Positions 1 through 33,556 of a DNA stretch of 33,556 bases are shown here, one piece after another. Every line of letters starts with the position of its first letter. Position 1 is the stretch's first letter. The translations under genes were made by a program, and so were the position numbers. This DNA comes from a virus. Below the pieces are notes generated by a model. The model was given only the letters and a program-made list of their open reading frames with translations, made no database searches and was not told the origin of the DNA. The stretch is taken from the IMG/VR virus record IMGVR_UViG_3300032157_000374, positions 1 through 33,556 of that record; one strand, given 5' to 3'.

Positions 1-477
1 TCACAGGCGCAGCTCCGTGAGCACCTCGGCGGAAGGTCTCCACCAACCGCGAGCGCCCTTGGCAGGGACAGTGCGCGCGAGCGGGCGAGGCTCACGCACG
101 AGAACAGCGAGCGACTCAGGCACGTACCACGGCGACTCAGGTGCATGCTCGGGACGCCGATACCCCGTGACCTCAATGCTGCCGACGATGTGACCGCGCA
201 GGGCGTCGAGCTGGCTTGTGCTGACGTGAGGAGCGCCCTGCAGCGCGCCGCTCTGGCGCATGCACTCGTAGACGCTGCTGAACTCCAAGTAGAGCTCCGC
301 CAAGCGAGACTCTGCGCCCAAGTGCGGCCAAAGGCTGGCGTGCACCCAGACTCTGCCGGTGACGGTCTTTGGGAACGTCAGGCCACGGTTCTCGACGTCC
401 TTACCGGCGTGCATGAGCGCCCACGCCCACGGGGCGTAGAGCGAGATCGCAAACTCCGGCTCAGTAGAGGTTCTCAC
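1..477 (-). CDS. ASCH-domain protein
   Basis: A protein of about 158 residues with the ASCH/PUA-like fold signature. Near the N-terminus is SLYAPWAWALMHAGKDVENR, followed by GRVWVHAS and then GHIVGSIEV, which match the conserved strands and helix of ASCH domains. ASCH proteins bind RNA or modified nucleosides, and some bacterial members hydrolyse N4-acetylcytidine; the substrate here is unknown. I chose the GTG at 477 because AGGAGG lies seven bases upstream; the longer reading frame back to 516 would overlap the preceding gene by 56 bases instead of 17. The stop codon is the first three bases of the window, so the gene is complete. It is the last visible gene of the late operon, downstream of the fibre region, where phages often carry accessory genes. 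Confidence 0.8.
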   Translation of the reverse strand: MRTSTEPEFAISLYAPWAWALMHAGKDVENRGLTFPKTVTGRVWVHASLWPHLGAESRLAELYLEFSSVYECMRQSGALQGAPHVSTSQLDALRGHIVGSIEVTGYRRPEHAPESPWYVPESLAVLVREPRPLARTVPAKGARGWWRPSAEVLTELRL

Positions 478-754
478 TGAAGAGCCTCCTGTCGTCGCCG
501 CCGCAACGGTGCACACGCTGACCGTTCTGCAGGGCCAGCGCGAGCGCTTCCTCTCGCGTCATGAACTGGTTCCACTGGTCGACAAAGCCCTGCTGCCAGC
601 CGTTCGGGTCGCCGAGCTCGAGCAGGCCGTCGCGCGTGAGCAGGTGAGCGAGCGCAAAGCAGTGATGGTGCCGAGGGCCACAGAGCACGACAGCGCCGCT
701 TCGGATGGCCGCGCACACCACGCGGCGCCCACTCTGCTCGGCGGTTGCGGTCAT
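461..754 (-). CDS. Conserved small phage protein, function unknown
   Basis: A 97-residue protein. Its centre and C-terminus read QGFVDQWNQFMTREEALAL, then GQ, then RLFSENLY. I recognise this pattern (GFxDxxxxFxxREEA, C-terminal LxSExLY) from small proteins widespread in phage genomes that have no assigned function. There is no signal peptide or membrane segment. The ATG at 754 overlaps the stop of the upstream propeller-like gene in an ATGA junction, which supports the start and translational coupling. The 3' end overlaps the ASCH gene by 17 bases. A longer open frame reaching 1072 is antisense or out-of-frame noise over the propeller gene. Confidence 0.75.
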   Translation of the reverse strand: MTATAEQSGRRVVCAAIRSGAVVLCGPRHHHCFALAHLLTRDGLLELGDPNGWQQGFVDQWNQFMTREEALALALQNGQRVHRCGGDDRRLFSENLY

Positions 755-1677
755 CTCGCGTAGGGCCTCGCGCAACCGTGAGTGGCCAGAACGAAACCCT
801 CCGAAAGGGCGGAGAGCGTCAGGCCGTCTGCCGCCCAGCGATGAAAGGTGCAGTTGCTGGGCGTCAGCGCTTGAAAGGCTTCGAAGTCGAGGTCCTCGAG
901 GTTCCAAGCGTTGGCAGCGCTCACTTCGTAGACGATGAGGTTGTGCCCATCGTTGGCGCCCATGATGAACATCCGCCTGCCGTCCGCCGACCAGTCGATG
1001 CTTTCGGCACCGTCTTCCTCCGAGGAGATGTCCAGCGTCACGGTGTCGTAGGTGGCCGTGCTGACGTCCCACGCGGTGGCGAGCGTGTACTGGTAGACCG
1101 CGGCGTCGGCGAGCACGTACATCCGGAGGCCGTCCGGGCGAAACGCGACGTCTTGGGGGTTGGCCACTTGTGCGCTCACGTCGACGCTGAGCTCAGCGAA
1201 GGTCGCGGTGGCAAGATCCCACGCGGTGGCAAGCGTGTACTGGTAGATGTTGCCCGTGCCGCACTGGAAGAAAGCGAGCCCGTCCGGCTTGAAGTGGAAA
1301 GCGCGCGCGTCCGCGACTTCCTCCGACAGGTCGAGCGTGACACCGTCGGCCGTCAGCGACGTCTCGACGTGCGGCGTCGCCGCCGTGTGCTGATGCAGCA
1401 CGTCATCGTTGTCGCGCCGGTAGAACTTCCGCCCGTCCGGCGACCACTCAAAGGCGGCCACTTCGCCTCCGTCGAACACCTTCCGGCCGAGCTCCGTCGC
1501 GAGCTCGTACTGGTATGGCTTCCAGTAGATCTGCCGCGCGGTACCGAAGCCGACCTGGGCTTGCAGGTGGTCGGTCCGCTGCTCCAGGTCGACGATCGGC
1601 TGATTCAGCGGCGCGTCGTTGTCACCGCCAAGTAGGCGCGTGCTCTCCAGGATCTTGCGAATAGTTGGCCAAACCAT
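751..1677 (-). CDS. Repeat/propeller-like virion protein, probable tail-fibre-associated
   Basis: A 308-residue protein. After an N-terminal segment with short helices (about residues 1-60) it has repeats of roughly 50 residues. Each repeat contains a motif like SPDGRKFY/RPDGLRMYVL followed by YQYTLATAWDxxTATF and a V/D-rich strand. This DGxxMYV...YQYTLxTxWD repeat is typical of phage and bacterial beta-propeller-like surface proteins. The likely role is receptor binding or tail-tip decoration, inferred from its place after the fibre gene. The stop is shared in an ATGA overlap with the next gene. It has no secretion signal, as expected for a virion part. An enzymatic role is not supported by any visible motif. 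Confidence 0.65.
   Translation of the reverse strand: MVWPTIRKILESTRLLGGDNDAPLNQPIVDLEQRTDHLQAQVGFGTARQIYWKPYQYELATELGRKVFDGGEVAAFEWSPDGRKFYRRDNDDVLHQHTAATPHVETSLTADGVTLDLSEEVADARAFHFKPDGLAFFQCGTGNIYQYTLATAWDLATATFAELSVDVSAQVANPQDVAFRPDGLRMYVLADAAVYQYTLATAWDVSTATYDTVTLDISSEEDGAESIDWSADGRRMFIMGANDGHNLIVYEVSAANAWNLEDLDFEAFQALTPSNCTFHRWAADGLTLSALSEGFVLATHGCARPYAR
1067..1247 (-). repeat. 31-bp near-perfect direct repeat inside the propeller-like gene
   Basis: Positions 1067-1097 and 1217-1247 are the same 31 bases with one mismatch, exactly 150 bp apart. They encode the YQYTLATAWD part of two successive 50-residue repeats. The nucleotide-level identity suggests recent duplication or gene conversion between repeat units. 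Confidence 0.85.
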
Positions 1678-1684
1678 GCTGCCC

Positions 1685-2236
1685 TCACAAAGTGAACATC
1701 ACATCGAAGCGGACGCCAGCCGCGCCCGACGCGGCACCGCCCAGCGTGCCGGGATTGATGAAGAGTCGATTGCTGTCCAGGTACCCGAACTCCGCCAGAA
1801 ACGTCGAGCCGTCCGCCAGTCGCATCGCGGCGCTGCCCATCACAGACTGCGGGCCAAGGCCGATGAAGCCACCGAGAGCAAAGAACTTCGCCCCGGACCC
1901 CGTCAGCTCAACATCGCAGCGACCCGCGATGCGCACGAGGTTGCCGATCTTCCAGCGCAGCATGGCGGTGGCGGTGCTCGTCACCGTCAGATTCGCCTCC
2001 GCCGTCACCGTGCCGATCGCGACCGCGCCGGACTCGAGCAGGGGTGAGTAGAACGCGATGTCGCGCGCGAAGATGCCAGCTATGTGCTCCGCGCTCGTGC
2101 CAGCGATTGCCGCGACGTGCTCCGCCGAGAGCAAGGCGATCTGCGCTGCCTGCGCCGGCGTGATCCCGAGCACCTTCTTGCCCGTCGGTGACATGAGGTC
2201 ACCGTTCTCGTCCACTCTCCAGTGCGGTGTCAGCAT
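1685..2236 (-). CDS. Fibre-region protein, function unknown
   Basis: A 183-residue protein. The N-terminal part reads like a fibre linker: a short HWRVDENGDL motif, then ITPAQAAQIALLSAEHVAAI and a similar SAEHIAGI helix. After that comes a beta-rich, Gly/Ala-rich C-terminal domain (residues about 60-183) ending in FDVMFTL. Its position directly after gpI, where the fibre gene sits in P2 and Mu, suggests a fibre, fibre-attachment or baseplate-appendage role. The start codon shares one base with the gpI stop (TGATG). I do not recognise a named family, so the role rests on position alone. Confidence 0.55.
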   Translation of the reverse strand: MLTPHWRVDENGDLMSPTGKKVLGITPAQAAQIALLSAEHVAAIAGTSAEHIAGIFARDIAFYSPLLESGAVAIGTVTAEANLTVTSTATAMLRWKIGNLVRIAGRCDVELTGSGAKFFALGGFIGLGPQSVMGSAAMRLADGSTFLAEFGYLDSNRLFINPGTLGGAASGAAGVRFDVMFTL

Positions 2237-3150
2237 CAGCTCAGCTCCAGGAACCCATCGTCATCGGTCACCACGAACGCGCCCCCGCCGATCGTCAGGA
2301 AGCCGGTGCCGCCGGGGAAGATCCCCGCGTCGTCCGGCGGTGCCTCGAGCTGACTCACGAGGGCGAAAGCGCCGCCGAAGTATTGCATCCGCACCCCGTC
2401 CAGATCCTCGAGCTCGACGTCAAGCGTGGCCGTCACCGTGTAGCCGTCGAGCGCCACGCCCACCACTGAGACGCCGGGCGCATCGATCGAGATGGCCGGG
2501 ATCGAGTCGCCGTCCAGCGAGCGCGAGAACGCCAGGTGCACGCTCATGCCGTCCTCGGCAAGGACCGACGACAGGAGCACGGGCACCGTGTGCTCGTTCT
2601 CGTAGGCGGGCAGAAGCATGAGGTCCGCTTCGGTCGGCACGTAGAAGATCCACGGCTCGTCGAGGTGCACCGACTTCTGCTTCCAGCTCGTGACGAGCAG
2701 CCGCAAGCGCTCCCGCTCAGGCTCGGGCAGGATCTCCGAACCGACCAGCGCCATCCAGTAGACGAACGGTGAACCAGGGGCAGCCGCGAAGGTGCCGTCG
2801 GCAAGCAGGGCGCCGTCGGCGTAAAGGTCAGGTCGCTGTCGCAGCTGGAAGCCTTCCAAGCCGATCGCTTCCAATGCGTCCCTGACCGCCCACGGCGTGC
2901 CGCGCAGACGGCGACGCTCGAGGATGCGCTTCAGCAGCAGGCGCCTGGTGGGCACGTCGGCTGCGTTCCACGCTGCATCGAGCGCACCAAACTGCGCAGC
3001 GAGCTCGACCAGCGCAGCAGGGGTCGCGTGGTCGACGACGTAGATCAGCAGCACCGTGATGTCGATCTCCGCGAAGCGATCGACCATCACTTGCTCGAGA
3101 CGCCCCATGCGCTCGTCCCTCACGCTGGGCGGAAGCAGAAGCTCAGGCAT
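2236..3150 (-). CDS. I: Tail protein I (P2 gpI-like baseplate protein)
   Basis: About 304 residues from the ATG at 3150. The N-terminal half (LLPPSVRDERMGRLEQVM...AELDI-type helices, then WNAADVPTRRLLLKR and GTPWAVRDALEAIG) is the typical gpI family core. That core helps close the baseplate and connects to the fibre. The C-terminal third (after about residue 190) is a beta-rich extension (DGVRMQYFGG...TIGGGAFVVTDDDG), probably the distal fibre-facing part. The open frame continues upstream to 3201, but the ATG at 3150 overlaps the gpJ stop by 8 bases and begins the conserved MPELLLPPS, so I prefer it. The downstream fibre-like gene overlaps by one base. Confidence 0.85.
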   Translation of the reverse strand: MPELLLPPSVRDERMGRLEQVMVDRFAEIDITVLLIYVVDHATPAALVELAAQFGALDAAWNAADVPTRRLLLKRILERRRLRGTPWAVRDALEAIGLEGFQLRQRPDLYADGALLADGTFAAAPGSPFVYWMALVGSEILPEPERERLRLLVTSWKQKSVHLDEPWIFYVPTEADLMLLPAYENEHTVPVLLSSVLAEDGMSVHLAFSRSLDGDSIPAISIDAPGVSVVGVALDGYTVTATLDVELEDLDGVRMQYFGGAFALVSQLEAPPDDAGIFPGGTGFLTIGGGAFVVTDDDGFLELS

Positions 3151-4270
3151 CGCCCACCCCCTGCTTCTCGACCACGTGCGAATCGATCGAGACGGTGACA
3201 CCCGTGCAATGTGCCCACTCGTGCTCTGCCAGCACCGTGAGAGGCGGGCTGATTACGATCGGTCGATAGACGCCGGGGACCTTCAGCTCCTGGATGATCT
3301 GCTCGGGCACCAGGTCCCGACCAAGGCTCGCCTCGCGCGCCTGCCGGTACTTCTCGGCGGCGGCTGTCGCAACCTCGAGGACGCTTGAATCATCGACGTC
3401 GGCGAAAAGCACCAGGCTCACCTCGAGCTCCCACGCCACCTCCGTCGCAGCCACGGCGGTGACCGTGTCCGACATGGGGCGCTTGCGGTCGGAACCGACG
3501 CCAGCGAGCACCAGGGCCAAGAGCTCAGGGCCTGGCAGGCCACTCGAGCCAAGCACCGCGAGCTGGATCTGGCCGGGCGTGGGCGACAACACCGCGACGT
3601 CGCTGACGGCGCCCGACGCGGACAGCGCGTGGAACCTGTACGCCTCCTCCGGGCCTGCCGTGGAGAACGCATCGGGTGCCAGCAGGATCCGCTGGTAGTA
3701 GCGAGGTTCGCTCTCTTGTGCAGAGCCGCCCTCAGTAGTGGTGGTGTTCTCTGCCGCCATCTCGAGCGGCAGAGGATCGACGGCGCCATTCACCTGGCCC
3801 GCGAGGTAGCCATTGCCATGCGCACCAGCATCGGCGGCCTCCGCGGGCACCGTGCCGCTAACGTCGCCGGCAGGCAGGATGAGATCACGCGTGGTCGCAA
3901 AGATGACCTTGCCGTCCCGCGTCTTGCGGCGCGTGCCTGATGGCACGAGCAGATCCGCACCGTGGGCCTCGGGCAGAGTGAACTCCAACGTCGTGCGCGC
4001 CTTCTGCGGGAGCAGGCGCGGCACACCGATCAGCTCGCCCAAGTAGTCGAGCACCGGAAAGCGCGAGAAGCGCGGCAGCAACAGCTTCGCCGCCTCCTGA
4101 ACACCGACCCGCACCAGCGTCTCGCGGTAAGCCAGCACCCTCAGCAGCATCGCCTCGGGCTGCGCAGGGGACAGCGGCTCGCCGCCCAGGGTCTCCCAAT
4201 GTTCGAAGATCTCCTGCTCGATCACGCGCGGGTCGCGCATGATGAAATCGGGCTCAGGCAGCGACGTCAA
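3143..4270 (-). CDS. J: Baseplate assembly protein J
   Basis: A 375-residue baseplate-wedge protein. The N-terminus (TSLPEPDFIMRDPRVIEQEI) is a gpJ hallmark. It is followed by LLRVLAYRETLVRVGVQEAAK, the Baseplate_J core with VPSGTR and a GxxGNGYLAGQVN loop near residues 110-165, and a C-terminal wedge domain. The start is a TTG at 4270: GGAGG lies six bases upstream, and starting at the next ATG (4240) would remove the conserved LPEPDFI. It overlaps gpW by 17 bases and gpI by 8. In P2 and Mu tails this protein multimerises around the hub to form the baseplate periphery. Confidence 0.93.
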   Translation of the reverse strand: MTSLPEPDFIMRDPRVIEQEIFEHWETLGGEPLSPAQPEAMLLRVLAYRETLVRVGVQEAAKLLLPRFSRFPVLDYLGELIGVPRLLPQKARTTLEFTLPEAHGADLLVPSGTRRKTRDGKVIFATTRDLILPAGDVSGTVPAEAADAGAHGNGYLAGQVNGAVDPLPLEMAAENTTTTEGGSAQESEPRYYQRILLAPDAFSTAGPEEAYRFHALSASGAVSDVAVLSPTPGQIQLAVLGSSGLPGPELLALVLAGVGSDRKRPMSDTVTAVAATEVAWELEVSLVLFADVDDSSVLEVATAAAEKYRQAREASLGRDLVPEQIIQELKVPGVYRPIVISPPLTVLAEHEWAHCTGVTVSIDSHVVEKQGVGDA

Positions 4271-4607
4271 CGGGCACCTCCGTCGTCTGCTCGTCGGCGG
4301 CCTCGAAACGCTTCGGAACCCACGTCACTCGCACTACTGCGCGGCCGACCTCCGTCTCGTGCGGAATGGCCTGGACGCGCCGCACGGTCACCCGCGGTTC
4401 GAATCTGCGCAGGCAGTCCTCGACGCTCGCGACGAGGAGCGGCACCGCGCGGGCGAAGGGCAGATCCAAACTGGCGAGCCAGTCCACACCGAGCTCGTGC
4501 TGGTGCGGCACCGAGCCCTTCTGCGTGGTGCCCAGCACCCGAATGCTCTGGTGGAGCTCGGCGATGTGCTCGCTGATCTCCTTTTCCGAGCCAATGCGGA
4601 TCGCCAC
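4254..4607 (-). CDS. W: Baseplate wedge protein W (GPW/gp25 family)
   Basis: A 117-residue protein of the gpW/T4 gp25 family, which initiates sheath assembly and joins baseplate wedges to the sheath. Visible family features are the N-terminal helix with IAELHQSIRVLGTTQKGSVPHQHELG, where a GTxxGxRxxxxxxG pattern is conserved, then SLDLPFARAVPLLVASVEDCLRRFEPRV and a beta C-terminus. The start is a GTG at 4607. A 47-base gap separates it from gpV, the only sizeable gap in this part of the operon, and a palindrome lies in that gap. It overlaps gpJ by 17 bases. Confidence 0.9.
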   Translation of the reverse strand: MAIRIGSEKEISEHIAELHQSIRVLGTTQKGSVPHQHELGVDWLASLDLPFARAVPLLVASVEDCLRRFEPRVTVRRVQAIPHETEVGRAVVRVTWVPKRFEAADEQTTEVPVDVAA

Positions 4608-4646
4608 GGGAGCAACCTACGGCGGCCAGGCCGGCCTCGGCTGGGG

Positions 4647-4657
4647 TGAACTGTTCA
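4647..4657. promoter_or_regulatory. TGAACTGTTCA palindrome between gpV and gpW
   Basis: A perfect 5-1-5 dyad covering the stop codon of gpV and the start of the 47-base gap before gpW. It has the same core, GAACTGTTC, as the intergenic sites at 16772-16780 and 25008-25016. It could bind a phage regulator and start or boost transcription of the baseplate/fibre genes. The function is inferred from recurrence only. Confidence 0.4.
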
Positions 4658-5185
4658 GTCACTGCTGCTCCTGTCCGAACCCATCGCCGGAGGCCAATCG
4701 GCCAGCGCCGCGAGAATGGTCGTTTGCAGCCCGACCCCACCGTCCATCGCAATGGGCACCCCACCCTGGATCGCGCTCTTGAGGGCATTGAGCGCAGCGA
4801 CCACCCGATCCTCGCGTGTCAGCTTGGATGCCCCTGCGCCAACGTGGAACTCTTGCACGTCGGCGGTCAGCCGGTGCTGGGCCCGGTCGTACTGGACGGC
4901 ACCGTCGTCACCGAAGGTGACCCTGCGCACGTCAGCGGAAGCCCCCGCGGGCTTGTGTTGCTCCGAATAGATCGCGCCCAGCACCACACCCTTGTCACCG
5001 TGTTCGTCAAGGACGACGGCGACTATCTCGTCGACCTCCGGCCACGCCTGATCCCGGTTGCCGCCGGGCGCGGCATTGCGCTGCAGCACGGCGAGCCAGG
5101 GGCTGGTCAGGTCGTCCTCGTCGAAACGCACACGAGCGCGGCCCCGCTCGTAGTCGAGCTCAGCGACTCGGCCTTCACGGTACAT
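4655..5185 (-). CDS. V: Baseplate spike protein V
   Basis: A 176-residue gpV-family protein, the membrane-piercing spike of contractile tails. It has the N-terminal OB-fold (MYREGRVAELDYERGRARVRF, then SPWLAVLQRNA and WPEVDEIVAVV), the GVVLGAIYSEQHKP loop typical of gpV, and a short beta-helical C-terminus. No HxH iron-binding tip motif was seen in the C-terminus, so tip chemistry may differ or another protein may cap it. The ATG at 5185 was chosen over the frame's extension to 5263 because it begins the conserved domain and overlaps gpD by only 11 bases. Its stop codon lies in the palindrome at 4647-4657. Confidence 0.88.
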   Translation of the reverse strand: MYREGRVAELDYERGRARVRFDEDDLTSPWLAVLQRNAAPGGNRDQAWPEVDEIVAVVLDEHGDKGVVLGAIYSEQHKPAGASADVRRVTFGDDGAVQYDRAQHRLTADVQEFHVGAGASKLTREDRVVAALNALKSAIQGGVPIAMDGGVGLQTTILAALADWPPAMGSDRSSSD

Positions 5186-6446
5186 GCGAAACCTCCGCGC
5201 TTGTCTGGTAGCCGCTCTGTCGATTGACCGTGTGCACGGTCTTGTCGGGCAGGTACTTGCCACTCAGGCGCCCAGCATCGATCAGGTTCACCGGCATGCC
5301 GGCCACCAGCCGCGGCATGCCCTGCACCTTCAGGGTCGCCGTCGCGCGGACTCGGTTCTTGCGGTGCAGAAAGGCCCGAGCCTTGTTCTCGGCCTCGGCC
5401 GCTGACTCCACCCTCTCGTGCAAGCGCAGGACGTCGGCAGCGCCCAACGATCCGCCCGGCGTCTGGGCGCCGGATCGAAAGCCGAGCTCGAGGGCGACTG
5501 CGTACACCGTGGCATCGACCACCCCGCTCGAGCTCAGGCCCTGGGCCGCCTGGAACGACCGCGTGGCTCGCTGGGTCGCTGGACCGAAGTCTCCATCGAC
5601 CGCGCCAGCGTAGTGCCCTTGCGTCTGCACGAACCGCTGCCAGTCCCGGACGTCGTCCTTGTGGGGAGTGCCGACGCTGAGCACCACGGAAGGCGCAACG
5701 GCTTCGCCGATTGGCTCGGGGAAGGATGTGCCCCGACGGAGCCCATCCGCCGTCACCATTGCCGTGACGGTTTCGCCGAGCGCCGGATCGAAGTAGCTGA
5801 CGGAGCACGCTGCGTAGGTCTTTTGGGTCGAGCCCTTGAACCCCGAGCCCGGGAGCAGATCCGCCAGTCCGATCGTGAGCACCGCGTCCTGCGCTTCGAG
5901 CTCGAGCACGTTGTAGAAGACGAGCTGGTTACCCCGCACTGAGAACGCGTAGCCGAACATCTGCGCCAGCCGGCCCATGAAGGCGAGGTCCGTCTCCCGC
6001 GACTGCGTGAGCCGGCGGACCGGGATCTGCTCGACCTCGCCAACGACCGTCAGCCCATGACGTGCGGCCACTTCCTCGACGACGTCGCGCACGGTCACCA
6101 CCTCGTAGGCCTGCGAGCGCGGCGTTCTCAGTGGCATCGTCCGAGGAACCGACAACCCGCGGATCGTCGCCGTCTTGGCCGAGTGCCCGAGCTCGATCTC
6201 GTCGACCTGGAACTGCCCGCACGGCAAGAGCGGCTGGCCGACGTAGCCCACCCAGAGCTCGAGGCGGTCGCCCTCGCTCGGGTACCAGAGCTCGCGCCAC
6301 CGCCGGTCGCCGTCCTGCAGGTCGATCTGCACCTCGTCAGCTCGACCGGTGAGGTGGTCGGTGTAAGAGATGCTGGTCACGCTGGCGGAGATCTCGTCCG
6401 TCACATCGCGGCCCTCGTAGTTGAGGACGAAGCTGGCCCGCTTCAC
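5175..6446 (-). CDS. D: Tail hub protein D with inserted peptidoglycan-binding domain
   Basis: About 423 residues. The gpD/gp27-like hub fold is seen in SVTSISYTDHLTGRADEVQI, QVDEIELG, then RETDLAFMGRLAQMFGYAFS, and again at the C-terminus in ATLKVQGMPRLVAGMPVNL and GKYLPDKTVHTVN. Between these, at about residues 263-322, is an extra module (DWQRFVQTQGHYAGAVDGDFGPATQRATRSFQ, quoted discontinuously: DWQRFVQ, VDGDFGPATQRATRSFQ, GVVDATV) with the helical peptidoglycan-binding pattern (PF01471 type). The GTG at 6446 has GGAAGG seven bases upstream and forms a GTGA overlap with gpX, so I prefer it to the GTG at 6461. The domain could hold the tail tip to murein during injection. Confidence 0.9.
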   Translation of the reverse strand: MKRASFVLNYEGRDVTDEISASVTSISYTDHLTGRADEVQIDLQDGDRRWRELWYPSEGDRLELWVGYVGQPLLPCGQFQVDEIELGHSAKTATIRGLSVPRTMPLRTPRSQAYEVVTVRDVVEEVAARHGLTVVGEVEQIPVRRLTQSRETDLAFMGRLAQMFGYAFSVRGNQLVFYNVLELEAQDAVLTIGLADLLPGSGFKGSTQKTYAACSVSYFDPALGETVTAMVTADGLRRGTSFPEPIGEAVAPSVVLSVGTPHKDDVRDWQRFVQTQGHYAGAVDGDFGPATQRATRSFQAAQGLSSSGVVDATVYAVALELGFRSGAQTPGGSLGAADVLRLHERVESAAEAENKARAFLHRKNRVRATATLKVQGMPRLVAGMPVNLIDAGRLSGKYLPDKTVHTVNRQSGYQTSAEVSHVP

Positions 6447-6664
6447 GACGGCACCTTCCACGGCGGCAGACCTTGCGAACCACGCGCAACGGTGCGCGGC
6501 ACGACTGGCACCGCAAGCCGGATCCCCGCTGGCAGCACGGGCACGATCGGCACCGTCGGATTCGCGGCGATGATCCTCTCGTAGCCGAACGGGTCACCGT
6601 AGTGGCGCGCGGCGATCAGATCCCAGCGGTCGCGCTCCTGGGTGATGTAGAGCACGAAGCTCAT
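6443..6664 (-). CDS. X: Tail protein X (LysM-like)
   Basis: A 73-residue gpX-family protein with a LysM-like fold. The residues ITQERDRWDLIAARHYGDPF, then YERIIAANPTVP and LPAGIRLAVPVV, match the LysM pattern of a D-IA motif, an NP turn and a P-G-xxLxVP strand. In P2 it is a small essential tail protein needed for baseplate or hub assembly. It sits between gpU and gpD as in P2-type tails. Both ends overlap their neighbours by four bases (ATGA and GTGA), a sign of coupled translation. Confidence 0.9.
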   Translation of the reverse strand: MSFVLYITQERDRWDLIAARHYGDPFGYERIIAANPTVPIVPVLPAGIRLAVPVVPRTVARGSQGLPPWKVPS

Positions 6665-7179
6665 TCGCTCCTCACGATCTCGGACAAGGGCACCTCCGCC
6701 GGGTCGCGGTCTGCATCGATCTCCTCCGGCTCGGTCGGCTCACCAGTCACCGCGCCCTCGACGGCAGTGGGCGGCAGCTCCTCGAGCAAGCCTTCCGGCG
6801 ACGGCGCCAGGGTGAGCTGCAGCCTGGAAGAGATGATCTCCCCGGTCGGCAGCACCCAAAGCCACTCCTCCTCGAGCGACTGCAGAAGGAACCAACCGAT
6901 CACGGCACCGTCCGCCATGCGAAGCGCAACGACCTCGCCAGCGTCCCCGAGCTCGCGCAGGGCGGCCGCCTCGTCGCGCGGCACCACACCCATCAGCGCG
7001 TGCAGGAAGGCCGAGATCCTGGCGCTCGTGCCGTTGGGTGCGATGTACTGCGACGGCGCAACGCCCAAGATCACGGGCTGCTCGGCGTGCTGCCAAGCAT
7101 GCGTCAGGCTGACCGCCGAAACGAGCGGCAGCGCGAGCGGCACCTTGCCAAGCCAGTAGAGCGCCAGCTGCTCGCTCAC
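6661..7179 (-). CDS. U: Tail protein U
   Basis: A 172-residue gpU-family protein. The central VILGVAPSQYIAPNGTSARI and WFLLQSLEEEWLWVLPTGEIISSRLQLTL blocks correspond to the family core (LGxxPxxxFxFxT... and ...GxxxGxWVIxxIxE). The protein helps with tail completion or hub assembly in P2-type tails. The C-terminal 35 residues are acidic and probably disordered (EPTEPEEIDADRD). The start is a GTG at 7179 that overlaps the tape-measure stop as GTGA. The gene order tape measure, U, X, D is the standard P2 order. Confidence 0.82.
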   Translation of the reverse strand: MSEQLALYWLGKVPLALPLVSAVSLTHAWQHAEQPVILGVAPSQYIAPNGTSARISAFLHALMGVVPRDEAAALRELGDAGEVVALRMADGAVIGWFLLQSLEEEWLWVLPTGEIISSRLQLTLAPSPEGLLEELPPTAVEGAVTGEPTEPEEIDADRDPAEVPLSEIVRSE

Positions 7180-9302
7180 GTCAGCTCCGACCTCTGGCTG
7201 AGTGCCTGCTGGCGCTTGACCAGCTCCACGATCAGGCCCTGGTTGTTGCGCAGCATCCGCTCAAACTCCGCGACCGTCTGCGGCGTCGCGTTGCCCTGCA
7301 CGGTCACCGAGAAGTAGACGTCGCCGCCGCCTTGCTGCGCCGACGGAGCTGGCGTGATGACGGGAGCAAAGGCGGGCATCGCAGCGGGCAGCGCTGCTGC
7401 ACCCGCCACGCCGCCACCAGGCCCGGCAAAGGCGAGCGGCAGCGAAGCGGCGGCCATGGCCGCAGCCGCGGTCACGGCCATCGTGAGAGGCGCAGGCTTG
7501 ATCCCGGCAGCAATCGTCTCGATCAGCCGAATCTTGTGGATGTCCTTCAGCGGACCTTCCTTGGCCGGGCTGAAGGGCAGCAGAGCGCGCACGCTCGCCG
7601 CGACGCTGCGCATCAGCTCGACCGGCTTGTGCGCCATGCGCTTCATGCCCTCCCAAAGCGAGCTGAGGATGTTGGAGCCAGCGTCGATCAGGCTGAAGCC
7701 GAAGAGGTATTGCGTGATCGCGTCGAACGCGCGCACGACCCAGGTGATCGGGTTCATCATCTGCAGCACGCGCAGAATGCCCATCACGAACCCGTCGTTG
7801 AACGCGGCTCGGATGCTTGCCCAGAGCCCGAGGAAGAATCCCGAGATGGGCTCCCAGTAGAAGTAGATCAGGGCGATGGCGGCGACGATGGCCAAGACGA
7901 TCCACGTGATGGGGTTGGCCAGCAGCGCCGCAGCGAACTTGAGAGCACCCCACGTGAGCTTCGCCAGGAACGGCGTTGCCGTCATCGCCAGCCACTTGAA
8001 GGCACCGCCGATGAACATGATGGCCTTCCACGTGTGGCCGCCGAAGATCATCATCGATCCGGTGACCATCAGGATCGGCGCCAGCACTGCCATGATGCTG
8101 GCTGCGACGGTGAGCAGGATCAGCACCGTCTTCACGAGGTCCGGGTGCGCTTTCGCAAAGCCGCCCAGCGTGGCGATGATGTTCATCAGCGCTGGCTGCA
8201 CGTCCTTGATCACCGGCCCCAAGTGGTCGCCGAGGGTGACCTTCAGCTCGGTCCACGCGTTGTTCAGGATGTCGAGCCCAGACTTGCTCGTGCCCTCCTT
8301 GATCGCGGCCATAGTGGCCGCAACGCCCTCGCTCCCGTCGCGCACGGCTGCGAGGTTGTTCGCCAGCTTGTCAGTGTCGTTGAGCATGAGCGCCAGACCC
8401 ATCCAGCCGTCTGCGCCGAACGCGTCCTGAAACTTCTGCTTGTTCTTGTCCGTCATCGCGCCGAGCGGTCCGAACTTCTTCTCGATGCCCTGCACCGTCT
8501 TCATGAAGTCGATCCCACCATCGGACGTCTTGACGATCTCGAACTTGAGGTCCTTGCTCGCCCGCCCCATCATGCGCATCGTCGCCGCGAAGCTGGTGCC
8601 CGCTTGCGATCCAGCGATGCCCGCGGTGTTGAGGAAGCCGATGATCGTGCTCGTGTCCTCGATCGCCATGCCGGCCTGCAGCGCCGCCGGCACGGCGTAT
8701 TTCATCCCCTCGTTGAGCTGGTTCAGATCCTTGATCTGGAAGACGGCCTGCGTCTGCGCCATCACGTCGGCCAAGTGCGTCATCTCGACGCGCAGGTCCT
8801 TCGTAGTGTCGCCCATGTTGTTGTAGAGCGTCGCCAGGAGCTGCGCGGCAACGGAAGCCTCGCCGTTGGTGCCCCTCGCCAAGATCATCGCCTGTCGCGT
8901 GCCCTCGATCGATGCCTGCTGGTTGAGGCCCGCGGAGAGCATCGCGTAAGACGAATCCAGAAAGCTCGTCGCGCTGTCGCGGTGGGCACGTGCCCATTCG
9001 AACGACGCGTCGCGCACGCCCTGCAGCGCGGCGGACTTGTCGGCGACGGCCCCGATCACCGTCTCCACGTTGGCCATCGCCTCCTCGACGTCCTGCGACG
9101 GGGAAACCAAGCCACCCATCAGGGACCGGATCTGATCCGCTCCCTGCTGCATGTAGTAGCCCTGCTGCTGCGCCTTCTCGCCCCACTTGATCGAGGCGTC
9201 GGCGACCGCACGTGTGCCCTTCAGCGCCGTGTTCACGGACTGGATGACCTTCGTCGCACGGTCGACAGCGCGAAGGACGACGGCAATCTCAAAGACGTTC
9301 AC
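7176..9302 (-). CDS. Tail tape measure protein
   Basis: A 708-residue tape measure protein of the TP901 type. The N-terminus (FEIAVVLRAVDRATKVIQSVN) and LVSPSQDVEEAMANVETVIG...GLNQQASIEGTRQAMILAR belong to the conserved PhageMin_Tail core. Hydrophobic stretches around residues 390-430 and 465-500 (including WIVLAIVAAIALIYFYWEP) are typical of tape measures, which enter or touch the membrane during DNA injection. The C-terminus is Ala/Pro-rich followed by VQGNATPQTVAEFERML. At about 0.15 nm per residue it suggests a tail near 100 nm long (inference). The GTG start at 9302 overlaps the chaperone E' stop as GTGA. Confidence 0.93.
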   Translation of the reverse strand: MNVFEIAVVLRAVDRATKVIQSVNTALKGTRAVADASIKWGEKAQQQGYYMQQGADQIRSLMGGLVSPSQDVEEAMANVETVIGAVADKSAALQGVRDASFEWARAHRDSATSFLDSSYAMLSAGLNQQASIEGTRQAMILARGTNGEASVAAQLLATLYNNMGDTTKDLRVEMTHLADVMAQTQAVFQIKDLNQLNEGMKYAVPAALQAGMAIEDTSTIIGFLNTAGIAGSQAGTSFAATMRMMGRASKDLKFEIVKTSDGGIDFMKTVQGIEKKFGPLGAMTDKNKQKFQDAFGADGWMGLALMLNDTDKLANNLAAVRDGSEGVAATMAAIKEGTSKSGLDILNNAWTELKVTLGDHLGPVIKDVQPALMNIIATLGGFAKAHPDLVKTVLILLTVAASIMAVLAPILMVTGSMMIFGGHTWKAIMFIGGAFKWLAMTATPFLAKLTWGALKFAAALLANPITWIVLAIVAAIALIYFYWEPISGFFLGLWASIRAAFNDGFVMGILRVLQMMNPITWVVRAFDAITQYLFGFSLIDAGSNILSSLWEGMKRMAHKPVELMRSVAASVRALLPFSPAKEGPLKDIHKIRLIETIAAGIKPAPLTMAVTAAAAMAAASLPLAFAGPGGGVAGAAALPAAMPAFAPVITPAPSAQQGGGDVYFSVTVQGNATPQTVAEFERMLRNNQGLIVELVKRQQALSQRSELT

Positions 9303-9828
9303 TTGCGCCGCATCGCTTCCTTCTGGGCGTCAGCCTTTCGCTGGTGGTAGTCGGCGAACCGCTCGTACTCGCCAAGCAGCTCTTCCTCTGTCATCTCCAC
9401 GATCTCACTGCGCCGAAGGTGCTGCTCGGCCATCAGCACGGTCAGGTGCTCGGCAGTGAGGATTTTCCCCCGCTCTGCACCTCGCCCATCAGCCTGAAGA
9501 CGTCGGTGTCGGACAGCAGGTCCTCCACATCCTCGAGCGTCAGATCCTTCCACTTGGGCGCGACGGGCTCTTGCCCTTCTGCCGGCGGTGGCGGCGCTTC
9601 GGCTATCTTCGTCTTCAGCGCGACCAGCGCCAGGATCATGCGCACCTGTGGGTCGCGCTGCGGATTGATCAGCTGAGTTGCTCTGAGCACATCTTTGCCC
9701 GTGCCCCGGCGGATCCTCGCCAAGAGCCCAGACGGCAAGGTGAGGAACTTGGTCCCGTCCTTGTCGACCTGGACGCCCCCTTCCAGCGCGTCCTCCAGTG
9801 CCTGCTTGTCAGCTGCGTCTTGTTGCAT
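9299..9828 (-). CDS. Tail assembly chaperone E-E' fusion made by -1 frameshift
   Basis: Reading gpE from 9828 and slipping back one base at G_GGA_AAA (9469-9463) joins its first 122 codons to a second open frame. That frame begins ILTAEHLTVLMAEQHLRR and ends EAMRRK at 9299, giving a product of about 176 residues. The second frame has no plausible start of its own: upstream of the slip its sequence is out-of-frame translation of gpE. The Glu/Arg-rich C-terminal tail resembles the E' or T extensions that bind the tape measure. P2 E/E', Mu gp41 and lambda G/GT use the same arrangement, always just ahead of the tape measure gene as here. The shift itself is inferred from this layout. Confidence 0.85.
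9442..9828 (-). CDS. E: Tail assembly chaperone E
   Basis: A 128-residue protein and the unshifted product of the chaperone locus. It has LEGGVQVDKDGTKFLTLPSG, then RATQLINPQRDPQVRMILAL and KDLTLEDVEDLLSDTDVFRLMGEV, resembling Mu gp41/P2 gpE chaperones that coat the tape measure before the tube is built. Within the longer open frame (to 9888) I chose the ATG at 9828: GAGAGGGG lies just upstream, and the rest of the frame would run into the tube gene, which ends at 9839. The slippery heptamer lies seven codons before the stop, so most ribosomes would end here with GGKSSLPST. Confidence 0.85.
   Translation of the reverse strand: MQQDAADKQALEDALEGGVQVDKDGTKFLTLPSGLLARIRRGTGKDVLRATQLINPQRDPQVRMILALVALKTKIAEAPPPPAEGQEPVAPKWKDLTLEDVEDLLSDTDVFRLMGEVQSGGKSSLPST
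9463..9469 (-). promoter_or_regulatory. Slippery heptamer GGGAAAA for -1 ribosomal frameshift
   Basis: In the gpE reading frame the codons are GGG GGA AAA TCC, giving the X_XXY_YYZ heptamer G_GGA_AAA. After a one-base slip both tRNAs re-pair (GGG, AAA), and the ribosome continues into the E' frame that runs to 9299. This location, near the end of the first frame, is the standard place for tail chaperone frameshifting. Confidence 0.85.
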
Positions 9829-9838
9829 GTGTCCCCTC

Positions 9839-10354
9839 TCAGCCTCCGATGTTTGCTCGCATCGCTGCCAGGCGGTCGACGCCGCCAACGCGATAGATGT
9901 TGTTCAGCACGTCGATGCAGTATTGCTCCACGCCGCCGATGCTCACCTGCACCAACGTGCACGCGATCTCATCGTCGAACTCGCCGGACTCTTGCGGCTT
10001 GAAGGTTGCACCGCCCGCCTTCTTCCAGCGACCCATCAGGAGGGCCACCAGCGGAACTTCCGCAATGCGGCCCAGCTGATTGTGAGTCTCGACGTTCGCA
10101 CGCACTTGGAAGCGGCGGGCGGTGAACGGATCGGCGCTGGCTGCCAGCACGTCGGGGTAGAAGCCGTTCCACTTGGCCGTCAGCACGAGCGGACCGAGCC
10201 CGCCTGGCAACTCGAGCGTGCCGAACATACCGACGCCCTTGTGCTCCTGCATCGCTGGCGCGATGTCAGGCAGCTTCATCTCGGAGAACTTGCCGAGCAG
10301 GCTGTTCGTGCCGTCGAGGTAGCAGTTGGCGTGAAAGACCTTGCTGACTTGCAT
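9839..10354 (-). CDS. FII: Major tail tube protein (P2 FII family)
   Basis: A 171-residue tube protein. The N-terminus (SKVFHANCYLDGTNSLLGKFSEMKLPDIAP, here quoted as NCYLDG, LLGKFSEMKLPDI) and the middle GGLGPLVLTAKWNGF...FTARRFQVRANVE match the P2 FII tube family. The C-terminus runs EIACTLVQVSIGGVEQYCIDVLNNIYRVGGVDRLA in consecutive strands and helix. It polymerises into the inner tube around the tape measure. It lies right after the sheath gene with a gap of 47 bases, and just before the chaperone gene, the standard order. Confidence 0.93.
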   Translation of the reverse strand: MQVSKVFHANCYLDGTNSLLGKFSEMKLPDIAPAMQEHKGVGMFGTLELPGGLGPLVLTAKWNGFYPDVLAASADPFTARRFQVRANVETHNQLGRIAEVPLVALLMGRWKKAGGATFKPQESGEFDDEIACTLVQVSIGGVEQYCIDVLNNIYRVGGVDRLAAMRANIGG

Positions 10355-10393
10355 TGCGGTGCCTTGGTTAGAGAGTGGCTTTCAGGGACGGGC

Positions 10394-10404
10394 GGAACGG
10401 TTCA
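10394..10404. promoter_or_regulatory. GGAACGGTTCA dyad between sheath and tube genes
   Basis: A dyad GAAC-G-GTTC that overlaps the sheath stop codon and opens the 47-base gap before the tube gene. The same 13 bases, GGAACGGTTCACG, recur at 28407-28419 inside the holin-like gene. It resembles the GAACTGTTC sites at 4647, 16771 and 25006 but has G at the centre. It is a possible weaker member of the same site family. Confidence 0.25.
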
Positions 10405-11862
10405 CGCTGCTGCTGGCAGCAGCGACCGCAAGAGCGACGTATCGACGACGCTTTCGAAGGTGATGCCCTCGAGCGGCGGCGAGCCGACGAACACGAGCGT
10501 GAAGGTCAGCTTGCCCAGCGCGATCTGATCGGCAGGGTTCTTGGCCGCCTGGAATTCGACGCGAGAACCAGCCGGGACCGCGCCGCGTCCGATCAGCACG
10601 CCCATGTAGTTGTTCGCCGCCTGGAGGATGTCCTCGATCAGCGGCGACGTGATGGGCAGATCGATCGCAGGCAGCATCGCGAGCTCGAGGCTTTCGTGGA
10701 TCTGGTCCGCGATGCGCCGCTGCGTGATGAAGCTCTTCACGCCGGGCGTGGCAGGGAAGGCCGAGCTCCGGTTGCCCCAGACGCGATAGCCCGTGCCGAA
10801 GGCGTTGAACACCGTCGTGATGCCCACCTCGTTCAAGAGCGAGACGTCGCACGTCTTGTCGTTGAGCGCGGCGGTGATCGGGTACTCCAGCCCGGCGATG
10901 ACGCGGCTCTGCTTGTTGCTCGGGCTGACCCAGAAGCCCATGGTGCTGTCCGTGAAGGCGAGCACACCAGCGTAGATGCTCGAGAGCGCCGCAAGGCCCA
11001 GCTCGCCCGTGGTGCGGTCGAGCGCCTTGACGTGTGGCACGCAGAGCACGCAGCGGTCGTCGCTCACGTTGAAGTTGATCGTGCCGGCTGGGCCGCGACC
11101 CTCGATCGCTTCCTCGACGGTGGTCCCCACGGGAGCGTCGACGGCCACGATCGCACGCAGGCGATCCCAAGCAGCCAGCGCCCGAAGCGCGTTGACCACC
11201 GTGAGCTGCGTAGAGTACGCGGGCGCAAGCAGGATCTTCGGGTGAAAGCCGCGCTTGGTGAAGCTGTTCCGAAGGGCCTGTGCACCAGTGCGCTCGCCCG
11301 CTTCGTTCACAGTGCCGATCACATCGACAGCAACCACGGCCGACGGGTCGCCGAACACGTAGGTGACGTTCGCCTCCTCGTCTCCGTCGAGCGCTCCGCC
11401 CGGCAGGACGGTGATGACGCCTTCGGCCATGTCGACGGAGTAGTCCGTGCCCGCGACGAGGGCTGCGCCGGCGCCACCAGCGACCTTGACCACCACCGAG
11501 ATCAGACCCTTGTCGGCCAGCACGATCTCGCCGTCCTCGATCGCGAGGTCGGCCGCCGCGAAGTCGTCCGTGTGCTCCGCCGGATCGAACACGTTCACGA
11601 CCACAACCCACTTCGCGCCCTCTTGGCGCAGGCGCTCCAGCTCGGCGGGGATCGTGTAGCCGGGCAGCACGGGACCGAACCGGCGCACGTCGTCCACGTC
11701 GGACAGACAAAGCACGTCCTCGTTCACGGTGCGCTGCTCGGCTGCGACCAGGTGCACCGGCGCAGTGCCGATCAGGCCGACCACGGACGACTTCACGCCC
11801 TGGACGACCACGCCAGCCTGATTGACTTCGATGGTCTCGACCCCGTGGAGGAAAGTAGTCAC
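10402..11862 (-). CDS. FI: Contractile tail sheath protein
   Basis: A 486-residue sheath protein of the P2 FI/Mu gpL type. The start FLHGVETIEVNQAGVVVQGVKSSVVGLIGTAP is distinctive (segments IEVNQAGVVVQGVKSSVVG). The C-terminal conserved domain is also visible: FVSPS-like WVSPSNKQSRVI, then VFNAFGTGYRVWGNRSSAFP, LPITSPLIEDILQAANNY and a final FTLVFVGSPPLEGITFES. The sheath contracts to drive the tube into the cell. The GTG start at 11862 overlaps the upstream gene's stop as GTGA. The length is in the normal range for the family. Confidence 0.95.
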   Translation of the reverse strand: MTTFLHGVETIEVNQAGVVVQGVKSSVVGLIGTAPVHLVAAEQRTVNEDVLCLSDVDDVRRFGPVLPGYTIPAELERLRQEGAKWVVVVNVFDPAEHTDDFAAADLAIEDGEIVLADKGLISVVVKVAGGAGAALVAGTDYSVDMAEGVITVLPGGALDGDEEANVTYVFGDPSAVVAVDVIGTVNEAGERTGAQALRNSFTKRGFHPKILLAPAYSTQLTVVNALRALAAWDRLRAIVAVDAPVGTTVEEAIEGRGPAGTINFNVSDDRCVLCVPHVKALDRTTGELGLAALSSIYAGVLAFTDSTMGFWVSPSNKQSRVIAGLEYPITAALNDKTCDVSLLNEVGITTVFNAFGTGYRVWGNRSSAFPATPGVKSFITQRRIADQIHESLELAMLPAIDLPITSPLIEDILQAANNYMGVLIGRGAVPAGSRVEFQAAKNPADQIALGKLTFTLVFVGSPPLEGITFESVVDTSLLRSLLPAAA

Positions 11863-12173
11863 GATCCTGCTCCTTCATCGGCCCCAGTCGGGGCGTCGTT
11901 GCTGTTTCCGTTCCCGCCCTCGCTCGAGGTGGTGGTGACCTTCGGCGCCTTGGGCGCCCTGCTCCGGCTGGCCCGCCGCGTCGGTGCTGCCTGCTGCTGA
12001 GGGGCCTCGCCTGCGACCTCGGCCAGGAGCCCGCGCGCGACCAGGCGCTCGACGTAGGGGTTCTCACTCGGCAGCGTCACGCGCTTGCCGGGGTGCAGCA
12101 TCACCTGCCGCGCGTCCTTGCCGCTGAAGGTCACGCCGCTCGGCGGTCCGGAGTAGAGGTACGTCTTGTCCAA
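11859..12173 (-). CDS. Small phage protein before sheath (Mu gp38 position)
   Basis: A 104-residue protein. The N-terminal 55 residues form a compact domain (TYLYSGPPSGVTFSGKDARQVML, broken here as YLYSGPPSGVTF and ARQVMLHPGKRVTLP, then NPYVERLVARGLL). It resembles small proteins just upstream of sheath genes in Mu-like phages, which often have the pattern PGxxVxLP...YxxRLxxxGxL. The C-terminal half is low-complexity Ala/Pro/Arg/Ser-rich and likely disordered. The start is a TTG at 12173 with AAGGA seven bases upstream. The function is unknown; a role in joining the tail terminator to the sheath is only a positional guess. Confidence 0.65.
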   Translation of the reverse strand: MDKTYLYSGPPSGVTFSGKDARQVMLHPGKRVTLPSENPYVERLVARGLLAEVAGEAPQQQAAPTRRASRSRAPKAPKVTTTSSEGGNGNSNDAPTGADEGAGS

Positions 12174-12185
12174 GGTGCTTTCCTT

Positions 12186-12707
12186 TCAGGCGCCGGGATC
12201 CGTCCCGACGGATGTGTCTCCGCTCACTTCGTCCTCGAGCAGAGCGAACTTCAGCGGCGGCGCTGGGCCACCAAAGGGACCGGGGTCAGGCTCGCTCACC
12301 GGCACGATCGGGAGCTGCACACCCAGCACGACGTCGTAGCGCCAGATCCCGTTCTCGGTGCCGCCGAAGCCATCGCTCACCCAGAAGATGGGGCTGCCGC
12401 GGTCCAGTCGCTTTGCGAGGACGCACTGCTCGATCATGTCGACGAGCTCGAGGGAGCCCTTCGGGCCGTTGAGCTTGCGCGTCAGCAGCGTGAGATCGAA
12501 GTGCGCGACCCCATCCTGCACGCCGCCAGGGTTCGGCTGACTCGCCTTCGGGATGCCATGGTAGCCGACCCACACGGCAGCGGCCGGGTGCTTGAAGAGC
12601 TCGTAGCTCGGCTTGTCCGGCATGCGCTCGACCGCTGCCCGATTGGCCTCCGTGATCGGAGCGAGCAGGGCGATGAGGCTCGCCACCATCTCCTCGCGCC
12701 AGCTCAT
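12186..12707 (-). CDS. Mu gp37-like protein (DUF1834-type)
   Basis: A 173-residue protein matching the gp37 family of Mu-like phages. It opens with two N-terminal helices, then shows the strand PAAAVWVGYHG, followed by AHFDLTLLTRKLNGPKGSLELVDMIEQCVLA, a G-rich FWVSDGFGGTENGIWRYDVVLGVQLPIV segment and an acidic, Pro-rich tail. In Mu this gene sits between gp36 and the sheath, and the family is thought to act as a tail terminator or connector component. The ATG at 12707 overlaps the stop of the upstream gene by four bases. A 12-base gap leads to the TTG start of the next gene. Confidence 0.75.
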   Translation of the reverse strand: MSWREEMVASLIALLAPITEANRAAVERMPDKPSYELFKHPAAAVWVGYHGIPKASQPNPGGVQDGVAHFDLTLLTRKLNGPKGSLELVDMIEQCVLAKRLDRGSPIFWVSDGFGGTENGIWRYDVVLGVQLPIVPVSEPDPGPFGGPAPPLKFALLEDEVSGDTSVGTDPGA

Positions 12708-13219
12708 GGGCGCACCTCGAGATGGTCACGCAGGGTCTGCAGGATCGTCTGCTCATCCTGGGCATTGATCCCCAAGTAGGGACGCGCGGGGATCGTCACT
12801 TTGCGCCCGGGTCCTGCTTGCCCGCCGAGCTGATGAATGCGGGCGTAGATCCGATTCGCGCCCACACGGAGCTCGGCGCCGTTGACGGCCGACCCGATCG
12901 AGTCGAACAGGTGCATGCGGTCGCGCAAGATCTCGTTGCCGGTGCCACGGCGCCGGAACTGTCCCTTGCGGTTGCGGGTGCCCTTTCCTGCCCGAGCGCT
13001 GGCGCCACCGCGAAGCGCAGTGGTCACGGGTGAGTGCTCCTCCCACTTGTTGCCATCCGGACCTCGCTCGTCGAGGAATCGCTGCTGCGTGCTCGCCTCG
13101 AGCGCGCTGCCGATCGAGCGCAGCGCCGGACCCACGTCGCCCGTGCGCAGCGCAATGCGGCGCAGGAGGCGCTCGGCCCCCTCGATCTTCTGCGCCTCGA
13201 CGTTGACCTGCACGGTCAT
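12704..13219 (-). CDS. G: Virion morphogenesis protein (Mu gpG/P2 gpS family)
   Basis: A 171-residue protein. ALRSIGSALEASTQQRFLDERGPDG, then NKWEEHSPVT, GNEILRDRMHLFDSIG and the C-terminal YARIHQLGG...TIPARPYLGI are the consecutive signatures of the phage virion morphogenesis/tail completion family (PF05069; P2 gpS, Mu gpG). These proteins help complete or attach the tail. The central Arg/Gly/Lys-rich stretch (residues about 72-92) may be a flexible insert. In Mu, gpG precedes the protease; here it follows the gp36 gene, so the order is changed. It is bounded on both sides by ATGA overlaps. Confidence 0.88.
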   Translation of the reverse strand: MTVQVNVEAQKIEGAERLLRRIALRTGDVGPALRSIGSALEASTQQRFLDERGPDGNKWEEHSPVTTALRGGASARAGKGTRNRKGQFRRRGTGNEILRDRMHLFDSIGSAVNGAELRVGANRIYARIHQLGGQAGPGRKVTIPARPYLGINAQDEQTILQTLRDHLEVRP

Positions 13220-13617
13220 TCGGGCGCCACCAGCTTTCCGAACTCCGTCATCGACCCTTCGTCGAACAGGGCCTCCGGCTGCTCAGCGTCCGCAATGACG
13301 CCCCGATCGCCTGCCCCATTCGCTAGGGCGTCGAGGTACTTGACCGAAGACTCGTAACGCTTGGCATAGGACTCGAATTCCGTGCCGGGCCGACCGCCCA
13401 CCAGGCGGTACATGGCGAGGTGAAACTGGTGAGCCTGGAGCACGTGCGTGGGCGGCGGGCTGGCGAGCTGATACGTGTAGCCCTCCACCTCCGACCACGC
13501 GTCCTCGAGCGCGCGCCGGCACACCACATCATCGACGACTGCGCCGTTCTGATGATCGGTGAGCTGGGCGAGCACCCCTTCGGGCGCGCGGTCTTTGAAG
13601 GCGGTGAGGGTGAGCAT
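13216..13617 (-). CDS. Mu gp36-like head-tail connector (DUF1320)
   Basis: A 133-residue protein with the all-helical pattern of the DUF1320/Mu gp36 family: TLTAFKDRAPEGVLAQLTD, VVCRRALEDAWSEVEGYTYQL, VLQAHQFHLAMYRLVGGR and YAKRYESSVKYLDALANG. Such proteins act as head-completion adaptors between portal and tail. The last 25 residues are acidic. It follows the gp35-like gene with a 6-base gap and overlaps the morphogenesis gene by four bases. Confidence 0.85.
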   Translation of the reverse strand: MLTLTAFKDRAPEGVLAQLTDHQNGAVVDDVVCRRALEDAWSEVEGYTYQLASPPPTHVLQAHQFHLAMYRLVGGRPGTEFESYAKRYESSVKYLDALANGAGDRGVIADAEQPEALFDEGSMTEFGKLVAPE

Positions 13618-13623
13618 GTGGGC

Positions 13624-14031
13624 TCAGCGGCGCGGGCGTTGCGATGCTTTCTTGGACGACTTCTTTGAGGGGCGGGCTGGCTGGCTGCGACGGGGAGGCG
13701 TCACTGCCGCCGGAGGCGGAGGCGGAGCAACGGCCTCGCCTTGCTCGGTCGCCGCGAACGGGGGGGACGTTGCTTCGGGAGCAACGGCGCCTTCGGTCCG
13801 CGGCGGGTGCCGGCGACCTTCCTGCGCGGGACCGCGCCGGGGCCGTGGAGCTCGAGGCGGCCGCTCCTCGTCATCCGGGGCCGACCACGCCTTGAGCTCG
13901 GCGGCCTCGGGCAGGCGCACCGAGCCCTTGGCCAGCTTCGCCTGGGCTGACTCCTTGGTCAGCCCAAGCTGGGCCCCGGGCTGGCGCAGCTTTCCGCGCC
14001 AGCGAATCGGAGAGACGGCGATGACCTTCAT
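13624..14031 (-). CDS. Small head-region protein with Pro/Arg/Lys-rich tail (gp35-like position)
   Basis: A 135-residue protein. Only the first 45 residues look folded: MKVIAVSPIRWRGKLRQPGA, then LTKESAQAKLAKGSVRLPE, which resembles the small DNA- or capsid-associated N-terminal domain found in gp35-like proteins of Mu-type phages. The rest is low-complexity Pro/Ala/Arg/Lys with a very basic end (KKSSKKASQRPRR). I chose the ATG at 14031, two bases after the major capsid stop; the open frame that continues to 14265 is antisense-like noise within the capsid gene. A basic tail could bind DNA or the capsid interior (inference). Confidence 0.65.
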   Translation of the reverse strand: MKVIAVSPIRWRGKLRQPGAQLGLTKESAQAKLAKGSVRLPEAAELKAWSAPDDEERPPRAPRPRRGPAQEGRRHPPRTEGAVAPEATSPPFAATEQGEAVAPPPPPAAVTPPRRSQPARPSKKSSKKASQRPRR

Positions 14032-14033
14032 GA

Positions 14034-14984
14034 TCAGGCCGCTTCGCCGACGACGTTCTCGAGGAAGTAGCCGCCGTAGGGGGCGACGATGAGGGGCTTG
14101 ACCGACTCGCCCACGCGGACGATCTCGCCGCCGCGCAGGCCGACGTTCTTGTCCGGGATCGAGCCGCTGACGATCTGGCCGTACTGAGCGGTGAGCCCGA
14201 ACGTCACGCCGCCCTGCGTGCTGGCGGTGCGGTCGCGGTGGATGATCGCGATGTGAGGGCCCCACACCTCGGCCATGACGGCCGCTTCGCCCGGCTTGGC
14301 GGTGTTGAGCCAGCCCTCACCGACGAGCACCTCTTGCAAGCCGAACAGGCTCGCCACCTGCGCCTGCGTGGCGAGGCCCGAGTCGCCGCTGTTGCCCTGC
14401 ACCGCCTTGACGACGCCCGGCAGCTTGCGGAACACCGACCACGCCTTGCGCCCGAACACCGCGATATTGCCGCGGAGCAGCATCGCCGTGATCGCATCGT
14501 CGATGAGTGCCAGCGGGTTGCCCGCGTAGTCCTCGTGATCCAGGCGCTCCTCGCCCTCGAGCTCCTCCTTCTGCGCCGTGGGGTACTGGGCCGCCGCGAA
14601 CACGAGCGACGCCACCTTGAGCTCATGGCGCAATTGGATGATCGACGTCGCCAACCCCGTCGCGCCTTCTCGCGCGCCCTTGCGCTTCAGGTCGTATGCC
14701 GAAAGCGGGATGTCGATCGCCTCGTCCTCGGTGGAGGCCGTAGCGTCTTCCATTTGCAGCTCGAGGCGATTGACCTTGCCGCGTGGCCCCACCGCCGTCT
14801 GGGGCAGCGTCACTGCTTGGTGGATGTCCTTGGCCTTGCTGTAGCTGAACAGCGTTTCCGAGAGCGACGCGTCGCGCGGCAGAACGCTGTCCGCGATGAG
14901 CACCTTGTCGGGGTTCTTGTACGCAACGGCGATCGCCGTCAGATGGGGGTCGACTGGGAAGTCACCGTTGGGATCGTTGGCCAT
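14034..14984 (-). CDS. Major capsid protein (Mu gpT-type position)
   Basis: A 316-residue protein read as the major head subunit because of its position after the protease/scaffold and small head protein, its length, and its content. Motifs include HLTAIAVAYKNPDKVLIADSVLP and FSYSKAKDIHQAVTLPQTAVG. These are followed by a helix RHELKVASLVFAA, the ITAMLLRGNIAVFGRKAWSVFR block and VLVGEGWLNTAKPGEAA...WGPHIAIIHRD. These blocks are characteristic of one of the HK97-fold capsid families of Siphophage- and Mu-like phages. The C-terminus (PYGGYFLENVVGEAA) completes a beta segment. A 48-base gap separates its start from the tRNA upstream in the transcript. Confidence 0.82.
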   Translation of the reverse strand: MANDPNGDFPVDPHLTAIAVAYKNPDKVLIADSVLPRDASLSETLFSYSKAKDIHQAVTLPQTAVGPRGKVNRLELQMEDATASTEDEAIDIPLSAYDLKRKGAREGATGLATSIIQLRHELKVASLVFAAAQYPTAQKEELEGEERLDHEDYAGNPLALIDDAITAMLLRGNIAVFGRKAWSVFRKLPGVVKAVQGNSGDSGLATQAQVASLFGLQEVLVGEGWLNTAKPGEAAVMAEVWGPHIAIIHRDRTASTQGGVTFGLTAQYGQIVSGSIPDKNVGLRGGEIVRVGESVKPLIVAPYGGYFLENVVGEAA

Positions 14985-15032
14985 GGGTTCTCTCGGTTCG
15001 CTTTCAGGACTTGGGGGAAACGTTGTTGTGTG

Positions 15033-15104
15033 TTGCGCGGGCTGGATTCGAACCAGCGACCTCCGGGGAATGAACCCGTTGAGCTACCGCTGCTCCACCG
15101 CGCG
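15033..15104 (-). tRNA. Initiator-type tRNA-Met (anticodon CAT)
   Basis: On the minus strand a 72-nt cloverleaf folds. Acceptor CGCGCGG pairs with CCGCGCA, leaving a C1-A72 mismatch. The D stem is GAGC/GCTC with loop AGCGGTA. The anticodon stem is ACGGG/CCCGG with loop TTCATTC (CAT), the variable loop is AGGTC, and the T arm is GCTGG-TTCGAAT-CCAGC, followed by A73. The C1-A72 mismatch, three G-C pairs next to the anticodon loop and A11-T24 are the classic bacterial initiator features. CCA is not encoded. T37 and the short D loop are unusual. It lies 8 bases after the upstream gene's stop, on the same strand as the capsid operon. Confidence 0.88.
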
Positions 15105-15112
15105 GCAGTGGG

Positions 15113-15499
15113 CTACTCGCCCGGCTCACCTTGCGGGCCCGGCATGCCAGGTCCGCCCTTGAGGATTGATCCGATGGTGCCGAGCACGCCCGACTCCCAC
15201 GCGATCCCGTGGACCTCGTCGCCGGCAGTCGCGAGAACCCCGCGCCCGCTGGCGTCAGAGGTCAGTCGCTGGCCTCGCGTGACGTTGCCGCCGTACTCGC
15301 ACGGGAAGATGCCGATCACGCCCACGTCGTCACGGTCACCCGCGGAGCGCTTGCGACGACTGATTGCGGCCGGCAAGTCTGCCGCGCTCGTCGCGAGAGC
15401 CATCTCACCGTCGGCGGAAGCGAACTTCAGGAGGCGGTTGGCCTCTACGTTCGTGGTGATCTTGGCGGTCTGTTCCAGTACGGGAAAGAGCTGACTCAT
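15113..15499 (-). CDS. Small head protein, probable capsid decoration protein
   Basis: A 128-residue protein between the protease/scaffold and the major capsid gene, the slot of decoration proteins in many Mu-like phages. The sequence has an N-terminal helix, then EANRLLKFASADGEMALAT, GDRDDVGVIGIFPCEYGGNV, RGQRLTSDASGRGVLAT and GDEVHGIAWESG, a mainly beta pattern like the DUF2190-type decoration proteins. The last 12 residues, GMPGPQGEPGE, form short collagen-like Gly-X-Y triplets. The ATG at 15499 overlaps the protease stop by four bases. The stop TAG lies only 8 bases before the tRNA. Confidence 0.65.
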   Translation of the reverse strand: MSQLFPVLEQTAKITTNVEANRLLKFASADGEMALATSAADLPAAISRRKRSAGDRDDVGVIGIFPCEYGGNVTRGQRLTSDASGRGVLATAGDEVHGIAWESGVLGTIGSILKGGPGMPGPQGEPGE

Positions 15500-16728
15500 A
15501 GTTGGTTTGCCTCTCGAAGTTCCGTGGCCGCTTGGGCCGTGCTGATGAACCGACCGTCCTTCTCGGCGGTCTGCTGATGGGTACGGATGCGTGCGGCGCG
15601 TTCGTCGACGCTCAGGCGTCCGGGCGATTCGGCGAAGTCGGTGGGCGCGAGCTCGGCGAACTCCACTTCCTTGGGCGCAATGCCGAGGATGGCTTCCTTG
15701 AAGAAGTCGATCGTGGTGCGCTCGTCGCCCTCACCAAACGAGATCACGCTCTCGTCGGTCACGCCGTCGAGGCGGTGCAGGAACGCCACGAACTGCTCCC
15801 TCGAGCACGGCAGCGGGCGACCGGTGCGGACGAGCGCTTCGGCAAAGGACAGGTGCCCTGCCTCGCGCCGCTGGAACTCCTCGAGCGCCAGCTTGGCCTC
15901 GCGCTCCTGGAGCTTCCGCTCGCGCTCCGTCAGATCAGCCTCGCGCCGCGTGACCGCTTCGCTCTGCGGCGGGTCTGCGGCAGCTTCCGCGGGCGCCTCG
16001 GTGGCGGCCGCTGGTGGTGCGGCAGCTTCAGGAGCGGCCACTGCAGGGGCGCTGGCTTCGCCTTCGGCGACGCCGGCCACACCAGGCGCATCCGTCTGAG
16101 CACTGCTGTCAGCAGTCTCAGCAAACGCCGCCACGGGTTCTTTGAGTGCCTCTTGCAGTTCATCGATCCACCAGGACGGCAGCGCCTTGTCGGCCTTCTC
16201 TTGGCCGAACTCCGCGATCAGGAAGTCGCGAAGCCCACGCAGCGCACGCGCGAGCGCGCGCATGTTCGTGTAGTCGGAGAACTCGATCGTCACCGCCTCA
16301 GCCTCGTCGGCTTCATCGGCGAAGCAGGCCACGTCCCTCAGCCCCTTCATCGCCGGAGGGACAGCGCCGAGGAATCCGACGTGGCGCAGGTGATAGGCCC
16401 CGGGCTTTGGGTTGCCGGGCGCATCGGGGGCGTAGAAAGAGCTCGAGCGCTTCTTGAGCTTCCCGCTCGTCACGGCTTCGGCGAAGTCGGCGTCTACCTG
16501 ATCGCACTCCGCGAGCAGGCGCTGCTGTTCCGCGTCGAACGTGAGGCCCTTGACCCAACCGTAGGCGGGCGCGTTCAGCTTCGGGTGCCCCACCACTAGC
16601 GGGGCCTCGTGCACCTTCGGGTCGTAGCTGTCAGCAACGGCTTGGAGGTGAGCAGCCGTCAGCTCGTAGTCCCTGCCATTCATTGCGCGGTGCCGGCCGG
16701 GGCGAGCGATCTCGATGAGCTCGGGCAT
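15496..16728 (-). CDS. I: Head protease/scaffold (Mu gpI-like)
   Basis: A 410-residue protein. The N-terminal third is the Mu-type prohead protease: IARPGRHRAMNGRDYELTAAHL, then HEAPLVVGHPKLNAPAYGWVKGL, KLKKRSSSFYAPDAPG and YHLRHVGFLGAVPPAMKG in succession. The SSS stretch and the GHP/HLRHVGFLG histidines are candidate catalytic residues. After an Ala/Pro-rich linker (residues about 205-255) comes a coiled-coil scaffold (RREADLTERERKLQEREAKLA), giving a fused protease-scaffold. It is the first gene of the minus late operon, with an intergenic palindrome at 16771-16781 about 43 bases ahead. In Mu the scaffold is a shorter in-frame product of the same gene; an internal start was not assigned here. 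Confidence 0.88.
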   Translation of the reverse strand: MPELIEIARPGRHRAMNGRDYELTAAHLQAVADSYDPKVHEAPLVVGHPKLNAPAYGWVKGLTFDAEQQRLLAECDQVDADFAEAVTSGKLKKRSSSFYAPDAPGNPKPGAYHLRHVGFLGAVPPAMKGLRDVACFADEADEAEAVTIEFSDYTNMRALARALRGLRDFLIAEFGQEKADKALPSWWIDELQEALKEPVAAFAETADSSAQTDAPGVAGVAEGEASAPAVAAPEAAAPPAAATEAPAEAAADPPQSEAVTRREADLTERERKLQEREAKLALEEFQRREAGHLSFAEALVRTGRPLPCSREQFVAFLHRLDGVTDESVISFGEGDERTTIDFFKEAILGIAPKEVEFAELAPTDFAESPGRLSVDERAARIRTHQQTAEKDGRFISTAQAATELREANQL

Positions 16729-16770
16729 GTGTGCTGACCGAATCGCACGCCATAACGGTCGAGGCTGGCC

Positions 16771-16781
16771 GGAACTGTTCC
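16771..16781. promoter_or_regulatory. GGAACTGTTCC palindrome upstream of the late minus operon
   Basis: A perfect 11-bp dyad in the 70-base gap between the divergent protease (-) and lipoprotein (+) genes. The core GAACTGTTC also occurs right after the Mor gene and in the gpV/gpW gap. The likely role is a regulator site for the late minus-strand promoter, and possibly for the lipoprotein. No clear -35/-10 pair was assigned on the minus strand; on the plus side TGCTACCAT at 16784-16792 could be an extended -10. Confidence 0.45.
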
Positions 16782-16798
16782 TCTGCTACCATTGGCCC

Positions 16799-17242
16799 AT
16801 GCGTGAGCGGATGATGGCGGGTTTGTTGGGGCTGATTCTTGTGGTCGGGTGCAGTGCGCCCAAGGTCGACGAGCGGTGGACCTTGCAGCAAACCGCCAAG
16901 GCGGGCGAGCTCGAGCCGTGGCCGTTCACCGTCGACGAGGTCACCCTCGAGTGCGGCGGCGTCGACAAGGCCCCGCTGCGCGAGGGCCCTGCTCTATTCT
17001 CTGTCGTGACGGCGGCGGGGCGGACCTACGTCCTCAACGCAGGGGCGGACGCGATGGCCAAGACGATGGGCTGGTTCCCCAAGGTCGAGACGATCTGGAA
17101 GCTTGACCCTGCCGTGCCCGGCGCGCGGGTGGACATCCTGCCGGCGAAGCTCCGCGCCTTGACCCCTTGCGAGCAGGCCGTCCACCAGCTCACGGGCAAG
17201 CGGACGGAGCATGGTCGGGCGGTCGGCCCCCGAGCAGACTGA
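16799..17242 (+). CDS. DUF2511-type lipoprotein (YebY-like)
   Basis: A 147-residue protein with a signal peptide MRERMMAGLLGLILVV ending in the lipobox VVGC (Cys at about residue 18), so it should be exported and lipidated. The mature part WPFTVDEVTLECGG, then YVLNAGADA, IWKLDPAVPGARVDILPAKLRALTPCEQ carries the DUF2511/YebY pattern, with two cysteines likely to form a disulfide. The family is common in phages and bacteria; its function is unknown. It sits alone between the late operon and the immunity region and is transcribed against the repressor gene, a typical moron place. Start choice: ATG 16799 has no Shine-Dalgarno; ATG 16811 also gives a valid signal peptide. Confidence 0.78.
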   Translation: MRERMMAGLLGLILVVGCSAPKVDERWTLQQTAKAGELEPWPFTVDEVTLECGGVDKAPLREGPALFSVVTAAGRTYVLNAGADAMAKTMGWFPKVETIWKLDPAVPGARVDILPAKLRALTPCEQAVHQLTGKRTEHGRAVGPRAD

Positions 17243-17322
17243 CTGACGCCGTCAGCGGCCCCGCCAGCGGCCGACTCGGGCTCCTGGGCATAGGCACCCG
17301 CCGGACCTATCCGATAGGCCCT
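17243..17322. other. Convergent gap between lipoprotein and repressor
   Basis: This 80-base gap contains the palindrome CTGACGCCGTCAG (17243-17255) directly after the lipoprotein stop, a direct repeat AGCGGCC and the left composite operator (17290-17318). No T-tract follows any hairpin, so I see no intrinsic terminator for the two convergent genes. Confidence 0.5.
17290..17318 (+). promoter_or_regulatory. Operator-like site, left copy
   Basis: ATAGG (17290-17294), then an 11-base spacer, then the palindrome CCTATCCGATAGG (17306-17318). The same composite site, with the same half-sites, spacing and orientation, lies 586 bp to the right in front of the repressor gene. This copy sits 4 bases beyond the 3' end of the repressor gene. 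It may be a second operator for looping, or may control transcription entering the convergent gap. Confidence 0.6.
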
Positions 17323-17862
17323 CTACGGGCGACGTCGACGGATTGCCAGCACCCCCGCCGATCCGGCATGGCTGGCGACCGCAACTCGCGCGAGCTCCTC
17401 CCAGTTGTCCGGTGGCACGTTCCCAGGGGCGACGGCCTCGAGCACCCCCGCCATCACTGCCGCAAACTCTTCGTTTGTCAGCACGCCGGAGTAGGCAGCC
17501 GAGAGCCCGACCGCTACCTCCCTCTGTATTGCTCCCAGGCGGTCCGCGGTGAGCGACGCCCCAGCGAGGACGGCGGCTCGGGCGCCGTTGCCCGCCGCCG
17601 CATCGCTGAGCCGCCGAAGTGCAGGCGAAGGCCGCTCGGGCCCCTTGCCCGTGATGAGCCAGTCGAGGCTGTACCCGGACGCCTGCGCCAGCCTGGCGAG
17701 GACATCCGAGGGCGGCCGACTGTGGCCTGAGAGGTACTTCCGAAACTGCCGATCCCCCACGGCGGCAACTTCGGCTGCTTTTTCCTGAGTCCCGATGGCC
17801 TGAGCCACGCGCACGAGGCGCTCGGCCCAGTCGGGACGCTTTTTCTTTGGAGGTGGGGCCAC
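17323..17862 (-). CDS. Phage repressor, cI-like HTH (Mu Repc role)
   Basis: A 179-residue protein. The N-terminal part (ERLVRVAQAIGTQEKAAEVAAV, then RQFRKYLSGHSRPPSDVLARLAQASG and LDWLITGKGP) is a cI/Cro-type helix-turn-helix ending in a classic DWLxTGxG motif. The C-terminal half is Ala-rich and helical and shows no Ser-Lys S24 peptidase motif, so LexA-like self-cleavage is not supported. It is transcribed against the early operon and starts with GTG at 17862, with no good Shine-Dalgarno seen. Operator-like repeats lie on both sides. It most likely represses ner/transposase transcription and maintains lysogeny. Confidence 0.82.
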   Translation of the reverse strand: MAPPPKKKRPDWAERLVRVAQAIGTQEKAAEVAAVGDRQFRKYLSGHSRPPSDVLARLAQASGYSLDWLITGKGPERPSPALRRLSDAAAGNGARAAVLAGASLTADRLGAIQREVAVGLSAAYSGVLTNEEFAAVMAGVLEAVAPGNVPPDNWEELARVAVASHAGSAGVLAIRRRRP

Positions 17863-17869
17863 AAATAAC

Positions 17870-17899
17870 TTGCCAATAGGAACCGAGGGGGCCTATTCG
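17870..17899 (+). promoter_or_regulatory. Candidate early promoter driving ner and transposase
   Basis: TTGCCA at 17870-17875 can serve as -35, followed 17-18 bases later by CTATTC/TATTCG (17893-17899) as -10. The -10 lies inside the operator palindrome at 17892-17904, and the -35 lies beside the ATAGG half-site. A repressor bound there would block the polymerase. The match to the sigma-70 consensus is only fair. Confidence 0.5.
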
Positions 17900-17904
17900 A
17901 TAGG
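17876..17904 (+). promoter_or_regulatory. Operator-like site, right copy
   Basis: ATAGG (17876-17880), an 11-base spacer, and CCTATTCGATAGG (17892-17904) lie in the 49-base gap between the divergent repressor and ner genes. The arrangement is identical to the left copy at 17290-17318. This is the expected position for the main operator controlling both the repressor and the early promoter. Confidence 0.72.
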
Positions 17905-17911
17905 TCTCTAG

Positions 17912-18181
17912 ATGACCTTGGTCAGACATGACGGTAGCCGAAGGCGGCGGGGACTGCACCCTGAACAAATTAAAGCGATGGTGAGAATGCGCGGGCTCAC
18001 GCTGGTCGGCCTCGGCCGACAGCATGGCTACAGCGACTCCGCCATGAAGCAGGCGCTTCGCGACTGCTGTGGGCCGTGCGAGCGAATCATCGCGGCTGCC
18101 ATCGGCCTACCGCCCGAGCAGATCTGGCCCGATCGCTACAGGCAAAAGCGGCCGCGTCGTCGCGGAGGGCCGCGCTCGTGA
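17912..18181 (+). CDS. ner: Ner-like DNA-binding regulator
   Basis: An 89-residue Ner/Nlp-family protein. The core HPEQIKAMVRMRGLTLVGLGRQHGYSD (parts: IKAMVRMRGLTL, LGRQHGYS), then AMKQALRDCCGPCERIIAAAIG and LPPEQIWPDRY, aligns with Mu Ner, including the final xxPxxIWPxRY. Mu Ner turns down the early and repressor promoters after transposition starts. The C-terminus is a basic Arg-rich tail. The ATG at 17912 is seven bases after the operator. The stop shares one base with the transposase start (TGATG). Confidence 0.88.
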   Translation: MTLVRHDGSRRRRGLHPEQIKAMVRMRGLTLVGLGRQHGYSDSAMKQALRDCCGPCERIIAAAIGLPPEQIWPDRYRQKRPRRRGGPRS

Positions 18182-19914
18182 TGCCATCGACAACCGAGCT
18201 CGAGGGGCGTGCCCTGGGTGGGCAGCTCGCCGAGACGTGGCAGGCCGCACGGCCGGCCGCACAAGCCCGAGCACTCACACGAACCCGCGCCCTCTTGCGA
18301 GTGCAGGAGCTCCGCGCGCAGGGCTCACTCTGGGAGGCTGCCTACAGGCAAGCGGCGGCCGACTACGGGGTCTCTCGCGCTGCGCTCTGCCGCTGGCAGC
18401 GGCGAGTGAACGGTGCCGAGCAGGCGGACTGGCCGGCGCTCTTGCTGTCGAATCACACGGGCCGCGAGCACCTGCGCCTGAACGTCCACGATGCTGCGTG
18501 GGATTCGTTTCTCGCCGACTACCTGCGCCCGAGTCGTCCGGGCTTCGCTGCTTGCTTTCGGCGCCTTGTCGAGCGAGCGAAGCGCGAAGGGTGGGGCCAG
18601 CTCCCGAACCTGAAGACACTGCAACGTCGCGTGCGACGCGAGGTGCCGGCCAGCACCGTGCTCCTCCGACGCGAGGGTGAGCGCGCACTCGAGCAGTGCC
18701 TGCCCGCGCAGCGGCGCGACAAGTCCGCGCTGCGCGCGCTCGAGCACGTCAACGCGGACGGCCATCGCCTCGACGTGTTCGTGCGTTGGCCGTGTCACCC
18801 GGGGCACAAGCCGCGCATCGGTCGCCCGATCCTCGTCGCCTGGCAGGACATCTACTCCGGGAAGATCCTGAGCTGGCGCCTCGACGAGACGGAAAACTCC
18901 GATTCGGTCCGCCTCGCCTTTGCGGAGATGCTCCGCGTCTACGGGATCCCGCTCGCCGCCACCGTCGACAACGGCCACGCCTTCGCATCGAAACGCATGA
19001 CCGGCGGCGTGCTCGGCCGCCATCGCTTCAAGTTCCAAGCCGAGGAGCCCGAGGGCATCTACAAAGCCTTCGGCGTCGACGTGCGCTTCGCCCTGCCGTA
19101 CCACGGGCAGAGCAAACCGATCGAGCGTGCGTTTCGCGACTTGTGCGAGGACATCGCTCGATCGCCAGCGTGCGCGGGTGCGTACACAGGCAACGCGCCG
19201 CACGCGAAGCCGGCCGACTACGGATCGCGCGCTGTCGACTACGAGCACTTCGTTGCCATCGTCGACGCCGGGATCCGCGAGCACAACGCGCGCTCGGGAC
19301 GACGGAGCCCAGTCGCTGCGGGGCGGAGCTTCGATCAGGTGTTCGACGAGAGCATGGCGGACGAGCTCACGATCGTGCGCCGAGCGACGGAGGCACAGAT
19401 CCGCTGGCTGCTCCTGCCCATCGAAGGCGTGAAGGTCAGCAAGGACGAGGCCGTGCTCACGTTGCTCGGCAATCGGTTCTGGCACCCTGAGCTCCTGCAG
19501 CGCCGCGGGCGCAGGCTCAACGTGCGCTTCGATCCCTACGACCTGCGCGCAGGCGTGTGGGTGTTCGACGGCGGCACCGATCCGATCTGCTTCGCGGAGT
19601 GTATTGCCGCCGTAGGCTTCACGGACACGGACGCCGCGCGCCGCGACATGCGCCAGCGCCGCGCGCTGGTGAAGGCCGAGAAGGAAGCGGCCGCCGCCTT
19701 CGGCACCGTGCCCGTACACCAGCTCGCGCACCCTGCTCGCACCAAGCAGAGCACCACGCGCGTGGTGCGTGCAGAGTTTGGCCGCCGCACGCCGGAGGCC
19801 GTCGTCGCTGAGTCCGAGAAGCGCCAGCAGCAAGCCGCTTCAGAGGATCTGCTGCTCGTACTGGGCAGCGCAGCGAAGCAAGAGCTCGACCGCTCCCGTG
19901 GAGGGGCGGCCTGA
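18181..19914 (+). CDS. A: DDE transposase A (MuA-like)
   Basis: About 577 residues. The catalytic DDE triad is visible from the Mu motifs: D193 in NADGHRLDVFV, D263 in ATVDNGHAF and E315 in KPIERAF. Between them are ILVAWQDIYSGKILSWRLDETENSDSVRLAF (cut here: WQDIYSGKILSWRLDE, NSDSVRLAF) and the GAYTGNAPHAKPADYGSRAVD segment, close to MuA. The N-terminal HTH and DNA-binding domain is shorter than in MuA. A Mu-type beta-barrel region (about residues 400-490) follows the core. The ATG at 18181 overlaps the ner stop; the 35-residue longer frame lies inside ner and is rejected. The enzyme nicks phage ends and performs replicative transposition. Confidence 0.93.
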   Translation: MPSTTELEGRALGGQLAETWQAARPAAQARALTRTRALLRVQELRAQGSLWEAAYRQAAADYGVSRAALCRWQRRVNGAEQADWPALLLSNHTGREHLRLNVHDAAWDSFLADYLRPSRPGFAACFRRLVERAKREGWGQLPNLKTLQRRVRREVPASTVLLRREGERALEQCLPAQRRDKSALRALEHVNADGHRLDVFVRWPCHPGHKPRIGRPILVAWQDIYSGKILSWRLDETENSDSVRLAFAEMLRVYGIPLAATVDNGHAFASKRMTGGVLGRHRFKFQAEEPEGIYKAFGVDVRFALPYHGQSKPIERAFRDLCEDIARSPACAGAYTGNAPHAKPADYGSRAVDYEHFVAIVDAGIREHNARSGRRSPVAAGRSFDQVFDESMADELTIVRRATEAQIRWLLLPIEGVKVSKDEAVLTLLGNRFWHPELLQRRGRRLNVRFDPYDLRAGVWVFDGGTDPICFAECIAAVGFTDTDAARRDMRQRRALVKAEKEAAAAFGTVPVHQLAHPARTKQSTTRVVRAEFGRRTPEAVVAESEKRQQQAASEDLLLVLGSAAKQELDRSRGGAA

Positions 19915-19922
19915 AAGAAGGT

Positions 19923-19951
19923 GAGGCCGGGCGCTTGTAACACCCGGCCTC
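19923..19951 (+). other. Perfect 9-bp hairpin between transposase A and B
   Basis: GAGGCCGGG (19923-19931), an 11-base loop and CCCGGCCTC (19943-19951) form a strong stem-loop in the 65-base A-B gap. No T-tract follows, so it is not a typical intrinsic terminator. It could stabilise the mRNA end, pause polymerase or adjust the A:B ratio. The ATG of B is 28 bases beyond it, with GGAAGGA as ribosome binding site. Confidence 0.7.
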
Positions 19952-19979
19952 GCGTCAAACACGGAAGGAATGACCAGAC

Positions 19980-20921
19980 ATGAGTAACACGAACGAAAGC
20001 AAAGTGACCAACCCGCTGTCCGGCGACGTGCTGCGCCGCGCGGTGACGCGAGCGATGGCGCACCTGGGGATCAGCCGCGCCCGCCTCGCGGAACTGCTGG
20101 CCTACGCGCGACCGACGATCAGCGGCTACTTGAACGATCGCTACGACGGCGACGCCGAAAAAGTCGAAGCCGCCCTCAACGCTTGGCTGGCGAGCATCGA
20201 CCCCAAGGCATGGTCCACCGACCACGGCGACTTCGTCGAGACACCGAGCGCCGAGAAGATCCTGAGCGTGCTGTCCTACACGCAAGTGCAGCAGGACATG
20301 TCGCTCATCTACGGCGGCCCCGGCGTCGGTAAGACGACGGCGATCCGCCAGTACATGACCGCGTACCCGGAGCGCTGCTGGCTCGCCACCATGACGCCGA
20401 GCTCGGCCGGGCTCGTGAGCGCGCTCGAGTGCGTGGCCGTGGCGCTGGGCCTCGGCACGCCGAACGGTGGCGCGCGGCGGATCTCCAACGTGATCCGCGA
20501 GCATATCGCGGACGGCGGCGGCATGATCATCATCGACGAGGCGCAGCACCTCTCGATGGCGGCCGTCGAGGAGCTGCGCTCGATCCACGATTCGACTGGG
20601 TGCGGGCTCGCGCTCGTCGGAAACGAGACGAGCTATGCGCGGCTGACGGGCGGTGCACGTTCGGCCCACTACGCGCAGATCTTCTCGCGCATCGGGGCCC
20701 GCCTCTCGATCGGTCGCCCTTCCGAGCTCGACGTCAAAGCCATCTGCGACGAGTGGAAGGTGACCGACGCGAAGGCGCGGGACTTCCTCCGCAAGCTCGC
20801 GATGCAGCCGGGCGCGCTGCGCTCGGTCGTCAAGGCGCTGCGTATTCTCAAGCGCAGCAACTCCGCCGTGAACGTCGACTCCCTGCGCCAGGCGTGCGGG
20901 ATCTTGGGAGCGGAGGTCTGA
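19980..20921 (+). CDS. B: Transposition ATPase B (MuB-like)
   Basis: A 313-residue AAA+ ATPase. An N-terminal HTH (residues about 15-60: ISRARLAELLAYARPTISGYL) is followed by Walker A GGPGVGKTT (112-120), Walker B MIIIDEAQH (182-190) and the sensor-type motif LALVGNETSY. The C-terminal winged segment is RDFLRKLAMQPGALRSVVKAL. MuB-like proteins form ATP-dependent filaments on target DNA, capture targets and activate the A transposase. The C-terminal domain matches the MuB/TniB/TnsC type. It follows A after a hairpin and is followed by a 105-residue gene with a 3-base gap. Confidence 0.95.
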   Translation: MSNTNESKVTNPLSGDVLRRAVTRAMAHLGISRARLAELLAYARPTISGYLNDRYDGDAEKVEAALNAWLASIDPKAWSTDHGDFVETPSAEKILSVLSYTQVQQDMSLIYGGPGVGKTTAIRQYMTAYPERCWLATMTPSSAGLVSALECVAVALGLGTPNGGARRISNVIREHIADGGGMIIIDEAQHLSMAAVEELRSIHDSTGCGLALVGNETSYARLTGGARSAHYAQIFSRIGARLSIGRPSELDVKAICDEWKVTDAKARDFLRKLAMQPGALRSVVKALRILKRSNSAVNVDSLRQACGILGAEV

Positions 20922-20924
20922 GCC

Positions 20925-21242
20925 ATGTCGGACAAGACAACCGAACAGCTCATTGCCGAGGCACAGGCTGCGCTCGCTGCGCAGTCGCCCGATGACGTGC
21001 AGGCCTTCGTGGCGATCCTCGTCGGTGAGGCGTTTCACACGAACGTGCACATGCTGCGCCCCCCCCAAGCGGCGCTCGACGGTCGCAAGATCACCTGCTG
21101 CGAAACGGCAGCGATGGCTCGCGAGTTCCTTGCGGGCAAGCGCTCTCTCTCGCCGTTCGACGTCGTCGCGCTCTGCGCCCTTGTGATCAGCGCACACCCG
21201 CAACATGGCCCCGGACAGAAGGCGGTGCGCCATGACGCGTGA
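20925..21242 (+). CDS. Small early protein, function unknown
   Basis: A 105-residue protein. The N-terminal half is helical (SDKTTEQLIAEAQAALAAQ, DDVQAFVAILVGEAF). The second half has GRKITCCETAAMAREFLAGKRSLSPFDVVALCAL. I do not recognise a named family. It follows transposase B with a 3-base gap, and its 3' end overlaps the next gene by 11 bases. A run of eight C bases at 21059-21066 inside the gene would be a potential slippage point. The place after B is where Mu carries small accessory early genes. Confidence 0.6.
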   Translation: MSDKTTEQLIAEAQAALAAQSPDDVQAFVAILVGEAFHTNVHMLRPPQAALDGRKITCCETAAMAREFLAGKRSLSPFDVVALCALVISAHPQHGPGQKAVRHDA

Positions 21243-21472
21243 CAGGCGCAAGCTGCCTCCGCGGACGCTGCCGAGGGAAGCCCATGTGCGCCCCCCGGCC
21301 ATGCCGCCGAAGCTGCAGCTCATCCCGGCGGACGAGCTGCCGAGCCTGACGGACCTCCGCGCGGTGCACCAGGAGATCGACTTCCTGCTCACGTGCGGAC
21401 TCGATCGCGACGAGCTCGCGCGCGAGGACGCCCCGATCCCGTTTGCTCTCACCGAGAAGGCGGTGCGCCATG
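21217..21472 (+). repeat. 18-bp direct repeat spanning two start codons
   Basis: The bases AGAAGGCGGTGCGCCATG occur at 21217-21234 and 21455-21472. Each copy ends with the ATG of a gene (21232 and 21470) and contains its ribosome binding site (AGAAGG). The repeat brackets the 81-residue gene, so the junctions may have arisen by duplication or cassette insertion. Confidence 0.85.
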
Positions 21473-21477
21473 GCTGA
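21232..21477 (+). CDS. Small early protein, function unknown
   Basis: An 81-residue protein bracketed by two copies of an 18-bp repeat. The N-terminus is basic (MTRDRRKLPPRTLPREAH). It is followed by a Pro-rich MPPKLQLIPADELPSLTDLRAVHQ and a helical end (FLLTCGLDRDELAREDAP). There is no recognised family. I chose the ATG at 21232, preceded by the AGAAGG repeat, over the longer open frame. It overlaps the upstream gene by 11 bases and the DUF3164 gene by 8. Confidence 0.6.
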   Translation: MTRDRRKLPPRTLPREAHVRPPAMPPKLQLIPADELPSLTDLRAVHQEIDFLLTCGLDRDELAREDAPIPFALTEKAVRHG

Positions 21478-22084
21478 CCTCACGATGCGAGTGGACGCCA
21501 AGGGGCGCCACGTGCCGGAGCATCTGATCAAGCCCGTCGACTTGGCGCGCGACGATCTGGTGCGGCGGCTGGTCGCTCAGGCGCTCGACCAGCGTGAGAC
21601 GCTTCGCCAGTTCAAGGCGTTTGCCGAAGGCGAGCTCGATGCCTTCCTTTCGCTGTCGGCCGAGCAGTACGAAGTCCAGCTCGGCGGCGCCAAGGGCAAC
21701 GTCAGCCTACTCAGCTACGACGGCCTGCTGAAGATCACGCGGCAGATCCAAGATCGAATCAGCTTCGATGAACGGCTGCAGGCCGCCAAGAAGCTCATCG
21801 ACGAGTGCGTGCTCGAGTGGGCCAAGGGCAGCGCGGGTGAGATCCAGATCCTCGTGCAGCACGCCTTCCAGGTCGACAAGGAGGGGCAGATCAACGCCGA
21901 GCGCGTGCTCTCGCTTCGCCGCCTCGAGATCGCTGACGAGCGCTGGCAGCGAGCCATGCGTGCCTTGACCGACTCGATCCAAGTCGACTCGACCAAGGCC
22001 TACCTGCGCTTTTACGAGCGCGCACACACGGAAGCCCCTTGGCAACCGATCTCGCTCGACCTTGCTGCACTGGAGGCGCCATGA
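21470..22084 (+). CDS. DUF3164 family early protein
   Basis: A 204-residue protein. The N-terminus (MRVDAKGRHVPEHLIKPVDLARDDLV) and the blocks FAEGELDAFLSLSAEQYEVQLGG, then NVSLLSYDGLLKI, AKKLIDECVLEWAKGS and RWQRAMRALTDSIQV are the pattern of DUF3164. That family is common in the early regions of Mu-like phages and is sometimes annotated as a sulfate-transport-related protein without evidence. The function is unknown. The ATG at 21470 follows the repeated AGAAGG site. The 3' end overlaps the next gene as ATGA. Confidence 0.85.
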   Translation: MADLTMRVDAKGRHVPEHLIKPVDLARDDLVRRLVAQALDQRETLRQFKAFAEGELDAFLSLSAEQYEVQLGGAKGNVSLLSYDGLLKITRQIQDRISFDERLQAAKKLIDECVLEWAKGSAGEIQILVQHAFQVDKEGQINAERVLSLRRLEIADERWQRAMRALTDSIQVDSTKAYLRFYERAHTEAPWQPISLDLAALEAP

Positions 22085-22305
22085 ATGCACTCCACACGGA
22101 CAGCGATGGGCACGCGCTCTGCGTGCCCGCGCTCGAGCGGGAGAACGCTCCCGAGTCGATGAGCATGCTCAAGGCGGTGGCGGCGCAGCTCGAACGCCTT
22201 GGCGGCGAGATGCTGGTTGCTCTCGACGACGGCGACCAGGAAGCGGCGCAGGCGGCATGGGATTCTGTGCGCGCACTGGTCGCCGAGTTCGGAGGTGAGC
22301 GATGA
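22081..22305 (+). CDS. Small early protein, function unknown
   Basis: A 74-residue protein starting at the ATG that overlaps the DUF3164 stop (ATGA). It has an acidic and Ala-rich helical C-terminus (LKAVAAQLERLGGEMLVALDD). Its stop overlaps the next gene's start (ATGA). No family is recognised. A coiled-coil-like helix between residues 30 and 70 is the only visible structure. Coupled start and stop suggest it is translated as part of the early polycistron. Confidence 0.6.
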   Translation: MNALHTDSDGHALCVPALERENAPESMSMLKAVAAQLERLGGEMLVALDDGDQEAAQAAWDSVRALVAEFGGER

Positions 22306-22631
22306 TCGAGCACCCTCCGACGTTGGACAAGGACCAGCTCGAGGTGCTTTCGGCGGGCCATCGTGCCGCCGCCTTGCACCAGCTGGTTCACGGCGGCGAC
22401 GCCTACAATCGCGAGCTCGCGGCCGCGTGCCGTAAGCTCGCAACCAGCATCGAGCTCGACCAGAACGGCGAGCGAGCTGGGCACTGGGTCACGGAGGACG
22501 TAACCGCGGTGCTCCTGCTTGCACTCGGCAGGCTCGATCGTGAGGCGCTTCGCCGCCACACGCGCGCGCTGAACAAGCAGCTCGCCCCCGTCGTTCAGGC
22601 GCTCGCGCCGAAGGGAGGCGACCATGGCTAA
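22302..22631 (+). CDS. Small early helical protein, function unknown
   Basis: A 109-residue protein, mainly helical: LDKDQLEVLSAGHRAAALHQLV, ELAAACRKLATSIELDQN, and TEDVTAVLLLALGRLDREALR. No family is recognised. The ATG overlaps the upstream stop as ATGA, and the end overlaps the next gene by 8 bases. It has no signal peptide; it is probably cytoplasmic. Its position in the early run suggests an accessory or host-takeover role, without proof. Confidence 0.6.
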   Translation: MIEHPPTLDKDQLEVLSAGHRAAALHQLVHGGDAYNRELAAACRKLATSIELDQNGERAGHWVTEDVTAVLLLALGRLDREALRRHTRALNKQLAPVVQALAPKGGDHG

Positions 22632-22878
22632 CCTCACGTGGACCGAACGCATGACGCTGCAACGCATCGGACGGGAAGGCGGCGTCGTCGCCTATTCGAC
22701 CGAGGAGATCGCCGTGCTCGAGGCGCTCAAGGCCAAGGGGTTCGTCCGCCAGCCTTGGGAGTGTTGGTACCTGACCGACAAGGCCAGGCTGCTCCTCGCT
22801 CGGGAGCACACGCGCGAGATCTTGAGGGGCGTTGGGGCGTTCTTCAGGGGCGTCCGGAAAGGGTTGGTGCGCCGATGA
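22624..22878 (+). CDS. Small winged-helix-like protein
   Basis: An 84-residue protein. The pattern TWTERMTLQRIGREGGVVAYSTEEIAVLEALKAKGFVRQPW (segments TLQRIGREGG, EEIAVLEALKAKGFV, WYLTDKARLLL) looks like a winged-helix DNA-binding fold: two helices, a turn and a beta wing ending in WYLTDKA. It may be an early regulator. The last 22 residues are basic. Overlaps with both neighbours support the start at 22624. Confidence 0.55.
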   Translation: MANLTWTERMTLQRIGREGGVVAYSTEEIAVLEALKAKGFVRQPWECWYLTDKARLLLAREHTREILRGVGAFFRGVRKGLVRR

Positions 22879-23120
22879 ACCTCCCCGTCGTGATGCCCAA
22901 GACGCGCGGGGAGTGCGCAGGCATTCCGCGCCCGTGTCCCTTCACCCAGTGCCGCTACCACTTGCAGCGGCAAACGCCGTGCGTGCTCGACGTCGCCGAT
23001 CGCGGTGGCCAAGGGCAGCGCGCAGTCGCCAAGCTGCTCCGGCTGTCGCACGCACGCGTGCAACAGATCGAAGTCGTGGCGCTCCGCAAGATCGCGGCCT
23101 CGATGCAGGAGGACGTCTAG
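22875..23120 (+). CDS. Sigma-factor region-4-like protein
   Basis: An 81-residue protein with a Cys-containing N-terminal segment (RGECAGIPRPCPFTQCRYHL) and a C-terminal sigma-70 region-4-like helix-turn-helix (VAKLLRLSHARVQQIEVVALRKIA). The RVQQIEVxALRKIA end copies the classic RxRQIExxALxKLR of sigma factors. It lacks sigma regions 2 and 3, so it cannot act as a complete sigma factor. It may bind DNA or modify host RNA polymerase. The RGEC...RPCPF...CRYHL segment recurs in similar proteins of phages and high-GC bacteria. The ATG overlaps the upstream stop (ATGA). Confidence 0.75.
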   Translation: MNLPVVMPKTRGECAGIPRPCPFTQCRYHLQRQTPCVLDVADRGGQGQRAVAKLLRLSHARVQQIEVVALRKIAASMQEDV

Positions 23121-23122
23121 CC

Positions 23123-23608
23123 ATGGGCGCTGCTCTGCATCGCGGGAACAGCACTCAGGCGGTGAGGACTCCCCAGGAGTTCCTCGTCGCCGTGCAGCGT
23201 CGCTTCGGCAATCTCACGTTCGATCTGGCGGCGACGCCATCGAACGCGGTGGCGGCGAAGTTCTACACCAAGCGGCAGAACGCCTTGCGCGCTTCCCTGC
23301 GCTGGCCGGTCCGCGGGATCAACTGGCTCAACCCGCCCTTCGATACGATCGGTCCCTGGGTCGCGAAGGCGTACAGCGAGAGCTCCCTCTTTGGAGCGCG
23401 CACGCTGGTGCTCCTCCCGTGTAGCCCTGGCACCGCCTGGTACCGTGACTTCGTTGAGTTCAAGTGCGCGGTGTTCCCGATTGGAAACCCGCGTCTCGTG
23501 TTCGTCGGGCACGAGCACGGCTTCCCGAAGGACCTGATGCTGCTCGCCTACGGCTTCGGCCTGGTCGGCTGGCAGCCGCAATGGGCATGGGCCCAGGAGG
23601 CAGCATGA
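23123..23608 (+). CDS. Phage N6-adenine DNA methyltransferase (Dam-like)
   Basis: A 161-residue DNA adenine methylase of the phage-type family. The DPPY-type catalytic motif appears as NPPF (INWLNPPFDTIGPW) near residues 70-76. The short N-terminal HRGNSTQAVRTPQEFLVAVQRRFG, the FDLAATPSNAVAAKFYT block and the C-terminal VLLPCSPGTAWYRDFVE and NPRLVFVGH complete the family pattern. Phage adenine methylases protect DNA from host restriction or alter host methylation. AGGAGG at 23107-23112 precedes the ATG at 23123. It overlaps the next gene by four bases. Confidence 0.9.
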   Translation: MGAALHRGNSTQAVRTPQEFLVAVQRRFGNLTFDLAATPSNAVAAKFYTKRQNALRASLRWPVRGINWLNPPFDTIGPWVAKAYSESSLFGARTLVLLPCSPGTAWYRDFVEFKCAVFPIGNPRLVFVGHEHGFPKDLMLLAYGFGLVGWQPQWAWAQEAA

Positions 23609-23898
23609 CCATCGACGTCGATGCATGGGAGAGGGCCCAGCGGCAGCGCCTCCTGCTCAACCTGGAGAACACCAGCGCACGGTTGAAGGAGCTGCTCGTC
23701 CAGCTCGCGCTGCACGTGCGCGACCCGGTGGTGCTTCGTACGCTGCTCGAGGAGTTTGAGGATTCAGAGGGTGAGATCGACCCCGACCTCACGCTGCTCG
23801 ATCCATTCTACGAGCTGCTCGAGGTCAGCTGGGACGAGGCGACGCATCACGAGCTTGTAACCGCTGCGCTCGGCACGTTCGGGGAGGATGGTCCGTGA
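23605..23898 (+). CDS. Early protein, first member of a tandem 97-residue pair
   Basis: A 97-residue protein. Its sequence aligns along its full length with the next gene, with about 39 identical positions by hand alignment. Shared features are the MTIxVxAW start, a conserved LREL/KELL helix, DPxxLRxLLExFExxEG, and a C-terminal DLxLLxPFY followed by DATxxEL. It is helical and acidic with no membrane segment. The function is unknown. It follows the methyltransferase with an ATGA overlap and is joined to its copy by a GTGA overlap. Confidence 0.65.
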   Translation: MTIDVDAWERAQRQRLLLNLENTSARLKELLVQLALHVRDPVVLRTLLEEFEDSEGEIDPDLTLLDPFYELLEVSWDEATHHELVTAALGTFGEDGP

Positions 23899-24188
23899 CG
23901 ATCAACGTAACCGCCTGGGCCGACGAGCAGCGGCTCGTGTTCGCCGTCGATCTCGGTGCGGCCAAGCGCATCATGCGGGAGCTGCTGCGTGAGCTGCACA
24001 CACTGCCGGACCCGGCTCAGCTGCGCAGCTTGCTCGAGCGATTCGAAGCGGCCGAGGGCAGCGTCGCGAAAGACTTGGGCCTGCTCGAGCCCTTCTATCG
24101 GCAGTTCCCTGCTGAGTACGGATGGCGCGACGCAACCGACCAGGAGCTGGCGATGGCGGCCCGCGCGGTGTTTGGGGGCAGCAAGTGA
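23895..24188 (+). CDS. Early protein, second member of a tandem 97-residue pair
   Basis: A 97-residue paralogue of the gene just upstream, of the same length and topology, with GTG as start. It keeps the N-terminal MTINVTAW, the RRELLREL-type helix, DPAQLRSLLERFEAAEG and DLGLLEPFYRQFPAEYGW. The two products diverge most in the N-terminal helix and at the end. A tandem duplication followed by divergence is the simplest explanation. No functional family is recognised. Confidence 0.65.
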   Translation: MTINVTAWADEQRLVFAVDLGAAKRIMRELLRELHTLPDPAQLRSLLERFEAAEGSVAKDLGLLEPFYRQFPAEYGWRDATDQELAMAARAVFGGSK

Positions 24189-24583
24189 ACCGCCGGGGCC
24201 TGCTCGCCATGGTGCACTGCGCGCGGAAGGACCTCGCGCTCGACGAGGACACCTATCGCGCCGTGCTCGAGCAGGTCGGCGGCAAGTCGAGCGCGCGGGA
24301 TCTTTCGGACGCCGACCTCGGGCGCGTCGTCGAGAGGTTCCGCGCGCAAGGCTGGGCACCGAAGCAGGCCAAGCCCTTTAGCAAGAAGCCAGCGGCACGG
24401 ATGGCTTGGGCCCTCTGGTCGCAGCTAGGCAAGCGCGGCGAGCTCCAGGTGCCTGACCGCTCCGGCATGCGGGCCTTCTGCAAGAACCTGGTCGGCGTCG
24501 AGGAGCCCGACTGGATGACGCCCGAGCAGCTGAGCCGAGTCATCGAAAACCTCAAGTCGTGGGAGCGGCGCACGCGGAAGTGA
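24185..24583 (+). CDS. gemA: GemA/gp16-like regulatory protein (DUF1018)
   Basis: A 132-residue protein of the GemA/Mu gp16 family. Family marks are LLAMVHCARKDLALDEDTYRAVLEQVGGKSSARDLSDADLGRVVERFRAQGW (segments HCARKDLALDEDTYRAVLEQ, DADLGRVVERFRAQGW). They are followed by KKPAARMAWALWSQLG and DWMTPEQLSRVIENLKSW. In Mu, GemA-like protein affects host gene expression and DNA topology. It precedes the mor gene, the same order as in Mu. The GTG at 24185 overlaps the upstream stop; its own stop overlaps the mor start, again as GTGA. Confidence 0.9.
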   Translation: MNRRGLLAMVHCARKDLALDEDTYRAVLEQVGGKSSARDLSDADLGRVVERFRAQGWAPKQAKPFSKKPAARMAWALWSQLGKRGELQVPDRSGMRAFCKNLVGVEEPDWMTPEQLSRVIENLKSWERRTRK

Positions 24584-25005
24584 GCGACCTGCACCTGCCG
24601 GATGGGCTCGAGCCCATCGCCAAGGTGATCGGCACCGAGGCGACCCTGCGCCTGGCGGACAGGTGTGGGGGCTCGCAGCTCTACGTCCCCAGGGACGCGC
24701 GCAAGACGCACCCCTGGGCGCAGGCGCTGGATGAGGAGCTCTGGAAGAAGTTCTGCGCGGCGTTCGGGGGTCAGCGAATCGACCTACCCCGAGGCACGTT
24801 CATCACGCTCAAGAAGGTGGCGATCCTCGAGCTCGCAGCGCAAGGGCTGGGCACTCGGCAGATCGCGCAGCGCGTTCGCTGCACCGAACGATACGTGAAG
24901 CGGGTCCGTGCGATGGCAAACGAGGCCGAGCGCTCTCCGGGCAAACGTCCGAAGCGCCGCCGTCGTCGCCGCGGTCCGTCGGGCGAGCAGCTCGATTTGT
25001 TCTGA
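24580..25005 (+). CDS. mor: Mor-type transcription activator with clamp-motif-like C-terminus
   Basis: A 141-residue Mor/C-family activator. The N-terminal dimerisation part contains IAKVIGTEATLRLADRCGGSQLYVPRD. The second part is the HTH: RIDLPRGTFITLKKVAILELAAQ, then GTRQIAQRVRCTERYVKRVRAM. Mor binds upstream of middle promoters and recruits RNA polymerase. The C-terminus is an Arg-rich tail followed by EQLDLF at the very end, which fits the consensus QL[S/D]LF of bacterial sliding-clamp binding motifs. The GTG at 24580 overlaps gemA. A GGGAACTGTTCCC palindrome begins at the base after the stop. Confidence 0.88.
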   Translation: MSDLHLPDGLEPIAKVIGTEATLRLADRCGGSQLYVPRDARKTHPWAQALDEELWKKFCAAFGGQRIDLPRGTFITLKKVAILELAAQGLGTRQIAQRVRCTERYVKRVRAMANEAERSPGKRPKRRRRRRGPSGEQLDLF

Positions 25006-25018
25006 GGGAACTGTTCCC
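25006..25018. promoter_or_regulatory. GGGAACTGTTCCC palindrome after mor
   Basis: A perfect 13-bp dyad (6-1-6) in the 51-base gap between mor and the DUF2730 gene. Its core matches the sites at 4647-4657 and 16771-16781. In Mu the Mor-controlled middle promoter lies downstream of mor, so this is a good candidate for an activator or regulator site. A clear -10 was not identified in the 38 bases between it and the next start. Confidence 0.5.
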
Positions 25019-25056
25019 ACCAGTCCGCCTGGTGCGCGGAGGGCACAGTCGTTTCC

Positions 25057-25434
25057 GTGCACAGTGTTCTGCTCGACCGCGCGAGCCTAGCGGCCGTTTC
25101 CTTCATGGTCTTGGCCAGCGGCGCCAGCGGTGCCAGCGCCGACCCGAACATCCCGTGGACGGTCTTTACGTTCATCTTCACGAGCGTCATCGGCCTCTAC
25201 ACGTGGCTGAGCAGGCGCCACGCGGCGACGAGCTCTGACCTGTCGGACGTCGAGAAGTCGGTGGCCGTCATCAGCGAGCGCATCCTTCACTTGCCAACGC
25301 AGCCCCAGGTCGCCGCGCTCGATGCGTCCGTTCGCGAGCTGAGCGCCGAGATCCATGGCCTCAACAAGCGGCTCGAGGCCGCCGGCCAGAGGCTGAACCG
25401 GGTAGAGGACTACCTGGAAAGGAAGTTCCCGTGA
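25057..25434 (+). CDS. DUF2730-like membrane/coiled-coil protein (Mu gp25-like)
   Basis: A 125-residue protein with a signal-like N-terminus (SLAAVSFMVLASGASGASA) and a membrane segment WTVFTFIFTSVIGLYTWL, then a basic RRH. The C-terminal 75 residues are a coiled coil (VEKSVAVISERILHLPTQPQVAALD...LNKRLEAAGQRLNRVEDYLERKF). This matches DUF2730/Mu gp25, with the HLPT motif between helices. The family sits at the start of Mu-like late genes. The GTG start at 25057 has no well-spaced ribosome binding site. It overlaps the next gene by four bases (GTGA). Confidence 0.75.
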   Translation: MHSVLLDRASLAAVSFMVLASGASGASADPNIPWTVFTFIFTSVIGLYTWLSRRHAATSSDLSDVEKSVAVISERILHLPTQPQVAALDASVRELSAEIHGLNKRLEAAGQRLNRVEDYLERKFP

Positions 25435-25730
25435 GCTTCCTCGAGCACATCGAGTCGGATCGCCGCCTGGTCATCCTGATCTCGCTGACGGGCATGCCTG
25501 GCTACGAAGCGAACGAGCACGTGCTGCACGCGTACCTGGACGACTACGGGCACAACGGAACGCGCGAGCAGCTGCGCCAGGACATCGCCTACTTGGAGAA
25601 GTACGGCCTCGTGAAAGCGCAGGTGATCGGGGGCAAGGTCACCGTCGCGACGCTCACCGAGAAGGGCGACGACGTCGCCAAGGGACGCACCACTTGCCCC
25701 GGCGTGAAGCGGCCGGCGCCCGGAGGATGA
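25431..25730 (+). CDS. Mu gp26-like winged-helix protein
   Basis: A 99-residue protein similar to Mu gp26: FLEHIESDRRLVILISLTGMPGYEANEHVLHAYLDDYGHNGTREQLRQDIAYLEKYGLVKAQ (segments RRLVILISLTGMPGYEANEHVL, TREQLRQDIAYLEKYGLV). It appears to fold as a winged helix. The family is always between DUF2730 and DUF3486 in Mu-like phages; the function is not established. The GTG at 25431 shares bases with the upstream stop. GGAGG in its own 3' end is the ribosome binding site of the next gene. Confidence 0.8.
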   Translation: MSFLEHIESDRRLVILISLTGMPGYEANEHVLHAYLDDYGHNGTREQLRQDIAYLEKYGLVKAQVIGGKVTVATLTEKGDDVAKGRTTCPGVKRPAPGG

Positions 25731-25731
25731 C

Positions 25732-26268
25732 GTGGCACGGCGCGGGCACTCCACTATCACGCGGCTGCCGCAAGAGCTGCGCAGTCAGCTCGATCGCCTG
25801 CTGACACAGGGCAAGTTCACGCTCGTCGAGATCACGGACCACATGCGCCAGCTGGGCGCCGATGTGAGCAAGAGCGCGGTGCACCGCTATTCTCAGCACC
25901 ACGAGAAGATCGCGTCGGACATCCGCCTCACGCGGGAGATGGCCAACGCCATCGGCAGGGAGCTCGAGGACGTAACCGGCGACTCCGGGCGGCTAGTCAT
26001 CGAAAGCATGCAGGCGATCCTGCTGCGCGCGCGGATGCAGATTGCATCGGGCGAGGAGATCGACCCCAAGCAGCTCGGTGAGCTCGCGCGCGCAGCCAAG
26101 GACCTGCAGCACGCTCTCAAGCTCAACGTGGACACCGAGATCAAGATCCGCGAGCGCGTGGTCAAGGAAGCGGCTGACGTCGTCGAGAAGGCGGCGACAG
26201 CTGAGGGGCTGTCCGCGGCCACCGTTACGGCCATCAAGGAAAAAGTGTTGGGGATTGGACGCTCATGA
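25732..26268 (+). CDS. DUF3486 protein (Mu gp27-like, probable small terminase)
   Basis: A 178-residue helical protein of the DUF3486/Mu gp27 type, which precedes the large terminase and probably acts as its small subunit. The N-terminus has STITRLPQELRSQLDRLLTQGKFTLVEITDHM, here read in pieces: the HTH-like LVEITDHMRQLGADVSKSAVHRY is the key motif. The C-terminal half is a long helical region (ELGELARAAKDLQHALKL...RVVKEAADVVEKAA). GGAGG precedes the GTG start at 25732. It overlaps the following gene by four bases. Confidence 0.85.
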   Translation: MARRGHSTITRLPQELRSQLDRLLTQGKFTLVEITDHMRQLGADVSKSAVHRYSQHHEKIASDIRLTREMANAIGRELEDVTGDSGRLVIESMQAILLRARMQIASGEEIDPKQLGELARAAKDLQHALKLNVDTEIKIRERVVKEAADVVEKAATAEGLSAATVTAIKEKVLGIGRS

Positions 26269-26864
26269 CGACGCCCTCGCTTTCGATGCCTGACTACCGC
26301 GCGCTGGCGGAGCGCTTTCTCCTGCTCGCCGTCAACGGTGAAGCCGGACGCACCGAGCAGGATCCGGTCTATCGGGCCATCACCGAGGGGCGCGACTTCG
26401 GAGCCGGCTACTCCTCCTGTGGAGACCTATGCCACTGGCTCCTGTTCCGGCTTGGCGTGCGGGAAGCGTGGCTCAACCGTGCCGAGCACAACGGCTGGAG
26501 GCAGGGCAAAAACATTGGGCGCCTGATGTGGTCCTCGCACGTGGCGCGTGCTCCGCGCCAGGATGAGCTCTACGAGGCCGGGGACATCCTTGCGGTGTGG
26601 AACCAGCCCGAGGGCAACGACGCCCACGTGCTGGTCGCCTTGCGCGACTACCAGGGGTGTATCGAGTCGGCCGACTACGGTCAGCCGGGCGGCGCGATCC
26701 GCCGACGGACGCGCAAGGGCGGGATGCTGGGTGACCGGAAGCTGCAGCGCATGCTGCCGCTGCAGGCCGTGCTCGAGCTGGCTGCACGAGCTGGGCGGCT
26801 GGTGGAGCCCGATGATCCTGCAACGTGGCTGCGTACCGTCGAGGGAGCAGGGAACGTCGCGTGA
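26265..26864 (+). CDS. Cys/His hydrolase-like protein, candidate endolysin
   Basis: A 199-residue protein. GAGYSSCGDLCHWLLFRLG (Cys52 and Cys56) followed by EAGDILAVWNQPEGNDAHVLVAL (His121) has the CHAP/NlpC-P60-like order: a nucleophile Cys at the start of a helix, then a GDI strand and a His strand. The likely reaction is peptidoglycan peptide hydrolysis, so it may be the endolysin or a virion-associated lysin; no SAR or signal peptide is seen. It lies between the small and large terminase genes; holin- and spanin-like genes follow after the terminase. Alternatives are a non-lytic Cys peptidase. Confidence 0.6.
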   Translation: MTTPSLSMPDYRALAERFLLLAVNGEAGRTEQDPVYRAITEGRDFGAGYSSCGDLCHWLLFRLGVREAWLNRAEHNGWRQGKNIGRLMWSSHVARAPRQDELYEAGDILAVWNQPEGNDAHVLVALRDYQGCIESADYGQPGGAIRRRTRKGGMLGDRKLQRMLPLQAVLELAARAGRLVEPDDPATWLRTVEGAGNVA

Positions 26865-28399
26865 ACGCGCCCGCTGCCCTGGACCTGCCTGGGCTGCTCC
26901 TGCCGTATCAGCAGGAGCTGCTGCGGGCGACGGCGAGCTCGCAGGTCACCCTCTGCGAGAAGAGCCGGCGCATCGGTATGACTTGGGGCACAGCTGCCGA
27001 CGCCGTGCTGACCGCTGGCGCTGAGCGATCTGAGGGCGGACAGAACGTGCTCTACATGGGCTACGAGCGCGAGATGACGCGCGAGTTCATCGACACCTGC
27101 GCCTTCTGGGCCAAGTCCCTCTTGGACGCCATCGTCGAGATCGGCGAGTTCCTGTTCAAGGATCAGGACGAGAAGGGAGTCGACCGAGACATCCAGGCGT
27201 TTCGGATCGAGTTTGCTTCGGGCTTCAAGATCGTTGCCCTCTGCTCGCGGCCGCGCGCGCTCCGCGGAAAGCAGGGCTTCGTAATCCTGGACGAGGCGGC
27301 CTTCCACGATGACCTCGAGGAGGTCATCAAAGCTGCGCTCGCTCTGCTGATCTGGGGCGGTAAGCTGCTCATCATCTCCACGCACGACGGCGCAGAGAAC
27401 GCCTTCAACCGCCTCGTGCTCGACATTCGCGCCGGCAAGCTCCCCTATCACCTGCTCCGCGTGACGTTCGACGACGCGATCGAGCAGGGGCTCTACAAGC
27501 GGATCTGCCTCACGCAGGGCAAGACTTGGACGGCCGACGGTGAGCGAGCCTGGGCCGCTCAAGTCCGGGCGCAGTTCCCCGGCGACTCGGCCAGCGAGGA
27601 GCTCGACTGCGTGCCCCGCAACTCTGGCGGCAAGTACCTGTCGCGCGTGCTGCTGGAAGCGCGTGGGGAGGAAGTGCCGATCCTGCAGTGGTCGATGGCG
27701 AACGGCTTCGTCGACCAGTCCGACGAGCAACGTCAGGCGGAGTGCAAGGAATGGTGCGAGGAACACCTGGCGCCCGTGCTCTCCAAGCTCAAGGGCGCGG
27801 GCAAGGCGTTCATCGGTCAGGACTTCGCGCGCAACGGCGACCTTTCGGTGATCTGGGTTTACTTGCTCGAGCAGAACCTTCGGCGTCGCTGCGCCCTGCT
27901 CGTCGAGCTCCGCAATATCCCCTTCCGCGAGCAGGAGCAGGTGCTCGGCTTCGTTGGCGACGGGCTGACGCTCGGCGGTGCGGCGCTCGACGCGCGGGGC
28001 AACGGGCAGTACCTGGCCGAGCGCGCGCGGCAGAAGTGGGGCGCGGCACTCGTGCGCGAGGTGATGCTGAGCGGCCCTTGGTACGCGGAGCACTGGCCCC
28101 GCTACAAGGCCGCGCTCGAGGACGACAAGGCGACGATCCCGGCCAGCGCCGACGTCGTCGACGACTTCCGCACCGTCGAGGTCGTCCGCGGCGTGCCCAT
28201 CATCGTCGAGCGAACCGGCTCAGGGGCGAACAAGAGGCACGGCGACGCCGCGATCGGTGGGCTGCTCGCCTACTTCGCGAGCGAGGAGATCGAGGTGGGC
28301 GACGTCGAAACGTTCGGCGGGACAGAGCAAGCCGGCGCCTTGCAGGCGTTCGGAGGCAAAGAGTTCGACCAACGCTATCCAGGAGACATGTACGCATGA
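26861..28399 (+). CDS. Large terminase subunit (Mu gp28-like)
   Basis: About 512 residues. The ATPase part has the adenine motif LLPYQQELL, a divergent Walker A KSRRIGMTWG (near residue 38), Walker B FVILDEAAF (near 146) and the coupling motif LLIISTHDG. The C-terminal nuclease domain has FIGQDFARNGDLSV, an RNase H-type acidic strand, and GDAAIGGLLAYF near the end. It packages DNA into heads, in Mu by headful packaging from inside host-flanked phage copies. The GTG start at 26861 overlaps the upstream stop; the longer frame adds 12 residues and is not needed. Confidence 0.95.
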   Translation: MNAPAALDLPGLLLPYQQELLRATASSQVTLCEKSRRIGMTWGTAADAVLTAGAERSEGGQNVLYMGYEREMTREFIDTCAFWAKSLLDAIVEIGEFLFKDQDEKGVDRDIQAFRIEFASGFKIVALCSRPRALRGKQGFVILDEAAFHDDLEEVIKAALALLIWGGKLLIISTHDGAENAFNRLVLDIRAGKLPYHLLRVTFDDAIEQGLYKRICLTQGKTWTADGERAWAAQVRAQFPGDSASEELDCVPRNSGGKYLSRVLLEARGEEVPILQWSMANGFVDQSDEQRQAECKEWCEEHLAPVLSKLKGAGKAFIGQDFARNGDLSVIWVYLLEQNLRRRCALLVELRNIPFREQEQVLGFVGDGLTLGGAALDARGNGQYLAERARQKWGAALVREVMLSGPWYAEHWPRYKAALEDDKATIPASADVVDDFRTVEVVRGVPIIVERTGSGANKRHGDAAIGGLLAYFASEEIEVGDVETFGGTEQAGALQAFGGKEFDQRYPGDMYA

Positions 28400-28575
28400 A
28401 GAATTGGGAACGGTTCACGAGCCGCAAGTTTCTCGTTGCTCTCGCCACCGTGGTCGCCATCGCCTTCCCTGGCCTCGGGCTGGACGAGGAAGCGCTGGTC
28501 GCCTTGGTGGCCGGTGTCTACATCCTCGCCCAGGGCCTCGTCGACGCGAAGAAGCCAGAGCCGAAGCAGGGATGA
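28396..28575 (+). CDS. Small membrane protein, candidate holin
   Basis: A 59-residue protein that begins at an ATG overlapping the terminase stop (ATGA). It has two hydrophobic segments, KFLVALATVVAIAFPGLGL and ALVALVAGVYILAQGLV, separated by a short LDEE turn, and ends in a charged KKPEPKQG tail. Small size, two membrane segments and a neighbour lipoprotein gene fit a class II-type holin. It also contains the GGAACGGTTCACG 13-mer shared with 10394-10406 (at 28407-28419). A structural membrane role is the alternative. Confidence 0.65.
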   Translation: MKNWERFTSRKFLVALATVVAIAFPGLGLDEEALVALVAGVYILAQGLVDAKKPEPKQG

Positions 28576-28973
28576 GGCGCTTCGCTCTCCTCCTGCTGGT
28601 GCTCTGCGCCTTCGCCTGCCGCCCCGGCACGCAGGCGCACGATCCGGAAGTTGCGCACGCCATGGCCTACGGCGCGGCGGCGACCACCTTGACGCTCCTC
28701 GACAGCGCTGAGGCCGACTTCCTTCGCCGACTCACCGAACCCACGGAGGAGGAGCTCGAGGCAGCGCGGGTGCGCGTCGGTCGGCTCCGGACCTTGCGGG
28801 ACATGCTGAGCACAATCGACGGCAGCGACCTGCAACGTGAGAGAACGCAGCTGGTTCTTGCCGTCGAGCTGCTCCGCTTGGCGGTCGATGAAGGTGAACG
28901 CGCACACGGGCTATCGAAGGAAGTGCACGACGCGATGATCGCCCTCGAGCGACTGACGGGGGTGCCGCCGTGA
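28572..28973 (+). CDS. Lipoprotein, candidate outer spanin-like protein
   Basis: A 133-residue protein with a signal sequence MRRFALLLLVLCAFA followed by Cys (AFAC, a permissive lipobox), so it is likely a lipoprotein. The mature part is helical, with EEELEAARVRVGRLRTLRDML, and might form a coiled coil. Position right after the holin-like gene suggests a lysis role such as an outer spanin; the length is larger than classical Rz1. A periplasmic lipoprotein of other function is equally possible. The start overlaps the upstream stop (ATGA). Confidence 0.55.
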   Translation: MRRFALLLLVLCAFACRPGTQAHDPEVAHAMAYGAAATTLTLLDSAEADFLRRLTEPTEEELEAARVRVGRLRTLRDMLSTIDGSDLQRERTQLVLAVELLRLAVDEGERAHGLSKEVHDAMIALERLTGVPP

Positions 28974-29158
28974 GCGCCCTGGACCCGCTGCTCGTCAGGC
29001 TGATCGAAGTCCTCGCGCCCTGGGTGCTGCAGATCGTGCAGTACGTCCGGGGCGGCAGCGTCAAACCGAGGTTCTACGACCAGCTGCCGAGCGAGCTGAG
29101 GAGCGAGATCGAGCTGGCACGTGCAGAGGAACGCGCTCGCAAGCGCAAGGGCAAGTGA
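28970..29158 (+). CDS. Small amphipathic protein between lysis genes and portal
   Basis: A 62-residue protein with an N-terminal hydrophobic/amphipathic helix (LLVRLIEVLAPWVLQIVQYV) and a charged helical end (LRSEIELARAEERARKRKGK). It starts at a GTG overlapping the previous stop (GTGA) and ends at the portal start. It could be an accessory lysis protein or a small head-region protein. No family is recognised, and short length limits the claim. Confidence 0.55.
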   Translation: MSALDPLLVRLIEVLAPWVLQIVQYVRGGSVKPRFYDQLPSELRSEIELARAEERARKRKGK

Positions 29159-30600
29159 TGGCAGGACAAGAGGAGATCCAGAAGCTGCCGGTCAACGTCG
29201 AGGTCGCCGCCCTCACGGCGGAGGACTTCGGCGCGAAGTTCGTCGACCAGCTGCGCGTGCCGGGCGATGGCATCTTGGCCAGTCGCGGCGGCGGCGACGT
29301 CGGGATCTACCGCGAGCTACTCACCGATTGGCAGGTCTACTCCACGTTTCAGCAGCGACGCACGGCGGTGGTCAGCCGCGAGTGGGATGTGGAGCCGGGC
29401 GCCGACGACGGGCTCAGCGTGAAGGCCGCCGATCACCTCAAAGAGAACCTGCGCGAGCTCGACTTCGATCGGGTGTGCCGTAAGGGCCTCATGGCGATCT
29501 TCGAAGGCTTCAGCCCGAGCGAGATGATGTACGCGCCCGACGGTACGTTCATCTGGGTCCAGGACATTAAGGTGCGCGCTGCTCGGCGCTTCCGCTTCGA
29601 TCGCGACAACGCACTGCGCCTGGTGAAGCGGACCGAGCCACAGGGGCAAGTGATGCCCCCAAACAAGTTCTGGCTCTTCCAAGCTGGTGCTGATGACGAT
29701 GATGACCCCTATGGCCTTGGCCTTGGCCACTACTGCTACTGGCCGGTGTGGCTGAAGCGCAACGGTCTGAGGCATTGGGCTCTCCTGATCGAGCTGCTCT
29801 CCCGAGGGCGCTTGCTTGGAAAGGTGCCCGCAGGGACGAAGCCGGAGCAAACGCAGCTCGTCAAGAACGCGCTTGGGCTGCTCACCGGAGGCGGCAGCGC
29901 CGTCGTCTCCGACAACGTAGCAATCGAGGTCCTGCGCGCCTTCGCCGAATCTCACGGCGAGTTCCAGAGCTTCGTCGCGTACCTGGACTCGGCCATCAGC
30001 AAGATCGTGCTGAGCCAGACGATGACGACGGACAACGGTTCCTCGCGGAGCCAGAGCGAGACGCACGCCGACGTGAAGCTGGAGGTCATCAAGACGGACG
30101 CCGACCTCCAGTGCGAGAGCTTCAATCGCGGGCCCGCGCGCTGGCTCACTGCCTGGAACTTCCCGGGCGCAGCGACTCCCCGCGTCTGGCGCAAGGTCGT
30201 CCGAGAGACGGACAGCAAACTGCAGGCCGAACGCGACAAGGTGATTCACGAGATCGGGTGGGAGCCGACCGATGAGTACATTCGCGAGCAGTACGGCCCA
30301 GGCTTCCAGCGCAAGGCCAAGCCGAGCGCCCAGCAACCGCCGCCCGGATCCGCGGACTTTGCCGAGGGTGATCTGCCCAGTACCCGCGACGTGGTGCGCT
30401 CCGCGACCGCCGACTGGCGGCCGCTTGTGCAACCGATCGAACAGGAGCTGGACGAGCAGATCCGCGACGCGAGCAGCCTCGAAGATCTGCGCGGGCGCCT
30501 GAACCTCTCGGAGGACCCAGCGCGCACCGATGGCTTCGCCCGCCTGATGTTCGCCAGCAACTTGGCCGGCCGCGCCGACATGGATCTGGATGACGATTGA
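29158..30600 (+). CDS. Portal protein (Mu gp29-like, DUF935)
   Basis: About 480 residues, the dodecameric portal through which DNA enters the head. Motifs are the N-terminal IYRELLTDWQVYSTFQQRRTAVV, then WDVEPGA, GLMAIFEGFSPSEMMYAPDG, WLFQAGADDDDDPYGLGLG, PEQTQLVKNALGLLTGG and VLSQTMTTDNGSSRSQSETH, in the Mu gp29 order. I used the ATG at 29158, which gives AAGG a better spacing than the GTG at 29155 two codons earlier in the open frame. It overlaps the 62-residue gene by one base and the MuF gene by 11. Confidence 0.93.
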   Translation: MAGQEEIQKLPVNVEVAALTAEDFGAKFVDQLRVPGDGILASRGGGDVGIYRELLTDWQVYSTFQQRRTAVVSREWDVEPGADDGLSVKAADHLKENLRELDFDRVCRKGLMAIFEGFSPSEMMYAPDGTFIWVQDIKVRAARRFRFDRDNALRLVKRTEPQGQVMPPNKFWLFQAGADDDDDPYGLGLGHYCYWPVWLKRNGLRHWALLIELLSRGRLLGKVPAGTKPEQTQLVKNALGLLTGGGSAVVSDNVAIEVLRAFAESHGEFQSFVAYLDSAISKIVLSQTMTTDNGSSRSQSETHADVKLEVIKTDADLQCESFNRGPARWLTAWNFPGAATPRVWRKVVRETDSKLQAERDKVIHEIGWEPTDEYIREQYGPGFQRKAKPSAQQPPPGSADFAEGDLPSTRDVVRSATADWRPLVQPIEQELDEQIRDASSLEDLRGRLNLSEDPARTDGFARLMFASNLAGRADMDLDDD

Positions 30601-32122
30601 ACCCTTTGGCCTGCAGCCAGAGGCGGCGCTGGCCTGGTTCCGAGCGAAGGGCATGCGCGTGTCCTTCGATTGGCGCGACGTCTGGCGCGAGGAGCACGCG
30701 CAGGCGTTCACCGTCGCCAAGGCGATGAGCCAGGACATCCTCAACGACATTCGCTCCGCCGTCGACGAAGCGATCGCGGAGGGCACCACGCTCGCGCAGT
30801 TTCAGAAGCAGCTGCGCCCAATCCTGCAAGCGAAGGGATGGTGGGGCGAGCAAGAGATGACCGACCCGGAAACTGGCGAGACGAAGCTGGTGCAGCTCGG
30901 CAGCGCTCGGCGTCTGGCCATCATTTACGACACGAACCTGCGCACGTCGCACGCGGCGGGCAAGTGGCAACGCATCGAGGAGACGAAGCGCTCGCGACCG
31001 TGGCTGCGCTACATCGCGCGTCCGAACGGACCGAACCGCCGCCAGGAGCACCAGGTCTTTGCCGACAAGGTGTTCGCGGTCGACGATCCGATCTGGTCCG
31101 TCATCTTCCCGCCGAACGGTTGGGGCTGCGCTTGTGCAGTGCAGCAACTCTCCGAAGCGGAAGTTGGCCGTCTCGGCCTCGCACCCAGCCCACCGCTCGA
31201 ACTCGAGTATGAGCGCTACGTCAACCGTCGCACGGGCGAGGTGACGAGGGTTCCACGGGGTATCGATCCAGGGTTCGACTACAACCCGGGGCAGACGCGG
31301 CGGAGCGTCGAACCGAAGCCGCTGCCACCTCCAAAGGCTGCGACTCCAAAGGCTCCTCGCAAGCCGCGAGCGAAGCCCAAGGCTGCTGCCACCGCGACGC
31401 GGAAGACGACTGGTTTTGCTCGCGTTGCCGACGAGGAGACCTTTGCCCAAGACGTGCTGGACAGCCTGCAGAGCAACGGCAAGGGACTCCGCGAGCTCAT
31501 CCGCAACAAGATGGGCGAAGTGGGAATCGACTTCGTTCGTCCGAACGTGGGCACGTACTCCCAAGCTACGGGACCCGGCCATGCCTGGGCCCACGTTTCG
31601 GACGTAGATCCCAAGTACGGGCGCGTGGGCATGCTCAACTCGTTCAAGGTGCTCTTCGATACCTCGATGGCAGAGGCCGCCCGCGGTCACGCGAGGCTCG
31701 GGCATTCCCTGCAGCTGAAAACGATGGTGCACGAGGAAGTGCACATGGCAAAGAAGGCACGCGGCTACTACGGGTCCGATATCTGGATCGAGGAAGTGAC
31801 GACGGAGCTCGCGGCGCAGCGCATCTGTCACGAGGCGTTTGGGTTTGCGAAACCGGAGACCGTTGAAGTCAACGGCCGGAAGTGGCTGACGCTGCCAACG
31901 GGGTATCAGGACGCGATCCTCGAGACGATCGCTGACGTTGCCAGGGTCACCGGCATGACCGAACAGGAGTCCCTCGAGCGCATCACCGACGCCGCCCTGG
32001 AGATGTGCCTGCCGGGGGACAACCAGCGCTCTTATTTACAGGCCTTCTTTCAAGGACTTCGGGTGACCGACGAGCACAAGAAGGAACTGCGGGCTATTCT
32101 CTCCAAGAAGGGCAAGCCATGA
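30590..32122 (+). CDS. F: MuF head protein fused to an HExxH metallopeptidase-like domain
   Basis: A 510-residue protein. Residues 1-235 are the Mu gpF/SPP1 gp7 head morphogenesis domain: AQAFTVAKAMSQDILNDI, YDTNLRTSHAAGKWQ, and PPNGWGCACAVQQLS with its characteristic GW-CxC motif. A Pro/Lys/Ala-rich linker (240-272) leads to a C-terminal domain with HEEVH at 381-385, followed by WIEEVTTELAAQ (400-410), where Glu402 or Glu406 could be the third zinc ligand. MuF proteins are minor head proteins, and in some temperate phages they carry polymorphic toxin domains at the C-terminus. The HExxH domain is therefore a toxin candidate. An ATGA overlap joins it to a small gene. Confidence 0.85.
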   Translation: MTIEPFGLQPEAALAWFRAKGMRVSFDWRDVWREEHAQAFTVAKAMSQDILNDIRSAVDEAIAEGTTLAQFQKQLRPILQAKGWWGEQEMTDPETGETKLVQLGSARRLAIIYDTNLRTSHAAGKWQRIEETKRSRPWLRYIARPNGPNRRQEHQVFADKVFAVDDPIWSVIFPPNGWGCACAVQQLSEAEVGRLGLAPSPPLELEYERYVNRRTGEVTRVPRGIDPGFDYNPGQTRRSVEPKPLPPPKAATPKAPRKPRAKPKAAATATRKTTGFARVADEETFAQDVLDSLQSNGKGLRELIRNKMGEVGIDFVRPNVGTYSQATGPGHAWAHVSDVDPKYGRVGMLNSFKVLFDTSMAEAARGHARLGHSLQLKTMVHEEVHMAKKARGYYGSDIWIEEVTTELAAQRICHEAFGFAKPETVEVNGRKWLTLPTGYQDAILETIADVARVTGMTEQESLERITDAALEMCLPGDNQRSYLQAFFQGLRVTDEHKKELRAILSKKGKP

Positions 32123-32349
32123 GCTGGTGGGATGACGTCGACAACGCGGCCGCACGCAAGAGCGCGGAAGGTGGCACCATCACCGTGCCCGAGGTCGTAG
32201 ACCTGCTGCGCGCATCGTCGGTCGAGAGCATCACGCAGCGCGACTGCCACTACCTCGCGGTGATGACATCCCAGGGGGACATCATCGTCGACGAGCTCAC
32301 GCGGGCCGGGATCTCGGTGGGCGCGCCGATCGGCGAAGGCGCAGTCTAA
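32119..32349 (+). CDS. Small acidic protein, candidate immunity partner of the MuF domain
   Basis: A 76-residue protein starting at an ATG that overlaps the MuF stop (ATGA). The composition is acidic (12 Asp/Glu against 5 Lys/Arg). No family is recognised. MuF toxins usually have a small immunity gene immediately downstream, so the context suggests it neutralises the HExxH domain. Its small size and coupling support this, but nothing in the sequence proves binding. It ends 53 bases before the next gene, where the polycistron seems to break. Confidence 0.6.
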   Translation: MSWWDDVDNAAARKSAEGGTITVPEVVDLLRASSVESITQRDCHYLAVMTSQGDIIVDELTRAGISVGAPIGEGAV

Positions 32350-32402
32350 AAAAAGCCCACCGTGCCCTGAGCACCCCTTGCCGCGCGCGTTACTGTGCCG
32401 GC
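32350..32402. other. 53-base gap after the MuF cassette
   Basis: The gap begins with seven A's (32348-32354, including the stop codon) and then GCCCA...TGAGC, a weak 5-bp inverted repeat. On the minus strand this reads as a hairpin followed by T7, which could act as a leftward terminator, but no leftward gene is known to the right. For the plus strand no terminator is visible. Confidence 0.3.
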
Positions 32403-32978
32403 ATGTCCTACACGGATCCGGTCCAGTACTCCGTCGAGCTCCGCAACAACCGCCTGCAGGCTGACGAGGACACCATCGGTGCGTCGCCGGTCATGCAGAT
32501 CTTCCACGGCGCCGCGAAGCCAGCGACCGCCGCGACGGCCGACGCCGGAACCGTCGCCGCGACCTTGCCACTGCCGTCCGACTGGCAGGACGACCCAGAC
32601 GCTGGTGCAGCGGACAAGCTGGGCGCTTGGGAAGACTCCTCGGCCGATGACACGGGCCTCGCGCGCTACTGGCGCATCAAGGAAGCGGGACCCGGCGATT
32701 GCCACATGCAGGGCTTCTGCTCTCAGCCCTGGGAGCAGTCGACCGTCTACGCGCTGAACCAGCAGGTGAGCAATGCGAACGGCGTCTACATCTGCACGAC
32801 TGCCGGCATGAGCTCGGGCAGTGGCACCGGCCCTTCGGGTACCGGTTCTGGCATCTCGGACGGCTCGGCCGTCTGGACCTACCTGGGCGCCGCCTCTCTG
32901 GTGCTCCAGAACGTCTCGTTGGCAGCAGGGCAGCCCGTCGAGGTGCTCTCCTTTACGCGTACGGTCGGCGGCGCCTGA
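32403..32978 (+). CDS. Phage tail-tip/virion-associated protein
   Basis: A 191-residue protein. The N-terminal YSVELRNNRLQADEDTIGASPVMQIFHGAAKPATAA and the AGTVAATLPLPSDW, GAWEDSS...TGLARYWRI blocks are common in uncharacterised phage proteins near head or tail genes. The C-terminal insert, WEQSTVYALNQQVSNANGVYICTTAG...DGSAVWTYLG, is a carbohydrate-binding-like repeat often found in tail fibres. A final VLQNVSLAAGQPVEVLSFTRTVGG closes the fold. It is likely a minor virion or adhesion protein. Its stop codon is inside the hairpin at 32970-32989. Confidence 0.6.
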   Translation: MSYTDPVQYSVELRNNRLQADEDTIGASPVMQIFHGAAKPATAATADAGTVAATLPLPSDWQDDPDAGAADKLGAWEDSSADDTGLARYWRIKEAGPGDCHMQGFCSQPWEQSTVYALNQQVSNANGVYICTTAGMSSGSGTGPSGTGSGISDGSAVWTYLGAASLVLQNVSLAAGQPVEVLSFTRTVGGA

Positions 32979-32989
32979 AGGCAGGCGCC
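32970..32989 (+). other. Perfect 8-bp hairpin with AAGG loop at a gene junction
   Basis: GGCGCCTG, loop AAGG, CAGGCGCC. The stem includes the stop codon of the upstream gene (32976-32978), and the AAGG loop is the best ribosome binding candidate for the next ATG at 32993, although it is about 11 bases away. The hairpin may present or hide the site, coupling translation. Confidence 0.6.
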
Positions 32990-32992
32990 CCC

Positions 32993-33556
32993 ATGGCCCA
33001 GATCCTCGTCCGTGCCGGCAACGGTCAGATCGCCTGCCTCGCCCCGGATCATCACGTCTGGGGATCGCGGGAGCGATGGCCTTCCTTCGTTGTGCTCGTA
33101 GTGCCGGATGACGTTGCCGACGTGCTGGTGGCCTCAATCGATCCAGAGGCGCGCAACTACGTCGACCTCGAGGTGCTGAGCGACGAGGAGCTAGCTCTGC
33201 TCTCTGTGGAGGACCGGATCGCCGTCGAGACGGTGGCCATCTCGTCCACGCCGGTCACACCCAAACGTCTCGAGCTCGCGACTGGGCCGGAGCGCGAGAA
33301 CGAGCGTTCACTCTTCCAAGCCTTCGTCACCGCCGAGAACGACCGCGCGCACGCTCAGGTTATGCCGGACAACCTGCGAAAGGCAGGGCGCCACAAGCAG
33401 GCGTTGGCATTGGAGGCTGCATCAGTCGAAGCCCTGGCGATCTTGAGGTCGGAGGAGCGGCGAGCGCTGCGGGCCCTTGACCAAGAGAGTGCCCGCGTGA
33501 AGGCAGGGGCAAGCACCATCGTGGCAAACCTGCGCGACCAAGTGCGCGCCGTGCGG
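32993..33556 (+). CDS. Phage protein, 3' end cut by the window
   Basis: An open frame of 188 codons runs from the ATG at 32993 to the window edge without a stop, so the gene is partial. It begins MAQILVRAGNGQIACLAPDH, then HVWGSRERWPSFVVLVVPDDVADVLV, a start that resembles small proteins near Mu-like head genes, with a C-terminal helical, Glu/Arg-rich part (ALEAASVEALAILRSEERRAL) likely to be a coiled coil. The function is unknown. The frame and codon use match the rest of the region. Confidence 0.65.
   Translation, partial: MAQILVRAGNGQIACLAPDHHVWGSRERWPSFVVLVVPDDVADVLVASIDPEARNYVDLEVLSDEELALLSVEDRIAVETVAISSTPVTPKRLELATGPERENERSLFQAFVTAENDRAHAQVMPDNLRKAGRHKQALALEAASVEALAILRSEERRALRALDQESARVKAGASTIVANLRDQVRAVR

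Follow-up and report, generated by a model that had tools for sequence, protein, structure and literature searches.

An initiator-type tRNA with an altered anticodon loop lies between the cement and capsid genes of a Mu-like transposable phage

The head operon of a Mu/B3-like transposable myovirus carries, between the genes of its cement and capsid proteins, a tRNA with intact initiator determinants and an anticodon loop that differs from that of the bacterial groups examined at the two bases following the anticodon. This tRNA is very probably a functional initiator, and the explanation that best accounts for the evidence, with a probability of about one half, is that it is a working phage initiator whose loop was changed to survive an anticodon-loop nuclease; taken by itself, the proposal that the U37-C38 loop lets the initiator escape such an enzyme is tentative and stands slightly below even odds. 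Initiators with U37 are a recurrent trait in unrelated phages, and in one family of gut phages U37 is strictly kept, suggesting a working replacement part.

The window, meaning the whole 33,556-nt stretch of viral DNA that was analysed (IMG/VR record IMGVR_UViG_3300032157_000374), encodes identifiable transposase A, MuB, terminase, portal, MuF, protease, capsid and tail sheath proteins, and the presence of a Mu-type transposase, MuB and a Mu-type head module places the virus among the transposable (Mu-like) phages. The relevant features are as follows.

18076..19914, + strand, Mu-type transposase A (phrog_310, E 3e-125), which marks the phage as transposable
19980..20921, + strand, MuB-like transposition protein (phrog_296, E 6.2e-65)
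15496..16728, - strand, head maturation protease, 410 aa (phrog_976, E 7.4e-96)
15113..15499, - strand, cement/decoration protein, 128 aa (PF09956 Phage_cement_2, 26.2 bits, cut-off 24; phrog_673)
15033..15104, - strand, initiator-type tRNA(CAU), tRNA positions 1-73 (ARAGORN; RF00005, 54.1 bits; parsed features)
15068..15074, - strand, anticodon loop UUCAUUC (anticodon at 15070-15072, U37 at 15069, C38 at 15068)
14985..15032, - strand, tRNA-capsid spacer of 48 nt, read from the sequence, with a GAGAG Shine-Dalgarno-like run
14034..14984, - strand, major capsid protein, 316 aa (phrog_1005, E 1.6e-63; 42-44% identity to the phage B3 group)

PHROG 673, to which the 128-aa cement protein was also assigned, bears the label scaffold. 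The head operon of Pseudomonas phage B3 (Beetrevirus) has the same order of protease, small protein and capsid genes as the window, with capsid proteins 42% identical, but B3 has 11 nt and no tRNA before its capsid gene, whereas the same gap in the window measures 128 nt and includes the tRNA. Within 15496-19914 the window changes direction, from a head/tail operon encoded on the - strand to a transposase-to-MuF part encoded on the + strand, while the B3 order runs in a single direction; the strand junction is also seen in a second assembly, an identical 13.6-kb IMG/VR contig that spans window positions 9894-23506. A 31-bp direct repeat (97% identical, 1067-1097 and 1217-1247) was the sole repeat in the self-comparison of the window.

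ARAGORN detected a single tRNA in the window, a tRNA-Met(CAT) at 15032-15104 (- strand), and Rfam a single RNA, the full RF00005 model at 15033-15104 (- strand), scoring 54.1 bits (gathering cut-off, 29 bits) with an E-value of 3.9e-9 for the window, which rules out a chance cloverleaf. Both programs thus bear out the complete cloverleaf with CAT anticodon reported in a preliminary description of this DNA, which had proposed ARAGORN and covariance scoring as checks. In the acceptor arm (CGCGCGG/CCGCGCA), C1 and A72 (15104 and 15034) are unpaired and positions 2:71 to 7:66 are paired; the D arm (GAGC-AGCGGTA-GCTC) contains A11:U24, the purine:pyrimidine pair expected of initiators, and in the anticodon arm (ACGGG-UUCAUUC-CCCGG) G29:C41, G30:C40 and G31:C39 all pair. 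The mature molecule is completed by TG after the 5' acceptor strand, A after the D arm, AGGTC after the anticodon arm, the stem and loop GCTGG-TTCGAAT-CCAGC, and the discriminator A73; CCA is not encoded, CAC being the sequence that comes next. An intact fold with CAU, no Watson-Crick pair at 1:72, three G:C pairs and A11:U24 are therefore present together, and the initiator hallmarks listed earlier (C1-A72, three G-C pairs and A11-T24) can all be read from the sequence. The single blemish in the stems is small, a mismatch between A27 and G43. The 7-nt D loop, which had been singled out as unusual, is ordinary and common among relatives.

The tRNA begins at 15104, 8 nt past the end of the cement gene (15113), and 48 nt separate A73 from the first base of the capsid start codon (14984); the cement gene, the tRNA and the capsid gene are all on the - strand. 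These coordinates and the PF09956 match agree with the earlier placement of the tRNA 8 bases after a decoration gene on the late-operon strand. No promoter-like or terminator-like site was found on the - strand between the cement gene, the tRNA and the capsid gene, and the 48-nt spacer would form the leader of the capsid mRNA once the tRNA is excised. When 80 IMG/VR capsid relatives were examined, the single tRNA at this place was that of the window itself, represented by an identical contig, and the 79 others had none, which indicates a recent insertion special to the window lineage; as a singleton, the tRNA does not allow selection to be measured within that lineage. The gap between the cement and capsid genes of the closest relative (L502, positions 2880-2997) holds a hairpin of -46.6 kcal/mol (z -4.75) at the place of the window's tRNA, and that of L503 (2861-2999) a weaker one (z -1.45); no notable structure was found in this gap in the relatives L501 and L511, so that hairpins do not constitute a general rule of the gap.

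Few bacterial RNAs are as conserved as the initiator tRNA, and a purine nearly always occupies tRNA position 37. The usual bacterial initiator loop, CUCAUAA with A37-A38, is not part of the definition of an initiator, and the window tRNA has UUCAUUC at this place. In a scan of 60 Bacteroidales and 61 Bacillota genomes with an initiator pattern that left positions 37 and 38 free, 112 of 115 initiator matches were A37-A38, and to this extent the oddity ascribed to T37 in the preliminary description stood. Of the three exceptions, all of the phage type, a single Prevotella genome contributed two and a Clostridium prophage the third; both genomes had entered the sample because of their U37 phage or prophage copies. 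Genomes with a U37 copy usually also have a separate A37 initiator. U37 initiators with no clear A37 host copy were seen in three Dehalococcoidia single-cell assemblies (L221, L228 and L262) and in one small Firmicutes MAG (L225), and these may be either phage or host copies. Compared with bacterial tRNA-fMet of the E. coli type, the window tRNA shares the CAU anticodon, C1xA72, A11:U24, the three G:C pairs and A73, but the loop has U32, U37 and C38 where the E. coli type has C32, A37 and A38; it further differs in A26, in A27.G43, in the lack of an encoded CCA and in its location within a phage capsid operon. When E. coli tRNA-fMet is free, its A37 joins the G29:C41 pair in a base triple and Cm32 is the partner of A38; the determinants of formylation are 1:72 and A11:U24 (PMC4611024).

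Phage initiator-type tRNAs are already known, and the U37 version appears to be undescribed in the literature searched, in which no paper on U37 initiators or their head-operon location was found (few subscription journals were covered). A search of IMG/VR with a T37 pattern that fixes the GGG stem and U24 and leaves 1:72 free matched 58 contigs, many IMG/VR contigs being near-copies of one another, and at least 52 of the matches were confirmed by ARAGORN as initiator-type tRNAs. Among the viral and genome loci listed, 1:72 was unpaired in 40 of the 45 unique U37 sequences and G:C in none, and A38 was kept in 19 of the 45. When position 37 was left free, the 80 matches listed comprised 69 with A37, 6 with U37 and 5 with G37; the totals of the A37 and C/G/T37 scans are to be read as "at least". 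G37 initiators (L284-L326, at least 25 unique sequences, often with U32) also recur in phages as a second change at this position, and CCA was encoded in 6 of 45 unique U37 initiators vs 45 of 103 A37 initiators among the matches listed. Many of the neighbours tested around U37 initiators are terminase, protease, capsid, head closure and sheath genes, though replication, methylase and unknown genes occur there as well. Stenotrophomonas phage vB_Sm_QDWS359, Janthinobacterium phage Donnerlittchen, Pseudomonas phage PaMx74 and Streptococcus phage Javan59 each carry a single initiator-type tRNA by their terminase genes, with A37 where the window has U37, whereas the initiator of Ruegeria phage RpAliso has U37 as in the window but lies inside a tRNA array.

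A close parallel to the window was observed in Bacteroidota transposable phages, a family in the hankyphage/Winoviridae neighbourhood by capsid similarity, which also combine a Mu-type transposase with a U37-C38 initiator in the head operon. To avoid a bias from the tRNA pattern, the family was picked by its capsid protein, which belongs to another PHROG than the window capsid. The tRNA was present at 59 of 80 loci, at a fixed place 1.05-1.23 kb ahead of the capsid gene, being the first element of the operon, before the protease gene, and not placed between the cement and capsid genes as in the window; the corresponding region of the cultivated Winoviridae phage Peternella_1 lacks a tRNA. A Mu-type transposase was detected in 7 of 10 records tested, the other three being short contigs. 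On the capsid tree, presence of the tRNA amounts to one change, and every one of the 38 distinct rows beyond it has a tRNA; given the weak support of this branch (61/59), a single origin is allowed, not proven. Position 1:72 is unpaired in all 31 unique tRNAs of the family, as CA, CT, UC or CC, and changed at least 10 times on the tree, never to a pair, while the stems elsewhere were kept through compensatory changes. The pairs 2:71 to 4:69, A11:U24 and G30:C40 as well as U37 are invariant among these 31 sequences. The pair 29:41, conversely, is A:U in about half of the family tRNAs, having changed at least 6 times on the tree, vs 1 of 50 Bacteroidales host copies (Fisher test, p about 5e-7, a descriptive value that ignores relatedness); such a relaxation fits the loss of A37, since in E. 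coli tRNA-fMet it is A37 that contacts G29:C41. Altogether, a 1:72 position that never pairs, covarying stems and an invariant U37 argue that the family tRNA is a selected, working initiator and not debris.

That the window tRNA is a stray or decaying copy acquired by chance, or an attachment site that has been used, is highly improbable. It is a singleton in its lineage, it has the A27.G43 mismatch, and B3 manages with just 11 nt in the same gap; the first two of these observations also count against the best explanation. The determinants are, however, all intact, the loop is unlike that of bacterial initiators and matches initiators of other phages, the same class of tRNA is under clear selection in the Bacteroidota family, and an attachment site sits poorly with a Mu-type transposase and a tRNA inside an operon, so both a decay product and an attachment site were set aside as unlikely. 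The tRNA could also serve mainly as a processing site, at which RNase P and 3' trimming would give the capsid mRNA its own 5' end and stability. In favour of this role, the tRNA fills the gap between cement and capsid genes exactly and leaves a 48-nt leader equipped with a ribosome site, and the corresponding gap holds a hairpin of high stability in L502 and a weaker one in L503. The unstructured gaps of L501 and L511 speak against it, and processing would not require an unpaired 1:72, A11:U24 or CAU, all of which the Bacteroidota family conserves with the tRNA at the head of the operon and not directly before the capsid gene; this role is thus considered quite unlikely. A supply of additional initiator when late initiation becomes limiting, with a loop that is neutral or tunes P-site entry and with no nuclease involved, is unlikely as well, although it agrees with the intact determinants, with the location of such tRNAs inside the late or packaging operons of several lineages, and with the A37 carried by 69 of the 80 phage initiators listed with position 37 free, indicating that supply alone may be useful. 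In E. coli, loss of initiator is partly relieved by extra initiator genes (PMC8522696). What such a supply leaves unexplained is the presence of U37 in several phage lineages, and its invariance in 38 family lineages, while the bacteria tested keep A37; sustaining late initiation, one of the roles suggested in the preliminary description, is possible, but alone it gives no reason for position 37 to change and then freeze.

A specialised mode of decoding, in which U37 pairs with an A at -1 and the initiator reads AAUG, favouring phage start sites, is very unlikely. Under this scheme the tRNA would be a second, phage-specific initiator whose base 37 extends or alters the P-site contact so that ribosomes prefer late phage messages, and the start contexts of the Bacteroidota transposable phages would have shifted to match, a proposition that is equally improbable. 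Pairing of initiator base 37 with position -1 was reported by Esposito et al. (2003), as cited in PMC9841429. In the Bacteroidota family A stands at -1 in 43% of 197 starts in tRNA-bearing phages vs 26% of 84 starts in those without the tRNA, after removal of overlapping genes and ambiguous starts and with gene starts outside annotated records set by a simple longest-ORF rule; the corresponding distinct contexts are 25 of 26 vs 1 of 13 for the small terminase and 20 of 22 vs 9 of 14 for the capsid gene. However, a single gain separates the two groups, which reduces the comparison to one evolutionary event, the large terminase and two small gene families show the opposite direction, the window phage has mostly C before its start codons, that of the capsid gene included, and the Clostridium U37 prophages have no shift at -1. 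The ALTERNATIVES reading (U37 pairing with the A before AUG) is therefore unsupported in the window phage, and contradicted by it and by the Clostridium prophages. In the same Bacteroidota phages (L420-L499), A at -3 is found in 27% of starts with the tRNA vs 62% without it.

According to the preferred explanation, a functional initiator with a nuclease-resistant loop, the tRNA would be transcribed within the late head operon, excised by host tRNA-processing enzymes and provided with CCA. The host MetRS would charge it through the CAU anticodon, and it would be formylated owing to the preserved unpaired 1:72 and A11:U24. The formylated tRNA would then enter the ribosomal P site and start phage proteins and, with A37-A38 altered to U37-C38, would sustain late protein synthesis after an anticodon-loop nuclease (e.g., VapC) had destroyed the host initiator. 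The cut made by enteric VapC was mapped in initiator tRNA between A38 and C39 (PMC4105405), and U37-C38 places the difference from bacterial initiators at this very site. As the phage loop differs at the VapC cut and U37 is both recurrent and under selection, replacement of a host tRNA inactivated by defence, the other role put forward in the preliminary description, is a real candidate. Escape from VapC, PrrC and colicins was previously proposed for phage tRNAs whose anticodon loops are changed close to the site of cleavage (van den Berg et al., 2023; PMC10264068); as in the window, their loops differ from those of the host beside the cut, but they are elongators, whereas the window tRNA is an initiator, for which escape is only a candidate reading. 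On the other side, 19 of the 45 unique U37 tRNAs keep A38, meaning that not all change both bases at the VapC cut, and U37 never varies among the Bacteroidota phages of the family, while mere escape might allow any change. To our knowledge, no nuclease that cuts initiators has been found in the hosts concerned.

The freezing of U37 in a family in which 1:72 moves between mismatches offers a direct test of the role of base 37 in initiators. The U37 initiators of phages likewise test whether an initiator of their own serves phages as a means of overcoming enzymes that cleave initiator tRNA, and they run against the published statement that tRNA-fMet is generally avoided by phages infecting VapC-bearing Shigella (PMC10264068). 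The loop variant in the window would be a form of initiator possibly resistant to host tRNA-cutting defences.
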